From assembly GCF_900109665.1 (NCBI RefSeq), contig NZ_FOAO01000007.1:62001-126000 (forward strand): a DNA stretch of 64,000 nucleotides, read 5' to 3'. Position 1 is the first letter of the stretch. Every line of letters begins with the position of its first letter. This DNA comes from Blastococcus sp. DSM 46786. GTDB lineage: Bacteria; Actinomycetota; Actinomycetes; Mycobacteriales; Geodermatophilaceae. Below the pieces are notes generated by a model that made no database searches, was not told where the DNA came from, and worked only from the letters and a program-made list of their open reading frames with translations. This document shows, piece by piece, positions 1 through 64,000 of the stretch. The position numbers were made by a program, and so were the translations under genes.

Positions 1-704
1 CGCCCAGCGCCCTGTCGCACCCGGTGCGCAAGCGGCTGCCGAAGAAGCGGACGAGCGTCACCACCTCGTTCAGCGTCGCCGGCGCCGAGGGCTACATGAC
101 CGCCGGGATGTACGAGGACGGCAGCCTGGGTGAGGTGTTCCTGAAGCTCGGCAAGCAGGGCTCCACCCTCGCCGGTGTCATGGACGCCTTCTCGATCGGC
201 ATCTCGCTGGCGCTGCAGCACGGTGTGCCGCTGGAGACCTACATCCAGAAGTTCACCAACATGCGCTTCGAGCCGGCCGGCATGACCGACGACCCGGACA
301 TCCGGATCGCCCAGTCGGTGATGGACTACATCTTCCGTCGCCTGGCGCTCGACCACCTGCCGGTCGAGAAGCGCGCCAACCTCGGCATCTTCACCGCCGA
401 GGAGCGCGCGGCGCAGGTCTCCGGCTACGGGGCCTCGGCGTCGACGGCCACCGTGCAGGAGGATGAGGTCGACCTGGAGCAGCTACGCGGCTCCGCGCCG
501 ATCGAGACCGCCAAGACGGAGGAGAAGGTCACCCCCGAGGGCCCGAAGTCCGTCAAGGAGGCGCACTCCTCGGCCGAGCTGCTCGAGCTGGTCACCGGCA
601 CCGCCACCGATGCGCCGCTGTGCATGACCTGCGGCACGAAGATGCGCCCGGCCGGCAGCTGCTACGTCTGCGAGGGCTGCGGCTCCACCAGCGGCTGCAG
701 CTGA
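1..704 (+). CDS. nrdJ: Vitamin B12-dependent ribonucleotide reductase, C-terminal part
   Basis: This is the 3' end of a class II ribonucleotide reductase, which makes deoxyribonucleotides using adenosylcobalamin. The frame is open from base 3, so the gene starts before the window. About 233 residues are present. They include the end of the catalytic barrel (SFSVAGAEGYMTAGMYEDGS and GKQGSTLAGVMDAFSIGIS), a variable linker, and the cysteine-rich tail CMTCGTKMRPAGSCYVCEGC ending in GCS. That tail is typical of NrdJ and carries the redox-active cysteines that re-reduce the active site. A strong hairpin follows at 784-832. Family assignment is firm; only the N-terminal extent is missing. Confidence 0.95.
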   Translation, partial: PSALSHPVRKRLPKKRTSVTTSFSVAGAEGYMTAGMYEDGSLGEVFLKLGKQGSTLAGVMDAFSIGISLALQHGVPLETYIQKFTNMRFEPAGMTDDPDIRIAQSVMDYIFRRLALDHLPVEKRANLGIFTAEERAAQVSGYGASASTATVQEDEVDLEQLRGSAPIETAKTEEKVTPEGPKSVKEAHSSAELLELVTGTATDAPLCMTCGTKMRPAGSCYVCEGCGSTSGCS

Positions 705-783
705 GCACGGTCGTCCTGACCGCGTCGCGCAGCAGGGGCTGAGATCAGGGCCTCGATCGCACCTCGGTCGGGCGTTTTCGACA

Positions 784-832
784 GACGCACGTGTCCCCCC
801 GGAGCACACCGCTCCGGGGGGACACGTGCGTC
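784..832. terminator. Perfect 22-bp inverted repeat between convergent genes
   Basis: Arms at 784-805 and 811-832 are exact reverse complements around a 5-base loop (806-810). It lies between the end of nrdJ (704) and the end of the minus-strand gene at 929. There is no T-tract on either side, as is usual for actinobacterial terminators. It probably terminates both strands. Confidence 0.8.
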
Positions 833-928
833 GAGGGGTGTCCGGGCCGGTGGGTGCCCGGTGCCGCCGAGCCCGCCGATCGCCGCGGGTGCAGGGGCGC
901 GTGGCCGACGCATCAGGGGACGCGGCCA

Positions 929-1399
929 TCAGGGGGACGGCGGGCGAGGCCCTTCGATCCACCGGCGGAGCTCCGCGGCCTGCTCGTCCACCTGCCGCTG
1001 GCCGGGGAACGGCAGCGTCTCCGTCGCCACGAGGTGCAGGACGGTCCCGTCGGTGAGGAGCAGTTCCACACGCCGCACGCTTCCCGCACCACCCTGGCGA
1101 CCCACCATCACCCGGTCGATGTCGGGGCGCTGGAGCCGGCGGGTCTGCAGCCGGTTCCGGACCTCGAGCGACCCGTCGGCGTGCCCCCGGACACGGCTGA
1201 GCACCGTCGCCGTGTTGTAGCCGGTGATGCCCACCGCGAACGCTGCGAAGGCAGCCGTGAACAGCGGCGGACCGGGGGTCGTCAGGACGAACACCACCAG
1301 CACGACGGCGACCACGACCGAGGCGCCGTAGAGGGCGGTGGAGAAGCGCGGCGGGCGCAGGTCGAGGACGACGTCCGGCGAGGTCACGGACGCGATCAT
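929..1399 (-). CDS. Small membrane protein with PH-like domain
   Basis: About 156 residues from an ATG at 1399. Two adjacent hydrophobic helices lie near residues 25-70 (STALYGASVVVAVVLVVFVL, then TAAFAAFAVGITGYNTATVL). A polar beta-rich domain follows, which looks like the bacterial PH (bPH) domain found in small actinobacterial membrane proteins. The role is unknown. The open frame extends upstream through the 18-base tandem repeats at 1489-1541, but that part reads as low-complexity GRPWAP repeats and is probably not translated. A GTG at 1387 is an alternative start. It ends face to face with nrdJ across the 784-832 hairpin. Confidence 0.6.
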   Translation of the reverse strand: MIASVTSPDVVLDLRPPRFSTALYGASVVVAVVLVVFVLTTPGPPLFTAAFAAFAVGITGYNTATVLSRVRGHADGSLEVRNRLQTRRLQRPDIDRVMVGRQGGAGSVRRVELLLTDGTVLHLVATETLPFPGQRQVDEQAAELRRWIEGPRPPSP

Positions 1400-1488
1400 G
1401 CAGCGGCTCTGGTCGACCGCGCGCGCCGGCGGGGTCGACGCACTCCCGCGGGTGACCGGTACGGCGTCGCCACTCGTGCCCGCCGGCG

Positions 1489-1541
1489 CCCAGGGCCGGC
1501 CGGGCGCCCAGGGCCGGCCGGGCACCCAGGGCCGGCCGGCG
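1489..1541. repeat. Three tandem copies of an 18-base unit
   Basis: The word CCCAGGGCCGGCCGGG recurs at 1489, 1507 and 1525, a strict 18-base period; the last copy is truncated. It sits between the divergent genes starting at 1399 and 1580, just upstream of the promoter of the latter. Confidence 0.85.
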
Positions 1542-1567
1542 GCCGGGCACCGGGCCGCCGCGGTTGC

Positions 1568-1573
1568 TACGGT
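1568..1573 (+). promoter_or_regulatory. Candidate -10 box TACGGT of a leaderless promoter
   Basis: TACGGT fits the actinobacterial TANNNT -10 pattern and lies 6 bases before the ATG at 1580. No Shine-Dalgarno sequence is present, so transcription probably starts at or next to the start codon. Confidence 0.5.
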
Positions 1574-1579
1574 CCGCGC

Positions 1580-2158
1580 ATGCCGGAGCTGTCACGCACC
1601 GCCCGCCTGGACGTCCTCGTCGAGGGCTACGTGCGCATGCCGCACGTGGCGGGCACGGTGAGCCTCGTCCGGGACGCCGACCGGGTCGTCATCGTGGACC
1701 CCGGCATGGTGTCCGACCGGGACCTCATCCTCGCCCCGATGCGCGAGCTCGGCGTCCGCCCCGAGGACGTCACCGACGTCGTCGTCAGCCACCACCACCT
1801 GGACCACACGCTCAACGTCGCGCTCTTCCCGGTGGTGCCGGTGCACGACTTCCAGTCCGTCATCGAGGGGGACATGTTCACCCGCCGGGCCGCCGAGGGC
1901 ACGCAGCTCACCCCCGGCATCCGGCTGCTCGCCACGCCGGGGCACACCCCGCAGGACATCACCACGCTCGTCGGCACCCCCGACGACGTCGTCGCCCTCA
2001 CGCACCTGTGGTGGACCGAGGAGGGCCCGGCCGACGACCCCTACAGCCACGACCGCGACGAGCTGCGCCGGCAGCGCGAACGGGTGCTGGACCTCGCCAC
2101 CCTCGTGGTCTGCGCCCACGGCGCACCGTTCCGGCCCGGCCCGGCGACGGTGCGCTGA
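1580..2158 (+). CDS. Metallo-beta-lactamase-fold hydrolase (MBLAC1-like)
   Basis: 192 residues. The metal-binding signature SHHHLDHT lies near residues 72-79 and a second metal region, TPGHTPQDI, near 118-126, with a late histidine in VVCAHGAPF. The single-domain layout and short length resemble MBLAC1-type or general MBL-fold hydrolases rather than glyoxalase II or beta-lactamases. The substrate cannot be told from sequence. The ATG is favoured over the long upstream open frame because it follows a good -10 box at leaderless distance and because upstream residues lack the fold's conserved features. Confidence 0.8.
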   Translation: MPELSRTARLDVLVEGYVRMPHVAGTVSLVRDADRVVIVDPGMVSDRDLILAPMRELGVRPEDVTDVVVSHHHLDHTLNVALFPVVPVHDFQSVIEGDMFTRRAAEGTQLTPGIRLLATPGHTPQDITTLVGTPDDVVALTHLWWTEEGPADDPYSHDRDELRRQRERVLDLATLVVCAHGAPFRPGPATVR

Positions 2159-2217
2159 CCACGGGCCCCAGGAGACACGCACGGGTGGCGGAGACGCCAC
2201 CAGCCGCCGCCACGACC

Positions 2218-2223
2218 TAGCCT
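2218..2223 (+). promoter_or_regulatory. Candidate -10 box TAGCCT of a leaderless promoter
   Basis: TAGCCT lies 7 bases before the GTG at 2231, with no ribosome binding site between them. Spacing matches other leaderless starts in this window. Confidence 0.45.
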
Positions 2224-2230
2224 CCACCCG

Positions 2231-3076
2231 GTGAGGCAGCTGCTGCGGTTCGCCTGGATCGAGGCGCAGTGCTGCCTGTTCGCCGTCCTGTTCTTCCTCG
2301 GCCTGGCCCTCGTCCGGGTCGTCCCGCTGCCGGTCAACCCCGCCGACGCGCTGCTGGTGTGGTCGCTCGGCGTGACGTTGGTGCTGTGGCTGGTCCGCTG
2401 GGAGACCGGCCGCGAGGTCGCCGTGATCTTCGGCTTCCACCTCGTCGGCCTGGTGCTCGAGCTGTTCAAGGTCGCCCAGGGCTCCTGGTCCTACCCCGAC
2501 ACCGGGCTCGCCACGGTCGGCGGGGTGCCCCTCTACAGCGGCTTCATGTACGCCGCGGTCGGCAGCTACGTCTGCCAGGCCTGGCGCCGGTTCGACCTCC
2601 GGATCACCACCTACCGGGCGCGCAGCACCGCCGCCGTCGCCGCCCTGATCTACCTCAACTTCTTCACCCACCACGTCACCTGGGACGTCCGGCTGCCGCT
2701 GGCCCTGTTGCTGCTGGCCGTCACCTGGCGGACCGGGGTGCACTTCACGGTCGGCCGGCGCCGCTACGCGATGCCGCTCGCGCTCTCCTTCGTCCTCATC
2801 GGCTTCTTCCTCTGGCTCGCCGAGAACGCCGCCACCCTGCTCCGCGCCTGGGAGTACCCGTCGCAGGAGTCGGTGTGGACGCTGGTCCACGCCGCCAAGC
2901 TGGGGTCGTGGTCGCTGCTCGTCGTGGTGAGCATCGTCCTGGTCGCGGGGGTGAAGGCCCGGGAGGGGCAGCTCTACGGCCGGCCGGGTGACCGGACGGT
3001 CCTGCGGGCCTACGAGGCGCCCGAGGTCAAAGACCCGCTGCCGCTCGCCGACCGGGTGCCCGCCGCCGGTTCCTAG
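2231..3076 (+). CDS. DUF817 integral membrane protein
   Basis: 281 residues with about eight hydrophobic segments. The conserved core matches DUF817 (Bacillus YoaT-like): FHLVGLVLELFKVAQGSWSY, the PLYSGFMYAAVGSYVCQAW segment, and NFFTHHVTWDVR. The family is widespread and has no established biochemical role; conserved histidines and tryptophans in the membrane region suggest a ligand or cofactor site, which is inference. Its TAG stop directly abuts the TAG stop of the opposing gene, leaving no intergenic base. Confidence 0.85.
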   Translation: MRQLLRFAWIEAQCCLFAVLFFLGLALVRVVPLPVNPADALLVWSLGVTLVLWLVRWETGREVAVIFGFHLVGLVLELFKVAQGSWSYPDTGLATVGGVPLYSGFMYAAVGSYVCQAWRRFDLRITTYRARSTAAVAALIYLNFFTHHVTWDVRLPLALLLLAVTWRTGVHFTVGRRRYAMPLALSFVLIGFFLWLAENAATLLRAWEYPSQESVWTLVHAAKLGSWSLLVVVSIVLVAGVKAREGQLYGRPGDRTVLRAYEAPEVKDPLPLADRVPAAGS

Positions 3077-4513
3077 CTAATCCCAGAGCTGCGACGAGGG
3101 GGCCGGACGGCCGGTCGTCGAGGAGCGCCGGCGGCGGAACTCCTCGACCGGCCGGTAGGTCACCCCGCCCAGCCGCAGCGACACGACGTGCCCGCCGGCG
3201 TCCCGCTCGACCGGCACCGGCTCACCGGCCGGCCCGAAGCCCGGCTGCGCGGCGACCCGGAGCGTGTCGGCGTCGACCACCTGCAGCTCCTCGACCCCCG
3301 GCAGGGGATCGGGCCAAGTCGGCCGGACGAGCACCAGCCGCCCGGCCAGCTCGGCGACGTCCACCACGCCCCAGAGGCCGGCGAACCGGCCGGTGAACGC
3401 GGACGGCGGCGGGCTGCCGGGCGGGGCGGCGGGCACCTCGGTGCGCGGGTGCAGCGCGACGTCGACCAGCTTCACCAGCCCGGTCGCCAGCTCCTCGGCC
3501 GGGCCGTCGATCGCGTTGGTGAGCACGCTGACGACCAGCCCGTCGGCGGGGTCCACGACGGTGACCGTGATCTGCCCCGGCCACCCGCCGCTGTGCCCGA
3601 CCAGGTGCCGCTCGCCCACGGTGGTCAGCGCCAGGCCCACCCCGTACCGGCCGACCTCCGTGCCGTAGGCGGTGACCACCGACTCCACGCGCTGCATGAG
3701 CCGCTTCGCGTCGTCGCCGAGCAGCCGGTCGTCGCCGAGCACGTGGGCCGAGCCGTAGACGGCGAGCTCCTCGGCGGTGGAGAAGAAGCCGGTCGCCGGG
3801 GCGAGGGCGCCGGTGCCGACCGACCCGAGGGGCTCGCGCACGTCCTCGCCCAGGAGCAGCCCGGTGTGCCCGGTGACGTACTCGCCGGCCCGCGCGGGGT
3901 CGTGGTCGGCCCCGGTCCGGGTGAGGCCCAGCGGCTCGAGGATCCCGGTGCGCACCGCCTCGGCGTAGCTCGTCCCGGTGGCGGCTTCGACGGCCAGGCC
4001 GACCAGCGCGTAGCCGGTGTTGGAGTACTTGAAGTGCTCGTTGCGCCGCAGCACGGGGCCGGCCCGCAGCGCCGCCGCGATCACCCCGGCCCGGTCCGGG
4101 AAGGGCTGCTCCAGCTGCCAGAAGTCGGCGTCGGCGCCGTCCCGGGTAACGCCGGCCTGGTGGCCGAGCAGCTCCCGGACGGTCACCCGCGCCACCGGTG
4201 AGCCGGCCGCCTCCAGCTCGGGCACGTGGACGCCGATCGGGTCGTCCAGCCGCATGCGCCCCGCCTCGACCAGCTGCAGCACGAGGGCCGCGGTGAACGT
4301 CTTGGAGTGCGAGGCCACGCGAAACAGGTGGGCAGGGGTCAGCGGGGCGCCGGTCGAGACGTCGGCGACCCCGAGCGCGGCCGACAGCACCAGCTCGCCA
4401 CCGTGGCGGACGGCCACCTGCGCACCCGGCACCCGGCGGTGCGCCACCTGGGCGTCCAGCCACGACCGCAGGTAGCCGGCGGCGGCGCGGATCGTCTCGG
4501 TGCGGGTCGTCAC
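3077..4513 (-). CDS. Serine hydrolase, class C beta-lactamase family
   Basis: 478 residues from a GTG. The N-terminal domain (about 15-340) is the penicillin-binding-protein-like fold: SxxK in ASHSKTFTAAL gives the nucleophilic serine and general-base lysine, KYSNTGYAL gives the Y-x-N motif, and VGHSGGWPG takes the place of KTG. A C-terminal extension of about 120 residues resembles the lipocalin-like tails seen in esterase and D-aminopeptidase members. There is no signal peptide, so it is probably a cytoplasmic esterase or peptidase. A -10-like TAGGCT (4522-4527, minus strand) lies 8 bases before the start. Confidence 0.88.
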   Translation of the reverse strand: MTTRTETIRAAAGYLRSWLDAQVAHRRVPGAQVAVRHGGELVLSAALGVADVSTGAPLTPAHLFRVASHSKTFTAALVLQLVEAGRMRLDDPIGVHVPELEAAGSPVARVTVRELLGHQAGVTRDGADADFWQLEQPFPDRAGVIAAALRAGPVLRRNEHFKYSNTGYALVGLAVEAATGTSYAEAVRTGILEPLGLTRTGADHDPARAGEYVTGHTGLLLGEDVREPLGSVGTGALAPATGFFSTAEELAVYGSAHVLGDDRLLGDDAKRLMQRVESVVTAYGTEVGRYGVGLALTTVGERHLVGHSGGWPGQITVTVVDPADGLVVSVLTNAIDGPAEELATGLVKLVDVALHPRTEVPAAPPGSPPPSAFTGRFAGLWGVVDVAELAGRLVLVRPTWPDPLPGVEELQVVDADTLRVAAQPGFGPAGEPVPVERDAGGHVVSLRLGGVTYRPVEEFRRRRSSTTGRPAPSSQLWD

Positions 4514-4521
4514 GGGCGCCC

Positions 4522-4527
4522 AGCCTA
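4522..4527 (-). promoter_or_regulatory. Candidate -10 box TAGGCT of a leaderless promoter
   Basis: Read on the minus strand, TAGGCT lies 8 bases before the GTG at 4513 of the serine hydrolase, without a Shine-Dalgarno sequence. Confidence 0.4.
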
Positions 4528-4717
4528 GGGAGCCGCTCCGCCGCGTGCGGTGGACGTCACAGAAAGCGATCGGCAGATCACGTTCCGGTCACGGATGTGG
4601 AGCGCCGATGACGTCCCCGGTCACCGCCCGGCCCCCGCCGGCGCCGCTTCCCGACGAGCGCCCCCCGTTCCCGGTGGCCACCTCTCGCACCGACTCCGAA
4701 CGGATCCCCGCCCCACC

Positions 4718-5749
4718 ATGTCCGCCGCTCTCGGCATCCTCGCGGCCACCCTCAGCATCGCCGTCGTCTGGCCCCAGGTCTGGCTCTCCTGCCGGCACCG
4801 CCGCACCCTCGGTCTCTCACCCACCAGCGCCTGGCTCGCCGTCGCGCTCAACCTCTGCTGGCTCGCCTTCGGCCTGCTCTCCGGCGACCCCGTGCAGATC
4901 GTCACCAACGCCGTCGTCGGTGCCGGCAACGCCGCCGTCCTGGTAGCCCTGCTGCTCACCCAGCCCCGGCTGCGGGCTCCGCGCGTGCTGCTGCGGACGG
5001 CGTCCGGCGCCGTCGTCCTCGCCGCGCTGGCCACCGGGGGTCCTGCCGCCACCGGGCTGCTCGGCACCGACCCGGCGGCGGCCGCGGCGCTGCTCGGCGG
5101 GGTCGCCTCCGTGGTCGGTGCGGCGGCCGCGCTCCCGCAGCCGGTCAGCCTGCTGCGCGACCGCACCCAGGATCTCTCGGGGCTCTCGCCGGCGCGGTGG
5201 TGGCTCGGCTCCGGGTCCTGCGCCGCGTGGACCGGCTACGGCTGGTGCGTGGACCAGCCGATGGTCTGGCTCTCGGCCGGGATCGGGCTGTGCTGCGCGC
5301 TCGTCGTCTGCGGGATGCTGCGCGCCCGGCGGGCGGTGCTGCCGGTCGCCGGCTCAGCCGCCGCAGCGGGGAACAGTCCCGGCGTCGAGGCCCCACTCCG
5401 GCAGGTCGGCGCGGAAGGCGCCTCGCACCGGCGCGGAACCAGTCGCCCGCCGGTCCACCCGGCCGCCGACCTCCGGCTCGTCCTCGGCCCACTCGAACCA
5501 GTTCACCATCGCCAGGTGGGGCAGGCGCTCGGCCAGCCCCGGGTCGAACAGCTGCTGCCACCAGGCCTGCTCGGCGGTCCCGCCGGCGCCCGAGGCGAAG
5601 AACGCCGCCGTCTCCGGGACGCCGACCAGCTTGGCGTGCTCGGTGTAGCCGGCGTTCACGCCGGGGCGGATGCCGACCCGCGAAGGGCGGGACGCCGGAC
5701 GGTGGGCCCGGCGTCCCGCCCGTGCATCAGCGCCGGCCGCAGGCCTTGA
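4718..5749 (+). CDS. PQ-loop (SemiSWEET-like) membrane protein with abnormal C-terminal tail
   Basis: The ATG at 4718 starts a seven-helix-type protein with two PQ-loop repeats: VWPQVWLSCRHRRTLGLSP near residues 17-35 and ALPQPVSLLRDRTQDLSGLS near 138-157. PQ-loop proteins of this length (about 210-220 residues) move sugars, amino acids or other small solutes. The recognisable protein ends near 5370, but no stop is met until 5749. The extra 125 or so residues are low-complexity and lie antisense to a glycosidase remnant, so the original stop was probably lost in a rearrangement. The substrate is unknown. Confidence 0.7.
   Translation: MSAALGILAATLSIAVVWPQVWLSCRHRRTLGLSPTSAWLAVALNLCWLAFGLLSGDPVQIVTNAVVGAGNAAVLVALLLTQPRLRAPRVLLRTASGAVVLAALATGGPAATGLLGTDPAAAAALLGGVASVVGAAAALPQPVSLLRDRTQDLSGLSPARWWLGSGSCAAWTGYGWCVDQPMVWLSAGIGLCCALVVCGMLRARRAVLPVAGSAAAAGNSPGVEAPLRQVGAEGASHRRGTSRPPVHPAADLRLVLGPLEPVHHRQVGQALGQPRVEQLLPPGLLGGPAGARGEERRRLRDADQLGVLGVAGVHAGADADPRRAGRRTVGPASRPCISAGRRP
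5354..5665 (-). pseudogene. C-terminal remnant of a GH26-type glycoside hydrolase
   Basis: Minus-strand reading from about 5665 to a TGA at 5354 gives about 100 residues that look like the end of a beta-mannanase-like GH26 enzyme. GVPETAAFFASGAGG contains the glutamate region expected of the catalytic nucleophile. It is followed by AWWQQLFDPGLAERLPHLAM, VNWFEWAEDEPEVGG and AFRADLPEW. Nothing upstream continues the domain: the frame runs into the intergenic space before the M14 gene. The N-terminal two thirds of the enzyme are missing, and the piece overlaps the C-terminal tail of the plus-strand PQ-loop gene. Assignment is by remembered family motifs. Confidence 0.6.
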
Positions 5750-7823
5750 GGTCCACGCGCAGCCGCTGCCCGCGGTCGACGACCACCGGTACCGTCTCCC
5801 TGATCTGGCCGCCGACCTCGCAGGTGAGCGTCCAGTTCTCCACCAGCCCGGGCACGGTCGAGGACTCCGCATCGAACAGCGACGCGGTCAGCGTCCAGGT
5901 CGGCGTCACCGAGGCGAAGTTGATGGCGCGGAGCACGTAGGTGCCCTGGGCCGGGTCCTGCAGCAGCACCCGTTCCTTCTCCCCGACGAAGTTGCCGGAG
6001 CTGCCCACCTGCTCCAGCGAGCCGTCGGCGTTCTTCCGGTACACCTCGAGGTCCATGTCGTCCGGGGTGGGCCAGTCCAGCACGATCTCGAGCAGATCGG
6101 CGTCCCGGTCGACGGTGAACTCGGAGTCGGTCGACTGCAGCGGCAGCGTCGTCCCGGTGTACGTCTGCTGCGCGACCGGGTCGGATGAGACGGTCTCGAC
6201 CTGCCGGTCCTTGACCACCGGGCGGGTGGACGGGTTGACGTGCCAGGTGAACCGGCCGTCGGGTCCGACCGTCATGGCCGTGTCGAGGGTGTCCTGGATG
6301 GCCCCCTCCCACGTCGGGGTGGCGAAGGTCTTGCGCAGCCGCAGGGTGGCACCGGCCGGCGCCTTGCCGGTGAGCACCGAGTGCGTCGCCGGGTCCACCG
6401 CATTCTCCAGCGCGAGCAGGTAGGCCTCCCGGTTGCCCTTGCCGGCGTACTCGCCCGCACCCAGGTACTCGTCGATGACCTGGGGGAACGGCGGGTGGAA
6501 CTCGTCCGGCCCGATCTCGAAGGTGTAGCCGAACCCGCCGGTGGCGTTGTAGGACCAGTCCTCGGTGGAGCCGGTGGTGTCGTAGAGCTCCCACGCGTGC
6601 TGGCTGGTGTAGCCGTTCTGCGCGGCCATCGCGTCGCCGAGCGCCTTGAGCGCCGCCTCGTCGAACGGGTCGCCCAGCGGCACGCCCTCGCTGGGTGGCA
6701 CCAGATCGGGCGCGGCGCCGTTCGGGCGCAGCACCAGGTTGGAGAAGGTGTGGTTGGTGATCAGCGTGGTCACGTGCCGGCTGCTGACCAGCTCGCGGAT
6801 GTTCTGGGTCTCGGGCTCGGAGAACGCCGACGCGCCCCGGTAGGTCGGGTCGGCGAACAGGTCGGATGCGCCCGGGCCGCCCCAGTAGCCGCCGTAGTTG
6901 CGGTTCAGGTCGACGCCCGTGCCGAAGCCGCCCGGGCTCGTGGCGCTGCCGGCCCGGCAGGTGCCGTCGGGGGTGTCCTGCCCGTCGACCAGTCGGCAGT
7001 TCTTCCGTTTGTAGGCATTGCCGGGGGTTCCCAGGAGGCTGGCGGTGCCGCCGTCGTCGAGCGAGCGGAGATCGACCAGGCCGCCGTCGGTCCGGGACAG
7101 CTCGAAGCCGTCGACGTTCACGACCGGGACGACGATGACGCGGGAGCGGTCCACCAGGTCGGTGATCCGTGGGTCCTTCCCGTAGTTCTTCACCAAGTCG
7201 ACGGCGAACTCCATCGCGTGCTCGCCGGATGGCCACTCCCGCGCGTGGTGGACGCCGAGCATGAGGAACGTCGGCAGCCCGCGGTCGGGCCCGTGCACCT
7301 CGCGACCGATCTCGACCCCGCGGATCTCCCGGCCGTCCAGCGAGCGGTGCGGCAGGGTGAAGGTCGACACCAGGCCCGGGTGGTCGCGTTCCAGCGCGGC
7401 CATGTCGGCGTCGTAGTCGGCGAGGGTGCGGTAGGCGTCCCGGCCGGACGGCAGCGGCGACGTCGTGGTGGCCGCCGCGTACGCCGCGTTGACCCGGTTG
7501 TTCTCCGCCTCGCGGAGCAGGAGGTCGGGGATGCGGACGTCGTAGGTGAGGCCGGCCGCGAGCAGGGACGTCACGTCGGCCGGGCTGTGCAGCACCACCT
7601 CGACGTAGTCGTGGCCGGCGTGCTCGGTCAGGTCGAGGCCGAGGGTCTGCAGGAGGCGCTTGTCCTCGCGGGTAGGGGTGTCCACGGTGACCAGCTGCGG
7701 GCGGAACTCGTCCGAGCCTGCCGTGGCCGGCGCGGGCGGGCCGGCCACCGTGGTGAAGCCGACCAGCGCGGCGGTGCCCAGGGCCAGCAGGCCGGCACGT
7801 CTGGGGAGGTTGCGAGGATTCAT
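5727..7823 (-). CDS. Secreted zinc carboxypeptidase, peptidase family M14
   Basis: 698 residues from the ATG at 7823, preceded by a GGAGAGG ribosome binding site. A signal peptide (basic RNLPRRAG, then a hydrophobic stretch ending near ATA) targets it for export. The M14 domain covers about residues 110-450. GVHHAREWPSGEHAMEF supplies the HxxE zinc ligands, VVNVDGFELSR the arginine/asparagine region, ITNHTFSNLVLRP the third ligand, and FEIGPDEFHPPF the catalytic glutamate region. A C-terminal beta-rich region of about 240 residues probably binds substrate or the cell surface. It likely trims peptides outside the cell. It is divergent from the amino-sugar regulator. Confidence 0.9.
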   Translation of the reverse strand: MNPRNLPRRAGLLALGTAALVGFTTVAGPPAPATAGSDEFRPQLVTVDTPTREDKRLLQTLGLDLTEHAGHDYVEVVLHSPADVTSLLAAGLTYDVRIPDLLLREAENNRVNAAYAAATTTSPLPSGRDAYRTLADYDADMAALERDHPGLVSTFTLPHRSLDGREIRGVEIGREVHGPDRGLPTFLMLGVHHAREWPSGEHAMEFAVDLVKNYGKDPRITDLVDRSRVIVVPVVNVDGFELSRTDGGLVDLRSLDDGGTASLLGTPGNAYKRKNCRLVDGQDTPDGTCRAGSATSPGGFGTGVDLNRNYGGYWGGPGASDLFADPTYRGASAFSEPETQNIRELVSSRHVTTLITNHTFSNLVLRPNGAAPDLVPPSEGVPLGDPFDEAALKALGDAMAAQNGYTSQHAWELYDTTGSTEDWSYNATGGFGYTFEIGPDEFHPPFPQVIDEYLGAGEYAGKGNREAYLLALENAVDPATHSVLTGKAPAGATLRLRKTFATPTWEGAIQDTLDTAMTVGPDGRFTWHVNPSTRPVVKDRQVETVSSDPVAQQTYTGTTLPLQSTDSEFTVDRDADLLEIVLDWPTPDDMDLEVYRKNADGSLEQVGSSGNFVGEKERVLLQDPAQGTYVLRAINFASVTPTWTLTASLFDAESSTVPGLVENWTLTCEVGGQIRETVPVVVDRGQRLRVDLKACGRR

Positions 7824-7999
7824 GGCGCCTCTCCGGTTCGAGCGGGGGGTGCGACGGTTGATGAGCCAACGAGCAGCCGCCCGGAAGGTCACGCGGCGGC
7901 CGACGCCTCCCGTCGGCCCCGGGCGATGGAGCTCGCGCCGCCGTTGGCCCGCAGGTCACGGTCCGGTCACGGCGGCGCAGCCCCTTGACAGGGGAATGT

Positions 8000-8019
8000 A
8001 AGGACGGTTGCCTAACAAA
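8000..8019. promoter_or_regulatory. Candidate ROK-type operator
   Basis: On the minus strand this reads TTTGTTAGGCAACCGTCCTT, very close to the operator before xylR (55408-55427, TTTGTTTGCGCAACCG). It ends one base before the GTG of the ROK regulator, with a TTGACA -35-like box just upstream at 7985-7990. It probably mediates autoregulation; this is inference from similarity. Confidence 0.5.
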
Positions 8020-8020
8020 C

Positions 8021-9199
8021 GTGACCGTGACCCGCGACACAGCCCGGCCGGGGCGCCTGCTCCGACCGACGGCGAAGGTGCTGCCCGAGCACGCCCGCGC
8101 GCACAACCGCTCGATGGTCCTGCAGCACCTGTTCCACGCGGGCCCCGGTTCGCGGGCGGACCTCGCCCGCGCCACCGGCCTGACCCGGGTCACCATCTCC
8201 GACCTGGTCGCCTCGCTCATGGCCGAGGGCCTGGTGGCCGAGCTCGGCGCCCGCGCGGAAGGCCGCCCCGGGAAGCCCGGCACCCTGCTGGGGGTCCGCA
8301 CCGACGCCCACCAGATCGTCGCGGTGGACCTGGCCGACGACGAGCGGATGCACGGGGCGGTGCTGGACCTCTCCGGCACCGTGCTGCAGCGCCGCACGAC
8401 GCGGGTCGACGGGCGGACCGGCACGGCGGCCGTCGACGCGCTCACCGCGCTGTGCCGCGACCTCGTGGCGGCGGCGACCCGGCCGGTGCTGGGCGTCGGC
8501 GTCGGGTCGCCCGGCGTGATCGACCCCGCCGGCCGGGTGCTCCAGGCGCCCAACCGGCAGTGGTTCGACCTGCCGCTCGCCGACCGGCTCGGCGCCGAGC
8601 TCGGCCTGCCCGTGCACGTGGCCAACGACGCCAACACCGCGGCCCTGGGCGAGTTCACCTACGGCGGCGCGTCGGGCGGCGGGCTGCTGGTGCTCACCGT
8701 CGGCGGTGGTGTGGGCGCCGGGATCGTGCTCGACGGCGGCCTGGTGCAGGGGCACGAGCACGCGGCCGGCGAGATCGGCCACGTCACCGCCGTCGACGAG
8801 CGCGACGACATCGACGGCGCGCCGCTGGGTCGTCCGCTGCCCTGCGCCTGCGGGCGCCGGGGCTGCCTGGAGACGGTGCTGTCGGTGCCCGCCCTGCGCC
8901 GGCGGACCGACGGGCTGGACCCGTCCGCCGCCGCGGTCGCGCTGGCGGCGGTGGGCCGGCGGCTCGGCATCGTGCTCGCGCCGGTGGTCAGCACGCTCAA
9001 CCTGTCCGAGGTCGTGCTCACCGGCCCCGGGGAGCTCCTGGACGGCCCGCTCCGCGAGGCGGCGCTGGCCACCCTGCAGGAACGCACCATGCCCGTCGTC
9101 AGCAGCCACATGCAGCTGCGGATGACCTCGCTCGGCGAGGACGGGGCCCTGTCCGGGGCCGCGGTCCTCGTGCTGTCCGGCCAGCTCGGGGTCACGTGA
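8021..9199 (+). CDS. ROK-family transcriptional regulator of the amino-sugar locus
   Basis: 392 residues from a GTG at 8021 (a second GTG at 8027 is possible). An N-terminal winged helix (GSRADLARATGLTRVTISDL) is joined to a ROK sugar-kinase-like domain. GEIGHV and CACGRRGCLE form the ROK zinc motif. VGVGSPGVIDPAG and HVANDANTAALGEF are ROK signatures of the NagC/XylR type. Position just before an amino-sugar ABC operon argues for a NagC-like repressor released by a sugar or sugar phosphate. The 7-bp TTGACA at 7985 and the operator-like word at 8000-8019 lie directly upstream. Confidence 0.88.
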   Translation: MTVTRDTARPGRLLRPTAKVLPEHARAHNRSMVLQHLFHAGPGSRADLARATGLTRVTISDLVASLMAEGLVAELGARAEGRPGKPGTLLGVRTDAHQIVAVDLADDERMHGAVLDLSGTVLQRRTTRVDGRTGTAAVDALTALCRDLVAAATRPVLGVGVGSPGVIDPAGRVLQAPNRQWFDLPLADRLGAELGLPVHVANDANTAALGEFTYGGASGGGLLVLTVGGGVGAGIVLDGGLVQGHEHAAGEIGHVTAVDERDDIDGAPLGRPLPCACGRRGCLETVLSVPALRRRTDGLDPSAAAVALAAVGRRLGIVLAPVVSTLNLSEVVLTGPGELLDGPLREAALATLQERTMPVVSSHMQLRMTSLGEDGALSGAAVLVLSGQLGVT

Positions 9200-9290
9200 C
9201 GACCCCGAGCCGGCCAGTTGCACGTCGGAGAACCACATCCCTGTGGCGGCGCTGTCCGGCACCGCCTGCGCACCAGGAAGGAACCCCAAC

Positions 9291-10622
9291 ATGACGAGGG
9301 TACGCACGAGCGGGCTCGCAGCTGCGAGCGTCGGGCTGCTGCTGGCGCTGACCGCCTGCGGCGGTGGGAACGAGGCCGAGGCGGGGGGCTCGGAGGAGAT
9401 CCGGCTGTGGCTGGCCGGCTCCGACACGCCCCAGGAGCTGCGCGACTACCTGGTCGAGACCTTCGAGGCCGAGCACGAGGGCATGAGCCTGGTCATCGAG
9501 GAGCAGGACTGGAGCGGCCTGGTGCCGCGCCTGCAGACGGCGCTGTCCTCGGAGTCGCAGACGCCCGACGTCGTCGAGATCGGCAACACCCAGAGCCCCA
9601 CGTTCACCCACGCCGGTGCCTTCTCCGACATCAGCGACCTGGTCGACGAGCTGGGCGGTGACGACCTCCTCGAGGGGTTCGTCGAGGCCGGCACCGTGGA
9701 CGGCGACGTCTACGCGGTGCCCTACTACTCCGGCGCCCGCGCGGTGTTCTACCGCAAGGACCTCTTCCAGCAGGCCGGCGTCGAGGTGCCGACCACCCTG
9801 GCGGAGTTCGGCGACGCTGCGGTCGCGCTGCAGCAGGCCAACCCCGGCGGGGCGGCGAACTTCTCCGGGTTCTGGCTCCCCGGCCAGGACTGGTACAACG
9901 GCATCGCCTGGCTCTACAGCAACGGCGGGAGCCTCGCGGAGCAGGACGGCGACGCGTGGGTGGGCGCGCTGTCCAGCCCGGAGTCGCAGGAGGGTCTGCA
10001 GCAGGTCCAGGAGCTGTTCGCGAACGCGACCTCCGCCCCGCGCGACGCCGACTCGGCCGAGCCGTGGGTGCCGTTCAACAACGGTGAGGCGGCGATGTTC
10101 TCCGCCCCGACCTGGGCCCGCTGGAGCATCGACCTGCCCGAGTGCAACCAGGGCGTCGACCCCGACGACGAGTCGGAGGCCGCGCAGGCGGCGCTGGCCG
10201 AGCAGCAGGCCTGCAACGAGGAGCGGACCGGGATCTTCCCGTTGCCCGGCCCGACGGCGGGGGAGCCGGCCACGGTCTTCGCCGGTGGCTCGAACATCGC
10301 CATCCCGGCGATGTCGGGCAACCAGGAGGCGGCCCGCGACCTGCTGCGGATCATCTTCAGCGAGGAGTACCAGACGATGCTCGCCGAGAACGGGCTGATC
10401 CCCGGCAACAGCGAGTACGCCGACGCGCTGGGCGACGACGTCTACGCCCAGGCCGCGCTCGCGGCGGCCCTCGACGCCCAGCTCACCCCGCCGGCGGAGA
10501 AGTGGGCCGACGTGGAGGCCGCCCGCATCCTGGAGGACTTCTTCCAGGAGGTGGCCTCGGGTGCCGACCTGGCGGAGGCCTCGGCCCGGGCCGACCAGCT
10601 GATCACGGACACGCTGGCCTGA
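9291..10622 (+). CDS. ABC transporter sugar-binding lipoprotein (family 1, MalE-like)
   Basis: 443 residues from an ATG preceded by AGGAAGGAA. It is a lipoprotein: a hydrophobic N-terminus ends in the lipobox LTAC, so the mature protein is anchored outside the membrane. The body is a family-1 solute-binding protein (IRLWLAGSDTPQELRDYL, YAVPYYSGARAVFYRKDLF, and GNQEAARDLLRIIFSEEYQT). The neighbouring ROK kinase and NagB suggest it binds N-acetylglucosamine or a chito-oligosaccharide. That is inference from context, and the sequence itself does not fix the ligand. A stable hairpin follows it, which would keep its level above that of the permeases. Confidence 0.88.
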   Translation: MTRVRTSGLAAASVGLLLALTACGGGNEAEAGGSEEIRLWLAGSDTPQELRDYLVETFEAEHEGMSLVIEEQDWSGLVPRLQTALSSESQTPDVVEIGNTQSPTFTHAGAFSDISDLVDELGGDDLLEGFVEAGTVDGDVYAVPYYSGARAVFYRKDLFQQAGVEVPTTLAEFGDAAVALQQANPGGAANFSGFWLPGQDWYNGIAWLYSNGGSLAEQDGDAWVGALSSPESQEGLQQVQELFANATSAPRDADSAEPWVPFNNGEAAMFSAPTWARWSIDLPECNQGVDPDDESEAAQAALAEQQACNEERTGIFPLPGPTAGEPATVFAGGSNIAIPAMSGNQEAARDLLRIIFSEEYQTMLAENGLIPGNSEYADALGDDVYAQAALAAALDAQLTPPAEKWADVEAARILEDFFQEVASGADLAEASARADQLITDTLA

Positions 10623-10633
10623 TCCTGTGATCC

Positions 10634-10675
10634 GGGGCGGGGGTGCCCTGGCCGACCGCGCCGCACCCCCGCCCC
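10634..10675 (+). terminator. Intercistronic hairpin between binding protein and permeases
   Basis: Arms at 10634-10646 and 10663-10675 are perfect 13-bp complements around a 16-base loop. The hairpin lies 12 bases after the binding-protein stop and 18 bases before the first permease start. It most likely works as a partial terminator or 3' stabiliser, as is common after binding-protein genes. Confidence 0.7.
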
Positions 10676-10693
10676 CCACGTCCCGGAGGAACC

Positions 10694-11692
10694 GTGTCCG
10701 CTCCCCGCACGTCCTCGGCGCCGGTGCTCCCGCCGGCTCCGCCGCGCGCCGCCGCCCCGCCCGTCCACCCGGACCCGCCGGGCGAGCGCCGGCCCGCTCC
10801 CCGCCGCCGGTCGCTGCGGTCGCGGCTGGGGCCCTACCTGCTCCTGCTGCCCGCGCTGGTGCCCGTCGCCGTCGGGCTCGGGTACCCGCTGGTGCGTCAG
10901 TTCGTGCTGTCGTTCCAGGAGTACGGGCTGGCCCAGCAGTTCGGCCGCCCGGCCGAGTGGGTGGGGCTGCGCAACTACACGACGCTGCTGTCGGACCCCT
11001 ACGTCTGGGGCGTCATCGGCCGGTCGGTCCTCTTCTGCCTGGTCAACGCCGCGCTGACGATGGCCGTGGGGATCGCCGTCGCCGTCCTCATGACGCGGGT
11101 GGGCCGCGGCGCGCGGATCACCCTGCAGGTCGGGCTGCTGCTGGCCTGGGGGACGCCGGTGCTGGCCACCATGACGGTCTGGCAGTGGCTGTTCGACTCG
11201 CAGTACGGGGTGGTCAACTGGCTGCTGGCCGAGCCGCTGGGCCTGACCGGGATGCGCCAGCACTCCTGGATCATCGAGCCGGCGTCGTTCTACCTCGTGG
11301 CGACGGTCATCGTCGTCTGGATGTCGGTGCCCTTCGTGGTGTTCACCGTCTACGCCGGCCTGCTGCAGGTGCCCGAGGAGTGCATGGAGGCCGCGCAGCT
11401 CGACGGCGCCAACGCCTGGCAGCGGCTGCGCCACCTGTCCCTGCCCATGGTCAAGCCGGTGCTGCTCGTCGTCGCGCTGCTCCAGGTCATCTGGGACCTG
11501 CGGGTCTTCACCCAGATCTACGTGCTCCAGCGGGCCGGGGCCCCGACCCGGGAGACCCACCTGCTGGGCACCTACATCTACTCGCTGGCGAAGGAGTTCT
11601 CGATGGCCGGAGCCATGGCCACGATCATGCTGGTCATCACCTTCGTGCTCACGGTCTTCTACATCCGCCGGATGCTGAAGGAGGAGGTGTGA
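10694..11692 (+). CDS. Sugar ABC transporter permease 1 (MalF-like)
   Basis: 332 residues from a GTG at 10694, chosen because GGAGGA sits 3-8 bases upstream. After a proline/arginine-rich cytoplasmic start there are six membrane helices (first LGPYLLLLPALVPVAVGLGY). The EAA loop CMEAAQLDGANAWQRLRHLS, followed by LPMVKP, docks onto the ATPase. Together with the next gene it forms the membrane channel of the importer. It ends in a 4-base overlap with permease 2, so translation is coupled. Confidence 0.92.
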   Translation: MSAPRTSSAPVLPPAPPRAAAPPVHPDPPGERRPAPRRRSLRSRLGPYLLLLPALVPVAVGLGYPLVRQFVLSFQEYGLAQQFGRPAEWVGLRNYTTLLSDPYVWGVIGRSVLFCLVNAALTMAVGIAVAVLMTRVGRGARITLQVGLLLAWGTPVLATMTVWQWLFDSQYGVVNWLLAEPLGLTGMRQHSWIIEPASFYLVATVIVVWMSVPFVVFTVYAGLLQVPEECMEAAQLDGANAWQRLRHLSLPMVKPVLLVVALLQVIWDLRVFTQIYVLQRAGAPTRETHLLGTYIYSLAKEFSMAGAMATIMLVITFVLTVFYIRRMLKEEV

Positions 11693-12567
11693 CCGCGGCG
11701 CGCCCGGGTGCCCCCGCAGCTGCCCGGCGGCGTGCCCGCGGCGGCGGCACGGGGCGGCGCCTGCTCGGCCTGCTCGCCGTGCTCGTCGCGCTGGTGTGGG
11801 TCTTCCCGATCTACTGGATGGTCAACAGCGCATTCCTGCCGACCAATCGGATGCGTACGGGCGAACCCTCGTTCCTGCCATTCGGCGGGACGTTCTCCAA
11901 CTTCCGCAACGTGCTCACCGACTCTGCCTTCTATGACGCTTTCAAGGTGTCCCTGGCGGTCACCGGGCTGACCCTCGTCGTCGCCATTCTCTTCGCATTC
12001 CTGGGGGCGCTCGCGATCAGCCGTTTCCGTTTCCGCGGGCGCCGGTCGTTCATCCTCACCATCCTCGTCGTGCAGATGATCCCGGCCGAGGGCCTGTTCA
12101 TCTCGCAGTACCAGATGCTGGACAACTGGGGCCTGGTCAACGCGGTCCTCGGGCTGACGATCGTCTACGTCGCGGCGATCCTGCCGTTCACCGTCTGGAT
12201 GCTGCGGGGCTTCGTCGCCGGGGTGCCGCTGGAGCTGGAGGAGGCCGCGATGATGGACGGCCTCTCGCGCACCGGGGCGTTCTTCCGCATCACCTTCCCG
12301 CTCCTGGCCCCGGGCCTGGTCGCCTCCGGCGTGTACGGCTTCCTCCAGGCCTGGAACGAGTACACGCTGGCGCTGGTGGTCATGACCGACCCCGACCAGC
12401 GCACCCTCCCGCTGTGGCTGCAGGGCCTGGTGGAGGCCAACCGGGCCACCGACTGGGGCCTGGTCATGGCCGGGGCGACGCTGATCTCCGTGCCGGTCAT
12501 CGTCTTCTTCCTGTTCGTGCAGAAGCGCATGAGCGCCGGCCTGGTCGCCGGGGCGGTGAAGGGGTGA
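11689..12567 (+). CDS. Sugar ABC transporter permease 2 (MalG-like)
   Basis: 292 residues starting at the GTG that overlaps the previous stop. It has six membrane helices, starting with LLGLLAVLVALVWVFPIYWM, and an EAA motif (ELEEAAMMDGLSRTGAFFRI followed by TFPLLAPG). The final KRMSAGLVAGAVKG is typical of MalG-type subunits. No ABC ATPase gene lies anywhere in this operon, so the importer must use a shared ATPase encoded elsewhere, as with MsiK in Streptomyces. It overlaps the ROK kinase gene by 4 bases. Confidence 0.92.
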   Translation: MTAARPGAPAAARRRARGGGTGRRLLGLLAVLVALVWVFPIYWMVNSAFLPTNRMRTGEPSFLPFGGTFSNFRNVLTDSAFYDAFKVSLAVTGLTLVVAILFAFLGALAISRFRFRGRRSFILTILVVQMIPAEGLFISQYQMLDNWGLVNAVLGLTIVYVAAILPFTVWMLRGFVAGVPLELEEAAMMDGLSRTGAFFRITFPLLAPGLVASGVYGFLQAWNEYTLALVVMTDPDQRTLPLWLQGLVEANRATDWGLVMAGATLISVPVIVFFLFVQKRMSAGLVAGAVKG

Positions 12568-13535
12568 GCACGAACGGCCACGGGTCGCGGAGCTGGTCGG
12601 TCGGGCTCGACATCGGGGGGACGAAGGTGCTCGGCGTCCTGCTGGACGCCGGCGCCACCGTGCGGCACCGCCTCCGGGTGCCCACGCGGCCCGGGGTGCA
12701 GGGCGTGCTCGACACCGCCGAGCAGGTGGTGGGCGAGCTCTGCGCCGCGGCCGGCGTGACCCCGCAGGAGCTGACCGGGGTCGGCGCGGGGGTGCCCGGG
12801 CTGGTGGACCCGGCCACCGGGCGGCTGTCCTACGCGGTGAACCTCGGCATCCACGAGCGCGCCGTCGACCTGGCGCCGATGCTGTCGGCCCGGCTGGGCG
12901 GCACCCCCGTGGTGCTGGAGAACGACCTGAACGCGGCGGCCGTGGGTGCGGCGCGCGCACTCGGGCTGCCCGGCGACCTGGCGCTGCTCGCCCTCGGCAC
13001 CGGCGTTGCCGCCGGGCTGCTGCTCGGGGGCGAGCTGCGGCGGGGCCGGTGGGGAGCGGCGGGCGAGATCGGCCACCTGCCCTACGACCGCACCGGGCCG
13101 CGCTGCCCCTGTGGCCAGCAGGGCTGCCTGGAGCTCTACGCCTCCGGGGCGGCTCTGGAGGCGGCCTGGCCCAGCCGCAACGGCATCCCGGCCGCCGCGG
13201 ACCTGTTCGCCGCCGCGGCGGGCGGGGACCGGCGGGCGATCGGCATCCGCGACGGGTTCGCCGACGCCGTCGCCGCCGCCGTCCGCACCCTGGTGCTCAC
13301 CTGCGACGTCGAGCACGTCGTGCTCGGCGGCGGGGTCGCCGAGGTCGGGACGCCGCTGCGGGACGCCGTCGTCACCGCGGCCCGGCGGCAGGCCGCCGGC
13401 TCCCCGTTCCTGCGCAGCCTCGGCATCCCAGACCGGGTGCAGCTGGCGCCGGCCGACGTCCCGGTGGGTCCCGTCGGGGCCGCGCTGTGCGTGCGCCCGG
13501 CCGTGCCCGGCCGCGCCCAGCCGGTGGGATCCTGA
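12564..13535 (+). CDS. ROK-family sugar kinase, probably N-acetylglucosamine or glucosamine kinase
   Basis: 323 residues from a GTG that overlaps the permease stop. No DNA-binding domain is present, so it is an enzyme and not a regulator. The phosphate-binding loop is GLDIGGTKVLG at residues 12-22. VLENDLNAAAVG contains the catalytic aspartate, and GEIGHLPYD together with CPCGQQGCLELYASG forms the zinc site. It would phosphorylate the imported sugar before NagA and NagB act. N-acetylglucosamine is favoured over glucose because of the gene order (importer, kinase, nagB); the sequence alone does not separate the two. Confidence 0.82.
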   Translation: MSTNGHGSRSWSVGLDIGGTKVLGVLLDAGATVRHRLRVPTRPGVQGVLDTAEQVVGELCAAAGVTPQELTGVGAGVPGLVDPATGRLSYAVNLGIHERAVDLAPMLSARLGGTPVVLENDLNAAAVGAARALGLPGDLALLALGTGVAAGLLLGGELRRGRWGAAGEIGHLPYDRTGPRCPCGQQGCLELYASGAALEAAWPSRNGIPAAADLFAAAAGGDRRAIGIRDGFADAVAAAVRTLVLTCDVEHVVLGGGVAEVGTPLRDAVVTAARRQAAGSPFLRSLGIPDRVQLAPADVPVGPVGAALCVRPAVPGRAQPVGS

Positions 13536-13539
13536 GCTC

Positions 13540-14316
13540 GTGGAGGTGGTCATCCTCCCCGGGGCCGGCGAGGTCGCTCGGGTCGCGGCGCGGCGGATCG
13601 CCGAGGCGGTGCGCCGGCGCCGGGACGCCGTCATCGGGCTGGCGACCGGCTCCTCGCCGCTGGGCCTCTACGCCGAGCTCGCCCGGCAGGTGGCCGCCGG
13701 GGAGCTGGACGTCTCCGGCGTCCGGGGCTTCGCGCTGGACGAGTACGTCGGCCTCCCGCCGGCGCACCCGCAGAGCTACGCGTCGGTCCTCCGGCGCACC
13801 GTCGTCGAGCCGCTGGGCCTGGACCCGGGGCGGGTGCACGTGCCCGACGGGTGCGCGGCCGACCTGGAGGCGGCGGCGGCCGGCTACGAGTGCGACATCC
13901 GTGCCGCCGGTGGCATCGACGTGCAGATCCTCGGCATCGGCGCCAACGGGCACATCGGCTTCAACGAACCGACGTCCTCCCTGTCGTCGCGCACCCGGAT
14001 CAAGACGCTCGCGCCCCGGACCCGGGCGGACAACGCCCGCTTCTTCGCCTCGCCGGAGGAGGTGCCGGTGCACTGCCTCACCCAGGGGCTGGGCACGATC
14101 CTGGAGGCGCGGGAGCTGGTGCTCGTCGCCCAGGGCGAGGCGAAGGCCGACGCCGTCGCGGCGGCGGTGGAGGGTCCGCTGAGCAGCGTGTGCCCCGCCT
14201 CGGTGCTGCAGCTGCACCCGCGGGCCGGGGTCTACCTGGACGAGGCGGCCGCCGCGCGGCTGCGGCTGGCCGACTACTACCGGTACACCTACGCCCACCG
14301 GCCGGGCGGGGCCTGA
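13540..14316 (+). CDS. nagB: Glucosamine-6-phosphate deaminase
   Basis: 258 residues from a GTG 4 bases after the kinase stop. It converts glucosamine 6-phosphate to fructose 6-phosphate and ammonia. Family motifs are present: GLATGSSPLGLY (phosphate binding), FALDEYVGLPPAHPQSY (catalytic aspartate), GIGANGHIGFNEP (ring-opening histidine region) and SSRTRIKTL. Length matches NagB, not the larger two-domain SIS deaminases. It is the last gene of the importer operon and ends 2 bases from the end of the opposing nagA. Confidence 0.95.
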   Translation: MEVVILPGAGEVARVAARRIAEAVRRRRDAVIGLATGSSPLGLYAELARQVAAGELDVSGVRGFALDEYVGLPPAHPQSYASVLRRTVVEPLGLDPGRVHVPDGCAADLEAAAAGYECDIRAAGGIDVQILGIGANGHIGFNEPTSSLSSRTRIKTLAPRTRADNARFFASPEEVPVHCLTQGLGTILEARELVLVAQGEAKADAVAAAVEGPLSSVCPASVLQLHPRAGVYLDEAAAARLRLADYYRYTYAHRPGGA

Positions 14317-14318
14317 CC

Positions 14319-15452
14319 TCAGCGCACCCGGCAGCCCCGCGCCCACACCTGCCGGACCGACCAGCCCTCGTCGAGCACCACCGCGTCGGCCACGTACCCG
14401 GGGGCGAGCAGGCCGAGGCGGTCGCCGAGGCCCAGGGCCCGGGCGGGGGCGGCGGTCAGCGCCGTCACCGCCGCGACCGGGTCGAGGCCGACGACGTCGA
14501 CGGCCCGGCGCAGCGCGTCGTCGAGGGTGAGCGTGGACCCGGCGAGGGTGCCGGTGCCGGCGATGCGGGCCACCCCGTCGCGGACGACGACGTCGGAGCG
14601 GCCCAGCCGGTAGCGGCCGTCGTCCGCGCCCGCCGCGGCCATGGCGTCGCTCACCAGCGCGACCCGGCCGGGGGCGCCGGCCAGCAGCAGGCCCGCGACG
14701 ACGGGGTGCACGTGGTGGCCGTCGAGGACGAGCTCGAGGGTGACGCGGGGATCGGCGAGCGCGGCGCCGACCGGCCCGGGCGCGCGGTGCCCCAGCGCCG
14801 GCATCGCGTTGAGGGCGTGCGTGAGCACCCGTGCCCCGGCCCCGAAGGCCTGCTCGGTCAGCGCCATGCCTGCCGCGGTGTGCCCCACGGCCACCGTGAC
14901 CCCCGCGGCGGTGAGCCGGGCCACCGCGTCCAGCGCGCCCGGCAGCTCGGGGGCGACGGTCACCAGGCGCAGCGTGCCGCGGGCGGCGGCCAGCAGCCGG
15001 TCGACGACGGCGGGGGCCGGTGCGACCAGGTGCTCCGGCTCGTGCGCGCCGCAGCGCTCGGGGGAGAGGAACGGGCCCTCCAGGTGGGCGCCCAGCACCC
15101 GGTCGTCGTGCGCGGCGAGGTCGGCGATCGCCGCGAGCGAGGCCTCGAGCCGCTCCACCGGTGCGGCGACCAGGCTGACCAGCGAGCGCGTGGTGCCGTG
15201 CGACCGGTGTACCTCGAGCGCGCCGCGGATCCCGTCGGCGCCGTCCTCGGCGGCGTGCCCGCCGCCGCCGTGCACGTGCAGGTCGACGAAGCCCGGCGTC
15301 ACCCAGGCGCCGGCGAGCTCCACGACGTCCTCGGCGGCCGGGGCGTCCCCGGTGCCCGCGGCGGCGATCGTGCCGCGGTCCAGCAGCAGCCAGGCGTCGT
15401 CCCGGCGCCCGGCGGCGTCGACGGCGCGACCCCCGCGCAGCAGCGTCGTCAC
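14319..15452 (-). CDS. nagA: N-acetylglucosamine-6-phosphate deacetylase
   Basis: 377 residues from a GTG that overlaps the upstream hexosaminidase stop by 4 bases. It removes acetate from GlcNAc-6-phosphate and so makes the NagB substrate. The amidohydrolase metal site is clear: DLHVHGGGG, LEGPFLSPERCGAHEPEHL (metal-binding glutamate), VGHTAAGM (histidine), THALNAMPALGHRAPGPVG, and VSDAMAAAG (catalytic aspartate). Although on the strand opposite nagB, it completes the same pathway. The two converging units may be controlled together. Confidence 0.95.
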   Translation of the reverse strand: MTTLLRGGRAVDAAGRRDDAWLLLDRGTIAAAGTGDAPAAEDVVELAGAWVTPGFVDLHVHGGGGHAAEDGADGIRGALEVHRSHGTTRSLVSLVAAPVERLEASLAAIADLAAHDDRVLGAHLEGPFLSPERCGAHEPEHLVAPAPAVVDRLLAAARGTLRLVTVAPELPGALDAVARLTAAGVTVAVGHTAAGMALTEQAFGAGARVLTHALNAMPALGHRAPGPVGAALADPRVTLELVLDGHHVHPVVAGLLLAGAPGRVALVSDAMAAAGADDGRYRLGRSDVVVRDGVARIAGTGTLAGSTLTLDDALRRAVDVVGLDPVAAVTALTAAPARALGLGDRLGLLAPGYVADAVVLDEGWSVRQVWARGCRVR

Positions 15453-16909
15453 CGGCCGGCCAGCGCCTCGGCGGCCGCGCGGGTGCACGCCCGCGACGCG
15501 CCGTGGACCGCGAGCGCCGGGCCGGGGACGAGCCGCAGGTCGTCGGGCATCCCCAGGGCGACGGTGACGGCGTCGGGCCGCAGCTCGGTCAGCCGGCGCA
15601 GCCAGCGCTCCTGCCACGGGCTGCGGTAGGCGTCGCGGGCGGCCACCACGAGCGGCCGGCCGGCCGCGTCCGCGACGACGGCGTCGGGCGTGGGGTCGTC
15701 GTCCGCCACGGTGACCAGGGTGTCCAGCCGGCCCAGCTCGCGCAGCGGGTCGGCCAGGCTCCACCGGGCGGCGCCGACGGCCATGTTCGCCGCCGCCCGC
15801 AGCTCGACGACCACCGCGGGGGCCGCCAGCGGGGAGAGGTCGCGGGCCCGCCGGGCCGACCGGGCCGCGCGCAGGCCGACGCCGCCGGACGCCTCGTCGG
15901 TGGTGGTGGCGGTGGGCTCGCGGCGGAGGCGGGCCACCCGGCCGGCGGCCTCGTGCAGCCGGGCCTCGGTCAGCGTGCCGTCGCGCAGGTGCTCGGCGAC
16001 CGCCGCGCGGATGGCGGCGCAGTGCTCCTGGCCGTCCTCGGCCCCGACCAGCAGCAGGTCGGAGCCGGCGGCCAGCGACAGCGCTGCGGCGCGGGGGATG
16101 CCGTGCGCCGCCCGCACCCCGGCCATGTCGAGGGCGTCGGTGACGAGCACCCCCTGGAAGCCGAGCTCGGTGCGGAGCAGGTCGACCAGCAGGCGGCGGC
16201 TCAGCGTGGCCGGCTGCTCGTCGAAGGCGGGGAAGACCACGTGCGAGGTCATCACCAGCCGCACGCCGGCCTCGATCGCCGCGACGAACGGGAGCAGCTC
16301 GCGCCGGCGGAACGTCGCCTCGTCGACGTCGACCACCGGCAGGTCGAGGTGGGAGTCGACGGTGGTGGCCCCGTGGCCGGGGAAGTGCTTGGCGGCCGCG
16401 GCCACCCCGGTCGACTGCAGCCCGCGCACCCAGGCCGCCCCGTGGCGGGCGACGAGCCCCGGGTCGGCGCCGAACGACCGGACGCCGATCACCGGGTTGC
16501 GGCTGTCGCTGTTCACGTCGACCGAGGGCGCGAGGTCGACGTCCACGCCGGCGCGGCGGAGGTCGGCGCCGATGGCCGCCGCGACCGCCGCGGTCACCTG
16601 CTCGTCATCGAGCACGCCGAGGGCGAGGTTGCCCGGGTAGCTGCTGCCCGAGCCGTACTCCAGGCGCGTGACGTCGCCGCCCTCCTCGTCGACGGCGACG
16701 AGGGCGTCCGCCCGTGCCGCGTGCACGGCGCCGCTGAGCGACGCCACCCGCCCGGCGGCCTCCGCGGGGTCGTCGGCGCGCAGGTTCTGCCCGTACAGGC
16801 AGACGCCGGCCAGGCCTTCCCCGAGCGCGTCGACCACCCAGCGGGGGACGGCCGGCCCGGCGAACCCGGGCATCAGGCAGCCGTTCACGAGACGGTCCAG
16901 CTCCGACAT
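15449..16909 (-). CDS. nagZ: Glycoside hydrolase family 3 beta-N-acetylhexosaminidase (NagZ-like)
   Basis: 486 residues from the ATG at 16909. The GH3 barrel covers about residues 1-330. KHFPGHGATTVDSHLDLP is the motif that carries the Asp/His dyad found in GH3 N-acetylglucosaminidases, and VTDALDMAGV contains the nucleophile. A C-terminal domain of about 150 residues is retained, which is longer than the single-domain E. coli NagZ and like Gram-positive forms. It has no signal peptide. It would release GlcNAc from muropeptides or chito-oligosaccharides and feed NagA, with which it is translationally coupled. Confidence 0.88.
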   Translation of the reverse strand: MSELDRLVNGCLMPGFAGPAVPRWVVDALGEGLAGVCLYGQNLRADDPAEAAGRVASLSGAVHAARADALVAVDEEGGDVTRLEYGSGSSYPGNLALGVLDDEQVTAAVAAAIGADLRRAGVDVDLAPSVDVNSDSRNPVIGVRSFGADPGLVARHGAAWVRGLQSTGVAAAAKHFPGHGATTVDSHLDLPVVDVDEATFRRRELLPFVAAIEAGVRLVMTSHVVFPAFDEQPATLSRRLLVDLLRTELGFQGVLVTDALDMAGVRAAHGIPRAAALSLAAGSDLLLVGAEDGQEHCAAIRAAVAEHLRDGTLTEARLHEAAGRVARLRREPTATTTDEASGGVGLRAARSARRARDLSPLAAPAVVVELRAAANMAVGAARWSLADPLRELGRLDTLVTVADDDPTPDAVVADAAGRPLVVAARDAYRSPWQERWLRRLTELRPDAVTVALGMPDDLRLVPGPALAVHGASRACTRAAAEALAGR

Positions 16910-17193
16910 CGCTCGTCGTCCTCCCGGTGTGCGCCGACCATTTCCGCGACCGGATCGGGGACGTGGTGCCGAGGCATTCCGACGAATTTCCGTCCATTTT
17001 TCCGGCCGCGGTCGATCTTCGCATGCGCCGACCGTTCCGGCGCCTTCGCCGGGCGCGCGGAAATCGCGTTCACGCGGTCGTGGCCGGGGGGTGGGGGGTG
17101 GGGAAGACCTGTCCCCGCCATTTCCGCACGCGGTCCGGAGCCCCGGGGGCGGCGGGTCTGGACGTCGGGCGCCCGCAGCGGGAAGGTGTGCCC

Positions 17194-17364
17194 GTGACCG
17201 ACAACCGCTACGCCATCGGCCTGGACGCCCTCGAGGCCGGGAGCCGCGTCGAGCCGGCCGACCAGGTCGCGGAGCAGCCGACGCCCGGCGCACCGCCCCC
17301 TGCCCCGGCCGGCGAACCGCACCCGTTCGCCGGCGGAGCGGGCGGCGACGCCGACGGCGACTGA
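17194..17364 (+). CDS. Small acidic hypothetical protein
   Basis: 56 residues from a GTG at 17194, with GGAAGG 7 bases upstream (a GTG at 17188 is an alternative). The protein starts TDNRYAIGLDALEAG and ends in a proline/glycine/alanine-rich tail. I do not recognise a family. The ribosome binding site and third-position GC support translation, but the call rests on little. Confidence 0.4.
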   Translation: MTDNRYAIGLDALEAGSRVEPADQVAEQPTPGAPPPAPAGEPHPFAGGAGGDADGD

Positions 17365-17456
17365 TCCTGCGGCGGGGGTCAGACCCGGTCGTCCCGCTTG
17401 AGCCGGCCGTAGGCGGCGGTGCGGCGCGGGCGGCGGCGGTGACGCAGGATCGGCGC

Positions 17457-18488
17457 ATGGCCTACTCCGCAGCCGACGACCGCTACGACTCCATGACCTA
17501 CCGCCGCACCGGGCGGAGCGGCCTGGACCTCCCCGTGCTGAGCCTGGGCCTGTGGCACAACTTCGGCGACGACATGCCCTTCGACCGCCAGCGCGACATC
17601 CTGCGGCGGGCCTTCGACCTGGGCATCACGCACTTCGACCTGGCGAACAACTACGGACCGCCCTACGGCAGCGCGGAGAGCAACTTCGGGCGGCACCTGG
17701 CCGACGACTTCCGGCCCTACCGCGACGAGCTGGTCATCTCCACCAAGGCCGGCTACGACATGTGGCCCGGGCCGTACGGCCAGGGCGGGGGCTCGCGCAA
17801 GTACCTGCTCAGCAGCCTGGACCAGTCGCTGCGGCGGATGGGCCTGGACCACGTCGACATCTTCTACAGCCACCGGCCCGACCCCACGACGCCGCTGGAG
17901 GAGACGATGGGGGCGCTGGACACCGCCGTCCGCTCCGGGAAGGCGCTCTACGCCGGCATCTCGTCGTACTCGCCCGAGCAGACCCGCCGGGCGGCGGAGA
18001 TCCTGGCCGACCTGGGCACGCCGCTGCTGATCCACCAGCCCTCGTACTCGATGCTCAACCGCTGGGTCGAGCGCGAGGACCTGCTGGGCGTGCTCGCCGA
18101 CGTCGGTGCCGGGTGCATCGCCTTCTCGCCGCTGGCGCAGGGCATGCTCACCGACAAGTACCTCGGCGGGGTGCCGGAGGGGTCGCGGGCCAGCCAGGGC
18201 AAGTCGCTCTCGCCCGACCTGCTCACCGAGCAGACGCTCACCCACGTCCGCGCCCTCGACGGGCTGGCCCGGGAGCGCGGGCACTCGCTGGCCCAGATGG
18301 CGCTGGCGTGGGCGCTGCGCGACCCGCGGATGACGACGGTGCTCGTCGGGGCCAGCAGCGTGGCGCAGCTGGAGCAGAACGTCGGGGCGCTGGACCACCT
18401 CGCGTTCTCCGACGACGAGCTCGCGGCGATCGACCAGCACGCCGTCGACGGCGGCATCGACCTGTGGGAGGGCCCCCGCACCGCCTGA
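17457..18488 (+). CDS. Aldo/keto reductase, YghZ-like
   Basis: 343 residues from an ATG 6 bases after a CAGGAT -10-like box. The AKR barrel shows FDLANNYGPPYGSAE, the catalytic Asp/Tyr region, VISTKAGYDMWPGPYGQGG (catalytic lysine), DIFYSHRPDPTTPLEE (histidine) and a C-terminal NADPH-binding segment TTVLVGASSVAQLEQN. Insert length and the GPYG sequence place it with E. coli YghZ (L-glyceraldehyde 3-phosphate reductase) and potassium-channel beta-like AKRs. It probably detoxifies aldehydes using NADPH. It stands alone between unrelated units. Confidence 0.88.
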   Translation: MAYSAADDRYDSMTYRRTGRSGLDLPVLSLGLWHNFGDDMPFDRQRDILRRAFDLGITHFDLANNYGPPYGSAESNFGRHLADDFRPYRDELVISTKAGYDMWPGPYGQGGGSRKYLLSSLDQSLRRMGLDHVDIFYSHRPDPTTPLEETMGALDTAVRSGKALYAGISSYSPEQTRRAAEILADLGTPLLIHQPSYSMLNRWVEREDLLGVLADVGAGCIAFSPLAQGMLTDKYLGGVPEGSRASQGKSLSPDLLTEQTLTHVRALDGLARERGHSLAQMALAWALRDPRMTTVLVGASSVAQLEQNVGALDHLAFSDDELAAIDQHAVDGGIDLWEGPRTA

Positions 18489-18529
18489 GCACCTGTGGAC
18501 AACGGGTCCGGGGGAGGGTCGTTCCTGCC

Positions 18530-18535
18530 TAGGGT
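18530..18535 (+). promoter_or_regulatory. Candidate -10 box TAGGGT of a leaderless promoter
   Basis: TAGGGT lies 7 bases before the GTG at 18543 that opens the four-gene WXG-like cassette. No Shine-Dalgarno sequence is present. Confidence 0.5.
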
Positions 18536-18542
18536 CCGCGGT

Positions 18543-18833
18543 GTGAGTGACGGCCTCGAGGTGGAGACGGCGGTCCTGCGGGACGCCGGGCGTGCGCTGC
18601 TGGTCGTGCACGGTGAGTTCGACGGCGCGCGGGACACCGCCGACGTCGGCGCCGACGTCATCGCGCACGACGGGCTGCGGGAGCGGCTGGGGGAGTTCGG
18701 CAGCAACTGGGACCGCCGGCGGACCGAGATGGCCGGGCTGATCGCGGGGCTCGGCCAGGCCGCGCAGGACGCCGCGGAGGTCTACGAGCGGATCGAGACC
18801 GAACTGGTCGCCGCCATGGCCGGTGAACGGTGA
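18543..18833 (+). CDS. WXG100-like small helical protein
   Basis: 96 residues from a leaderless GTG. It is predicted to be helix-turn-helix: a first helix around DTADVGADVIAHDGLRERLG, a turn with NWDRRR, and a second helix MAGLIAGLGQAAQDAAEVYE. Length and shape match ESX/WXG100 substrates or the related TIGR04197-type proteins, with NW in place of the strict W-x-G. It is the first gene of a cassette of four with 4-base GTGA overlaps. No secretion machinery genes are nearby. Confidence 0.6.
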   Translation: MSDGLEVETAVLRDAGRALLVVHGEFDGARDTADVGADVIAHDGLRERLGEFGSNWDRRRTEMAGLIAGLGQAAQDAAEVYERIETELVAAMAGER

Positions 18834-20086
18834 TCCGCCCGCGGGACTGGTCGCCGCTGCGCCCGGCGGACCCGGTCGGCGGGGACGCCGCGGCGGTCGT
18901 CCGGCTCGCACGTCGGTACGCCGACACCGCCACGGCGATCACCACGGCGGCGACGGCCCTCCGCGAGATCCACGGCAGCGCGACCGCGTGGAACTCCGAC
19001 GCGGGCCGGGCGTTCCGGCAGCGCACCGTCGAGGTGGCCGGCGCGATCGAGCAGGCGCACGCCCGGTACGAGGGGGCGGCGGCGGCGCTGGCCGGCTACG
19101 CGCGCACGCTGGAGGACGTCCAGGCCCGCGCCGACGTCGTCCTGGCCCGCGCCCAGCGTGCCGAGGAGGCCCGGGACGCCGCCTGGCGTGCCCGCGAGCG
19201 CGCCGCGGCCCAGGCGGAGCCCGATCCGGTCGCCGAGCGCCGGGCGCACGACGACGCCGCGGCGGCCACCGGGGGCATCCGGGCGGCCGGCGAGGAACTC
19301 GACGCGCTCGAGGCCGAGTGGCGGGCGGCGGGGACCAGCGCCGCCGACGCCATCGACGACGTCCTCGGTGCCGACGACCTCGCGGACGGGTTCTGGGACG
19401 ACGTGCTGGACGTGGTCGCCGTGGTCACCGGCTGGGCCGGGCTGCTCTCGGCTGCCCTCGGCCTGGCGGCGTTCTTCCTCGGCACGATCCCGGGTCTGCA
19501 GCCCTTCGCCGCGGCGCTCGCCGGGGCGGCCCTCGTCGCCGGTGCCGTCTCGCTGGTGGGCAACACGGTGCTGCTGGCGAGCGGCCGGGCGGAGCTCGAC
19601 GCCGTGCTCTGGGACGCGGTGGGGGTGCTGACCTTCGGGGCCGGTCGGGCCTTCGCGCTGGCCGGCCGGGCGGTGGCCACGGGCACCCGCGGTCTGGCTC
19701 GCCCCTCGCTGGTGCAGCACCTGCGGGGTTCGGGGATGACGCGCCGGGAGGCGAAGGAGGCCTCGGGCGTCGCCGCGTCCCCCGGAGCGGCGGCCTCCGC
19801 GCTCACCTCCCGGGCCCGCGACCCGCGCGGCTGGCTGCCCACCCGCGGGGAGTGGGCCGAGGCCTACCGCCCGTCGGGGCTGCTGCGCGATCCGGGCGGC
19901 CCGCCGCCCTTCGTCCACCCGGCCGCGACGGCCGCCCCCCAGGTGCAGGCCGGCCTCTCCCGCGCCGCGCGGGCCGACGGCGCGTCCCTGCTCGCGAACG
20001 CCGCCGGCACCGCCCCGGCCGCCAACGCCTTCGCGGGCAGCGGTGGCCCCGCCGGTTCCCGCGCCCCGGTCCGGGCGGACCGGTGA
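18830..20086 (+). CDS. Putative type VII-secreted protein with WXG-like N-terminus and membrane hairpin
   Basis: 418 residues, translationally coupled to the upstream small protein. Residues 1-110 are helical and contain TAWNSDAGRAFRQRT, resembling the WxG...F region of ESX-type substrates. Residues 110-170 form a charged coiled coil. Two hydrophobic stretches follow near 200-250 (SAALGLAAFFLGTIP, then ALAGAALVAGAVSLVGNTVL). The rest is alanine/proline-rich. I see no catalytic toxin motif, so calling it an effector would go beyond the sequence. This arrangement recurs in actinobacteria under the label putative T7SS-secreted protein. Confidence 0.55.
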   Translation: MIRPRDWSPLRPADPVGGDAAAVVRLARRYADTATAITTAATALREIHGSATAWNSDAGRAFRQRTVEVAGAIEQAHARYEGAAAALAGYARTLEDVQARADVVLARAQRAEEARDAAWRARERAAAQAEPDPVAERRAHDDAAAATGGIRAAGEELDALEAEWRAAGTSAADAIDDVLGADDLADGFWDDVLDVVAVVTGWAGLLSAALGLAAFFLGTIPGLQPFAAALAGAALVAGAVSLVGNTVLLASGRAELDAVLWDAVGVLTFGAGRAFALAGRAVATGTRGLARPSLVQHLRGSGMTRREAKEASGVAASPGAAASALTSRARDPRGWLPTRGEWAEAYRPSGLLRDPGGPPPFVHPAATAAPQVQAGLSRAARADGASLLANAAGTAPAANAFAGSGGPAGSRAPVRADR

Positions 20087-20664
20087 CGGCCGCGGCGCCT
20101 CCCCGCGACTTCACCTTCGCGGTGCCCGGCGACTGGGTGCGGATCCGGGTCCTGGACGACGCGCAGCGCGACGCGGACGTCCGCCGCATCGCCCGGGCGG
20201 TCACCCGGGGCCGGCCCGACCGCGACCGGCTGATGCCGCAGCTGGCCCGCGTGCTGCACGAGGCAGTCGCCGCGCGCACCGACAGCCGCACCGTCGAGGT
20301 GCACCTGCCGGTGCTCCAGGAGGGCGCCCCGCCGGTGGCCTGCGCCCTGGCTGTCGGGGTGGTCCCTCCACGGGACGGTGACCGGCCCGGTGGCGAGGAC
20401 GCCGCGTTCCTCGCCGCGGCGGGGACGGGGGCCACGGCCGAGGTGGTCGACCTGACCTGCGGCCCGGTGGCCCGCCTGCGCCGCCGGACGTCCGCACCCG
20501 CTCCGGATGGCCGGAGGGTCGAGACGGAGGTGGTGCAGTACCAGCACCCGATGCCCGGCGGCGGCTTCGTGCTGCTCAGCTTCTCGACGCCGCTGCTGGA
20601 GCTGCTCGACCCGCTCACCGCGCTGTTCGACGCCGTCGCGGGCTCCTTCCGGTGGCTCCCGTGA
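20083..20664 (+). CDS. Conserved hypothetical, possible Mog1/PsbP (LpqN)-like fold
   Basis: 193 residues from a GTG overlapping the previous stop. It starts FTFAVPGDWVRIRV, a pattern seen in Mog1/PsbP-like proteins such as LpqN, and ends with alternating strands (VETEVVQYQHPMPGGGFVL, FSTPLLELLDPLTALFDAV). It lacks a signal peptide. The C-terminal half resembles that of the next gene, so the pair may be paralogues. Its function is unknown; co-translation with the WXG-like proteins suggests a chaperone or partner. Confidence 0.5.
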   Translation: MTAAAPPRDFTFAVPGDWVRIRVLDDAQRDADVRRIARAVTRGRPDRDRLMPQLARVLHEAVAARTDSRTVEVHLPVLQEGAPPVACALAVGVVPPRDGDRPGGEDAAFLAAAGTGATAEVVDLTCGPVARLRRRTSAPAPDGRRVETEVVQYQHPMPGGGFVLLSFSTPLLELLDPLTALFDAVAGSFRWLP

Positions 20665-21251
20665 CCGGCGTCGTCCACCACTGGGGCTACTCCGTCGCGC
20701 CCTCCGACGAGGGGTGGGTGTGGCTGCCCGGGACCGGGGACGTCGCCGCCTGGGCGCAGGAGGTCTGCGCCGACCTCTACGTCCACGGGCCGGAGGCGGC
20801 CTGGCTGGGTGCCCAGCTGCGGTCGCTGGGCGCCGCCCTCCGCGAGGGCCCGCCCGACCTGGCCGCGCTCTGGGTGCCCGACCCGGCCCACGGCGTCCTG
20901 GCGACGCTCCGTACCGACCGGTACCGGCTCACCACCGGGCTGCCGGAGCTCGCCGCGCAGGAGCGCGCCACCGCCGGGCGGGGGCTGGCCCCTCCTGCCG
21001 TCGACCTGGTCGCACTGCCGGCCGGTCCGGCGCTGCGCGTCCGGCGGGTGGAGCGGCAGGCCGACGGCCCGGGGGAGGGCCTGCTCGTCGAAAGCGTCCG
21101 CCATCTCGTCGCACCTCCGGGCGCGGTCGACGCCGACAGCGTGCCGACGGGCGTGGAGCTGGTCATGGCCTGGACGCTGCTGCACGAGGGGGAGGAGTTC
21201 GCGGACATGGCCGACCGGACGGCCGAGCGGTTCCGCATCACCGCCGGCTGA
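20661..21251 (+). CDS. Conserved hypothetical, last gene of the WXG-like cassette
   Basis: 196 residues from the GTG that overlaps the previous stop (a GTG at 20652 is an alternative). It contains GWVWLPGTGDVAAWAQEVCA near the start. Later segments (VDLVALPAGPALRVRRVERQ, SVRHLVAPPGAVDAD, and DMADRTAERFRI) parallel the order VDL-GP-RLRR-...-FRW of the preceding protein. It has no membrane segment and no recognised domain. The function is unknown. Confidence 0.5.
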   Translation: MTGVVHHWGYSVAPSDEGWVWLPGTGDVAAWAQEVCADLYVHGPEAAWLGAQLRSLGAALREGPPDLAALWVPDPAHGVLATLRTDRYRLTTGLPELAAQERATAGRGLAPPAVDLVALPAGPALRVRRVERQADGPGEGLLVESVRHLVAPPGAVDADSVPTGVELVMAWTLLHEGEEFADMADRTAERFRITAG

Positions 21252-21320
21252 GCGCGCGAGACCTCACCCCTCGGGGGGATGTGCCGGCGCGCGCAGCGTG
21301 TCGATGCCTCCTGCGTGAGC

Positions 21321-23396
21321 ATGGAACGGGTGGCCCTGGGCCGCCCCAGCGGGACCCGGGACGCCGTTCCGGCGCCGGAGAGCGCCGCGCGGCTGCTCGT
21401 GGTGCGCACCGTGGCCGTCGCCGCCGTCCTGGCCACCGCCGGTTACCTGACCTGGCGGTTGCTGGCGACCCTGCCCGAGGGCGCCGCCCTCTGGCTGGGC
21501 GTGCCGTTCCTCGCGCTGGAGCTCTACGGCGGACTCGCCCTCGTGCTGTTCGTGATGACCACCTGGGACGTCGCGCCGGCGACCGTGCCGGCGCCCCGCC
21601 CCGGGCCGCCGCCGTCGGTCACCGTGCTCGTCGCCACCTACAACGAGCACCTCGACGTGCTGCTGCCGACCGTCGCCGCCTGCCTGGCCATGGAGGGCGA
21701 GCACGAGACCTGGGTGCTCGACGACGGCGATCGGCTCGAGGTCGAGGAGATGGTCACCGCGCTGGGCGCCCGCTACGTCACCCGCGCCGAGCACGACCAC
21801 GCCAAGGCAGGCAACCTCAACCACGCGCTGGCGCTGGTGCGCACCGACCTCGTCGCAGTGTTCGACGCCGACCACGTGCCCGACCCGGACTTCCTCACCC
21901 GCACGCTGCCCTACTTCGCCGACGACCGGCTGGCGCTGGTGCAGACGCCGCAGCACTTCTACAACACGAGCTCCTTCGAGCACCTGCGCGAGGGGGCCGA
22001 CCTGCACGAGGAGTCGCTGTTCTACCGGGTGATCCAGGCCGGCAAGCACCACGCGGGGGCCGCCTTCTGGTGCGGGACCAACGCCGTGCTGCGGGCCGAG
22101 GCGCTCCGCGAGATCGGGGGCGTGGCCACCGAGTCGCTCACCGAGGACTTCCACACCACCATGAAGCTGCACCGCGCCGGGTGGCGGAGCGTCTACCACA
22201 ACGAGGTGCTCGCCCGCGGGCTGGCGGCGGGCAGCCCCGACGCCTTCTACGCGCAGCGCCGGCGGTGGGGCCGCGGCGCGATGCAGGTGCTGCGGCACGA
22301 CAACCCGCTGACCGCCACGGGGCTGACCCCTCGGCAGCGGCTCGGCTACCTCTACTCCCTGTCGGCGTGGTTCGACTCGTGGCGGACGCTGGGCCTGGCC
22401 CTCGTGCCGGTGAGCGTGCTGGTCACCGGGGTGTTCCCGGTGGACGCGCCGCCCGCGCTGTTCGCGGTGATGGCGGGCGTCCCGTTCCTCCTGCAGCAGG
22501 TGGCGCTCGGCCTGCTGTCGCGGGGGTTCGCCCCGGCGCGCTTCTCGCTGCTGTTCGAGGTCGTCCGGCTGCCCTCCAACCTCGCGGCCACGCTCTCGCT
22601 GGTGCTGCGCGGCACGGGCCGGTTCGCGGTCACCGCCAAGGGCCGCACGGGGGAGGAGCGCACCCGCGCCCGGGTGCCCGCGCTGCTGCTCGCGCTCGCC
22701 GCCGTGCTCGTCGGGAGCCTGCTCTTCACCGCGGCGAGCCTGGCCGGCTGGACGCCGGTCGAGCACGGGCTGGGCGGCACCACGCTGGTGCCGGTCTTCT
22801 GGGTGGCGACCACCCTGGGCTTCGTCGTCGCCGGCATCCGCCGCATCCGCGACCCGCGCTTCTCCGCCGAGCGCCGGGACGGGCACCGCTTCCCGGCCGC
22901 GCTGTCCGCCGTCGTCGAGGGGGCCCCGGCCCGGCTGGTCGACGTCTCGCTCGGCGGCGCGCAGGTGCGCGTCCGCGGGGTCGGCGCCGCCGTCGGCGCC
23001 GAGGTGGAGCTCGCCATCCGCGTGCCCGACCGCGCCGCGCACGTCGTCTTCCGCACGGTCGTCCGGTCCCGCAGCGGGGACGTCCACCGCCTGCAGTTCG
23101 TCGGGCGGCAGTGGCGCGAGCTGGCCGCGCTCTCGGCGACGGCGTTCGGCGCCGGCGCCGCCCGCTGGGCGGCCGTCGAGATCACCCCCGTCGCGGTGGA
23201 GGCGCCCGTCGCCCCCGGCCGCCGGGTGCCGGCCGCCTCGCTCCACCCGGACGCGGTGTCCGCCGCGGTGCGCAGCCCGTTCGTCGCCCCGGCCGCCCGA
23301 CGTCCGGGAGACGACGACACCCGGCCGATCCCGCGGCTGACCCCGGAGCTGGAGCGCGCGCTGGCCGGCGCCGACGGTGGTGGCTCCGGCCGGTGA
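21321..23396 (+). CDS. Membrane glycosyltransferase family 2 with C-terminal PilZ domain (BcsA-like)
   Basis: 691 residues from the ATG at 21321 (GTG 21315 possible). Two helices precede a processive GT2 domain: VATYNEHLDVLLPTV, VLDDGDRL, FDADHVPDPDFL (DxD), TESLTEDFHTTMKLHRAGW (TED) and QRRRWGRGAMQ (QxxRW). Four or five more helices follow. PilZ begins near residue 530 with ERRDGHRFPA (RxxxR) and VDVSLGGAQVRV (D-x-S-x-x-G), the c-di-GMP-binding signature. It probably makes an exported beta-glucan switched on by c-di-GMP. No bcsB-like partner is adjacent, so it is not a standard cellulose operon. Confidence 0.88.
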   Translation: MERVALGRPSGTRDAVPAPESAARLLVVRTVAVAAVLATAGYLTWRLLATLPEGAALWLGVPFLALELYGGLALVLFVMTTWDVAPATVPAPRPGPPPSVTVLVATYNEHLDVLLPTVAACLAMEGEHETWVLDDGDRLEVEEMVTALGARYVTRAEHDHAKAGNLNHALALVRTDLVAVFDADHVPDPDFLTRTLPYFADDRLALVQTPQHFYNTSSFEHLREGADLHEESLFYRVIQAGKHHAGAAFWCGTNAVLRAEALREIGGVATESLTEDFHTTMKLHRAGWRSVYHNEVLARGLAAGSPDAFYAQRRRWGRGAMQVLRHDNPLTATGLTPRQRLGYLYSLSAWFDSWRTLGLALVPVSVLVTGVFPVDAPPALFAVMAGVPFLLQQVALGLLSRGFAPARFSLLFEVVRLPSNLAATLSLVLRGTGRFAVTAKGRTGEERTRARVPALLLALAAVLVGSLLFTAASLAGWTPVEHGLGGTTLVPVFWVATTLGFVVAGIRRIRDPRFSAERRDGHRFPAALSAVVEGAPARLVDVSLGGAQVRVRGVGAAVGAEVELAIRVPDRAAHVVFRTVVRSRSGDVHRLQFVGRQWRELAALSATAFGAGAARWAAVEITPVAVEAPVAPGRRVPAASLHPDAVSAAVRSPFVAPAARRPGDDDTRPIPRLTPELERALAGADGGGSGR

Positions 23397-23536
23397 TCCG
23401 CGGCGCCCCGGGCGGACGTCTCCCGGGCGAACGGCAGCGCCAGGTCCAGTCGGGAGCGGTCCGTCTCGACGCGCGTCCGCTCTCGCGGCAGGCTGGCGGG
23501 AGACCGACCGGAGCAGGCTGAGAGGACGGGCGACCC

Positions 23537-23749
23537 ATGGCTGCCGCGCGCTACGAGTACAAGGTCGAGGAGATCCGGGAGGGCCTCATCGGCGGCAAGA
23601 TGTCCGGCGGCAAGCTGGAGAAGGTCCTGAACGAGCACGCCCGCTCCGGCTGGCAGCTCAAGGCGATCACCTCGGTCGAGGTGAAGGGGCGGATCGGTCC
23701 CGGCGGCGTCGACGGCGTCCTGGTGACCTTCGAGCGCCCGGTGGCATGA
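23537..23749 (+). CDS. DUF4177 family small protein
   Basis: 70 residues from an ATG. The sequence YEYKVEEIREGLIGGKMSGG, KLEKVLNEHARSGWQLKAIT and VTFERPV matches the DUF4177 layout: two strands, a helix with GW, then strands. The family is small, cytoplasmic and of unknown function. Its stop overlaps the start of the next gene by ATGA, so the two are co-translated. Confidence 0.8.
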   Translation: MAAARYEYKVEEIREGLIGGKMSGGKLEKVLNEHARSGWQLKAITSVEVKGRIGPGGVDGVLVTFERPVA

Positions 23750-24432
23750 CGCTGCAGTTCACCAGCGGCGACCAGTGGCTGCTCGACCACCGGGACGGCG
23801 TCGACCGGGACATCGCGCTGGCCTGGTTCGACGCCTTCCGGCCGCAGCCGGTCGAGGAGATGGTCGGGCGGTGGCGGGGGAGCGGGCTGCCCACCGGGTC
23901 GCCGCTGGACGGGCTGCTGGAGTCCTACGGCTGGTGGGGCAAGGAGTTCCTCGACGCCGAGACCGTGCACCCGCTGCTGTTCCGCACCCGCTCCGGACCG
24001 CGCCCGGTCGACCCGGCGCTCATCCCGGTGGGCGTGCTGCGCGGCCTGCCCGGGCTGGCGCACTCGCGGGCGGCCCGGCTCGCGTTCACCGCCGTCCGGC
24101 CGCTGCTGACGACGTCCCGACCGAAAGCCCGGCTGCGCGCCGTCGAGCACCGCGGCGTCGTCACCGCGGCGATGGTCTACGACCGGCTGCCGATCATCGA
24201 CGTCTTCCGGCGGGTGAACGGCCGGACCGTCCTCGGGATGATGGACCTGCGCGGCCTGCCCGACCCGTTCTTCTTCATCCTGCACCGCGACGGCCCGGTC
24301 GGTCGACCCGCGCGAAGGCGGCGTCTCGACGGTCCTGCGGGCGGAGGGCAGCCTGGGGTGCGCCGGGTGGACGAGTGGAGGCCGAGATGGCTGGGCGGCC
24401 TCCTGGCCACCTGCGAGCGGCCCGTCTCCTAG
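23746..24432 (+). CDS. DUF4334 (GXWXG domain) protein, C-terminal tail possibly frameshifted
   Basis: 228 residues. The GXWXG domain lies near residues 20-75 (SYGWWGKEFLDAETVHPLLF). The DUF4334 half follows: VTAAMVYDRLPIIDVFRRVN, then TVLGMMDLRG and PFFFILHRD. Family members normally end a few residues after that last motif, about 24300. Here another 45 residues run on with arginine-rich composition and poorer third-position GC, which suggests a lost stop or a frameshift near 24300. Function of the family is unknown. Confidence 0.72.
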   Translation: MTLQFTSGDQWLLDHRDGVDRDIALAWFDAFRPQPVEEMVGRWRGSGLPTGSPLDGLLESYGWWGKEFLDAETVHPLLFRTRSGPRPVDPALIPVGVLRGLPGLAHSRAARLAFTAVRPLLTTSRPKARLRAVEHRGVVTAAMVYDRLPIIDVFRRVNGRTVLGMMDLRGLPDPFFFILHRDGPVGRPARRRRLDGPAGGGQPGVRRVDEWRPRWLGGLLATCERPVS

Positions 24433-24460
24433 CTGCTGGAAGGCCCTCCGGAGGCTCGGT

Positions 24461-24721
24461 TCAGACGCCGGCCACGGCGTCCCCGTTCAGGGGGTGCTCC
24501 GCCATCACGGTCTCGCTGACTTCGTCGGCGTGCCAGCGGGCGGCGTCGTGTGCCACGGCCTGGGCGTTGAGGAAGTGCCCCCGCGCGAGGTGCGCATGGT
24601 GAGCGGCCTGGACGTGCTCGCCCAGTCCGGAGTGGCTCGCGGCCTCGCGGTAGTGGCGGACGGCCAGCACGAGTTCGTCGGCAGCCTTCGTGTACTGGTT
24701 CTTGGACAGGTCCTGGGTCAT
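24461..24721 (-). CDS. Small histidine-rich helical protein
   Basis: 86 residues from the ATG at 24721; an ATG at 24730 is also possible, and a GGAAGG lies just upstream of both. The protein is almost all helix (DELVLAVRHYREAASHSG, then VQAAHHAHLARGHFLNAQAV) with ten or so histidines. I do not recognise a family. Helical packing and spaced histidines could mean metal binding, but no ligand pattern stands out. Confidence 0.6.
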   Translation of the reverse strand: MTQDLSKNQYTKAADELVLAVRHYREAASHSGLGEHVQAAHHAHLARGHFLNAQAVAHDAARWHADEVSETVMAEHPLNGDAVAGV

Positions 24722-24911
24722 GTCGTCCATACCTTCCAGTCGATGCTCCCGTCGGTGGAAGGCCGACGGTAGTGACCGGCCGCCGAACGGTGGCACGGAC
24801 AGATTGCACAGACCAGGCGGTCACTTCTGTGCGGCCTGCCCGTGCGAGCCCATGCGCGGTCGGCGGCGTCGGCAGGGGCCGGTGGCCGCTTCCGCCCCGT
24901 CGGCAGGCGGA

Positions 24912-25658
24912 TCAGCTCCGGCGGAACATCGTCGCGCCGACCAGGACGACGGCCCCCAGCACGGCCAACTGCAGCACCGGCGCGGCCAGGGGCGCGACGA
25001 TGAGGAGCCCCGCGCCGGCCGCTGCACCGGCGACGAGCCCCACGAGGATCTCGATGCTGTGCCAGACCTCCCGCACGCCGCGGCCGGTCGCCAGCCGAAT
25101 CACCACGGTGGTGAGCGTGCCGGTCAGGTAGGTCGTCGACATGCCGCTGACGCCGAACCGCTGGACGGTGCTGCTCTGGATCCCCAGTGCGGCGGACATG
25201 GCGAAGAGCAGTACCAGGGTCAGCGCCGTCCCGGGTCCTGCGCCGGTGATCCACCAGCCGACGGCGTAGCCGGCCAGGAGGACCAGCTCGACGGTGAGGG
25301 CCACCGTCACCGGCCGCGGCCAGATCCGGTCCCCGGGGATCGGGCTACCGGCCAGGCGCGCACCCAGCGCCGCGCCGGCGCAGAAGGCGATGATGGCGCC
25401 GCCCGACGCGATGGCCAGCTCAGCGTCCGCCGTGCTCGCGGAGGCGCCCAGGATCACCAGGTTTCCCGTCATGACACTGGTGAAGGCGCCGCCGAGGGCC
25501 ATCAACCCGATCGCGTCGGTCGCGCCACTGACGACGGCGAGGGCGACCACCAGGGTCTGGCGCAGGCGCAGCGCGCGGCGGCGCACGTCCTCCGCCACGG
25601 TCGGTCCGCTGGTGGGTGTGGTCGTCGCGGCGGGGGAGGTCGTTGAAGGCCCGGACAC
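24912..25658 (-). CDS. DUF1275 (YoaK) family membrane protein
   Basis: 248 residues from a GTG at 25658 (GTG 25598 possible). Six hydrophobic helices carry the two conserved family segments: SGATDAIGLMALGGAFTSVM followed by TGNLV in helix 1, and LGIQSSTVQRFGVSGMSTTY followed by LTGTL in the fourth. The family function is unknown. It is divergent from the HDO gene and shares its promoter gap, which holds two TGTGCA words. Confidence 0.85.
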   Translation of the reverse strand: MSGPSTTSPAATTTPTSGPTVAEDVRRRALRLRQTLVVALAVVSGATDAIGLMALGGAFTSVMTGNLVILGASASTADAELAIASGGAIIAFCAGAALGARLAGSPIPGDRIWPRPVTVALTVELVLLAGYAVGWWITGAGPGTALTLVLLFAMSAALGIQSSTVQRFGVSGMSTTYLTGTLTTVVIRLATGRGVREVWHSIEILVGLVAGAAAGAGLLIVAPLAAPVLQLAVLGAVVLVGATMFRRS

Positions 25659-25701
25659 CCATGCAGGATCCCTGCCGGCCGTTCCCGGAAGCCCTGGTCC
25701 A

Positions 25702-25732
25702 TGTGCACACGAAACTGGCGGAGGCCTGTGCA
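25702..25732. promoter_or_regulatory. Paired TGTGCA(CA) words in the HDO promoter gap
   Basis: An exact palindrome TGTGCACA at 25702-25709 and a TGTGCA at 25727-25732 lie between the divergent DUF1275 and HDO genes, 84-114 bases before the HDO start. The same word occurs before the pucR-type gene and both transporters of this cluster. Confidence 0.4.
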
Positions 25733-25815
25733 GGATGACCGTCGGGTTGGACGAGTGACGCACCTAACTTGGAGGACGCAAGCCCGAGCCCACGCTTCGC
25801 CAGGGAAGGCACTCC

Positions 25816-26562
25816 ATGACCGCCACGCTCAACCGCCCCACCACCGAACTGCTCGACCACGACGAGTTCCGCGCCGCTCTGCAGGACGCGATCAAGGGCC
25901 GCGAGGCCAAGAACGCCTCCTTCAGCAAGGCGTGGGCGGACGGCAAGCTCGAGCGGCACCACTTCGCCCGGTGGGCCGAGAACCACTACCAGTACGTCGG
26001 CCCCTTCGCCGACTACCTGGGCATCGTCTACGCCAACACCCCGGACACCATCACCGAGGCCAAGGATTTCCTGCTCCAGAACATGTACGAGGAGGAGCTG
26101 GCGGACATCCGGCACACCGACCTGCTGATCCGCTTCGGCGAGGCCTGCGGGACGACCAAGGAGCGGATCGAGGACCCGAACAACGCCAACGCGGTGACCC
26201 GTGGCCTGCAGGCCTGGTGCTACGCGACGGCGCTCCGGGAGCACTTCGTCGTCGCCACGGCGGCGCTCGTCGTCGGCCTGGAGTCCCAGGTGCCCGAGAT
26301 CTACAAGAAGCAGATCGTCCCGCTGCGGGAGACCTATGGCTTCACCGAGGACGAGATCGAGTTCTTCGACCTCCACATCACCTCCGACGTGGTGCACGGC
26401 GAGCGCGGCTACCAGATCGTGCTCGAGAACGCGAACACCCCGGAGCTGCAGCAGCGCTGCCTGCAGTTCGTCCGGTGGGGTGCGGAGATGCGGTATTCCT
26501 ACACCCGCTCGCTGTACGACACGTACGTCGCCCCCGACCTCGAGGCTGCTGCGCAGGCCTGA
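25816..26562 (+). CDS. Heme-oxygenase-like diiron oxidase (HDO; TenA/PqqC fold)
   Basis: 248 residues from an ATG. Often labelled TenA or iron-containing redox enzyme, it carries a full set of HDO iron ligands: E93-x6-H100 (YEEELADIRH), E156 (VVGLES) and H187-xxx-D191-xx-H194 (DLHITSDVVHGERG). Their spacing closely follows that of chlamydial CADD as I remember it, and the H-xxx-D-xx-H triplet is also seen in SznF and UndA. Such enzymes activate O2 for decarboxylation, N-oxygenation or C-C cleavage. Ferredoxin and ferredoxin-reductase genes follow directly, which would supply electrons. A cysteine at 135 recalls TenA thiaminase, but thiaminase does not need these metal ligands. The substrate is unknown. 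Confidence 0.8.
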   Translation: MTATLNRPTTELLDHDEFRAALQDAIKGREAKNASFSKAWADGKLERHHFARWAENHYQYVGPFADYLGIVYANTPDTITEAKDFLLQNMYEEELADIRHTDLLIRFGEACGTTKERIEDPNNANAVTRGLQAWCYATALREHFVVATAALVVGLESQVPEIYKKQIVPLRETYGFTEDEIEFFDLHITSDVVHGERGYQIVLENANTPELQQRCLQFVRWGAEMRYSYTRSLYDTYVAPDLEAAAQA

Positions 26563-26577
26563 CCGCGTCGAACGGAC

Positions 26578-26610
26578 CGGGGTGCCGGGCGCCACGCGTC
26601 CGGCACCCCG
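26578..26610 (+). terminator. 11-bp hairpin after the HDO gene
   Basis: Perfect arms at 26578-26588 and 26600-26610 with an 11-base loop, starting 16 bases after the HDO stop. It may partly separate HDO mRNA from the downstream electron-transfer genes. Confidence 0.6.
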
Positions 26611-26699
26611 AACTGTTCCGGCGGCCATCGCGCCGCTTCCACCCCTGATCCTCACCGGCCCCCGCCGGCACCTCCGCACGACCACGACCGGAGACCCTC

Positions 26700-27116
26700 G
26701 TGAGCGAGCCCACTCCCACTTCCCCGGCGCCCGTCGTCGACCAACCGGACACGGACTCCTGGGTGCACGTCGCCGAGTTCAAGGACCTCGCCCGCCGCAA
26801 GCGCAAGCAGGTCACCGTCGGCAGCTGCCCTGTCGCGCTCTTCCTCGTCGACGACGAGGTGCTCGCCGTGGACGACACCTGCATCCACCAGGAGCGGTCG
26901 CTGGCGAAGGGCACACTCCTGGGCGGCCAGGTGATCTGCCCCGGCCACCAGTGGAAGTTCGATCCCCGCACCGGGGAGGCCGAGGACCAGGACGGCCGCC
27001 TGGCCACCTACGCGGTCCAGGTCACCGAGGAAGGGGCGGTACTGGTCGCTCCCCAGCCGGTCACTCCCCGGGAGGCCACCACCTCCGACTCCGCGACGCA
27101 CCCGGCCGGGCGGTGA
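26700..27116 (+). CDS. Rieske-type [2Fe-2S] ferredoxin
   Basis: 138 residues from a GTG. The Rieske cluster motif is C-x-H (CIHQERSLAKG) and, after 16 residues, C-x-x-H (CPGHQWKF). The single small domain without membrane anchor matches soluble Rieske ferredoxins that serve oxygenases. With the reductase directly downstream (4 bases) and the HDO upstream, it is the likely electron donor to the diiron enzyme. The N- and C-terminal tails of about 15 residues each are polar and disordered. Confidence 0.9.
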   Translation: MSEPTPTSPAPVVDQPDTDSWVHVAEFKDLARRKRKQVTVGSCPVALFLVDDEVLAVDDTCIHQERSLAKGTLLGGQVICPGHQWKFDPRTGEAEDQDGRLATYAVQVTEEGAVLVAPQPVTPREATTSDSATHPAGR

Positions 27117-27120
27117 CCCG

Positions 27121-28350
27121 GTGAGCGAGCAGACCCTTGTCGTCGTCGGCGCCGGCCACGTCGCAGCGTCCGCTGCCCGGGCCCTGCGGCGCCGCGGCTT
27201 CGCCGGTCCCGTCGTCCTGATCGGGGACGAGCCCGTGGGCCCCTACCAGCGGCCGCACCTGTCCAAGGAACGCCTCTCCGCGGGTGGGGACGACGGTCTC
27301 TGGCTGCTGACCCCGGCCTGGTGCGAAGCCAATGACGTCACCCTGCGCACGAACAGCACGGTGGAGCGGATCGCCGCCGACACCGGCTCGGTGCTCCTGG
27401 CGGACGGCTCGTCCATCCCTGCCGACGTCGTCGTCCTCGCCACCGGCGGGCGCCCCCGCAGGCTCCCCGGCGTGGAGGGCGAACGGGTTCACTACATCCG
27501 CACGCTGGCCGACAGCGACCGGCTGCGCGAGCGGCTGTCGATCGGGCGCCGCATCGGCGTCCTGGGCGGCGGCTTCCTCGGCAGCGAGATCGCGGCCGCG
27601 GCCCTGGGGCGGGGTGCGGAGATCGTCGTGTTCGACCGCGACCCGGTACTGCTCGCCCGCGCCATGGGTGCCGATATCGGCGCCGCGCTCACCGGCCTGC
27701 ACCAGCGGCGCGGGATCGACCTGCGCCTCGGCCAGGCGATCAGCGCGATCCGTCCCGGCGCCGACGGCGTCACCATCGTCACCGAGAGCGGCAGCGAGAC
27801 CGTCGACGACCTCGTGGTCTGCATCGGGATCCAGCCCAACACCGAGGTCGCCGTCAGGTCCGGGCTGGTGGTCGGCAACGGTGTCGAGGTCGACGCCCAG
27901 GGCCGGACGTCACTGCCGAACGTGTTCGCCGCCGGCGACGTCGCCGCCCACGACCACCCCCTCTACGGGCGGGTCCGGGTGGAACACGTCGACGTCGCGC
28001 AGCGGCAGGCCGCCGCCATCGCGGCCACCGTGGCCGGGCGACCCTCCACCGCCGGCGACGCGCACTGGTTCTGGACCGACCAGTACGACATCAACGTGCA
28101 GGGCCTCGGGCTGACCGGGCTCCGGCCGACCGACACGGTGGTCACCCGCGGCAGCCTCGCCGACCTCGACGGCACGTCGTTCTGGCTCCGTGACGGGCTC
28201 CTGGTCGGCGGCGCCTCGATCGAGCGCGGCGAGGACCTCTCGGTCGCCCGCGAGCTGATGGATCTGGAGATCCCCGTCAGTGCCGAGCAGCTGGCCGACG
28301 AGTTGGTCGAGCTGGAGGATCTCCTGGAGCAGGAAGAGGTGCGGGTCTGA
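27121..28350 (+). CDS. FAD-dependent ferredoxin reductase (NAD(P)H)
   Basis: 409 residues from a GTG. Two dinucleotide-binding folds: FAD at VVVGAGHVAASAARALRRRG (residues 6-25), NAD(P) at IGVLGGGFLGSEIAAAALGR, and the second FAD motif TSLPNVFAAGDVA. The C-terminal domain with DAHWFWTDQYDINVQGLG is typical of oxygenase-coupled reductases (putidaredoxin reductase or BphA4 type). It passes electrons from NAD(P)H to the neighbouring Rieske ferredoxin. The final acidic tail (LADELVELEDLLEQEE) is longer than usual. The stop overlaps the ALDH start by one base. Confidence 0.92.
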   Translation: MSEQTLVVVGAGHVAASAARALRRRGFAGPVVLIGDEPVGPYQRPHLSKERLSAGGDDGLWLLTPAWCEANDVTLRTNSTVERIAADTGSVLLADGSSIPADVVVLATGGRPRRLPGVEGERVHYIRTLADSDRLRERLSIGRRIGVLGGGFLGSEIAAAALGRGAEIVVFDRDPVLLARAMGADIGAALTGLHQRRGIDLRLGQAISAIRPGADGVTIVTESGSETVDDLVVCIGIQPNTEVAVRSGLVVGNGVEVDAQGRTSLPNVFAAGDVAAHDHPLYGRVRVEHVDVAQRQAAAIAATVAGRPSTAGDAHWFWTDQYDINVQGLGLTGLRPTDTVVTRGSLADLDGTSFWLRDGLLVGGASIERGEDLSVARELMDLEIPVSAEQLADELVELEDLLEQEEVRV

Positions 28351-29816
28351 TGACCGTACGAACCGTACGCAACCTCGTCGACGGCGCCTGGGTCGAGTCG
28401 GTCACCGGCCGCACCCTGGAACGGCGCAACCCCGCCGACGTCCGGGAGGTCGTCAGCACCTTCCCCGAGTCCGACGCCAAGGACGCCGAGGCCGCGGTCT
28501 CCGCGGTCGCCGCCGGCTGGCAGCAGTGGGCCGACACGGCCCCGGAGCAGCGGGCGAAGGTCCTCGAGAACGCGGCCGCCGTCCTCGAGCGGCAGCGCGA
28601 CCCGCTGATCGAGGAACTCGTCCGCGAGGAGGGCAAGACCCGGGCCGAGGCCACGATGGAGGTCTCCCGGACGCCGATGAACCTGCGGTTCTACGCGGGC
28701 GAGGCGCTGCGCACCGCCGGCGTGACCCTCCCGACCGGCGACGGCAGCCTGGTCTTCACCCTGCGCGCCCCGGTCGGGGTCGTCGCGGCCATCACGCCGT
28801 GGAACTTCCCGCTGAACATCCCCTCCCGCAAGCTCGGCCCCGCCTTGGCCGCGGGCAACGGCGTGGTCTTCAAGCCCAGCGAGGTCACCCCGCTGCTCGG
28901 TCAGCGGCTGGTCGACGCCCTGCTCGAGGGCGGCCTCCCGGCGGGCGCCATCGCGGTACTGCACGGGGGCGCGGAGGTGGCCTCGGCCCTGGTGACCGAC
29001 GACCGGGTCGACGCCGTCACGTTCACCGGTTCCACGAACGTCGGCGAGGCGATCCACCGGGTCTCCCGCGCCAGCCAGCGCACCCAGCTCGAGATGGGCG
29101 GCAAGAACCCCGTGGTCGTCCTGGAGGACGCCGACCTCGACCGTGCGGCCACGCTCATCGCCAAGGGGGCCTTCGGGCTGTCCGGGCAGGCGTGCACGGG
29201 CACCAGCCGGGTGATCGTGCACGACGCGGTGCACGACGCGCTCGTCGACCGCATCGCGGCCAAGGCGCGCGGGCTCCGGCTGGGCCCGGGCCTCGCCGAC
29301 GGCGTCGACCTCGGCCCGCAGGCCACCGAGCGCCAGCAGCAGTCGGTCCTGGGCTACGTCGCCCGGGCGCTGGACGACGGCGCCATCCTCGTGGCGGGCG
29401 GCTCGGACGACGACACCCAGGACCTGACCGCGGGCGACCTCGCCCACGGCCTGTACGTGCGGCCGACCGTCTTCACGGACGTCGACCCGGCATCGGAGCT
29501 GGCCACCCAGGAGGTGTTCGGCCCGGTGCTGGCCGTGCTGCGGGTGCACTCGCTCGACGAGGCGCTCCGCGTCGCCGACGCCACCCGGTTCGGCCTGTCC
29601 GCCGGCATCGTCACCAGCGACGTCGGCCGCGCCATGACCTTCGCCCGGCGGGTCACCGCGGGGCTGGTGAAGGTCAACCAGCCCACCACCGGGCAGGCGA
29701 TGAACGCCCCGTTCGGCGGGTTGAAGGACAGCTCCACGCAGACCTCGAAGGAACAGGCCGGAGAATCGATGATGGCCTTCTACACGGTCGACAAGACCGT
29801 CTATCTCAGCGCATGA
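28350..29816 (+). CDS. NAD(P)-dependent aldehyde dehydrogenase
   Basis: 488 residues from an ATG overlapping the reductase stop. ALDH catalytic residues are N152 (TPWNFPLN), E248 (LEMGGKNP) and C282 (GQACTGTSR). The sequence resembles alpha-ketoglutaric-semialdehyde or related semialdehyde dehydrogenases (NAPFGGLKDSSTQTSKEQ at the C-terminus), but the substrate is not certain. In this operon it would oxidise an aldehyde released by the oxygenase reaction to a carboxylic acid. Its stop overlaps the next start by ATGA. Confidence 0.92.
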   Translation: MTVRTVRNLVDGAWVESVTGRTLERRNPADVREVVSTFPESDAKDAEAAVSAVAAGWQQWADTAPEQRAKVLENAAAVLERQRDPLIEELVREEGKTRAEATMEVSRTPMNLRFYAGEALRTAGVTLPTGDGSLVFTLRAPVGVVAAITPWNFPLNIPSRKLGPALAAGNGVVFKPSEVTPLLGQRLVDALLEGGLPAGAIAVLHGGAEVASALVTDDRVDAVTFTGSTNVGEAIHRVSRASQRTQLEMGGKNPVVVLEDADLDRAATLIAKGAFGLSGQACTGTSRVIVHDAVHDALVDRIAAKARGLRLGPGLADGVDLGPQATERQQQSVLGYVARALDDGAILVAGGSDDDTQDLTAGDLAHGLYVRPTVFTDVDPASELATQEVFGPVLAVLRVHSLDEALRVADATRFGLSAGIVTSDVGRAMTFARRVTAGLVKVNQPTTGQAMNAPFGGLKDSSTQTSKEQAGESMMAFYTVDKTVYLSA

Positions 29817-30256
29817 GCGCCCCGGAGGAGACCATGACCGTCAACCCCGCGTCGGACGAGGAACTGGCCGAGGCCGGTACCGAGTGCGCGTTCGTCCGCA
29901 TCTGCCGCGCCGGACAGGTGCCGAACGGCTACGTGCGCCGCTTCTACGCGGACACCGAGCACGGCGAGATGGAACTCGCGGTGGCCCGGCTCGACGGCAA
30001 GGCCTACGCCACGTCGAACTACTGCACGCACCTGGACTGCCTGCTCAGCTCGGGCAAGCTGCAGGACGACGGGATCCGTTGCTCCTGCCACAACAGCGTC
30101 TTCGACCTCGAGACCGGCGAGCCGATCCAGCCCCCGGCGACCGAGCCCATCCGTACCTACCCGGTGAAGGAGGAGGACGGGCAGGTGCTCGTCGGGCTCT
30201 CCCAGCGTGACGTGCTGGAGGGCGGCCCCCGCCGCCGCCGGCCACCGTCGGCATGA
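29813..30256 (+). CDS. Second Rieske-type [2Fe-2S] protein
   Basis: 147 residues from an ATG overlapping the ALDH stop (an internal ATG at 29834 is possible). The cluster motif is CTHLDC and, 16 residues after the first histidine, CSCHNSVFDLETGEP. The core sequence (VPNGYVRRFYADTE, MELAVARLDGKAYATSNYC) resembles ferredoxin subunits of non-heme iron oxygenases. A second Rieske protein beside one diiron oxidase is unusual. It might serve another oxygenase or a separate electron-transfer step. Its stop overlaps the next start by ATGA. Confidence 0.88.
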   Translation: MSAPEETMTVNPASDEELAEAGTECAFVRICRAGQVPNGYVRRFYADTEHGEMELAVARLDGKAYATSNYCTHLDCLLSSGKLQDDGIRCSCHNSVFDLETGEPIQPPATEPIRTYPVKEEDGQVLVGLSQRDVLEGGPRRRRPPSA

Positions 30257-31890
30257 CGACGGGCGGGCTCGCGCCGGGGGTGTGGCCGGAGTCCTGGGGC
30301 CCGGTCCGCACGCCGACCCTGGCCACCGGCGGGATGGTCGTGAGCAGTGCGCCGGCGGCCAGCCAGATCGGCGCGCGCCTGGTGGGCGACGGGGCGACGG
30401 CGATCGACGCCGTCCTCGCGATGACCGCGGTCTCCTGGCTGGTCCTGCCCGGGCAGTGCGGGATCGGCGGCGACTTCTTCGCCGTCGTCCGGGAGCCGGA
30501 CGGCCGGATGTGGACGGTCAACGGCAGCGGGTTCGGTCCCGATGGCGCCTCGGCCGAGGGCTATCTCGACCGCGGGCTGTCCGCGGTCCCGCTCACCGGG
30601 CCGCAGGCGGTCGCCGCCCCGGGTGCGATCAGCGCTCTGGCGACGCTGCACCGGCTCGGTGGCACGCGGGAGCTGCCCGACCTCTGGGCACCGGCCGCCG
30701 CCGCGGCGCGCCGCGGGGTCCCCTGCACGGCCAAGAACCGCCGCGACATCACCGAGCACGCCCGCGAGCTGGCCCTTGATCCCGGCCTGGCCCGCTGGCT
30801 GCTCCCCGGCGGGCGCATCCCGTCGGTCGGCGACCTGCTGTCCTCCGCCGAGCTGGCCGGCACCATCGAGCTCCTGGCGAGGGAGCCGCAGGCCCTCTAC
30901 CGCGGCCCGATCGCCGAGCGCACGATCGAGCTGCTGCGCGCCGGCGGTGCGCCGTTCTCGGGCGACGAGTGGGTGCTGGCCGGCGACGTGCCCGCAGAGG
31001 AGGCGATCAGCGCCCCGTACGGCGACGTCACGGTCCACCAGACGCCGCCGCCCTCACCAGGCTGGATGGTGCTGCAGCAGGCCGGTCTCCTCGACGGGCA
31101 GCTGACCCGGCTGCCGACGGCGGGTGCCGAAGCTGTGCACCTGCTCGGCCTCGCGGCCCGGAGGGCCTTCCGGGACCGGTACGAACGCTGCGCCGCCGAC
31201 GACGACGCCTGGCGCGAGCTGCTCACCCCTGACGAGCTGGCGCGGGCGCGACGCGACCTCGTCCGCGAGCCCGCGACCGTGGGTGCGCCGACGGGCATCG
31301 CGGGCGACACGACGAGCTGCGTCGCCGTCGACGGCGAGGGCCGGGCGGTCAGTGCCATCTCCTCGCTGGCGTTCACGTTCGGGGCCCGCATCTCGATCCC
31401 CGGCACCGCCGTCGCGCTCAACAACCGGCTGGCACGGGGCACGTACCTGATCCCGGGGCACCCGAACGCGCTGGCTCCCCGCCGCAAGCCGCTGCACACC
31501 CTCAACGCCTGGATCGCGACCGATGCGGCCGACCGGCTGCGACACGTGGGGAACACCCCGGGCGGCGACGGCCAGGTGCAGTGGAACATGCAGCTGCTCT
31601 CGTACCTCGTCGACGGCGGGCTGGACCCTCAGCAGGCGGTGTCGGCGCCCCGGACGACCGTGCACCCCGGCAGCGACGCCGATGCCCTGGGCGCCCCCGA
31701 GACCCTCCAGTGCGAGAGCCGGCTGGGCGGTGACGTGCTCGCCGGCCTCGTCGAGCGCGGGCACGACGTCCGCGACGTGGGGGCGTGGGGCGGCGGTGGC
31801 AGCGCGCTGGTCGTGTCGATGGATCACGACCGGGGCGTGCTGGCCGGCGCCGCGGACCCGCGGCAGGACGGGGTGGCGCTCGGTGTCTGA
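30253..31890 (+). CDS. Gamma-glutamyltransferase-family N-terminal nucleophile hydrolase
   Basis: 545 residues from an ATG. The large-subunit part has GGMVVSSAPAASQIGARLVG and the LPGQCGIGGDFFAVV region. The autoprocessing site is GDTTSCVAVDGEGRA, with T353 as expected nucleophile; most members have TTH here, so the serine after the threonine pair is unusual. The small subunit lacks the classic GSPGG but has NTPGGDGQVQWNMQ. No signal peptide is present, so unlike classical GGT it should act in the cytoplasm, perhaps removing a gamma-glutamyl or similar acyl group from a pathway intermediate. It is translationally coupled on both sides. Confidence 0.85.
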   Translation: MTTGGLAPGVWPESWGPVRTPTLATGGMVVSSAPAASQIGARLVGDGATAIDAVLAMTAVSWLVLPGQCGIGGDFFAVVREPDGRMWTVNGSGFGPDGASAEGYLDRGLSAVPLTGPQAVAAPGAISALATLHRLGGTRELPDLWAPAAAAARRGVPCTAKNRRDITEHARELALDPGLARWLLPGGRIPSVGDLLSSAELAGTIELLAREPQALYRGPIAERTIELLRAGGAPFSGDEWVLAGDVPAEEAISAPYGDVTVHQTPPPSPGWMVLQQAGLLDGQLTRLPTAGAEAVHLLGLAARRAFRDRYERCAADDDAWRELLTPDELARARRDLVREPATVGAPTGIAGDTTSCVAVDGEGRAVSAISSLAFTFGARISIPGTAVALNNRLARGTYLIPGHPNALAPRRKPLHTLNAWIATDAADRLRHVGNTPGGDGQVQWNMQLLSYLVDGGLDPQQAVSAPRTTVHPGSDADALGAPETLQCESRLGGDVLAGLVERGHDVRDVGAWGGGGSALVVSMDHDRGVLAGAADPRQDGVALGV

Positions 31891-32314
31891 GGCACCGGGG
31901 ACGTCGGTCCCGCCGCAGGGCGCTTACGTGCCCGCCGTCGTGCACGGTGGGCTGGCCTGGACCGCGGGGATGACACCCCGCCGGCACGGCGAGCTCGTGG
32001 TCCACGGCGTCGTGGGCCGCGATCTCGACATCCCCGCCGCCCGGGAGGCGGCCGGCCTCGCCGCCCACAACGCCGTCACCGCGCTGGTGGAGGCCGTCGG
32101 TCTGCCCGGTATCGAGCGGGCGCTGAAGATGACCGTCTTCATCGCCGCCGCCGACGGGTTCACCGCCCACTCGGCCGTGGCCGACGGCGCCTCGAAGGTG
32201 CTGCGGGAGCGCCTGGGGGACCGGGGCGCGGTCGCCCGCAGCGCCGTCGGCGTCCGCACCCTCCCCTCGGGAGCCCCCGTCGAGGTCGAGCTCGTCGCCG
32301 CCGTCCGCCCCTGA
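31883..32314 (+). CDS. RidA/YjgF/YER057c family protein
   Basis: 143 residues from a GTG that overlaps the previous stop by 8 bases. The fold is a chorismate-mutase-like trimer. AVVHGGLAWTAGMTP and AHNAVTALVEAVGLPGIERA are conserved, and RSAVGVRTLPSGAPVEVELV carries the arginine that binds carboxylates in imine-hydrolysing members, with VEVELVAAV ending the domain. RidA proteins hydrolyse reactive enamines and imines. Placement with an oxidase and ALDH suggests that an imine forms in the pathway. It is the last gene of the operon, followed by a terminator. Confidence 0.88.
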   Translation: MSEAPGTSVPPQGAYVPAVVHGGLAWTAGMTPRRHGELVVHGVVGRDLDIPAAREAAGLAAHNAVTALVEAVGLPGIERALKMTVFIAAADGFTAHSAVADGASKVLRERLGDRGAVARSAVGVRTLPSGAPVEVELVAAVRP

Positions 32315-32362
32315 CGCGTGGCAGCTGTGCCCGCACGGCCGTCGCCGGTGGTGCCACCTCGA

Positions 32363-32399
32363 CCGGTGGCCACCGGACCGCGGGTCCGGTGGCCACCGG
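32363..32399. terminator. Perfect 17-bp inverted repeat, bidirectional terminator
   Basis: Arms 32363-32379 and 32383-32399 pair exactly around a GCG loop. It lies between the convergent RidA gene (ends 32314) and GlcG/HbpS gene (ends 32417). Confidence 0.8.
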
Positions 32400-32416
32400 A
32401 CGGATGGCAGCGGAGG

Positions 32417-32866
32417 TCAGCCGGCGGGGGTGGCCACGTGGTCGGCGAAGGCCTGCAGCGCCGCGGCGCCGACGGCCTTGTCCTGTTCGCCGTTGCCGCC
32501 GCTCACGCCGACGGCGCCCACGATCTGGCCCTCGTGCACGATCGGGAAGCCACCGACGAAGATCGCGAACTTGCCCGGCAGCATGTGCGAGATGCCGAAG
32601 GCCTCGTTGCCCGGGAGGGCGGGGCCGTTCGGCGGCTCGTTGAACAGGTGGGTGGCGCGCTCGTGCCCCGCCGCGGTGAACGCCTTGGCGATCGAGATCT
32701 CCACGCCCGTCAACCGGGCGCCGGGCAGCCGGTGCAGCGCGATGACGTTCCCGCCGTCGTCGCACACGCAAATCGTCTGCTTGACGCCGAGCTCCTCGGC
32801 CTTCGCACGTGCCGCCTGGAGCACCGGCAGGGCGTCGTCGAGAGTGATGCGGAAGACCTGATGCAC
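32417..32866 (-). CDS. GlcG/HbpS (DUF336, PduO C-terminal-like) protein
   Basis: 149 residues from a GTG; a strong AGGAGGAGAA ribosome binding site just upstream (32871-32880) decides this start. Family features are EELGVKQTICVCDDGGNVIA, AKAFTAAGHERATHLF, and GGFPIVHEGQIVGAVGVSGG followed by NGEQD. Members bind heme or corrinoid or have no known ligand, and they are frequent in catabolic clusters. It is convergent with the HDO operon and divergent from the PucR regulator, so it may belong to the same regulon. Confidence 0.85.
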   Translation of the reverse strand: MHQVFRITLDDALPVLQAARAKAEELGVKQTICVCDDGGNVIALHRLPGARLTGVEISIAKAFTAAGHERATHLFNEPPNGPALPGNEAFGISHMLPGKFAIFVGGFPIVHEGQIVGAVGVSGGNGEQDKAVGAAALQAFADHVATPAG

Positions 32867-33006
32867 GGGGTTCTCCTCCTCCGGCGGGTGGGCCGGGTCT
32901 GACGGCTGCCGGGCTCCTCGGGTCGGGAACCGGCGGAGGCACCACCATGGGGGCTGGCGGTGCACGGCAACAATGGTGAGACTGCAGCCTCGACCTCGCC
33001 CGCGGT

Positions 33007-33014
33007 TGTGCACA
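33007..33014. promoter_or_regulatory. TGTGCACA palindrome before the PucR gene
   Basis: An exact 8-base palindrome 16 bases before the ATG at 33031, in the divergent gap with the GlcG/HbpS gene; a further GTGCAC lies at 32960-32965. It could be an autoregulatory site. Confidence 0.4.
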
Positions 33015-33030
33015 GTGACTGAGGAGGGCC

Positions 33031-34734
33031 ATGCCGCACGCTTACTCGGACGACGCGCTGACCCTGGCGCGGTTGCTCCAGGAGCCGGCGCTGCGCCGGG
33101 CCCGCATCCACGCCGGGCGCGCGGGCGCGGTGACCCGGGTGGAGTGGGTGGTGCCGTGGTCGGTCGCCGCTGGGCAGGACGATCCGCTCACGGGTGTCCT
33201 GGTCCATGCCCATCCCGGCGAGCTGGCGCGGGACCAGGTCACCGTCACGCGCGCGGCGGAGCGGCTGGCGGCTTGCGGCGCCGCGGCGCTCCTGGTGGAC
33301 GGCCACCAGCCCGTCGCCTCGGACGCGGTCGCCGCCTGCCAGCTCCCGCTGGTCACCATGGCCGACACGGTGCCCTTCGCCGCGCTCAACCGGCTCGTGG
33401 CCGACCTGACGCTGGCCCGCGAGACGCACGTCCTCCGCTACGGGCTCACCGTCCACCGTGCTCTGGCCGAGCTGCTCTACCGCGGCGCGGAGCTCTCCGC
33501 CCTGTGCAGCCAGCTGAACCGGATGTCGCAGCGGCCGGTGGCCGTCTTCGACAACCAGGGCCAGCTCGCCGCCCTGGAGCAGGGCCAGCCGCGCACGGTG
33601 GAGGCCGCCGACCTGGTCACGGCGTTCGCCGAGCAGGGCGACGCTCTCGGTACCCGGCAGGCGCCCGAGCAGCTGCACCCCAGAACGGTGGGGATCCGGC
33701 TGGCCGACCGCGAGCTGGCCTGCATCGTCACGCCGATCGTGCTGGGCGGGCGGCACGATGGCTGGATCCTGCTGCTCGAGGAATCCGATGACCCCCATCC
33801 GCACGACCTGGCCGAGCACCGGGTCCTCGTCGAGCAGGCCGCACCCATCGTGGGCACCGAGATGCTGCGGCTGCGCAGCGTCCAGCGGGCCAAGGAACAA
33901 GCGCGCGGTGATTTCGTCCACGGTCTGCTGCACGGGCGGTTCGCGACCGCGGAGGACATCAGCCCCCGGGCGGCCCACTACGGGTTCCCGGTCCGGTCGT
34001 GGTTCGGGGTCGTGGTCGCCTCGGGCATGGCGGTGCCTGCGGACGTCGATTCACCCGCCCGGCTGCAGCAGGTCGGGATGGAGGCGGCGCGGCTGCTGTC
34101 CGAGCAGGGGCGGCACACGCAGGCGGCGATGGTCGGCGACGTGCTCGTCGTCGTCCGGGAGGCGGCGCGCCGCGGGACGATGGGGACGCCCGAGGCCGCC
34201 GCCGCCGCCATCGGTGACTACGCGACGGCCCTGCACCAGTACCTCTCCCGGCGTAAGGACCAGGGGGGCCGTCCGGTCCGCGTGACGTACGGCCGGCCGG
34301 CCGTCGGCGCCCTGGCGATCCCGGACAGCTACCGCGAGGCCCGCATGGCCCACGGACTGCAGCAGCGACTCGGCCTGCCCGCCGTCTGCGGCTTCCAGGA
34401 ACTGCGCGTGCACGCGGTGCTCGAGGACGTGGCTGGCAGCCGGACCGGCCGCTCTTACGCCACCGACCTCCTGGCACCACTGCGGGACCCGTCCGCCGGT
34501 GAGCTGGAGGCGACAGTGCTGGCCTACATCGCCGCGGGCGGCAACGTGAACGCGGCCTCGCGCGACCTGCACATCCACCGGAACACGATGCTGTACAAGC
34601 TCGACCGCGCATCGCGGCTCCTGGGGATGGACCTGCGTCAGGCGGAGAACCAGTTCGCCGTGTGGCTGGCGCACACCCTGGACCTCCTGGCGACGACCAC
34701 CGCCGAGGTGGACCGGGTCGTCAGCCCCGGCTGA
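33031..34734 (+). CDS. PucR-family transcriptional regulator
   Basis: 567 residues from an ATG preceded by GAGGAGG. The N-terminal PucR ligand domain (about 1-130) contains ALTLARLLQEPALRRARI and ACQLPLVTMADTVPFAALNR. A GAF-like middle and a degenerate GGDEF-like region follow. The C-terminal PucR helix-turn-helix is VLAYIAAGGNVNAASRDL and HIHRNTMLYKLDRASRLLG. PucR proteins control purine, amine or amino-acid catabolism. Location in the middle of this cluster makes it the likely pathway regulator, acting on TGTGCAC-type sites; the site assignment is inference. Confidence 0.9.
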   Translation: MPHAYSDDALTLARLLQEPALRRARIHAGRAGAVTRVEWVVPWSVAAGQDDPLTGVLVHAHPGELARDQVTVTRAAERLAACGAAALLVDGHQPVASDAVAACQLPLVTMADTVPFAALNRLVADLTLARETHVLRYGLTVHRALAELLYRGAELSALCSQLNRMSQRPVAVFDNQGQLAALEQGQPRTVEAADLVTAFAEQGDALGTRQAPEQLHPRTVGIRLADRELACIVTPIVLGGRHDGWILLLEESDDPHPHDLAEHRVLVEQAAPIVGTEMLRLRSVQRAKEQARGDFVHGLLHGRFATAEDISPRAAHYGFPVRSWFGVVVASGMAVPADVDSPARLQQVGMEAARLLSEQGRHTQAAMVGDVLVVVREAARRGTMGTPEAAAAAIGDYATALHQYLSRRKDQGGRPVRVTYGRPAVGALAIPDSYREARMAHGLQQRLGLPAVCGFQELRVHAVLEDVAGSRTGRSYATDLLAPLRDPSAGELEATVLAYIAAGGNVNAASRDLHIHRNTMLYKLDRASRLLGMDLRQAENQFAVWLAHTLDLLATTTAEVDRVVSPG

Positions 34735-34745
34735 CGACCCGGTCC
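34710..34745. terminator. 17-bp inverted repeat across the PucR stop codon
   Basis: Arms 34710-34726 and 34729-34745 are exact complements, with the centre just before the TGA at 34732-34734. The terminator thus starts inside the reading frame. It separates the regulator from the convergent amidase, which ends at 34756. Confidence 0.7.
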
Positions 34746-34755
34746 CCGGGGCGGC

Positions 34756-36120
34756 TCAATCAGGTACCGCGGCCAGGCCGAGCGCCGGGACCGTGCGGTG
34801 GTGCTCGGTCCGTGCCTGGTATTGGGCGGCGACGCCCAGCACGGTCGGGACGTCGCGGCCCACGACCTGCAGGCCGATGGGCAGGCCGCCCGTGGTGAAC
34901 CCGCAGGGCACCGTGACCGCGGCCAGGCCGCACCAGCTGAACGGACCGCACAGGCGCATCAACGTGGCCACGACCGGCGAGCGCCCGCCGCCGTCCGGGG
35001 TGAACGCGCACTCCTCGACGGTCGGTCCCGGGATGGCCGTCGTCGGGAGCACCACGACGTCGACCTCCTCCAGCCCGGCGCGCAGCAGTGCCTCGAGGCG
35101 GTGCAGCTCCCGGACGGCACGCTCCCGCTCGTGCGCGGTGATCGTCTCGGCCAGGGCGAGGTAGCTGGCCACCTCCTCCCCGTAGCGGGCCGCGCGGTGG
35201 GGATACCAGCCTGCCGCCCGGTGGACGGTGAGGAAGTCGTGCAGCACGTAGACGGTCCGGGGGCCGCTCCAGGCTGCGAACGGCGGAACGCGCACCGCGG
35301 CGGTCGTCGCACCCTCCGCGACCAGCTCGCGTACCCCTGCCTCGACCGCCAGCAGGACCTCCGGGTCGACGTCCCCGAGGTCCGCCGCGGGGACGACGCC
35401 CACGCGCAGGCCGGCGATCGTCGCGTCCAGCGTGCAGCGCGTCGCGGAGAGCACCCCGAAGAGCAGCGCGAGGTCCTCGGCGTCCCCGGCGATCGGGCCG
35501 CAGGTGTCGAGCTTGGGCGAGAACGGCAGGCAACCCCCGGTGGGGATGTCCGACGGTCGGGGCCGCAGCCCCGACACACCGCAGAGCGCCGCCGGGACCC
35601 GGATGGATCCCCCCGTGTCGCTGCCCAGTGCCCCGGTGCACTCGCCCGCGGCGACGGCCGCGGCCGAACCGCCGCTGGAGCCCCCCGGGATGCGTGTGAC
35701 GTCCCACGGATTCCTGGTGGGCGGGGTGGTGACCCCGTGGGCGAACTCGTGGGTCGCGGTCTTACCGAGGATCAGCGCGCCGGCCTCCCGCAGCCGCCGG
35801 ACCGCCGGCGCGTCGGTCGTCGCGGGCCGTCCGTCGGTGACGCGGGAGCCGCCCCGGGTGGGATGGCCGCGGACGTCGATGAGGTCCTTCACGGCGATGG
35901 GGACGCCGTGCAGGGGCCCCCGGAACCGGCCGCGGGCCGCCTCGTCGGTCAGGGTCGCGGCCTCCGCCCGCAGCCGCTCCTCGTCGACCGAGACGAACGC
36001 CCTGATCGCCGGCTCCACGGTCCGCATCACGTCGAGGGAGCGGTCGAGCTCCTCCGACGCCGAGCGGCGCCCGGAACGGATGTCCCGGGCGACCGCCCGC
36101 AGCGCGACACGGGTCACCAC
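34756..36120 (-). CDS. Amidase-signature-family amidase
   Basis: 454 residues from a GTG (a second GTG directly follows). A GAGGGAGGT ribosome binding site lies directly upstream. The Ser-cisSer-Lys triad is K78 (PIAVKDLID), S148 (GGSSGGSAAA) and S172 (GSDTGGSIRVP). No GatB or GatC genes are near, so it is a catabolic amidase and not part of the tRNA amidotransferase. It would hydrolyse an amide to a carboxylate and ammonia or amine, consistent with a nitrogen-releasing pathway. It is followed within 50 bases by the first transporter gene on the same strand. Confidence 0.9.
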   Translation of the reverse strand: MVTRVALRAVARDIRSGRRSASEELDRSLDVMRTVEPAIRAFVSVDEERLRAEAATLTDEAARGRFRGPLHGVPIAVKDLIDVRGHPTRGGSRVTDGRPATTDAPAVRRLREAGALILGKTATHEFAHGVTTPPTRNPWDVTRIPGGSSGGSAAAVAAGECTGALGSDTGGSIRVPAALCGVSGLRPRPSDIPTGGCLPFSPKLDTCGPIAGDAEDLALLFGVLSATRCTLDATIAGLRVGVVPAADLGDVDPEVLLAVEAGVRELVAEGATTAAVRVPPFAAWSGPRTVYVLHDFLTVHRAAGWYPHRAARYGEEVASYLALAETITAHERERAVRELHRLEALLRAGLEEVDVVVLPTTAIPGPTVEECAFTPDGGGRSPVVATLMRLCGPFSWCGLAAVTVPCGFTTGGLPIGLQVVGRDVPTVLGVAAQYQARTEHHRTVPALGLAAVPD

Positions 36121-36169
36121 ACCTCCCTCCGGCAGCTGTCCGTGCTTCGCCGGCGCCCGGCTCGCCCGA

Positions 36170-37822
36170 TCACCAGATCACCGCAGCGACGACCACGCTG
36201 AGGATCAGCCCGCTGACGACCGGGATGAAGAGCTTCCGGGCGAGGGTGGCGACCGGTACCCCGGTGAGGCCGGCGACGGCGATGAGCGAGGACCAGATGA
36301 CCAGCGTTCCGCCGCCGGTCCAGCCCGCCGCGTTCTGCGCGATGGCCGCCAGGGTCGCGGTGTCGCCGCCGGAGGAGGAGGCGAAGGCCTGGGCGAGCTC
36401 GCCGGTGAACGGCAGGCCGGCCCAGCCGGAGCCGTCCAGGCCGATCAGCATGCCGGCCAGCAGCATGGCGAACATGATCACGATCTTGTTGTCGGGGATG
36501 AAGCCCTGGCCGCTGGCGATGACGTCGAACAGGAAGCCAGGAGCCTCGGCGTCTTCGGGCAGCAGCATGATCTGACCGGAGAAGTCGGAGATGCCGATGA
36601 GCACGAACCCGGCGACGGGGATGACGACGCCCATGGCGCGGAAGGCGAACAGCAGGCCGTCGACGAAGTGCTCGCCGGCCCGCTCCAGGCCGTCCCCACC
36701 GGAGGAGAGGGTCACGCACAGCATGAGCAGCAGCGCCAGCCCGCCGACCAGGGCGGCTCCCCAGCCGGCCTCGACCTCCGGCACCCAGTCCGTGACCTTG
36801 CCGAGGATCATGTAGAGCACCAGCGCGCCGAAACCGAGCGGAACGGCGGTCGCGAACAGCTGCGCCCGCTGGTTGCTCCCGGCCCGGGCGCCCGGGCCGC
36901 CATCCGCACTGTCGAGACCCTTGGTGATGCCGGTACCGGAGAGGCCGTCGCGGCCGTCGGCACCGGGCAGGCCGTTGCCGCCGCTGGTGTCGCCACCGCC
37001 GCCGTTCCCGATCGAGCCGGCCGGCTGACCGGGCTGCGCCGTGGCTCGCGGCGGCCGGTCCTTCGTGATCAGCGCGTCCCCGACCGTGGCGGAGATGTTC
37101 TCGACCTCGATGGTCGACGTGGAGGCGCCGCTCGCCACGACCGTACGGCGGCTGGTCCGGCTCAGGGAACCAGGGAGCACGCGGGCCAGCGAGCGGCCCC
37201 GGACGTGGACGACGTAGGTCAGGGTGATGGCGACCGCACCGACCACCCAGCTCAGGATCAGCGCGCGGTCGGCGATGTCACCGGCGGGAACGCCGGCCCC
37301 GGCGGCCGACAGGCTCGGGGCCACCCCGAGGACGTAGTCGGAGGCCAGCGCCATGCCCTGGCCGGCGATGGCGATGGCCATGGCGGCCGCGAGCGGAGAG
37401 AGCCCGGCACGGATGGCGGCGGGCAGCAGGATCGCGGCCAGCAGCGCCAGGGTCGGCGTCGGCCAGAACACCAGGGAGAGCAGGTAGGTGCCGACGAAGA
37501 GCACGGCGTAGGAGATCGGGCCGTTCTTCATCAGCTTGGCGATCGGCGCGATCATCCGCTGGTCGGCATCGATCGTGCGCATCGCACCCAGCAGGGCGGT
37601 CACGACGGCGAGGACCAGGAAGATGTTGAGGAACTGCGTGGTCGCCACCATGCTCGCGCTGAACACCGAGCCGAGGCCGTTGAGGAAGTCCCCGGTGTAG
37701 AGCCACGCCGTGACGAACGTGGCGATGATCGCGGGCACGATCACGTTCTTGCGCATGACCATCACGACGAGCAGCGATGCCACGCCCGCCATGTAAACCC
37801 AATGTGCAACCGTCAACTCCAT
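36170..37822 (-). CDS. Multi-spanning transporter-like protein, copy 1
   Basis: 550 residues from an ATG with GGAGGG just upstream. About six helices, a soluble linker (roughly residues 205-305), then six more. Conserved pieces are AHWVYMAGVASLLVVMVMRK, FWPTPTLALLAA, IAGQGMALASDYVLGVAPSL, FVDGLLFAFRAMGVVIPVAG, and GSGWAGLPFTGEL. The linker is glycine-rich and partly collagen-like (GLPGADGRDGLSG). A clear paralogue lies at 39662. The two-half layout recalls the ion-transporter superfamily of anion symporters, but I do not know a named family. The substrate may be the compound degraded by this cluster. Confidence 0.75.
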   Translation of the reverse strand: MELTVAHWVYMAGVASLLVVMVMRKNVIVPAIIATFVTAWLYTGDFLNGLGSVFSASMVATTQFLNIFLVLAVVTALLGAMRTIDADQRMIAPIAKLMKNGPISYAVLFVGTYLLSLVFWPTPTLALLAAILLPAAIRAGLSPLAAAMAIAIAGQGMALASDYVLGVAPSLSAAGAGVPAGDIADRALILSWVVGAVAITLTYVVHVRGRSLARVLPGSLSRTSRRTVVASGASTSTIEVENISATVGDALITKDRPPRATAQPGQPAGSIGNGGGGDTSGGNGLPGADGRDGLSGTGITKGLDSADGGPGARAGSNQRAQLFATAVPLGFGALVLYMILGKVTDWVPEVEAGWGAALVGGLALLLMLCVTLSSGGDGLERAGEHFVDGLLFAFRAMGVVIPVAGFVLIGISDFSGQIMLLPEDAEAPGFLFDVIASGQGFIPDNKIVIMFAMLLAGMLIGLDGSGWAGLPFTGELAQAFASSSGGDTATLAAIAQNAAGWTGGGTLVIWSSLIAVAGLTGVPVATLARKLFIPVVSGLILSVVVAAVIW

Positions 37823-37897
37823 GGTCCCTCCGAGGTCCGTGCGCCGGGCCCGGCGGTCCGTCCGTGGTGCTGCGGAGAGCCGAGCGGAACGGTCTGT

Positions 37898-38000
37898 GAT
37901 CACCGGGATGCGGTGGTGATCGTTTGCCGAACGTAGCGGCGGACGTGAAGTAGGTCACTGGCACTGTGCTCAGCCTTGACCTCACGGTTTGTGCACCGTG
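37898..38000. promoter_or_regulatory. Two inverted repeats upstream of transporter copy 1
   Basis: GATCACC at 37898-37904 pairs with GGTGATC at 37915-37921. Further out, CACGGT (37983-37988) pairs with ACCGTG (37995-38000) around TTGTGC, which includes a TGTGCAC word at 37990-37996. The gap 37823-38049 holds no gene; these repeats are the only structure I see. Confidence 0.4.
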
Positions 38001-38049
38001 CCCACCCCATCCGAGCCTCCGGCACGTCGCCGGGTGGGCCCAGGAGGGG

Positions 38050-39489
38050 TCAGTCCGCCCGGTGCCCGGTGGGCGCGTCGGCGCCCGGAGCCTCGAGCAT
38101 CTCCCGCCCGGCGAAGCTCAGTGCCAGGCCCAGGACCGCCACGGCGGCGCAGCCGCCGAAGAGCCAGGCGAGGTGCTCGGGGAAGGTCGCGGCCACTCCG
38201 GCGGCACCGACCGAAGCGCCGATGAACCGCATCATGTTGAACAGGCCCAGTCCGGCGCCCTTCTGCCCGGCCGGTGACCGGGTGGCCCCGGTCAGCGACG
38301 GCGTCTGCACCAGTGCGACACCGAGGCCGGCGACCACCAGCAGCACCGCGACGGGGACGACGGCCGTGGAACGGGATCCCAGGAGGACGCCGATGCCGAC
38401 GTCGACGGTGAACAGGACGCCCAGCCCGGTGCGCAGCACCGACCGTGGCCCGATCCGATCGGCGAGCAGCCCCACCAGCGGAGCCGACGCGGCCCAGACG
38501 GCGGGGAGCAGGAAGACCAGCAGACCGGTCATCGTCCCCGACAGCTGGACGACACCGGTGAGGTGCAGGGGTACCGCGACGAGCACCGAGAAGAGCGTCA
38601 CCTGCTGCACGAAGACGCCGACCGCGCTCCGCAGCCAGCGGATCTCGATCAGCAGCCGCGGGTCGATGAAGGCATTCGGCCGGCGGAGCCCCGAGACGAC
38701 GAACACCGCCAGCGCGACCACTCCGACGAGCACGCCGAGCGGCGCAGCCCACGGGGGCACGCCGACCTGAGGGGCAAGGGTGATCGCCGCCATGAGCGCG
38801 GCCACCCCAAGGGTCAGCGAGGCGACCCCGGGGAGGTCGATCGGCACGGGCTGAGGTTGGTCGCGGGGCATGCGCCAGATCGTCAGGAGCAGCACGGCCA
38901 CGGTGACCGGCACCAGGAGCCAGAAGATCGACCGCCACCCGAGGGCATCCGCCAGCAGGCCACCGATCGGCGGGCCGACGGCCTGGCCGATGCCGTTGGC
39001 CGCGCCCCACGCCCCCATGACCCGGTTGCGCCGGTGCGCCGGCCACCGCCGCGCCAGGGTGCCCATGACCGCGGTCGGCACGAGGGCGCAGCCCAGTCCC
39101 TGCACCGCCCGGCTGGCCACCAGCAGGTCCAGGGTCGGGGAGATGGCGGAACCCACCGTGCCGGCCAGGAGGACGACGAGGGCGAGCACCAGGGTGCGCC
39201 GCCGCCCGAACCGGTCGGTGATCCAGCCGGTGAGCGGCATGGCGACGGCCAGGACGAGCACGGAGGCGGCCGCGACCAGGACCCCCTGGGTGACGGGTGC
39301 GACGAAGTCGTCGGTGATCTGCCGCAGGGGGACGTTGACGATGTTGTTGCTGACGGTCCCGAGGAAGGTGGCCCCGAGGAGTGCGGCCAGGAGCCAGGCG
39401 CCGGGTGGTGGAGCAAGGGCGTCCCGGCTGCCGGCTGCGCCTCCGGGTGGCCGTGCGGACGTCATACGGCCCATCGACGTGCCCGTCAC
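38050..39489 (-). CDS. MFS transporter, DHA2-like drug/metabolite exporter
   Basis: 479 residues from a GTG at 39489, chosen because GGGAGGACG lies 3-11 bases upstream. It has fourteen or so hydrophobic segments. The MFS loop 2-3 signature is GWITDRFGRRRTLVLAL, and the SRAVQGLGCALVPTAVMGTL and GWRSIFWLLVPV motifs follow the DHA2 (EmrB/QacA) pattern. It lies between the two transporter paralogues. It may export a toxic intermediate or an analogue of the substrate; that is inference from location only. Confidence 0.88.
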   Translation of the reverse strand: MTGTSMGRMTSARPPGGAAGSRDALAPPPGAWLLAALLGATFLGTVSNNIVNVPLRQITDDFVAPVTQGVLVAAASVLVLAVAMPLTGWITDRFGRRRTLVLALVVLLAGTVGSAISPTLDLLVASRAVQGLGCALVPTAVMGTLARRWPAHRRNRVMGAWGAANGIGQAVGPPIGGLLADALGWRSIFWLLVPVTVAVLLLTIWRMPRDQPQPVPIDLPGVASLTLGVAALMAAITLAPQVGVPPWAAPLGVLVGVVALAVFVVSGLRRPNAFIDPRLLIEIRWLRSAVGVFVQQVTLFSVLVAVPLHLTGVVQLSGTMTGLLVFLLPAVWAASAPLVGLLADRIGPRSVLRTGLGVLFTVDVGIGVLLGSRSTAVVPVAVLLVVAGLGVALVQTPSLTGATRSPAGQKGAGLGLFNMMRFIGASVGAAGVAATFPEHLAWLFGGCAAVAVLGLALSFAGREMLEAPGADAPTGHRAD

Positions 39490-39555
39490 AGACGTCCTCC
39501 CGGTTGCCCTGTGCGGGACAGCGTGCCAAGCCCGGGCGACGGTTCCTACGGCACG

Positions 39556-39586
39556 ATGCACATTCGGATGAGGACCGGGTGTGCAC
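39556..39586. promoter_or_regulatory. ATGCACA / TGTGCAC pair upstream of transporter copy 2
   Basis: ATGCACA at 39556-39562 and TGTGCAC at 39580-39586 form a loosely spaced inverted pair about 76-106 bases before the ATG at 39662, in the gap divergent from the MFS gene. The word matches those before the PucR and HDO genes. Confidence 0.35.
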
Positions 39587-39661
39587 TTCGTTCATGGACT
39601 CGCCCCCGCCGTTCCGGGAGCTTTTGCGTCCATCACATTGGGCTCACCTGTAGGGGCATCG

Positions 39662-41359
39662 ATGCAACTCACAGCAGCGCACTGGGTCTTCCTGGCCGGG
39701 GTGGTCGTCATCCTCGCCACGATGATCATGCGCAAGAACATCGTGGTTCCCGCTGTCGTGGCCACGTTCCTCACCGCGCTGGTGTGGTCCGGCAGCCTCG
39801 CGACCGGCCTCTCGTCGGTCTTCAACGCCAGCCTGGTGGCCGCAACCAGCCTGTTCAACATCTTCCTGATCATCGCCATGGTCACCGCGATGCTCAGGTC
39901 CCTGGAGGGCCTCGGGTCGGACAAGCGGATGGTGGCACCGTTCCGGAAGGTCATGCGGAACGCGCACCTGTCCTGGTGGACGCTGGTGGTTGTCACCTAC
40001 TTCATCTCGCTGTTCTTCTGGCCCACACCCGCGGTGCCCCTGGTGGGTGCGGTGCTGGTTCCGGTGGCGATCCGTGCCGGGCTCCGGCCGATCGCGGTCG
40101 GCTTCACCATCGCGGTCGCCGGTCAGGGGATGGCCCTGTCCGCGGACTACATCATCGGGGTCGCGCCCCAGCTGTCGGCGACGACCGCCGGTGTCGACGT
40201 CTCGGTCGTGGCCGACCGGGCCCTCGTGCTCTCGTGGATCGTCGGTGGTGTCGCGCTGGCGATCGGCTACGCCATGGAGTTCCGCAAGATGCGCCGGCCG
40301 TCGGACGACCTGCTGGCGGAGTGGGAGGGCAGCGCCGACCGCCGGGCCGGGAGCGCCGACGCCGAGGCCCGGCAGGAGGCCGCGCACCTCGGTGGGCGTC
40401 CCCGCTCGTCGGGGGCGTCGGCAGCCGGGGACTCCGGCGACGACCTGCCGATCGACGGAACCGGCGGCGGGGGTCCCTCCGTGGAGGGGCAGCGCGAGCT
40501 GGTCGGTGTCGGTAGCGGGCCGGCGGGGCGGCCGCGCGAGGATGCCGAGGCGATCGCCACGCGACTGGGCAAGGGCCGCGCGCTGATCGGTACGCCGGCC
40601 GGCGGGATCGTCCCACCGGAGCAGCACACGATCACGCCGGTGGAGAAGCCGCTCGCCTCGAAGGCCTTCGCGGTGCTGGTGCCGCTGGCCTATCTGGCGC
40701 TGATCGTGTACCTGGTCGTGGCGAGCGTCTCGGAGACCGTCCCGGACCTGGCGGGCGGTGACGCCGCGGCGCTGGTCGGCGGCATCGCGCTCCTGGTCAT
40801 GTTCGGAGCTGCCTTCGCCCGCAGCGGCCCCGCGTTTCTGGAGACGGCGGCCGACCACATCATCGATGGCCTGGTGTTCGCCTTCAAGGCGATGGGCGTG
40901 GTTCTGCCGATCGCCGGGTTCTTCTTCATCGGCAACGGCGAGTTCGCCGCGACGATCCTTTCCGTCCCGGAGGGTGAGACCGCCCCGAACCTGCTCTTCG
41001 ACCTGGTGGTCGCGGGACAGGAGCAGCTGCCTGCCAACGCCCTGATCACCGCGTTCGGGATCATGGTCGTCGGCATCGTGGCGGGCCTGGACGGGTCCGG
41101 CTTCTCGGGTCTGCCCCTCACCGGCTCGCTGGCCGGCTCGCTGGCGGAGGGCGCCGGGGTCAGCAGCCCGACGCTCGCGGCGATCGGGCAGATGGGCAAC
41201 ATCTGGTCCGGCGGTGGCACGCTTGTCGCCTGGTCGTCCTTGCTCGCGGTGGCCGGATTCGTCCGGGTGCCGGCGGTGGAGCTGGCCCGGCGGTTGTTCC
41301 TCCCGGTCATCGCCGGGCTGGTGGTGGCCACGGTGGCCGGGGTGCTCATCTTCGGCTGA
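39662..41359 (+). CDS. Multi-spanning transporter-like protein, copy 2
   Basis: 565 residues from an ATG. It aligns end to end with the protein at 36170-37822: AHWVFLAGVVVILATMIMRK, SLFFWPTPAVPLVGAV, AVAGQGMALSADYIIGVAPQ, IIDGLVFAFKAMGVVLPIAG, and DGSGFSGLPLTGSL. About 110 residues of charged, low-complexity linker (about 210-320) join the two membrane halves and are not conserved between the copies. It is on the opposite strand from copy 1, with an MFS gene between. Substrate unknown; see copy 1. Confidence 0.75.
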   Translation: MQLTAAHWVFLAGVVVILATMIMRKNIVVPAVVATFLTALVWSGSLATGLSSVFNASLVAATSLFNIFLIIAMVTAMLRSLEGLGSDKRMVAPFRKVMRNAHLSWWTLVVVTYFISLFFWPTPAVPLVGAVLVPVAIRAGLRPIAVGFTIAVAGQGMALSADYIIGVAPQLSATTAGVDVSVVADRALVLSWIVGGVALAIGYAMEFRKMRRPSDDLLAEWEGSADRRAGSADAEARQEAAHLGGRPRSSGASAAGDSGDDLPIDGTGGGGPSVEGQRELVGVGSGPAGRPREDAEAIATRLGKGRALIGTPAGGIVPPEQHTITPVEKPLASKAFAVLVPLAYLALIVYLVVASVSETVPDLAGGDAAALVGGIALLVMFGAAFARSGPAFLETAADHIIDGLVFAFKAMGVVLPIAGFFFIGNGEFAATILSVPEGETAPNLLFDLVVAGQEQLPANALITAFGIMVVGIVAGLDGSGFSGLPLTGSLAGSLAEGAGVSSPTLAAIGQMGNIWSGGGTLVAWSSLLAVAGFVRVPAVELARRLFLPVIAGLVVATVAGVLIFG

Positions 41360-41379
41360 CCGGCCCGGCTCAGGAGGCG

Positions 41380-41417
41380 CAGCAGCCCCGGACCGCGACG
41401 GCGGTCCGGGGCTGCTG
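41380..41417. terminator. Perfect 17-bp inverted repeat, bidirectional terminator
   Basis: Arms 41380-41396 and 41401-41417 pair exactly around GACG, between transporter copy 2 (ends 41359) and the convergent small gene (ends 41429). Confidence 0.8.
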
Positions 41418-41428
41418 TCCGTCCCGGC

Positions 41429-41665
41429 TCAGGCCCGGCCGCTGAGGTGCCTGGGGTCGGTGCTGAAGACCTGCTGCCAGACCACCAGCGTGGTCTGCAC
41501 GACGTACGCGAGGGCGACGAGTGGGCCGAGGACCTGCCAGACCACCGATGCGTCCCAGGCGACCGGGAGGATGCCGAGGGTCACGACGATGGTCGCGGTG
41601 ACGAGGAGGCGGTTCGCGAGGCTGGTGGGCGCGGCACTCCCGTGGGGCGCGGTCCGAGCTGGCAT
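41429..41665 (-). CDS. Small two-helix membrane protein
   Basis: 78 residues from an ATG at 41665. Two hydrophobic helices (LLVTATIVVTLGILPVAW and WQVLGPLVALAYVVQTTLVV) are flanked by polar ends. I do not recognise a family. It lies 98 bases after the arsC stop on the same strand and may be independent of the arsenic operon. Confidence 0.55.
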   Translation of the reverse strand: MPARTAPHGSAAPTSLANRLLVTATIVVTLGILPVAWDASVVWQVLGPLVALAYVVQTTLVVWQQVFSTDPRHLSGRA

Positions 41666-41763
41666 GTCCTCAGTGATACCTCGCCGGGCCGCCGGCTCGA
41701 CGTCGTCGGACCGTTGCGGGGAACGGATGAGAGCAGCTTCACTGCCGCCGCGTGACGGCGCTC

Positions 41764-42186
41764 TCACTCCGCGGGCGGAACGGTCCTCGGGGTTGGGACG
41801 AGCTCGGCGAGCAGCCTGCGGATCAGCCGCCCGATCTCGTCGCGGATCGGCCGCACCGCCTCGACGCCCTGGCCGGCCGGGTCCGCCAGCGGCCAGTCCA
41901 GGTAGCGCTTTCCGGGGAAGACCGGGCAGGCGTCGCCGCAGCCCATCGTGATCACCACGTCGGAGGCCTCGACGGCGTCGGTCGTGAGCACCTTGGGGCG
42001 CTGGTCGGAGATGTCGATGCCGACCTCGGCCATGGCCTGGACCGCGGCCGGGTTGACCTGGTCGCCGGGCAGGGAGCCGGCCGAGCGCACCTCGACGGCG
42101 TCGCCGCCGAGGTGCCGCAGCCACCCGGCGGCCATCTGCGAGCGGCCGGCGTTGTGCACGCAGACGAAGAGGACGCTCGCGGTCAC
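41764..42186 (-). CDS. arsC: Arsenate reductase, low-molecular-weight-phosphatase type
   Basis: 140 residues from a GTG overlapping the acr3 stop by 4 bases. It reduces arsenate to arsenite for export. The nucleophile loop is CVHNAGRSQMA (C-x5-R), the second redox region is TMGCGDACPVFPGKRYLDW, and the general acid lies in DWPLADP. This is the thioredoxin- or mycothiol-linked type and not the glutaredoxin-linked E. coli form. It is the last gene of arsR-acr3-arsC, all joined by 4-base overlaps. Confidence 0.92.
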   Translation of the reverse strand: MTASVLFVCVHNAGRSQMAAGWLRHLGGDAVEVRSAGSLPGDQVNPAAVQAMAEVGIDISDQRPKVLTTDAVEASDVVITMGCGDACPVFPGKRYLDWPLADPAGQGVEAVRPIRDEIGRLIRRLLAELVPTPRTVPPAE

Positions 42187-43307
42187 CGGGTGCTCCTGGC
42201 GGTCGTGGGGACGGTCGGGTCGCCGGGGAACCAGCGGCGGGCGGCCCACAGCGAGACGTAGACCAGCGCGACCAGCACCGGCACCTCGATGAGCGGGCCG
42301 ACGACGCCGGCGAGCGCCTGCCCGCTGGTGACGCCGAAGGTGCCGATGGCGACGGCGATGGCGAGCTCGAAGTTGTTGCCGGCCGCGGTGAACGCGAGCG
42401 TCGCCGTCTTCGCGTAGCCGAGCCGCAGCCGCATGCCCAGCAGGAACGAACCGCCGAACATGAGGAAGAAGTAGGCCAGCAGCGGCAGGGCGATGCGGGC
42501 GACGTCCCAGGGGCGCGAGGTGATCGCGTCGCCCTGCAGCGCGAACAGCATCACGATCGTGAACAGCAGGCCGTAGAGGGCGACCGGGCCGATGCGCGGC
42601 AGGAACGTGGCCTCGTACCAGGCGCGCCCCTTGCGCCGCTCGCCGACGGTCCGGGTGAGGAAGCCGGCCAGCAGCGGGATGCCGAGGAACACGAGCACCG
42701 ACAGCACGATCGCCCAGACGCTGAACTCCGCCGACGTCGTCGAGAGCCCCAGCCAGCCGGGGAGCACCTGGAGGTAGAACCAGCCCAGCGCGGCGAAGGC
42801 GAGGATCTGGAAGACGGAGTTGATCGCGACGAGGACGGCGGCCGCCTCGCGGTCGCCGCAGGACAGGTCGTTCCAGATCAGCACCATCGCGATGCAGCGG
42901 GCCAGGCCCACGATGATCAGGCCGGTCCGATACTCGGGGAGGTCGGGCAGCAGCAGCCAGGCCAGGGCGAACATCAGCGCCGGGCCGAGCAGCCAGTTGA
43001 GCACCAGGCTGGCGCCCAGCAGTTTGCGGTCGCCGGTGACCCGGTCCAGCTCGGAGTACCGGACCTTGGCCAGCACGGGGTACATCATCAGCAGCAGACC
43101 GATGGCGATGGGCAGGCTGACGTCGCCCACCTCGACCGCCGAGAGGGCGTCGTCCAGGCCGGGCACCCAGCGGCCCAGCGCCAGGCCGAGCGCCATCGCC
43201 GCGATGATCCAGACGGGCAGGAACCGGTCGAGGGTCGAGAGCTTCTGCAGGACGGGCGCGTCGGCCGGGACGTCGGTGCGCGCGGTCTCCCGGACGGCGT
43301 CGCTCAT
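42183..43307 (-). CDS. acr3: Arsenite efflux permease, Acr3 family
   Basis: 374 residues from an ATG overlapping the arsR stop (ATGA). Ten membrane helices. The conserved cysteine segment GLARCIAMVLIWNDLSCGDR binds As(III), and the second signature is AFTAAGNNFELAIAVAIGTF. It exports arsenite using the proton gradient, and it is a different family from ArsB. It is co-translated with arsR and arsC. Confidence 0.93.
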   Translation of the reverse strand: MSDAVRETARTDVPADAPVLQKLSTLDRFLPVWIIAAMALGLALGRWVPGLDDALSAVEVGDVSLPIAIGLLLMMYPVLAKVRYSELDRVTGDRKLLGASLVLNWLLGPALMFALAWLLLPDLPEYRTGLIIVGLARCIAMVLIWNDLSCGDREAAAVLVAINSVFQILAFAALGWFYLQVLPGWLGLSTTSAEFSVWAIVLSVLVFLGIPLLAGFLTRTVGERRKGRAWYEATFLPRIGPVALYGLLFTIVMLFALQGDAITSRPWDVARIALPLLAYFFLMFGGSFLLGMRLRLGYAKTATLAFTAAGNNFELAIAVAIGTFGVTSGQALAGVVGPLIEVPVLVALVYVSLWAARRWFPGDPTVPTTARSTR

Positions 43308-43642
43308 GCGGGCACCGCGGTGTCGAAGAGGCCGGCGACGGCGCGCAGCGCGGCGGGGCGGACGGCGTAGTAGACCCACACCCCGCGCTTCTCCCGGTCG
43401 ACCAGCCCGGCGGAGTGCAGCACCTTCAGGTGGTGGCTGATCGTGGCCTGGGTCAGGTCGAAGGCATCGTTCAGGTCGCACACGCAGGCCTCGCCGCTCG
43501 CGCTGGAGGCGATCAGGCTGACCAGCCGGAGCCGCACGGGGTCGGCCAGCGCCTTGAGCAGCGGGGCGACCTGCTCGGCCTGGTCGGCGGACATCGCCGT
43601 ACCGGACAGCGGGGTGCAGCAGGCCAGGGCGGGCTCGCTCAT
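43304..43642 (-). CDS. arsR: ArsR-type arsenic-responsive repressor
   Basis: 112 residues from an ATG with GAAGGAG upstream. The winged helix is DLTQATISHHLKVLHSAGLV. Metal-binding cysteines are the ACVCDL pair before the recognition helix and a CC pair near the N-terminus (ALACCTP), a combination suited to three-coordinate As(III) or Cd(II). It would repress its own operon and the divergent cadI by binding the palindromes at 43688-43751. Confidence 0.92.
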   Translation of the reverse strand: MSEPALACCTPLSGTAMSADQAEQVAPLLKALADPVRLRLVSLIASSASGEACVCDLNDAFDLTQATISHHLKVLHSAGLVDREKRGVWVYYAVRPAALRAVAGLFDTAVPA

Positions 43643-43671
43643 CGGCACTCCTTCATCAGACGTCGACCGCC

Positions 43672-43721
43672 ATCGTAACGACGCTCATCGTATTGACAAG
43701 TGTCGATACGAGGTGTTCATT
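43672..43721. promoter_or_regulatory. Overlapping divergent promoters with 24-base ArsR operator
   Basis: On the plus strand TTGACA (43693-43698) and TTCATT (43716-43721) are 17 bases apart and drive cadI. On the minus strand TTGTCA (43699-43694) and TACGAT (43677-43672) are 16 apart and drive arsR. The palindrome at 43688-43711 (TCGTAT-N-GACA-NN-TGTC-N-ATACGA) overlaps both -35 boxes, so one bound repressor would silence both directions. Confidence 0.7.
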
Positions 43722-43731
43722 CTCGGTTCAT

Positions 43732-43751
43732 ACATCGACGCCTGTCGATGT
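43732..43751. promoter_or_regulatory. Second operator-like palindrome upstream of cadI
   Basis: ACATCGAC and GTCGATGT are exact 8-bp arms around GCCT, lying downstream of the cadI -10 box and 10 bases before its AGGAGG. It shares GAC/GTC half-sites with the first palindrome and is probably a second repressor site. Confidence 0.55.
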
Positions 43752-43772
43752 CTTGCCCACAGGAGGTTCCCC

Positions 43773-44240
43773 GTGTCCCGTGTCCAGCTCGCCCTCCGCG
43801 TCGCCGACCTCGACGCCGCCGTCGACTTCTACTCGCGCCTCTTCGGCACCGCGCCGGCCAAGCGCCGCCCCGGGTACGCCAACTTCGCCGTCGTCGAGCC
43901 GCCGCTGAAGCTGGTGCTGCTCGAGGGTGAGGCCGGGGAGCCCACGCGCATGGACCACCTCGGGGTCGAGGTCGCCTCCACCGACGAGGTCGCCGCCGCG
44001 ACCGACCGGCTCGCCGAAGCCGGGCTGGCCACCCGGCCCGAGGAGGGCACGACCTGCTGCTACGCCGTCCAGGACAAGGTGTGGGTGACCGGGCCGGGCG
44101 GCGAGCCGTGGGAGGTCTACACCGTCACGGCCGACGCGCGCCCCGACCTGGAGGGCCGCACCGAGCCGGAGCTCGTGGAGGTCGCCGGAGACGGCACCTG
44201 CTGCCGGACGGACGCGCAGCCGGCCGCCGCCTGCTGCTGA
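43773..44240 (+). CDS. cadI: CadI/ArsI-family VOC protein (cadmium/arsenic induced)
   Basis: 155 residues from a GTG with AGGAGG 6 bases upstream. The vicinal-oxygen-chelate fold shows VQLALRVADLDAAVDFYSRL, KRRPGYANFAVVEPPLKLVL, MDHLGVEV (metal histidine), GTTCCYAVQDKVWVTGPGGE (cysteine pair that binds trivalent arsenicals) and PWEVYTV (metal glutamate). It is very close to mycobacterial CadI; the first histidine of ArsI C-As lyases is a glutamine here, so lyase activity is uncertain. A second CC pair closes the C-terminus. Divergent from arsR. Confidence 0.9.
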   Translation: MSRVQLALRVADLDAAVDFYSRLFGTAPAKRRPGYANFAVVEPPLKLVLLEGEAGEPTRMDHLGVEVASTDEVAAATDRLAEAGLATRPEEGTTCCYAVQDKVWVTGPGGEPWEVYTVTADARPDLEGRTEPELVEVAGDGTCCRTDAQPAAACC

Positions 44241-44254
44241 CGTCGCACGCTGCG

Positions 44255-44307
44255 AGTGCTACGAACTCGTGGTGATCAGGTGCTGATCACCACGAGTTCG
44301 TAGCACT
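44255..44307 (+). terminator. Perfect 25-bp inverted repeat after cadI
   Basis: Arms 44255-44279 and 44283-44307 pair exactly around a 3-base loop. It starts 15 bases after the cadI stop and ends 11 bases before the next GTG. The arms are less GC-rich than their surroundings. It is probably a terminator; the very close start of the next gene would also put the hairpin in that gene's leader if it were read through. Confidence 0.75.
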
Positions 44308-44318
44308 GGGGGAGGGGC

Positions 44319-45263
44319 GTGGATCTCGACGAGGTGGCCGACGAGCTGTACGCCATCCCGCCCGAGGAGTTCGTGGCCCTGCGGAAGACCCGCCAGGACG
44401 AGGCGAAGGCCGCCGGTGACAAAGCGCTGGCCAAGGAGATCGGTGCGCTGCCCAAGGCGTCGGCCGCCGCCTGGGCGTGCAACCTGCTGGTGCGCGAGCA
44501 GCGCGCCGAGATCGAGGGCCTCGTCGAGCTCGGCGACCTGCTCCGGGAGGCGCAGGAAGGCCTCGCGGGGAACCAGCTGCGCGCGCTCGACGTGCAGCGG
44601 CGCCAGCTGCTCACCGCCCTGACCCGCCAGGCGCGGGCGCTGGCGCACGCCTCGGGCCACCCGGTGAGCACGGCGGTGGCGACGCAGGTCGAGGAGACGC
44701 TGCGGGCCGCGATGTCCGACCCCGAGGCGGGCCGGGCGCTGCTCGCCGGCCGCCTCACCTCGCCGATGTCCTACAGCGGCATGGGGACGACGGTCACCCG
44801 GCCCGACCTGCGGCTGGTCCACCCGCCGCGCCCGCAGCCCGCGGAGAAGCCCGCGCGGCCCCCGGCACGCGGCACGCGGGAGCAGACCGGGGGGTCGGCG
44901 GCCGACCGGCGGGCGCGCGAGCAGGAGGAGCGCCGCCGGGCCGCCGAGGAGAAGCGGCAGCGGGCGCTGGCCGCCGCGCGGGAGGAGACGGACCGGGCGG
45001 AGGCGGCCGCCCGCGACGCGGAGGAGGTGCTGGAGGAGCACCGCCGCGCCACCGAGGAGCTGGCCACCCGTGAGCAGGAGCTCCGGGCCCGTGTCGACGA
45101 ACTGGCCGACGAGCTGGCCGAGGCAGAGCGGCAGGCGGGGGACGCGGCGGCGGCGCTCCGGCGCGAGGAGCGCCGGCGGGCCGGCGCCGAGCGGGACGCC
45201 GCCGCGGCGGCCGAGGCCCACGACCGCGCCGTGGCTCGGCTCCGCGAGCTCGGCGGGGACTGA
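44319..45263 (+). CDS. Conserved coiled-coil protein
   Basis: 314 residues from a GTG. Residues 1-150 form a helical domain conserved in actinobacteria (DEVADELYAIPPEEFVALRK, ASAAAWACNLLVREQRAEIE). A proline/arginine-rich linker follows near 165-195. Residues 195-310 are a continuous charged coiled coil rich in Glu, Arg and Ala. No catalytic motif is visible. It may be a structural or nucleoid-associated protein, but nothing in the sequence proves this. Confidence 0.75.
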   Translation: MDLDEVADELYAIPPEEFVALRKTRQDEAKAAGDKALAKEIGALPKASAAAWACNLLVREQRAEIEGLVELGDLLREAQEGLAGNQLRALDVQRRQLLTALTRQARALAHASGHPVSTAVATQVEETLRAAMSDPEAGRALLAGRLTSPMSYSGMGTTVTRPDLRLVHPPRPQPAEKPARPPARGTREQTGGSAADRRAREQEERRRAAEEKRQRALAAAREETDRAEAAARDAEEVLEEHRRATEELATREQELRARVDELADELAEAERQAGDAAAALRREERRRAGAERDAAAAAEAHDRAVARLRELGGD

Positions 45264-45277
45264 CCGGCCCTCTGGCC

Positions 45278-45796
45278 TCACCCCATGGTCTTCTGGCCGT
45301 CGAGGGACTCCCGCAGGATGTCGGCGTGGCCCGCGTGCTGGGCGGTCTCGGCGATGATGTGGAGGAACACCCGCCGGGCCGAGCGGGTGGCGCCCGGCGG
45401 GAACCACGGCGCCTCGGGCAGCGGGTGCGAGACGTCGAGGTCGGGCAGGGTGCGCACCAGGTCGTCGGTGCGCCGGGCGACGTCGTCGTAGCCGGCGAGC
45501 ACGCCGGCGAGCGTCTCGCCGGGGAGCAGCCGGAACCCGTCGGTCCACCGGTCCGCCCCGGCGGTGTCGCTCGGCGGGGCCATCGCCTCGGTGCCCTCGA
45601 GGACGAAGCGCACCCAGCCCGCTTCGGTGGCGGCCACGTGCTTGACCAGCCCGCCGAGGGTCAGCTCGCTGGCGGTGGTTCGCTGCCGTGCCTGCTCGTC
45701 GGTGAGCCCCTGCACGGTGTGGCGCAGGAACCAGCGGTGCACGGCCAGCGTCTCGAGCAGGTCGGCGCGCTCGGGGCTGAGGGTGCTGTCGGTCAT
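45278..45796 (-). CDS. DinB-family putative metal-dependent enzyme
   Basis: 172 residues from an ATG preceded by GGAGAGG. It is the DinB/DUF664 four-helix bundle. LVKHVAATEAGW gives the first histidine, and FLHIIAETAQHAGHADILRE the histidine pair of the metal site. Many family members act as thiol-dependent (mycothiol or bacillithiol) transferases; the substrate here is unknown. It is divergent from the WYL regulator, so the regulator may control it. Confidence 0.88.
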   Translation of the reverse strand: MTDSTLSPERADLLETLAVHRWFLRHTVQGLTDEQARQRTTASELTLGGLVKHVAATEAGWVRFVLEGTEAMAPPSDTAGADRWTDGFRLLPGETLAGVLAGYDDVARRTDDLVRTLPDLDVSHPLPEAPWFPPGATRSARRVFLHIIAETAQHAGHADILRESLDGQKTMG

Positions 45797-45873
45797 CGGG
45801 ATGCCTCTCCGTCGGGGTGGAGCCGTCACGGACGACGCTAGGAGGTATCGGTGCCAGTTCCTGGCCGCGATGG

Positions 45874-45889
45874 GGGAGCATCTGCTCCC
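45874..45889. promoter_or_regulatory. GGGAGCA-TC-TGCTCCC palindrome at the WYL regulator start
   Basis: Perfect 7-bp arms with a 2-base centre end directly before the GTG at 45890. The site could be an autoregulatory operator in the gap shared with the DinB gene. Confidence 0.4.
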
Positions 45890-46849
45890 GTGGCCGATAC
45901 CGGGAACCGGACGCTCCGCCTCCTCTCGCTGCTGCAGACCCGGCGCCAGTGGTCCGGCGCCGACCTCGCCGACCGGCTCGGCGTCTCATTGCGCACCCTG
46001 CGCCGGGACGTGGACCGGTTGCGCGAGATCGGCTACCCGGTGGAGGCCCGGCCGGGTGTGGACGGCGGGTACCGGCTGGCACCCGGTGCGGTGCTGCCGC
46101 CGCTGGTCCTCGACGACGAGGAAGCCGTCGCGCTGACCGTCGGGCTGCAGGCGGCCGCGCAGACCGCGGTCGCGGGCACGGGTGAGGCGTCGGTACGGGC
46201 CCTCACCAAGGTGGTCCAGGTGCTGCCGGCGCGGCTGCGGCGCCGGGCCGAGGCGCTCGTCAGCGTGACCACCCGGGGGACGTGGGGCAGCGGGCCGGTG
46301 GTCGACCCGCAGGCGCTGACCACGGTCGCCGAGGCCTGCCGGGACACCGAGCGGCTCGCCTTCGGCTACACCGACGCCTCCGGTGCACGCACCGAGCGGC
46401 TGGTCGAGCCCTCGGCCCTGGTGGCGCTGGGCCGCCGCTGGTACCTGGTCGCCCACGACACGGGGCGGGGGGACTGGCGCAGCTTCCGCCTCGACCGGCT
46501 GACCGGCCCGCGCCCGACGGGGGCCCGCTTCGCGCCGCGCCGGCTGCCGGCCGAGAGCCCCGAGGCGTTCGTCCGCGCCGGCACCGACGTGCGGGCCGGG
46601 TCGTACGCCGTCGAGGCGCACGTGGCCGCTCCGGCCGCGGTGGTCCGGTCGCGCATCGGCACGTGGGCCGCCGTGGAGGACGACGGCGACGCGGCCTGCC
46701 GGGTGCGGATGGAGACCGACCAGCTGGGCTGGGCCGCGTTCGCGCTCGGCACGGTCGGCGCCGGGTTCACCGTCGAGTCGCCCGCGGAGCTGCGGACCCT
46801 CCTGGCCGAGTGGGCGCGGCGGTTCGACCAGGCGGCCGCCGCCCGCTGA
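45890..46849 (+). CDS. WYL-domain transcriptional regulator (YafY family)
   Basis: 319 residues from the GTG at 45890, chosen because family members begin just before GNRTLRLLSLLQTRRQW. An upstream GTG at 45851 with GGAGGT 4 bases before it would add 13 residues. The helix-turn-helix is LADRLGVSLRTLRRDVDRLR at about 23-42. A middle region and the WYL ligand domain (residues 140-220) follow, with ALGRRWYLVAHD and WRSFRLDRL. WYL proteins sense nucleic acids or small ligands. The divergent DinB gene is a likely target. Confidence 0.88.
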   Translation: MADTGNRTLRLLSLLQTRRQWSGADLADRLGVSLRTLRRDVDRLREIGYPVEARPGVDGGYRLAPGAVLPPLVLDDEEAVALTVGLQAAAQTAVAGTGEASVRALTKVVQVLPARLRRRAEALVSVTTRGTWGSGPVVDPQALTTVAEACRDTERLAFGYTDASGARTERLVEPSALVALGRRWYLVAHDTGRGDWRSFRLDRLTGPRPTGARFAPRRLPAESPEAFVRAGTDVRAGSYAVEAHVAAPAAVVRSRIGTWAAVEDDGDAACRVRMETDQLGWAAFALGTVGAGFTVESPAELRTLLAEWARRFDQAAAAR

Positions 46850-46861
46850 CCGGTCCCGGCG

Positions 46862-47497
46862 TCAGGAGCAGGACGGGCCGTCCTCGGCCGGGCGGGCGAT
46901 CGGCTCCTGCGGGGGCGTCTCCTGGCTGAGCTCCGGGCGGTCGGCACCGGTCGTGCGGCCGAACTCCTGGGTCGCCCACACCGAGCCGTCCGGGGCGCAG
47001 TGGAAGCCGATGCCGATGCGGTTCCACCCCGGGTTCAGCACGTTCACCCGGTGCTCGTCCGACCGCATCCAGCCGACGTGCGCCGCCCCGGCCGGGACCG
47101 GCGCCGATGCGGTGAAGATGTTCTCCCCGACGCCGGCGAAGCCGCTCAGCTCCTCGCGGCCGAGGAGCCCGCGGATGTCCTGGTGCTCGAGCCGGCCCTC
47201 GCCCGCCATCTGCTCGCTCCAGTCGCGGGCCACGCCCGCCAGCGACTCGTCCCACTCCAGCGGTGCCAGGTCCCGCGCCGCCCGCTCGTCGTTCACCCGC
47301 TCGAAGACGGCGCGGGCCATCCGGGCCGCCGCGTCGCCGTCCTCGGCCGACGGCGGTTCGTCGGGCGCGGGCGTGGAGGCGGACCCGGCGCCGGTGCCGG
47401 GGGAGGAGGTGTCGACGACGACGCACCCGGTGGTGGGCAGCGCGACGGCGGCGAGCACGAGCAGGAGCCGGGCGAGCAGGGATCGGGTGGCGGGCAC
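46862..47497 (-). CDS. CAP/SCP-domain lipoprotein
   Basis: 211 residues from a GTG. A hydrophobic leader ends in the lipobox LPTTGC, so it is lipid-anchored outside. After a proline/serine-rich linker the CAP domain (about 65-180) shows FERVNDERAARDLAPLEWDE, EHQDIRGLLGREELSG, GVGENIFTA and HVGWMRSDEHRVNVLNPGWN. These match bacterial YkwD-like SCP proteins. The ligand or role is unknown. Confidence 0.88.
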   Translation of the reverse strand: MPATRSLLARLLLVLAAVALPTTGCVVVDTSSPGTGAGSASTPAPDEPPSAEDGDAAARMARAVFERVNDERAARDLAPLEWDESLAGVARDWSEQMAGEGRLEHQDIRGLLGREELSGFAGVGENIFTASAPVPAGAAHVGWMRSDEHRVNVLNPGWNRIGIGFHCAPDGSVWATQEFGRTTGADRPELSQETPPQEPIARPAEDGPSCS

Positions 47498-47559
47498 GGC
47501 CGTCCCCTACCCGGCGGAGCGGTGGAACCCGCCGCGCTGCGCGGCCGTCACGGGATCGT

Positions 47560-47565
47560 TAGCGT
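47560..47565 (+). promoter_or_regulatory. Candidate -10 box TAGCGT of a leaderless promoter
   Basis: TAGCGT lies 7 bases before the ATG at 47573 of the short-chain dehydrogenase gene, with no Shine-Dalgarno sequence. Confidence 0.5.
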
Positions 47566-47572
47566 CGCCGGC

Positions 47573-48379
47573 ATGGCGGAAGGCAGTGGGCGGGTCGCCC
47601 TCGTCACGGGGTCGGAGTCGGGCATCGGGCGGGCCGTCGCGCTCGCCCTGGCCGAGCAGGGCTGCGACGTGGGGATCACCTGGTACCGCGACCGGGACGC
47701 CGGCGAGGCGACCGCGGAGCAGGTGCGGGCGCTGGGCCGGCGAGCGGAGGTCCGCCACCTCGACCTGACCCGGCTCCCCGCCGCGGCCGACGTCGTCGAC
47801 GAGCTGGCCGATGCGCTGGGCGGCGTCGACGTGCTGGTCAACGACGCCGGCACCGGCCACTCGACCCCGCTGCTGGACCTGGACTTCGCCACCTGGCGCG
47901 AGGTGCTGACGACCGACCTCGACGGTGCGTTCCTGTGCCTGCAGCGGGCCGCGCGGCGCATGGTCGCCGCCGGGAACGGGGGGCGGATCGTCAACATCAC
48001 CAGCGTGCACGAGCACGCGCCCCGCGTCGGTGCAGCCGGCTACTGCGCCGCCAAGGGCGGGCTGGGCCTGCTCAGCCAGGTCGCCGCCCTGGAGCTGGCC
48101 GAGCACGGGATCACCGTCAACTCCGTCGCCCCCGGGGAGATCGCCACCCCCATGACCGGCCAGGAGGACGAGGACCCGACCGCGCCCGGGCACGAGCGCC
48201 CCGGCGTGCCGCTGCGCCGGCCCGGTGACGCCCGCGAGGTCGCCGCCGTCGTCGCCTTCCTCGCCTCACCGGGCGCCGGCTACGTCACCGGGGCGTCCTG
48301 GGCCGTGGACGGCGGGATGCTGCGGATGGGCCCGATGGCCGGCTCCCACCTGGAGGCCGACGACTGGCGCCGCGGCTGA
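47573..48379 (+). CDS. Short-chain dehydrogenase/reductase
   Basis: 268 residues from a leaderless ATG. It is a classical SDR: TGSESGIGRAVALALAEQG (cofactor loop), VNDAGTGHSTPL (NAG-like motif), catalytic serine in VNITSVHEHAP, then YCAAKGGLGLLSQ (Y-x-x-x-K). AGYVTGASWAVDGGMLRMG ends the fold. The sequence recalls sugar or steroid-type SDRs, but the substrate is not predictable. It stands alone, convergent with the GGDEF gene. Confidence 0.9.
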   Translation: MAEGSGRVALVTGSESGIGRAVALALAEQGCDVGITWYRDRDAGEATAEQVRALGRRAEVRHLDLTRLPAAADVVDELADALGGVDVLVNDAGTGHSTPLLDLDFATWREVLTTDLDGAFLCLQRAARRMVAAGNGGRIVNITSVHEHAPRVGAAGYCAAKGGLGLLSQVAALELAEHGITVNSVAPGEIATPMTGQEDEDPTAPGHERPGVPLRRPGDAREVAAVVAFLASPGAGYVTGASWAVDGGMLRMGPMAGSHLEADDWRRG

Positions 48380-48392
48380 ACCGGGTCGTGGG

Positions 48393-49361
48393 TCAGGTGA
48401 GCCGGTCGCGCTTGCGCCGGTAGAGCTGCGCGTCGGCGCGGGCCAGCACGGCCGCGAGCTCGTCCCCGGGCGCGGCCGCGGCGACCCCGGCCGTCCAGGT
48501 GAACGGGTGGGTCTCCTCCAGCGCCAGCATGAGCCGCCACGCGGCGGCCTCGTCGGTCGCCGGCAGGCAGAGCACGAACTCGTCGCCCCCGTACCGGCCG
48601 AGCACGTCCGCCCGCCGCAGCCGGCGCCGCCAGCCCGCGGTCAGCTCGCGGAGGAGGTCGTCGCCCGCCCGGTGCCCGTCGCGGTCGTTGACCTCCTTGA
48701 AGTCGTCGAGGTCCAGGATCGCGAAGGTCAGGGGCTCCCCGGTGCGCGCCGCCCGCGACAGGTGCCCGGCGGCCTGCTCCTCCCAGGCGCGGCGGTTGGC
48801 CACGCCGGTGAGCGGGTCGGTCCCCGCGGCCCGCCGCAGCTGCCGGGCCAGCCGCCCCTGCACCTCGGTCAGCACGACCACCGACACGACGACGGCGATC
48901 CAGGCCGACAGGAAGTCCGACGGCGCGGCGGCCCACGCGCCGGTGCTGCCGGAGACCACGGCGAGGCCGCCGTGCAGGCGGGCGGCCGGCAGCGGCAGGA
49001 AGTGCGCGGCGTACAGGCTCACCGCGATCAGGGCGGGCCCGAGACCGACCACGCCCACGGCGGTCGCCGAGCGCCAGGCCAGCACCCCGATGAGCACGGA
49101 CAGCAGGGCGACGCCGGCGTGCAGCAGCCACGGGGGCAGCCGCCCGGCGGTCGACCGCAGCACCGCGCCGGCGCTCAGCCCCAGCGCACCGAGCGCCCAC
49201 AGCAGCCCGACGGGGGTGGCGTCGTCCATCGGCGCCGCGGCGCCGAACCAGCAGAGGAGACCGCTGACCCCGTAGACCACCGCCAGCAGGGTCGCGGCCG
49301 TGCGTGGTCCGGTGTGCACCCAGTTCCTCCTCGTCCTCCCCCCGAGGTCGATGCTCTCCAT
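48393..49361 (-). CDS. Membrane-bound diguanylate cyclase (GGDEF)
   Basis: 322 residues from an ATG. Six hydrophobic helices cover about 20-170. The GGDEF domain follows with DPLTGVANRRAWEE, FAILDLDDFKEVNDRDGHRA and active-site RYGGDEFVL. The RRAD sequence five residues before GGDEF is the inhibitory I-site (RxxD), so the enzyme is probably active and product-inhibited. It makes c-di-GMP, which could activate the PilZ-containing synthase at 21321; that link is inference. There is no EAL domain. Confidence 0.92.
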   Translation of the reverse strand: MESIDLGGRTRRNWVHTGPRTAATLLAVVYGVSGLLCWFGAAAPMDDATPVGLLWALGALGLSAGAVLRSTAGRLPPWLLHAGVALLSVLIGVLAWRSATAVGVVGLGPALIAVSLYAAHFLPLPAARLHGGLAVVSGSTGAWAAAPSDFLSAWIAVVVSVVVLTEVQGRLARQLRRAAGTDPLTGVANRRAWEEQAAGHLSRAARTGEPLTFAILDLDDFKEVNDRDGHRAGDDLLRELTAGWRRRLRRADVLGRYGGDEFVLCLPATDEAAAWRLMLALEETHPFTWTAGVAAAAPGDELAAVLARADAQLYRRKRDRLT

Positions 49362-49506
49362 CCTGCGGGCCGGGGGTGACACCGCGCCGCGTGGGAGGGG
49401 GGAACGACCCGTCCGGGTGGTCCTGGCACGCCCGTCCGGCGGGGTGCGGCGCTGCCGCCGGGGCCGTACGGTGCGCGCAGGGGTCCTGCCCGGGACAGGA
49501 GGGCGT

Positions 49507-50634
49507 GTGCAGTCCACCGCCGGTCGTCCGGGTGCCGCGGGTGCCACCGTCGGGGTGGAGGAGGAGTTCCACCTCGTCGACCCCGGGACCTTCGCGCTCG
49601 CCCCGAGCCCGGAGCTCGTCGGCGCCGCGGCGCGGCACGAGCTGGGCGAGCGGGTGCACGCCGAGATCACCACGACCCAGCTGGAGACGGCCACCGGCAT
49701 CTGCCGGACGCTCGGCGAGGTGCGGACGGCGCTCGCGGGCACCCGGGCGGAGGCGCGCGCCGCGGCGGCCGGCGCGGGGGTGGAGCTCCTGATGGCCTCG
49801 ACGCACCCGTCGGCCGGCTGGCGCGAGCAGGTGATCACCCCGGAGCCGCGGTACGAGGCGATGGTGCGGCGGTGGGCCGGGCTCGCCCAGCGGCAGGACA
49901 TCTGCGGCTGCCACGTGCACGTCGGCGTGCCCGACCTGGACACGGCGGTCGCGGTGCTCGACCGGGCCCGCGTGCACCTGCCGGTGCTGCTCGCGCTCAC
50001 CGGCAGCTCACCGTTCCACGACGGCGGGGACACCGGTTACGAGAGCTACCGGACGCTGTGGTGGGGCCGCTGGCCGCACACCGGCATCCCCGAGCCGCTG
50101 GGCTCGGCGGACCGGTACCGCGCGGTCGTCGACGGCCTGGTCACCGCCGGCGTCGTGGAGGACGCCTCCCACCTGTACTGGGACCTGCGGCCCTCGTCGC
50201 ACCTGCCGACCGTGGAGTTCCGGCTGGCCGACGTGTGCACCGACCTGGACGACGCCGTGCTGCACGCTGCGCTCGCGGCCTCCCTGGTCCGCGTCCTCGC
50301 CGCGCGCGCGGAGCGCGACGAGCCCTTCGAGCAGCCGCGCACCGAGCTGCTGCGGGCGGCGCGCTGGCGGGCGGCCCGCGACGGGGTCTCCGGTGCGTTG
50401 TTCGACCCGGTCGCCGCGGTGCTCGTCGACGCCCGCACGGCGGTGGAGGCGCTGCTGGCCGAGCTCGCCGACGACCTGGCCGACCGCGGGGAGCTCGACG
50501 AGGTGCAGCACCTGGTGCAGCGGCTGCTCGCCCGGGGTACCTCCGCGGTGCGCCAGCGTGCGGTCTGGCGGCGCACCGGCGACCTGCGGGAGGTCGCCGC
50601 CTCGATCGTCCGGGAGGGACGTGGACGTGACTGA
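49507..50634 (+). CDS. YbdK-type carboxylate-amine ligase (glutamate-cysteine ligase 2 family)
   Basis: 375 residues from a GTG with AGGAGG 4 bases upstream. GVEEEFHLVDP and ITTTQLETATGICRTLGEVR mark the ATP-grasp-like GCS2 fold, with HVHVGVPDLDTAVAVLDRAR and WDLRPSSHLPTVEFRLADVC. The family has weak glutamate-cysteine ligase activity in E. coli YbdK; the physiological substrates are not settled. In actinobacteria it is not the mycothiol route. It overlaps the truncated esterase gene by 8 bases. Confidence 0.9.
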   Translation: MQSTAGRPGAAGATVGVEEEFHLVDPGTFALAPSPELVGAAARHELGERVHAEITTTQLETATGICRTLGEVRTALAGTRAEARAAAAGAGVELLMASTHPSAGWREQVITPEPRYEAMVRRWAGLAQRQDICGCHVHVGVPDLDTAVAVLDRARVHLPVLLALTGSSPFHDGGDTGYESYRTLWWGRWPHTGIPEPLGSADRYRAVVDGLVTAGVVEDASHLYWDLRPSSHLPTVEFRLADVCTDLDDAVLHAALAASLVRVLAARAERDEPFEQPRTELLRAARWRAARDGVSGALFDPVAAVLVDARTAVEALLAELADDLADRGELDEVQHLVQRLLARGTSAVRQRAVWRRTGDLREVAASIVREGRGRD

Positions 50635-50884
50635 TCCGGTGCTCGAGCAGATCCGCGGCCTCGCCCGGCCGCTGCGCACCCCCGCGGACCTCGACCCCCT
50701 CCTGGAGCGGATCGGCGACGCCCGGGTCGTGGCCATCGGCGAGGCCAGCCACGGCACGCACGAGTACTACGTCCTGGGCGAGCGCTACGACGCCTTCCTG
50801 TACCTGGACGACACGACGCCGCTGCAGCCGCTGCACCTGGAGCGGGCCGACGAGCACGTGCCCGTCGGCGCTCTCGACGCGTGA
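50627..50884 (+). pseudogene. Internally deleted erythromycin-esterase-family gene
   Basis: 85 residues, in frame throughout, from the GTG at 50627 (GGGAGGG 8 bases upstream). The first half, GLARPLRTPADLDPLLERIG and VAIGEASHGTHEYY, is the N-terminus of the erythromycin esterase family, including the GEASHGT active-site segment. Right after HEYY the sequence jumps to VLGERYDAFLYLDDTTPLQP, the C-terminal end of the same family. The roughly 350 residues between are missing. It cannot be an active esterase. The clean in-frame junction keeps the 4-base coupling to the next gene. Confidence 0.75.
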
Positions 50885-51552
50885 CCGGGCCGCGGCACGC
50901 ATCCGGCCGGCTCGGCAGCCGGCCGACGGCCACGCCACCGGGGGAGAGCTGGCCGGCCGGGGTGCACGCGCTCGACCTCGGCGGGGGAGCGGAGGTGCTG
51001 CTCGCCGTCCCGCCGGGGGAGCCGGTCCCGCGCCCCCTGCTGGTCTTCTTCCACGGTGCCGGCGGGCACCCGGGGCAGAGCCTGGCCGCGGTGCAGGCGC
51101 CCGCTGCCGAGCGCGGGGTGCTGGTGCTGGCGCCGCGGTCCGGCGCCGCCACCTGGGACCTGATCGCCGGCCGGCTGGGCCGCGACGTCGCCGTGCTCGA
51201 CGCGGCGCTGGAGCAGGTCGCCGAGCACGCCGCGGTGTCGGCGTGCGCCGTGGCCGGCTTCTCCGACGGCGCCTCGTACGCGCTGTCGATCGGCGCGGCC
51301 AACGGCGACCTGTTCGACGCGGTCCTGGCCTTCTCCCCGGGGTTCGCGCACCCGCCGGGGCACGTCGGGCGGCCGCGGCTGTGGATCACCCACGGCACCG
51401 GTGACCGGGTGCTGCCCGTGGACCGGTGCGGCCGCCGGCTGGCGGCGGCGTTCCGGACGCTGGGCCACGACGTGCTCTACGACGAGTTCGACGGAGGGCA
51501 CGTGGTCCGGCCGGAGGGGGTCACCGCCGGGCTGGACTGGTGGCTGGCCTGA
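50881..51552 (+). CDS. Alpha/beta hydrolase (phospholipase/carboxylesterase-like)
   Basis: 223 residues from a GTG overlapping the previous stop. The oxyanion region is LLVFFHGAGGHPGQ, the nucleophile elbow GFSDGASYAL, the acid WITHGTGDRVLP and the histidine DEFDGGHVVRPEG. Dienelactone-hydrolase or carboxylesterase-like folds of this size usually act on small esters. It has no signal peptide. It belongs to the ybdK-esterase-hydrolase unit, and genes of this kind often travel with erythromycin esterases. Confidence 0.88.
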   Translation: MTGPRHASGRLGSRPTATPPGESWPAGVHALDLGGGAEVLLAVPPGEPVPRPLLVFFHGAGGHPGQSLAAVQAPAAERGVLVLAPRSGAATWDLIAGRLGRDVAVLDAALEQVAEHAAVSACAVAGFSDGASYALSIGAANGDLFDAVLAFSPGFAHPPGHVGRPRLWITHGTGDRVLPVDRCGRRLAAAFRTLGHDVLYDEFDGGHVVRPEGVTAGLDWWLA

Positions 51553-51583
51553 GCCTCAGATGGAGCGTGCCCCCCTGCAGGGC

Positions 51584-53011
51584 TCAGGCGGAGTCGCGCT
51601 GCGTGACGTCCTCGTCCGCCGGGTCGACGTCCTTCGGGCCGCCGGTCTTGGAGACCTCCCACCGGGGGCCGAGCTGCTCCAGCGCCAGCCGGCCGTAGAC
51701 CTGCTGCTGGGTGGCCACCCGCTCGGAACGGCCGCGGCCGAGGAAGCTGACCATCCAGTGCAGCACCGTGGTGATGCGGCTCTTGAAGCCGACGATGTAC
51801 ATCAGGTGCACGACCAGCCACAGCACCCAGGCGATGAAACCGCTGAACTTGAACTTCCAGATGTCGGCGACGGCCGAGAACCGGGAGATGGTGGCCATCG
51901 AGCCCTTGTCGAAGTACTCGAACGGCTCCTGCGGCTTCTTGCCGGTGGCCCGCCGCTCGATCGCCTCGGCGGCGTAGCGCCCGCCCTGGATGGCGACCTG
52001 GGCGACGCCGGGCAGCTTGCCCAGCGCCATCATGTCGCCGACGACGTGGATCTCCGGGTGGCCCGGCAGCGTGAGGTCGGACTGCACCGAGATGCGGCCG
52101 GACCGGTCGACCTCGGCGCCGGTCTGCTCGCCGAGGATGCGGCCCAGCTCGCTGGCCTGCACGCCCGCGGCCCAGATCTTCGTCGCCGCCTGGATGCGGC
52201 GGACCTGGCCGTCGGAGTCCTTGACCTCGAGACCGTCGGCGTCGACGCCGGTGACCATCGCGCCGAGCTGGACGTCGACGCCGATCTCGTTGAGCTGCCG
52301 CCGGGCGGCCTCGCCGAGCTTCTCGCCGAAGGAGGGCAGCACCGCCGGGGCGGCGTCGAGCAGGATGATCCGGGCGCCGGTGGGGTTGATGTTGCGGAAG
52401 TCCCGGCGCAGGGTGCGGCGGGCCAGCTCGGCGATCTGGCCGGCCATCTCCACCCCGGTGGGGCCGGCGCCGACGACGACGAAGGTGAGCAGCCGGTCGA
52501 CCTCGGCCGGGTCCTTGGCGATCTCGGCCAGCTCGAAGGCGCCGAAGATCCGGCCGCGGAGCTCGAGGGCGTCGTCGATGCTCTTCATCCCGGGCGCGAA
52601 CTCGGCGAACTGGTCGTTGCCGAAGTAGGACTGCCCGGCGCCCGCCGCGACGATCAGCTCGTCGTAGGGGTGGACCAGCGTCCGGCCGAGGATCTCGGAG
52701 GTGACCGTGCGGGCGGCGACGTCGATGTCGGTGACCTCGCCGAGGACGACGCTCGCGTTCTTCTGCCGGCGCAGGATCTCGCGGGTGGCCGGCGCGATCT
52801 CGCCCTCGGAGAGGATGCCGGTGGCCACCTGGTAGAGGAGCGGCTGGAACAGGTGCTGGGCGGTCTTGCCGATGAGCGTGACCTCGACCGGGGCCTTCCT
52901 CAGCGCCTGCGCGGCGAACAGGCCGCCGAAACCGGAGCCGATGATGACGACGCGCGGCCGGCCGCCGGGGGAGTCGGACGGGGCGGGCGCCTGCGCTGGT
53001 GATGTCGTCAT
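51584..53011 (-). CDS. ndh: Type II NADH dehydrogenase
   Basis: 475 residues from an ATG with GGAAGGATG upstream. It oxidises NADH and reduces menaquinone without pumping protons. The FAD motif is IIGSGFGGLFAAQALR, the NADH motif VVGAGPTGVEMAGQIAELA, and the quinone-site AIQGG motif is in VAQVAIQGGRYAAEAI. HVVGDMMALG is the second FAD contact. The C-terminal amphipathic/hydrophobic part (FIAWVLWLVVHLMYIVGFKS) anchors it to the membrane. It ends close to the convergent hydrolase gene. Confidence 0.94.
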   Translation of the reverse strand: MTTSPAQAPAPSDSPGGRPRVVIIGSGFGGLFAAQALRKAPVEVTLIGKTAQHLFQPLLYQVATGILSEGEIAPATREILRRQKNASVVLGEVTDIDVAARTVTSEILGRTLVHPYDELIVAAGAGQSYFGNDQFAEFAPGMKSIDDALELRGRIFGAFELAEIAKDPAEVDRLLTFVVVGAGPTGVEMAGQIAELARRTLRRDFRNINPTGARIILLDAAPAVLPSFGEKLGEAARRQLNEIGVDVQLGAMVTGVDADGLEVKDSDGQVRRIQAATKIWAAGVQASELGRILGEQTGAEVDRSGRISVQSDLTLPGHPEIHVVGDMMALGKLPGVAQVAIQGGRYAAEAIERRATGKKPQEPFEYFDKGSMATISRFSAVADIWKFKFSGFIAWVLWLVVHLMYIVGFKSRITTVLHWMVSFLGRGRSERVATQQQVYGRLALEQLGPRWEVSKTGGPKDVDPADEDVTQRDSA

Positions 53012-53131
53012 GATGTTTCATCCTTCCACTTGGCCCCGTGCCGGTCCGGGAGCACCCCGGGGGATGCACGTCACAGCGCGTCGACCTCGGTCGGCTCGCG
53101 GGTCGGCCGCGGGACCGGTAGACCCTCCGGG

Positions 53132-53764
53132 GTGCCGCGATCGGTGTCCGTCGTTCTCGTTCCCGGTCTCGGGCTGGATGAACGTTCCTCGCGCAGGTTG
53201 CGCCGAGAAGTTCCGGCCGACGTCGTCGTCCTGCCCGGCATGGGACGGCGGTCACCGGTGCCGGCGGTCGGCGACCTGGCGCGGCAGCTCGTCGCGGCCC
53301 TGCCCGAGGGGCCCGTGGTCCTGGTCGGGCACTCGCAGAGCTGCCAGGTGGTGGCCGCGGCCGCGACCGACGCCCGGGTGGCGGGGATCGTGCTGTGCGG
53401 GCCCACCACCGACCCGCGGATGCGCAAGTTCCGGGTGCTCGCCGCGCGCTGGGTGCGCACCGCCCTCGCCGAGCCCTGGTGGCAGGTGCCGCTGATCCTG
53501 CGGCAGTGGCTGCGCACCGGGCCGCGGGCGATGATCGCGCTGTGGCGGGTGGCCTCGCCCGACGGCATCGAGGAGCGGCTGGCCGCGGTCGCCGTGCCGG
53601 TCGTGGTGGTGCGCGGGGAGCGGGACGCGCTCTGCCCCGCCGACTGGGCGGCGCGGGTGGCCGGGGCGGCGCCGCACGGCCGGCTGGTCGAGCTGCCGGG
53701 TGCGGCGCACATGACGGTGCAGACCCACCCCGCCCAGCTCGCCGCGGTCCTCCGCACCCTCTGA
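53132..53764 (+). CDS. Alpha/beta hydrolase
   Basis: 210 residues from a GTG at 53132, 7 bases after a TAGACC box, so probably leaderless. VVLVPGLGLDERSSRRL opens the fold, GHSQSCQVVAAAA is the nucleophile elbow, RGERDALCPADW carries the acid, and PGAAHMTVQTHP the histidine. Small size and lack of a lid domain suggest an esterase or a lipase-like enzyme, substrate unknown. It is divergent from ndh. Confidence 0.85.
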   Translation: MPRSVSVVLVPGLGLDERSSRRLRREVPADVVVLPGMGRRSPVPAVGDLARQLVAALPEGPVVLVGHSQSCQVVAAAATDARVAGIVLCGPTTDPRMRKFRVLAARWVRTALAEPWWQVPLILRQWLRTGPRAMIALWRVASPDGIEERLAAVAVPVVVVRGERDALCPADWAARVAGAAPHGRLVELPGAAHMTVQTHPAQLAAVLRTL

Positions 53765-53826
53765 CCGGCGACCCAGGTGACGTGCCGGAACGGTCTCCGT
53801 CGCGGGCGGGGAGGAGCCCGGCCCTC

Positions 53827-55245
53827 CTACTGGCCGTCCGTCCTGCCGCGCACCTCGGCGTAGCGCTCGCGGACGTGCGCGGCCTCCGGGGCGTCGAACT
53901 CCTGCAGCCCCGGCTGCGCCCACTCCGGCGGGACGTCGGCCCCGGAGAGCACCCAGGCGGCCTGCCGCGCGGCGCCGTCGGCGACGTACTCGCCGGGCGG
54001 CGGGACCAGTACCGGCCGGCCGAAGATGCCGGGGGCCAGTTGTTGCACGGCCGCCGACCGGGCGGCCCCGCCGATCAGCATGACCCGCTGGACGTCCACC
54101 CCCTGGGCGACGACCGCCTCGATGCCGTCGGCGAGCCCGCACAGCAGCCCCTCGACGGCGGCGCGGGCCCAGTGCGCCGGAGTGGACGTGCGCAGGGTGA
54201 GGCCGTGCACCGAGCCCGTCGCGTGCGGCAGGTTCGGCGTCCGCTCGCCCTCCAGGTAGGGCACCAGCACGAGGCCGTCGGCGCCGGAGGGGGCGGAGAG
54301 CGCCAGCTCGGAGAGGGTGGCGTGGTCGACCCCGAGCAGCGCGGCGGCGGCGTCGAGCACGCGGGCGGCGTTCAGCGTGGCCACCAGCGGGAGGTGGTTG
54401 CCGGTGGCGTCGGCGAACCCGGCCACGGTGCCGGTGACGTCGGCGACGGCCGTGGGGGTCACCGCGGAGACGACCCCGGAGGTGCCGATGGAGACGACGA
54501 CGTCGCCCGGTCGCGCCGCCAGCCCCAGCGCCGCCGCGGCGTTGTCGCCGGTGCCGGGACCGAGGGCGGCGCGGCCGCCGGCGAGGCTGCCGACGCGCTC
54601 GGCCGGGCCCGCGACGCGGGGCACCGCGGGACGCCGCCCGACCAGCGCGCGCTCGAGCAGGTCGAGGCGGTACTCGCCGGTGCGCGCCGACCAGTAGGCG
54701 GTGCCGCTGGCGTCGCCGCGGTCGGTCACCAGCGTGCCGAGGTCGCGGTCGGCCTGCAGCCGCCAGGTCAGCCAGTCGTGCGGCAGGCAGACGGCGGCGG
54801 TGCGGTCTGCGTTCGCGGGTTCGGCGTCGGCCAGCCAGCGCAGCTTCGTCGCGGTGAACGAGGCGACCGGCACCAGCCCGACGGCGTCGGCCCAGGCGCG
54901 GCGGCCGGCGTCCTCGTCGCCGTCGCCGAGTTCCCGGACCAGGTCGGCCGCGGCGGGCGCCGAGCGGACGTCGTTCCACAGCAGCGCGTCGCGGACCACC
55001 TCGCCCTGCTCGTCCAGGCACACCATCCCGTGCTGCTGGCCGCCGACGGCGAGGGCGGCGACGTCGTCGAGCCCGCCCGCCTCGGCCGCCGCGGCGCGGA
55101 ACGCCTCCTCCCACGCGCGGGGGTCCACCTCGGTGCCGGCCGGGTGCGGCGCCCGCCCCGAGCGGACCAGCTCACCGGTGCCGGCGTCCCGGACGACGAC
55201 CTTGCACGCCTGCGTCGAGGTGTCGACGCCTGCCACGAGGGTCAT
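53827..55245 (-). CDS. xylB: Xylulokinase
   Basis: 472 residues from the ATG at 55245. It is an FGGY-family kinase: [18 protein letters not shown] (phosphate loop), [41 protein letters not shown] and [14 protein letters not shown] (adenosine). GQQHGMV is typical of xylulokinase. It phosphorylates D-xylulose made by XylA. It is divergent from xylR-xylA, and the shared 200-base gap holds the XylR operator. Confidence 0.93.
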
Positions 55246-55381
55246 CGGACCTGCTCCGGGCCCTGGCTGGCGGAGCGGTCGGCGGGGAGCGGCGCGGGCA
55301 CGGGGGTCATGGGAACGGGACCTTAGGCCGCCCGCCCCGGGGGCGCCCGCTGGAGGGTGGTGGGGGAGGCGGCGGTCCGCC

Positions 55382-55410
55382 TTGACCGCCCGACCGGGGA
55401 GCCCTAATTT
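55382..55410 (+). promoter_or_regulatory. xylR promoter, TTGACC-17-TAATTT
   Basis: A -35 box TTGACC at 55382-55387 and a -10 box TAATTT at 55405-55410 with a 17-base spacer lie 34 bases upstream of the xylR start. It is one of the best consensus promoters in the window. Confidence 0.7.
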
Positions 55411-55430
55411 GTTTGCGCAACCGACGAATT
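55406..55430. promoter_or_regulatory. XylR-type ROK operator
   Basis: AATTTGTTTGCGCAACCGAC, continuing GAATT, resembles the ROK/XylR operator known from Firmicutes (TTTGTTTGGGCAACAAAC type): TTGCGCAA at the core and AATT at both ends. It overlaps the -10 box, so bound XylR should block transcription of xylR-xylA and perhaps divergent xylB. TTTGTT and GCAACCG recur in the site at 8000-8019. Confidence 0.65.
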
Positions 55431-55444
55431 TCGAGGGGGTGGGC

Positions 55445-56728
55445 ATGGGCGAGGCGCCGTCGCTGTACGACGGGTCGTCCGAGCGGCGGGCTCCGGCGGA
55501 TCAGGCCACGGTGCGCCGCACCAACCTGGGGCTGGTCCTGCGGCACCTCCGCGACCACGGCCCGCGTTCCCGCGCCCGCATCGCCCAGGAGACCGGCCTG
55601 AACAAGGCGACGGTCTCCAGCCTCGTGGCCGAGCTCGCCGACCGCCGCCTGATCACCACCGGCGAGGTGGACCGGGCTGGCTCGGTGGGTCGCCCCGGGC
55701 TGACGGTCCACCTGGACGGCGGCTGCGTCTGCGGCATCGGCGTCGAGCTGAACGTCGACTACGCCGCCGTGCTGGTGCTCGACCTGCGCGGCGAGGTGCT
55801 GTTCGAGCAGCGGCTCGCCCTCGACCTGCCCGCGCTGGGCGCCGAGCGGACCCTGGACGCCGTCGCCGTGCTGGTCTCCGACGCGGTCGCCGCTGCCGCC
55901 GCCACGGGCGCCCGCCCGGCCGGGCTGACCGTGGCGGTCGCCGGCCTGGTCCGCAGCGTCGACGGCGTCGTCACGCTGGCGCCGAACATCGGCTGGCACG
56001 ACGTGGCGGTGCTGGACGGGTTGCACGCCCGCCTGGGGACCGGCTTCCCGATCCGCGTCGAGAACGACGCCAACCTCTCGGCCATCGCGGAGTGGGCCAT
56101 GGGCTCGGAGGCGCGCACCCCCGACCTGGTCTACCTGACCGGTGAGGTCGGCGTCGGTGGTGGCGTGATCGTCGCCGGCCGGCTGCTGCGCGGTGCCGGA
56201 GGGCTCTCCGGCGAGGTCGGCCACACCTCGCTGGGTGACCCGGACCTCGTCTGCGGCTGCGGGCGGCGCGGGTGCTGGGAGACCGTCGTCGGCATGGCCG
56301 CCCTGCTCCGCGCGGCCGCCGACCCCGGCGACCCGGTCGGCGACCCGGCGCGCGACCTGGAGGCCCGCCTGTCGGAGGTCGCCGCCCGAGCCGAGGACGG
56401 TGACGCCCGCACCCTCGCCGCGCTCCACCAGGTGGGCGCCTCCCTCGGCACCGGCGCCGCCGTGCTGATCAACCTGTTCAACCCGCGGGTGGTCATCCTC
56501 GGCGGCTACTTCGCGGTGCTGGGGAAGTTCCTCATGGAGCCGCTGATGGCCGAGCTGGAGGTCCGGGTGCTCGGGCCCGGGGTGGCCGGCGCGCGCGTCG
56601 TCCTCTCCACCCTCGGGTTCTCCGCCGCCGTCCGCGGCGGCGCGCACGTCGCCCTGGAGTCGGTCTTCGACGACCCGACCCTGGTCCCCGTTCCCTCGCT
56701 CGAGCCGGCCGGGGCGGGCGCCCGGTGA
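55445..56728 (+). CDS. xylR: XylR, ROK-family repressor of xylose genes
   Basis: 427 residues from an ATG with a GGGGG stretch upstream. The winged helix is [20 protein letters not shown] at about 40-59. The ROK domain follows with [43 protein letters not shown] and [11 protein letters not shown] (zinc site). The SLVAEL/GRPG pattern is typical of XylR. It probably binds xylose and releases the operator just upstream. It is the first gene of xylR-orf62-xylA. Confidence 0.92.
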
Positions 56729-56913
56729 CCACCCGGCCGGCCCCGGTCCACGGCCGCCCCCTCGACGCCCAGGTCACCGACCTGGTGACCGCCCTCGCCG
56801 CCGGCGAGCAGCACACCTCCTCGTCCGCCGACGGCCGTGCGATCCAGCGCGCGCCGGAGGCCGCCGAGTACCGCGCAACCCACCGATCGACCCGGACGGA
56901 GATCCCCGCATGA
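56725..56913 (+). CDS. 62-codon ORF bridging xylR and xylA
   Basis: The GTG overlaps the xylR stop by 4 bases and the TGA overlaps the xylA ATG by 4 bases, so the frame fits exactly between the two genes. Third-position GC is high, as in real genes of this genome. The product (THTHR-rich end; [20 protein letters not shown] near the middle) is polar and unlike any family I know. It could be a small protein or serve only to couple translation of xylR and xylA. Confidence 0.45.
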
Positions 56914-58070
56914 CCGACTACACCCCCCGCAAGGACGACAGGTTCAGCTTCGGTCTGTGGACCGTCGGCTGGCAGGGCGTCGACGTCTTCGGCGGCCCGG
57001 TCCGCCCGCTGCTGGACCCGGTCGAGGCCGTGCACCGGCTGGCCGAGCTGGGTGCAGCCGCCGTCACCTTCCACGACGACGACCTGGTGCCCGACGACGC
57101 CACCCGCGAGGCGACCCTCGAGCGGTTCAAGAAGGCGCTGGCCGAGACCGGCGTCGGCGTGGAGATGGCCACCACCAACCTGTTCGGCGCCCCGGTGTTC
57201 AAGGACGGCGGCTTCACCGCCAACGACCGCGCCGTCCGCCGCTACGCGCTGGCCAAGGTGCTGCGCAACATCGACCTCGCCGCCGAGCTGGGCGCGAAGA
57301 CCTACGTGCTCTGGGGCGGGCGCGAGGGCGCCGAGTCCGGTGCCACCAAGGACGTCGCCGCCGCGCTGGACCGGTACAAGGAGGGGCTGGACGTCCTCTG
57401 CGCCTACGTGCGCGAGAAGGGCTACGACATCCGCTTCGCCCTGGAGCCCAAGCCGAACGAGCCGCGCGGCGACATCCTGCTGCCGACCATCGGCCACGCC
57501 ATCGCCTTCATCAACGAGCTGGAGGAGCCCGCCCGCGTCGGCCTGAATCCCGAGGTCGGGCACGAGGAGATGGCCGGGCTGAACTTCGCCCAGGGCATCG
57601 CCCAGGCGCTGTGGCACGACAAGCTCTTCCACGTCGACCTCAACGGCCAGCACGGCCCGCGCTTCGACCAGGACCTGCGCTTCGGCGCGGGGAACCTGCG
57701 CGGCGCCTTCTGGACCGTCGACACCCTGCTGGGCTCGGGTACCGGCAAGGCCTACGACGGCTACCTGCACTTCGACTACAAGCCGCCGCGGACCGAGGAC
57801 ATGGACGGGGTGTGGGAGACCGCCCGCGCCTGCATGCGCAACTACCTGATCCTGCGGGACAAGGTGCAGGCGTTCCGGGCCGATCCGGAGGTCGCCGAGG
57901 CGCTGGAGGCCGCGCGCGTGGCCGAGCTCGCCGTCCCGACGCTGGGCGAGGGGGAGTCGCTCGACGCGCTGCGCAGCGAGGCGCACGACCCCGAGGCCCT
58001 CGGTGCCCGCGGCCTGCAGTTCGAGCGGCTGGACCAGCTCGCCATGGAGCACCTGCTCGGCGTGCGCTGA
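56910..58070 (+). CDS. xylA: Xylose isomerase
   Basis: 386 residues from an ATG with GGAG 8 bases upstream. It converts D-xylose to D-xylulose. The catalytic pair lies in [12 protein letters not shown]; metal and substrate residues are in [36 protein letters not shown] and [20 protein letters not shown]. Length and sequence match the short actinobacterial class (Streptomyces and Arthrobacter glucose isomerases). A hairpin terminator follows. Confidence 0.97.
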
Positions 58071-58076
58071 GCACCT

Positions 58077-58115
58077 CGCGCGGGCGGGCGGGGCACGTCC
58101 TCGCCCGCCCGCGCG
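58077..58115. terminator. 14-bp hairpin after xylA
   Basis: Perfect arms 58077-58090 and 58102-58115 with an 11-base loop between the ends of xylA (58070) and the convergent membrane gene (58117). Confidence 0.75.
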
Positions 58116-58116
58116 G

Positions 58117-58533
58117 TCAGGCCGGTCGCCGCCGGGCGTCGACGGCGAGCACCGCCAGGACGACGACCGCCGCCAGCTCCACCCAGAACGTCTCCCACCA
58201 CAGCGGCGCCGCGGTGCTCTCGACGAAACCGAACAGGCCCACCGTGGTGGACAGCAGCAGGGCGGCCAGGGTGCCGAGCGCCGTCAGGGCGCCGAGCGCC
58301 GCCGCGAGCCACAGCCACCGCCGGGGCGCGACCAGGAGCAGGACCGCGAGCCCGAACCCGGCGATCGCGTCGAGCATGAACGCCGGCCCGATCACGTCGA
58401 TGGTGCGGTAGCCGTCCGACCACAGGTCCAGGTGCAGCCAGCCCATCACGGCCAGCAGCACCGCACCGATGAGCCGCAGCACCCACGTCAGCGCCCCCGC
58501 GCGCCGCCCCCTGGTGGTCGTCGTGGTCATCAC
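58117..58533 (-). CDS. Four-helix membrane protein
   Basis: 138 residues from a GTG that overlaps the cupredoxin stop by 4 bases (ATG 58530 directly follows). Four hydrophobic helices, beginning WVLRLIGAVLLAVMGWLHLD, with DVIGPAFMLDAIAGFGLAVL in the second. No named family comes to mind, but it is co-translated with the blue copper lipoprotein, so it may help assemble or anchor it. Confidence 0.75.
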   Translation of the reverse strand: MMTTTTTRGRRAGALTWVLRLIGAVLLAVMGWLHLDLWSDGYRTIDVIGPAFMLDAIAGFGLAVLLLVAPRRWLWLAAALGALTALGTLAALLLSTTVGLFGFVESTAAPLWWETFWVELAAVVVLAVLAVDARRRPA

Positions 58534-59027
58534 GTCACCTCGATGGTGATCTCCATGCCCATCGCCCGGTGGTTGCCGACAGAGCAGTAGAAGACGTACG
58601 TGCCGGGCTCCAGCTCCACCGTGAGGGTCTCGGACTGCCCCGGCTGCAGGATCGACGTCCCGGTGACGTCCTCGCCGTCGCGCTCGACGATGAAGTCGTG
58701 GCTCGCGTCCCCCTCGTTCGACACGGCGAACTCGTAGGTGCCGGCCGAGAAGCTGTCCTCGTCGAGCTCGATCGCGAAGTCCACGAGCTGCGCCTCGACG
58801 GTCTCCGCCGACTGCTCACCGGCCTGCGCCGAGGACTCGGTCGACGGCTCGCTCGAGGACTGGGCCGGGGTCTGCGAGGCGGTCGACTGCGTCGCCGCGG
58901 GGTCTGCCGACTCGGCGTCGGTGGACCCGCCGCAGGCCGACGCGGCGACGAGAACTCCGGCCAGTACGACGGCGGAGGCGGTCGAGCGCATCCGTGCGAC
59001 GGGGCGGGAACGGGTCGTACGAGACAT
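58530..59027 (-). CDS. Cupredoxin-like copper-binding lipoprotein
   Basis: 165 residues from an ATG with GAGGAG upstream. A signal sequence ends in the lipobox AASAC, and a serine/threonine/glutamine-rich linker (about 35-75) holds the domain away from the membrane. The cupredoxin domain has copper ligands in DASHDFIVE (His), then YCSVGNHRAMGMEI (Cys, His, Met), a type-1 blue copper site. It probably carries electrons outside the membrane. It is co-translated with the four-helix protein. Confidence 0.85.
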   Translation of the reverse strand: MSRTTRSRPVARMRSTASAVVLAGVLVAASACGGSTDAESADPAATQSTASQTPAQSSSEPSTESSAQAGEQSAETVEAQLVDFAIELDEDSFSAGTYEFAVSNEGDASHDFIVERDGEDVTGTSILQPGQSETLTVELEPGTYVFYCSVGNHRAMGMEITIEVT

Positions 59028-59112
59028 GGGCGCTCCTCGGGTCGGGGGCGTCGTGCGCTCGGTAGCACACGGCGCCCACTCGTCCCGTCGCCTGTTCCTG
59101 CCGCCCGGGACG

Positions 59113-59975
59113 TCAGGTGTTCGTCAGCGGTGGCTCGTCCGGATGGGACGTGTCCGGCTGGACGGCCCTGGCGGACCACTCGACGACCGTTGCCAACAGC
59201 TCTTCGTCGACGGGGGAGCGGAGTTCTTTCCGGTAGGCGCCCAGCGCGGCCGGCCCCGGCTGGCGGCGCAGCGTGTGGGTGAGGTCGGGGACGAGGTGGG
59301 TCTCCACCTGCCCGCGCACCGTCGCCCCGATCACCTCGAGGTCGTCCGGCCGCGCCTGCAGGTCCTTCGCTCCGGTGACCGCCAGCACCGGGACGTCGAT
59401 GCGGCGGAGGTCCTCCCGCGGGTCGTGCGCCATGAACTCGCGGAGCCACCGGGCGTTGAGCCGCGCGCCGCCGATCCGGGCCCACGTCGGTGGTCGTGGC
59501 CTTGATCCGCTGGTGGTTGGCCGCCACCTTCGACTCGAGGTCGGTGCGGAGGAGGCGGAGCACGAACCGCACCGGGGCCAGGAGCGTCGGGCTGATCTGC
59601 CGGGCCTGTCAGCGCAGCAGCTCCTCGCCGGGGGTGGCGCTCATGGCGAGCACACCAGGCCGGCGACGGGGGCACCCCGGGCGGCGAGGGCAGCAGCGAG
59701 GATCGCGCCCTCGCTGTGCCCGGCCAGCAGCACGCGGGCGGGGTCGACCTCCGGTCGGGCGCGCAGCGCGTCGAGTGCGGCGCCGAGGTCGTCGACGTTG
59801 TCGTGCAGGCCGGCGGCCCGCCAGTCGCCCGGGCTGCCGCCGACCCCGCGCTTGTCGTAGCGCAGCGAGGCGACGTCGAACCGGGCGCGGCGGTGGTTGG
59901 AGTCGCGGTCGATCGGACCGGATCCGGACGCCAGCAGCACGGCGGGTACCGGCAGCGGTGCACCGCTGCCCGACG
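59113..59975 (-). pseudogene. Broken alpha/beta hydrolase gene
   Basis: Pieces of one hydrolase are spread over two frames on the minus strand. LLASGSGPIDRDSNH and ASLRYDKRGVGGSPG, then the nucleophile elbow LLAGHSEGAILAAALAARG, are in one frame. A frameshift near 59650 leads to LAMSATPGEELLR, then an in-frame TGA at 59609-59611 where family members have Trp. The same frame resumes with QARQISPTLLAPVRFVLRLL. Another frameshift near 59490 leads to ARWLREFMAHDPREDLRRID, DVPVLAVTGAKDLQARPDDL and the C-terminus. The 5' end is also missing at about 59975. The product cannot be made. Confidence 0.8.
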
Positions 59976-60349
59976 TGCCGGTCGCGTCGCTCTACCGGCA
60001 CGTCGGCGTGCTGGCCGACGCCGGGGTGCTCCAGGTGGTGGGGGAGCGGAAGGTCCGGGGAGCGGCCGAGCGCAGCTACCGCCTCGTGCTCGAGGCGGCG
60101 AACGTGCCGGCCGACCTGGCGGCCTTGTCGGCCGAGGACCACCGGCGCGCGTTCACCGCGTTCGTCGCCTCGCTGCTGGCCGACTTCGACCGCTACCTCG
60201 GCCGCGGCGAGCCCGACCTGGCGCGTGACGGCGTCGGCTACCGCCAGGTCGGGCTCTGGGTGACCGACGAGGAGTTCGGCGAGCTCCTGGCCGACCTGCG
60301 CACGGTGCTGCAGCAGCGGCTGGCCAACCTGCCCGGCGACGACGGCTGA
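59975..60349 (+). pseudogene. Winged-helix regulator lacking its first helices
   Basis: From the GTG at 59975, 124 residues: VPVASLYRHVGVLADAGVLQ is the recognition helix and wing region of an ArsR-like winged-helix regulator, and VVGERKVRGAAERSYRLVLE continues it. The C-terminal sensor-like part runs to DLRTVLQQRLANLPG. The first 30-40 residues, which complete the DNA-binding domain, are missing, cut at the point where the divergent hydrolase gene is also cut. A shortened protein could still be translated but should not bind DNA normally. Confidence 0.65.
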
Positions 60350-60376
60350 ACCGGCCCGGCGGCGACGCCCGCGGGC

Positions 60377-60880
60377 TCAGCCGTCGAGGCGCTTGCGCGC
60401 CTTCGCGGCCCGCTTGGTGGCCTTGTCGAGGACCTTCGCCGCCCTGCGCACCCGCCGCGACTCGCGGTCGACGGTGCCGCGCACCAGCAGGCCGATGCCG
60501 ATGCCGAGCAGCCAGCTGTCCTTGGCGATCGTCAGCCCCTGCTCGGTGGGGGCCAGGCTGCCCTCCTTCCGCATGCCCGGCGTCTTCAGGTACAGGCCCA
60601 GCAGGCCGCCGGAGAAGGCGGTGAGCGCGGCGCCCGCGACGGCGGTCGGGACGAACGGGGTGAGCAGGGTGGCGCCGATGGCGATCTCCGCCGTGGACAG
60701 GGCCTTCGCGAACTGCTGCGGCGGCACGCTGCCCAGGAACGGGTAGGTGCCGCTGGCGAAGCCGTGCATTCCGGCTGCGGCCTCCTCGTCGGCGCCGCGC
60801 TTGCCGAGGCCGCTGTTGAGGATGAAGGCGCCGGCGGAGATCCGGGGAGCGATCTCGGACAGCGTGATGGGCAGGCCCAT
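60377..60880 (-). CDS. DoxX-like membrane protein
   Basis: 167 residues from the ATG at 60880, with AGAGG upstream. Four hydrophobic segments: AGAFILNSGLGKRGADEE after the first, then AKALSTAEIAIGATLLTPFV, GAALTAFSGGLLGLYLKTPG and SWLLGIGIGLLVRGTVD. The pattern matches DoxX/DUF417-like proteins. A basic tail with ARKRLDG ends it. The role is unknown; some relatives take part in redox homeostasis. Confidence 0.75.
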   Translation of the reverse strand: MGLPITLSEIAPRISAGAFILNSGLGKRGADEEAAAGMHGFASGTYPFLGSVPPQQFAKALSTAEIAIGATLLTPFVPTAVAGAALTAFSGGLLGLYLKTPGMRKEGSLAPTEQGLTIAKDSWLLGIGIGLLVRGTVDRESRRVRRAAKVLDKATKRAAKARKRLDG

Positions 60881-61029
60881 GGGTGCACACCTCTTCGGTC
60901 GGGGAGCTGGTCCAGTGCTCAACCGGCGTGCCCCCGTGCGCGGGGCGTCAACCCTGGAGGCCGTCGGCGCCCTCCTCCCATCGGTCGACGTCCGACGGGG
61001 TGGGGCGCCGCACGTGCCACTATGGCGGC

Positions 61030-62193
61030 GTGGCGTCCACCTCTGCCTCGGCCGGCGTGCTGCTGCGCCACGTGCGCACGGGTCGTGCGCGCAGCCGCGC
61101 GGACCTCGTGGCGCTCACCGGGGCGTCGCGGAACACGATCAGCGCACGCGTCGACCAGCTGATCGCGGCGAACCTCCTGGAGGAGGGCGGCCGCGGCTGG
61201 AGCACCGGTGGCCGCCCCCCGACGCTGCTGCAGTTCAACAGCCGCGCGGGCTGCGTCCTCGCCGTCGACCTGGGGGTCACCAGCGTCGACGTCGCCGTCA
61301 CCGACCTCTCGGCGCAGATCCTCGGCACGGTGGGGCACCCGATCGACATCGCCGACGGGCCCGGCGCCGTGCTCGCCGAGGTGGACCGGCTGGCCCAGCA
61401 GGTCCTCGCCGACGTCGGGCTGACCCCCGGTGACGTCTGCGCGATCGGCATCGGCGTGCCCGGGCCGGTGGAGTTCCCGACCGGCCGGCCGTCGCACCCG
61501 CCGATCATGCCGGGCTGGCACGACTACCCGGTCCCGAGCGCCTTCGGCCGGTACGAGTGCCCGGTCTACGTCGACAACGACGTCAACGTCATGGCGCTGG
61601 GCGAGATCGGTGTCGCCGGCTCCTCGCAGGACGTGCTCGTCGTCAAGGTCGGCACCGGCATCGGCTGCGGCGTGATCGTCGACGGCCGCGTGTACCGGGG
61701 CGCGCAGGGCAGCGCCGGGGACATCGGGCACATCCACGTCGCCCAGCCCGACGGGCGCACCGTCGTCTGCCGGTGCGGGCAGGAGAACTGCCTCGAGGCG
61801 ATCGCCGGCGGCGGGGCGCTGCTGCGGGACGCGATCGCGGCCGGTCTGCCCGTCGGGACGGTGCGCGAGGTGGTGCGGCTGGCCGCCGAGGGCAACGGTG
61901 TTGCGCTGGAGCTGGTGCGGGGTGCGGGGCGCACGATCGGCACCGTGCTCGCCTCGCTCGTCAACTTCTTCAACCCGCACCGCATCGTCATGACCGGCGG
62001 CGTCGCGCAGGCCGGCGTCCCGCTGCTCGCCGGTATCCGCGAGGCCGTGTACCGGCGCTCCATGCCGCTGGCCGCCCGGGCGCTGGAGATCACCGTGAGC
62101 GAGGCGCCCGACCTCTCCGGCCGGGTCGGTGCCGCGCTGATGGCCATCGAGGAGTTCCTCGACGAGGAGTCGGTCCAGGCCCTGGCCAGGTGA
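61030..62193 (+). CDS. ROK-family transcriptional regulator of a sugar ABC transporter
   Basis: 387 residues from a GTG, 6 bases after a CACTAT -10-like box, so probably leaderless. The winged helix is SRADLVALTGASRNTISARV. The ROK domain has VLAVDLGVTSVDVAV, IGIGVPGPVEFPTG, VDNDVNVMALGEIG, GDIGHIHVA and CRCGQENCLEAIA (zinc site). The ribose-type ABC ATPase downstream in the same orientation is the likely target. Ligand unknown. Confidence 0.9.
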   Translation: MASTSASAGVLLRHVRTGRARSRADLVALTGASRNTISARVDQLIAANLLEEGGRGWSTGGRPPTLLQFNSRAGCVLAVDLGVTSVDVAVTDLSAQILGTVGHPIDIADGPGAVLAEVDRLAQQVLADVGLTPGDVCAIGIGVPGPVEFPTGRPSHPPIMPGWHDYPVPSAFGRYECPVYVDNDVNVMALGEIGVAGSSQDVLVVKVGTGIGCGVIVDGRVYRGAQGSAGDIGHIHVAQPDGRTVVCRCGQENCLEAIAGGGALLRDAIAAGLPVGTVREVVRLAAEGNGVALELVRGAGRTIGTVLASLVNFFNPHRIVMTGGVAQAGVPLLAGIREAVYRRSMPLAARALEITVSEAPDLSGRVGAALMAIEEFLDEESVQALAR

Positions 62194-62215
62194 GGCACGG
62201 TCGCGCCGAGTGGGC

Positions 62216-62345
62216 CCCGGAGGTGCCCCGGAGGGGTCCGCGTAGGCGCCACGCAGCGGCTCAGCGCAGTCAGGGCACGGCACCTGGACGCGGTGCGGTC
62301 CGGAGGACCGCAGAGTCATGGCCGCGGTGTCGGCCGGAGGCCGAC
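62216..62345. repeat. Series of short GGA-loop hairpins with repeated CCGGAGG
   Basis: CCGGAGG occurs four times between the ROK stop and the ABC promoter (about 62218, 62228, 62300 and 62334) and again as the ribosome binding site of the ABC gene (62456). Three copies sit in perfect hairpins with GGA loops: CCCC-GGA-GGGG, TGCGGTCC-GGA-GGACCGCA (62294-62312) and GTCGGCC-GGA-GGCCGAC (62329-62345). They may be tandem terminators. Confidence 0.6.
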
Positions 62346-62385
62346 GGAGTGCACGTCTCGGTTCGGTAACCCGTGGCCCAGCGCC

Positions 62386-62425
62386 TTGACCCCTTGTGAC
62401 CCGGCACATATGTTGCTGCCTCAAC
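62386..62425 (+). promoter_or_regulatory. ABC transporter promoter TTGACC-17-TATGTT with operator-like repeat
   Basis: The -35 box TTGACC (62386-62391) and -10 box TATGTT (62409-62414) are 17 bases apart. GTTG (62412-62415) and CAAC (62422-62425) form an inverted repeat overlapping the -10 box, followed by ACTAAT, which recalls ROK operators. Confidence 0.55.
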
Positions 62426-62469
62426 GGACTAATGGTCAGTGGTGAGCAAAAGTCTCCGGAGGTGGCGAC

Positions 62470-64000
62470 GTGGCCGGTGCACCGGGTGCGCGGAGCAGGG
62501 ACGGCGCGGGGGCGCCCCTGCTGGCGATGCACGGGATCGTCAAGACCTTCCCGGGCGTGCGGGCGCTCGACGGCGTCGACCTCGACGTCCGCGCCGGTGA
62601 GGTGCACTGCCTCCTCGGCCAGAACGGCGCGGGGAAGTCCACCCTGATCAAGGTGCTGGCCGGGGCGCACCAGCCCGACGGCGGGCGGATCGAGTGGCGG
62701 GGTGAGCCGGTCGCGCTGACCAACCCCCAGACGGCGATGAAGCACGGGATCGCCACCATCTACCAGGAGCTCGACCTGGTCGCCGGCCTCACCGTGGCCG
62801 ACAACATCTTCCTCGGGCGCGAGCGGTCGCGCTTCGGCCTGGCCCGCCCGGCGCCGGCGAACGAGGCCGCCGGGAAGCTCCTGGCCCGGCTCGGTCACCC
62901 GGAGATCCGCCCCACCGCCGAGGTCGGCTCGCTGCCCGCGGCCGCGCAGCAGATGGTCAGCATCGCCCGGGCGCTGTCCCAGGACGCGAAGCTGATCGTC
63001 ATGGACGAGCCCTCGGCCGTCCTCGACAACGAAGAGGTCCAGCACCTGTTCGAGGTCATCCGCGACCTGACCCGCGACGGCGTCGCCGTGGTCTACATCT
63101 CCCACCGGCTGGAGGAGATCCGCGAGGTCGGCGACCGCATCACCGTGCTCAAGGACGGGCGCACCGTGGCCACCGGGCTGCCGGTGCGCGACACCTCCAC
63201 CCGCCAGGTGATCGAGCTGATGACCGGCCGCGACATCGAGTACGTCTTCCCCGACCGCCGCCCGGTCACCGCGGCGGAGCCGCTGCTCTCGGTCCGCGAC
63301 CTCGAGCTGCACGGCACCTTCCGCGGGGTGTCCTTCGACGTGCGGCCGGGCGAGGTGGTCGGTCTCGCCGGCCTCGTCGGGTCGGGGCGGTCGGAGATCC
63401 TCGAGACGATCTACGGCGCGCGCAGGGCGACCGGCGGCACCGTCACCGTGGCCGGGAAGCGGCTGCGCCCGGGCCGCGTCGCCGCCGCCGTGTCGGCCGG
63501 GGTGGGGCTGGCACCCGAGGAGCGCAAGAGCCAGGCGCTGCTGCTGGGCGACGCCGTCTACCGCAACATCAGCATCGCCAGCCTGGCCCGTTTCGCCCGC
63601 GGCGGCTTCCTCTCCGGCAGCAGCGAGAAGGACGCCGCGCGGGACCAGGTCCAGTCCCTCGACGTCCGCCCGGCCGACGTGACCCGCGAGGTGCGGACGC
63701 TCTCGGGCGGCAACCAGCAGAAGGTCGTGCTCGCCCGCTGGCTGCTGCGCGACTGCCGGGTGCTGCTCCTCGACGAACCGACCCGCGGGGTGGACGTCGG
63801 TGCCCGTTCGGAGATCTACGCGCTGATCCGCGACCTGGCCGACCGCGGCGTCGCCGTCGTCGTGGTCTCCAGCGAGATCCCGGAGGTCCTCGGCCTCGCC
63901 GACCGGGTGCTGGTGATCTCCGACGGATCCGTCGTCGCCGAGCAGGCGGCCGACGCGCTCGACGAGCACGCCGTGCTCGACCTCGTCATGGAGGGGACGG
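62470..64000 (+). CDS. Sugar ABC transporter ATP-binding protein, RbsA/MglA type (3' end beyond window)
   Basis: At least 510 residues from a GTG with GGAGGT 6 bases upstream; the frame is open at the window end. It has two fused nucleotide-binding domains. The first has GQNGAGKST (Walker A) and LIVMDEPSAVLD (Walker B) with a degenerate signature LPAAAQQMVSIARALS. The second has the degenerate P-loop GLVGSGRSE, the signature TLSGGNQQKVVLARW and LLLDEPTRGVDVG. This asymmetry is typical of CUT2 sugar importers for ribose, xylose or galactose. Permease and binding-protein genes are expected downstream. Confidence 0.93.
   Translation, partial: MAGAPGARSRDGAGAPLLAMHGIVKTFPGVRALDGVDLDVRAGEVHCLLGQNGAGKSTLIKVLAGAHQPDGGRIEWRGEPVALTNPQTAMKHGIATIYQELDLVAGLTVADNIFLGRERSRFGLARPAPANEAAGKLLARLGHPEIRPTAEVGSLPAAAQQMVSIARALSQDAKLIVMDEPSAVLDNEEVQHLFEVIRDLTRDGVAVVYISHRLEEIREVGDRITVLKDGRTVATGLPVRDTSTRQVIELMTGRDIEYVFPDRRPVTAAEPLLSVRDLELHGTFRGVSFDVRPGEVVGLAGLVGSGRSEILETIYGARRATGGTVTVAGKRLRPGRVAAAVSAGVGLAPEERKSQALLLGDAVYRNISIASLARFARGGFLSGSSEKDAARDQVQSLDVRPADVTREVRTLSGGNQQKVVLARWLLRDCRVLLLDEPTRGVDVGARSEIYALIRDLADRGVAVVVVSSEIPEVLGLADRVLVISDGSVVAEQAADALDEHAVLDLVMEGT

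What the first reader, a model, noticed from the sequence alone, without database searches (positions are those of the whole stretch)
25816..34734. Candidate undescribed oxidative pathway built on a diiron HDO enzyme
Seen: HDO, Rieske ferredoxin, ferredoxin reductase, aldehyde dehydrogenase, second Rieske protein, GGT-family hydrolase and RidA in one direction, most with 1-8 base overlaps, next to GlcG/HbpS, PucR, an amidase and transporters. Known: HDO enzymes use O2 for decarboxylation, N-oxygenation or C-C/C-N cleavage and need electrons; RidA hydrolyses imines; PucR proteins regulate nitrogen-compound catabolism. Inferred: the HDO oxidises an amine or amino-acid-like substrate, RidA and ALDH handle the imine and aldehyde, and the GGT-type enzyme and amidase release nitrogen or a masking group. 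I know of no pathway with this set.
Basis: partly seen in the sequence, partly recalled or inferred. Interest (0 to 1): 0.8.

Follow-up and report, generated by a model that had tools for sequence, protein, structure and literature searches.

The report
Undescribed oxygen-using breakdown gene cluster
A patchily distributed but tightly kept bacterial gene cluster appears to break down a still unknown small acid using an iron enzyme of a kind so far described mainly in biosynthesis, with its own electron supply, aldehyde-handling proteins, importers and probable genetic switch.

Summary
The genes are real and correctly placed. The HDO is the only terminal-oxygenase candidate for the Rieske-ferredoxin/reductase chain found with it in 62 of 62 loci with full 10-kb flanks. 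ALDH, a second Rieske protein, GGT-like hydrolase, RidA, HbpS/DUF336, PucR, MFS and a Pfam-less permease recur in 58-62 of those 62. In the window's family the same 10 of 112 genomes hold HDO, this HbpS subtype and this GGT. Three betaproteobacterial loci and two of another actinobacterial class keep HDO, ALDH, HbpS and 2Fe-2S proteins without GGT or RidA, so these look like add-ons and HbpS like core. The six diiron ligands are conserved; CADD's special residues are not. The palindrome TGTGCACA marks the module's promoters (8 copies in the genome, 2 here): a probable PucR operator. The GGT-like protein lacks the gamma-glutamyl-binding arginine. Best reading: an inducible catabolic pathway in which the HDO cleaves an organic anion, probably a nitrogenous carboxylate, to an aldehyde. 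Substrate and products are unknown. My literature searches found no description of this gene set.

The parts
25702..25709 (.). Perfect TGTGCACA palindrome upstream of HDO, probable operator
   Evidence: intergenic if DUF1275 starts at 25598 as called (one search's table used the longest ORF, to 25763, and put the site inside it)
25816..26562 (+). HDO, 248 aa, heme-oxygenase-like diiron oxygenase; ligands E93, H100, E156, H187, D191, H194
26700..27116 (+). Rieske-type ferredoxin 1 (138 aa, CxH...CxxH, no catalytic domain)
   Evidence: cluster ligands 76 of 76
27121..28350 (+). Ferredoxin-NAD+ reductase (AndAa/HcaD-like, FAD, Reductase_C)
   Evidence: below the equivalog cut-offs
28350..29816 (+). 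Aldehyde dehydrogenase, module-specific clade
29813..30256 (+). Rieske-type ferredoxin 2 (140 aa from ATG 29834; ATG 29813 also possible)
   Evidence: (70 of 70)
30253..31890 (+). GGT-family Ntn-type amide hydrolase with NGSG motif, not a gamma-glutamyl enzyme by residues
31883..32314 (+). Rid-family imine/enamine deaminase (Arg conserved 53 of 53)
32417..32866 (-). HbpS/GlcG (DUF336) protein, core member, EfgA-like aldehyde-site residues K61, S122, D129
33007..33014 (.). Perfect TGTGCACA palindrome between HbpS and PucR
33031..34734 (+). PucR-family regulator
34756..36120 (-). Amidase (accessory, 14 of 62 loci)
36170..37822 (-). Perm1, second copy of the module permease family, next to the amidase (start may be 37903)
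37990..37997 (.). One-mismatch operator-like site in the Perm1/MFS gap (another at 37965)
38050..39561 (-). MFS transporter (58 of 62 loci)
39580..39587 (.). One-mismatch operator-like site in the MFS/Perm2 gap
39662..41359 (+). Perm2, Pfam-less permease with a fold like MleN/TRAP/DASS organic-anion carriers

Best explanation
A PucR-controlled, substrate-inducible catabolic pathway. Perm2 (and perhaps MFS) import an organic anion, probably a nitrogen-containing carboxylate. NADH electrons pass through the reductase and one or both Rieske ferredoxins to the HDO, a diiron terminal oxygenase that takes the place a Rieske oxygenase alpha subunit would hold. The HDO splits the substrate oxidatively and releases an aldehyde; the module ALDH oxidises it to an acid; HbpS/DUF336 binds or guards against the reactive aldehyde. 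In Actinomycetes the nitrogen side is finished by the GGT-like amide hydrolase and the Rid deaminase (imine or enamine to carbonyl plus ammonia); in Betaproteobacteria an ornithine-cyclodeaminase-family enzyme does the imine step instead. Shown by computation: gene content, linkage, co-inheritance, conserved ligands, predicted fold, operator-like palindrome. Inferred: electron route, products, role of HbpS, nitrogen in the substrate, PucR as the binder.
Against: No substrate, product or growth phenotype. I saw no catabolic HDO in the parts of the 2026 review that I read, so there is no precedent known to me. Rid and OCD are indirect signs of nitrogen, and neither was found in L103 or L104. L105 has HDO, a ferredoxin and a Rieske protein but no ALDH or HbpS in the 12 kb examined; its HDO lies 0.9 kb from the contig end. 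The 80 loci are the best 80 of 252, biased to close relatives. Layout-B ALDHs are 39-45% identical to the window's, near the paralogue level of 33-40%. The EfgA-like residues are largely conserved across DUF336, so they say little about aldehyde. Only 3 permease fold matches reach E 0.001, the best with TM 0.55/0.65, and phosphate and sulfate carriers are on the list too. Perfect operator sites occur in 34 of 80 loci. Two of the five HDO models had mean pLDDT under 50.
Confidence: 0.6

Rival explanations
1. Rut-like ring opening: the HDO opens a nitrogen heterocycle to an N-acyl enamine aldehyde; ALDH oxidises the aldehyde, the GGT-like hydrolase removes the acyl group (as RutB does), RidA deaminates the enamine (as RutC does). 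A sharper version of the best explanation. The Rut steps are recalled except for RutC.
For: Accounts for ALDH, an amide hydrolase and a Rid protein together. A relative of the same permease sits beside an LLM oxidoreductase, flavin reductase, amidase, ALDH and Rid on an Arthrobacter plasmid, and, by my reading of the sequences without a family search, beside a Rieske oxygenase and a PucR-like gene in G430. RutC is a 3-aminoacrylate deaminase (title and start of abstract of PMC8113886).
Against: GGT and RidA were not found in the betaproteobacterial loci or in L103 and L104, where the same HDO must still work. I saw no ring-opening HDO in the passages read.
Confidence: 0.2
2. Detoxification module: the HDO, ALDH and HbpS inactivate a xenobiotic or plant toxin rather than feed growth; PucR senses the toxin and MFS exports it.
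For: Patchy distribution (10 of 112 family genomes; 3 of 396 in the phylum sample at E <= 1e-20, one being the window's own genome and one a CADD-like protein), an MFS gene, an EfgA-like DUF336 protein.
Against: An organic-anion-type permease, often in two copies, amide hydrolases and a Rid deaminase fit nutrient use better; patchiness is usual for catabolic islands.
Confidence: 0.13
3. Biosynthesis of a cofactor or natural product, as with the known HDOs (CADD, UndA, BesC) and the metal-free relative PqqC.
For: The roughly dozen validated HDOs of the review are biosynthetic in the parts I read; sequence is nearest to CADD and PqqC.
Against: No further gene family recurs in more than 19 of 80 loci (these rarer clusters were not given a family search); the positions of CADD Tyr27 and Lys152 are Ser and Gln in 85 of 85; importers, PucR and ALDH recur instead.
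Confidence: 0.1
4. Thiamine salvage (TenA-type hydrolase) or haem degradation with HbpS as partner.
For: TENA_THI-4 domain match at 5e-9; names of the HDO fold and HbpS.
Against: Six conserved non-haem diiron ligands; no thiamine or haem-uptake gene among the module genes; the closest solved relative of HbpS is EfgA, not the secreted haem protein.
Confidence: 0.03

Closest known systems
HDO superfamily (UndA, BesC, CADD, SznF, HrmI, AetD, MboA)
   Different: Set in a catabolic-looking operon with Rieske ferredoxins and a Reductase_C reductase; lacks CADD's Tyr and Lys
MboA-MboB (mangotoxin)
   Same: HDO with a dedicated NADH-fed flavin/2Fe-2S partner (passages, PMC13185094); the Cupriavidus module has a Fer2/FAD/NAD reductase of that general build
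   Different: MboAB is biosynthetic; here the actinobacterial partners are Rieske ferredoxins plus a separate FAD reductase
Rieske non-haem oxygenase systems (anthranilate, phenylpropionate dioxygenases)
   Same: Reductase and ferredoxins score best against AndAa/HcaD and HcaC-type models, below their cut-offs
   Different: No Rieske oxygenase alpha or beta subunit in the module; the HDO stands in its place
Rut pyrimidine pathway (recalled, but for RutC)
   Same: Logic: oxygenase, amide hydrolase, Rid deaminase, permease, regulator
   Different: RutA-type LLM enzyme and RutB-type hydrolase absent; ALDH and HbpS added
EfgA / GlcG / PduO-C (DUF336)
   Same: EfgA formaldehyde-site residues K57, S114, D121 all kept in 66 of 66 module proteins (residue mapping counted by me from the alignment)
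   Different: Operon-bound and tied to an HDO; ligand untested
GGT-like proteins PDB 2i3o and 2nlz
   Same: NGSG motif and GDTT or GGTV-type catalytic region aligned
   Different: No substrate is named in their entries beyond 'GGT related' and 'cephalosporin acylase'

Membership tests
HDO superfamily | 3 His / 3 carboxylate ligand set on the core helices | tested here: met
   five ligands 85 of 85, E156 84 of 85 (K in L010)
HDO superfamily | Heme-oxygenase-like seven-helix fold | tested here: met
HDO superfamily | Bound dimetal cofactor and O2 activation | not testable with these tools
   needs purified protein
CADD pABA synthase | Sacrificial Tyr27 and Lys152 (names recalled, positions aligned) | tested here: not met
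   Ser37 and Gln166 in 85 of 85; TIGR04305 91 bits against cut-off 200
PqqC | NCBIfam equivalog score | tested here: not met
   42.9 bits against 240
TenA thiaminase II | Catalytic Cys and pyrimidine pocket | not tested
   only a weak TENA_THI-4 match seen
Gamma-glutamyltransferase | Catalytic Thr of the autocleaved chain | tested here: met
   GDTT motif in 61 of 65 rows, the other 4 gapped
Gamma-glutamyltransferase | Arg that binds the gamma-glutamyl carboxylate (recalled as R114 in E. coli) | tested here: not met
   Gly-Ser-Gly in 52 of 65 rows, the other 13 gapped; TIGR00066 189 bits against 358
Rid family | Conserved Arg of the active site (recalled as R105) | tested here: met
   R118 in 53 of 53 rows
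RidA subfamily (TIGR00004) | Curated score | tested here: not met
   26.9 bits against 106, so a divergent Rid
EfgA formaldehyde sensor | K57, S114, D121 equivalents | tested here: met
   66 of 66, but largely conserved across DUF336
EfgA formaldehyde sensor | Place in the EfgA clade and formaldehyde binding | not tested
   no tree of DUF336 made
Rieske oxygenase system | Rieske oxygenase alpha subunit | tested here: not met
   both Rieske proteins of the window module are 138-140 aa with only a Rieske domain
Rut pathway | RutA LLM monooxygenase | tested here: not met
   none among the window's module genes

The most novel reading that the evidence does not exclude
A new class of multicomponent degradative oxygenase, shared by Actinomycetota and Betaproteobacteria, in which a heme-oxygenase-like diiron enzyme replaces the Rieske oxygenase alpha subunit and works with Rieske or plant-type 2Fe-2S carriers, a partner ALDH and an obligatory DUF336 aldehyde-handling protein, on a compound for which no pathway is known.
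Probability: 0.45. Interest if true: 0.8.

Novelty: new variant of a known kind. Interest (0 to 1): 0.62.

Why it matters
HDOs are a fast-growing enzyme class; the validated ones I read of serve biosynthesis. A degradative HDO with its own Rieske chain, kept across two phyla, would widen the class, give a native electron supply for HDO biochemistry, and offer a testable setting for a DUF336/GlcG protein beside an aldehyde-forming oxygenase. The defined core (HDO, ALDH, HbpS, usually the permease), the operator-like site and the presence of the core in a laboratory strain (Cupriavidus metallidurans CH34, L086) make the substrate directly searchable.

Tried and rejected
Substrate from neighbours: beyond the module no cluster reaches more than 19 of 80 loci. 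I gave clusters 12-28 no family search; from the examples seen they look like shared flanks of related species (for instance ribosomal protein genes) or a second DUF1275-like protein. No substrate could be read off. Gamma-glutamyl compounds: rejected on GGT residues. pABA or PQQ synthesis: rejected on residues and scores. Thiamine and haem roles: no support. Other genomic TGTGCACA sites as further regulon members: the 6 others lie in or near genes that I read, without a family search, as rpoA, ribosomal protein, dnaA-dnaN and other unrelated genes; the dnaA-dnaN one may be a DnaA box. Longer inverted repeats upstream of HDO: nothing common, best 4 of 80. Literature: searches returned no papers; one search listed two (the review and an AetD paper); two searches listed papers of which none, by title and start of abstract, describes this gene set; (NahX) gave nothing of use; PMC4433059 held none of six terms asked for. 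Pfam and NCBIfam gave no family for Perm1 and Perm2 (one Cupriavidus relative had a sub-threshold DUF2721 match). The co-variation of distances with HDO (r 0.46-0.86) was not used as evidence because shared ancestry explains it. Only 3 of 6 plasmid-collection hits were opened (H2, H4, H5).
Full report
What is there. The window lies in a Geodermatophilaceae genome, by its relatives most like Blastococcus (HDO 99% identical in B. capsensis). Beyond them lie an amidase, two members of one permease family without any Pfam or NCBIfam match, and an MFS transporter, to about 41359.

Linkage. A pattern-based scan of the genome collection found 252 relatives of the HDO, of which the best 80 were kept (172 not seen). 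By their record titles all 80 are Actinomycetota; identity is 80-99%. Of the 62 with full 10-kb flanks, Rieske1, FdR and Rieske2 are present in 62, ALDH, RidA and PucR in 61, HbpS in 60, GGT in 59, MFS and the permease family in 58, the amidase in 14 and DUF1275 in 18; 54 have all of the first nine less the permease. These are lower bounds: in the window MFS and Perm2 lie 12-15 kb from HDO, and in G448 Perm2 lies about 14 kb away. Gene order differs: Geodermatophilaceae, Rhodococcus/Mycolicibacterium, Pseudonocardia/Streptomyces and Actinomadura show four layouts, so the linkage is more than one inherited block. L034 and L036 have no module permease in view; there the Rid gene stands with a branched-chain-type ABC transporter operon (my reading of the sequences).

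Co-inheritance. In 112 genomes of the family, 10 hold the HDO. The same 10 hold the HbpS subtype at 91-99%, while the next best match in these genomes has 45%, and the GGT at 71-100%. Perm2 occurs in these 10 and, in two pieces of 52% and 44%, in one more, G430. In the phylum sample 3 of 396 genomes match at E <= 1e-20: the window's own, G031, and G040, whose protein is CADD-like. The module is rare and patchy.

The core across phyla. Six Cupriavidus and Caballeronia replicons carry the HDO (63-70%); I opened three (L086, L087, L088). They have ALDH (46-49%), HbpS (52-58%), the same permease family, a Fer2/FAD/NAD reductase, plant-type ferredoxins and an ornithine-cyclodeaminase-family protein, and no GGT or RidA match (L088 by likeness to L086). 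In another actinobacterial class 4 of 345 genomes, G031 among them, have the HDO. L103 and L104 keep HDO, Rieske or Fd, HbpS and ALDH beside GntR-like regulators; L103 also has the permease. L105 shows HDO, a ferredoxin and Rieske only, with HDO 0.9 kb from the contig end. L089 adds a Rid protein, an OCD-family protein and a 29-30% GGT match. A tree of 38 rows puts 25 chosen module ALDHs apart from 12 paralogue rows of the window's own genome with 94/89 support (92% of 200 bootstrap trees); without layout B the clade has 95/85; some paralogue branches are long. HDO and HbpS change most slowly (mean p-distance 0.14 and 0.20, against 0.30-0.54 for the eight others measured). I therefore count HDO, ALDH, HbpS, a 2Fe-2S chain and usually the permease as the core, and GGT, RidA and amidase as additions.

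The other enzymes. The ALDH scores best against 2,5-dioxovalerate dehydrogenase models but below their cut-offs. The GGT-like protein keeps the catalytic Thr region but has Gly-Ser-Gly where true GGTs have the substrate Arg (recalled), as do 2i3o and 2nlz. The Rid protein keeps the Arg but scores far below the RidA subfamily cut-off. HbpS is nearest in the PDB to EfgA and keeps its three formaldehyde-site residues in 66 of 66; the EfgA paper (passages) says they are largely conserved in DUF336. The permease model resembles MleN, TRAP, DASS and YdaH carriers, mostly of carboxylates, but phosphate (Pho90) and sulfate (NaS1) carriers are on the same list, and the scores are modest.

The operator. 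TGTGCACA turned up among repeated 9-mers upstream of HDO. In 80 loci it occurs 53 times; 49 are intergenic although 15.4% of the sequence is, and 47 lie within 300 bp upstream of module genes, more than for any other of the 256 8-base palindromes (next 26 of 648). Fourteen of the 47 stand before HDO, where the motif was found; 33 are elsewhere. The loci are related, so the binomial value (2e-35) overstates the case. Promoters with a perfect site: 15 of 67 permease, 13 of 58 MFS, 12 of 80 HDO, 7 of 59 HbpS, 5 of 69 PucR, 1 of 44 GGT, 0 of 17 ALDH, 0 of 31 RidA, 5 of 517 others; with one end base relaxed 55 of 67, 34 of 58, 48 of 80, 24 of 59, 24 of 69, 5 of 44, 1 of 17, 3 of 31 and 37 of 517. 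None of eight loci without a match to this PucR has it (seven with HDO, and L098). In the window the two perfect sites stand before HDO and between HbpS and PucR, with one-mismatch sites in the two transporter gaps and one inside GGT; the genome has only 8 in all, the other 6 at genes that look unrelated. PucR is the natural candidate to bind it; this is not shown.

Mechanism and limits. The set fits import of an organic anion, oxidative cleavage by the HDO to an aldehyde, oxidation by ALDH, aldehyde guarding by HbpS, and in Actinomycetes amide hydrolysis and imine deamination. Rid and OCD-family enzymes both act on imino acids in known cases (recalled; model names), which hints at an amino-acid-like substrate. 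No call identifies the substrate.

Noticed in passing
L010 (Geodermatophilus sabuli), HDO near 10001-10729; G448:C3: The HDO copy in L010 has Lys in place of the ligand Glu156; the G448 match, of the same 87% identity, is reported with one in-frame TGA. Perhaps a decaying copy, though G448 still has the other module genes searched.
   Followed up: no
G000:C19:34392-34922 (L001): A second, stronger Haem_oxygenas_2 protein (200.7 bits, 395-aa frame) elsewhere in the same genome.
   Followed up: no
L097 (G430:C71:13500-26071): A relative of the permease stands with what reads like a Rieske oxygenase, reductase and hydrolase pieces and a PucR-like gene, without HDO.
   Followed up: partly
L098 (Arthrobacter sulfonylureivorans plasmid p1): Permease relative beside LLM oxidoreductase, flavin reductase, amidase, ALDH, Rid and CoA-pathway genes on a plasmid typed as conjugative: looks like another degradation cluster.
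   Followed up: partly
L034 and L036, 3100-8500: The Rid gene sits in what reads like an ABC transporter operon of branched-chain amino acid type, in loci without a module permease in view.
   Followed up: no
window 24912-25763: DUF1275 membrane protein divergent from HDO, in 18 of 62 full loci, and a second DUF1275-like cluster in 19 loci, seen next to the permease in L031; role unknown.
   Followed up: partly
window 21330-23396: Glycosyltransferase family 2 with a PilZ domain, cellulose-synthase-like, upstream of the module.
   Followed up: no
G000:C33:89756 (L109): TGTGCACA between genes that read like dnaA and dnaN, perhaps a DnaA-box-like sequence.
   Followed up: partly
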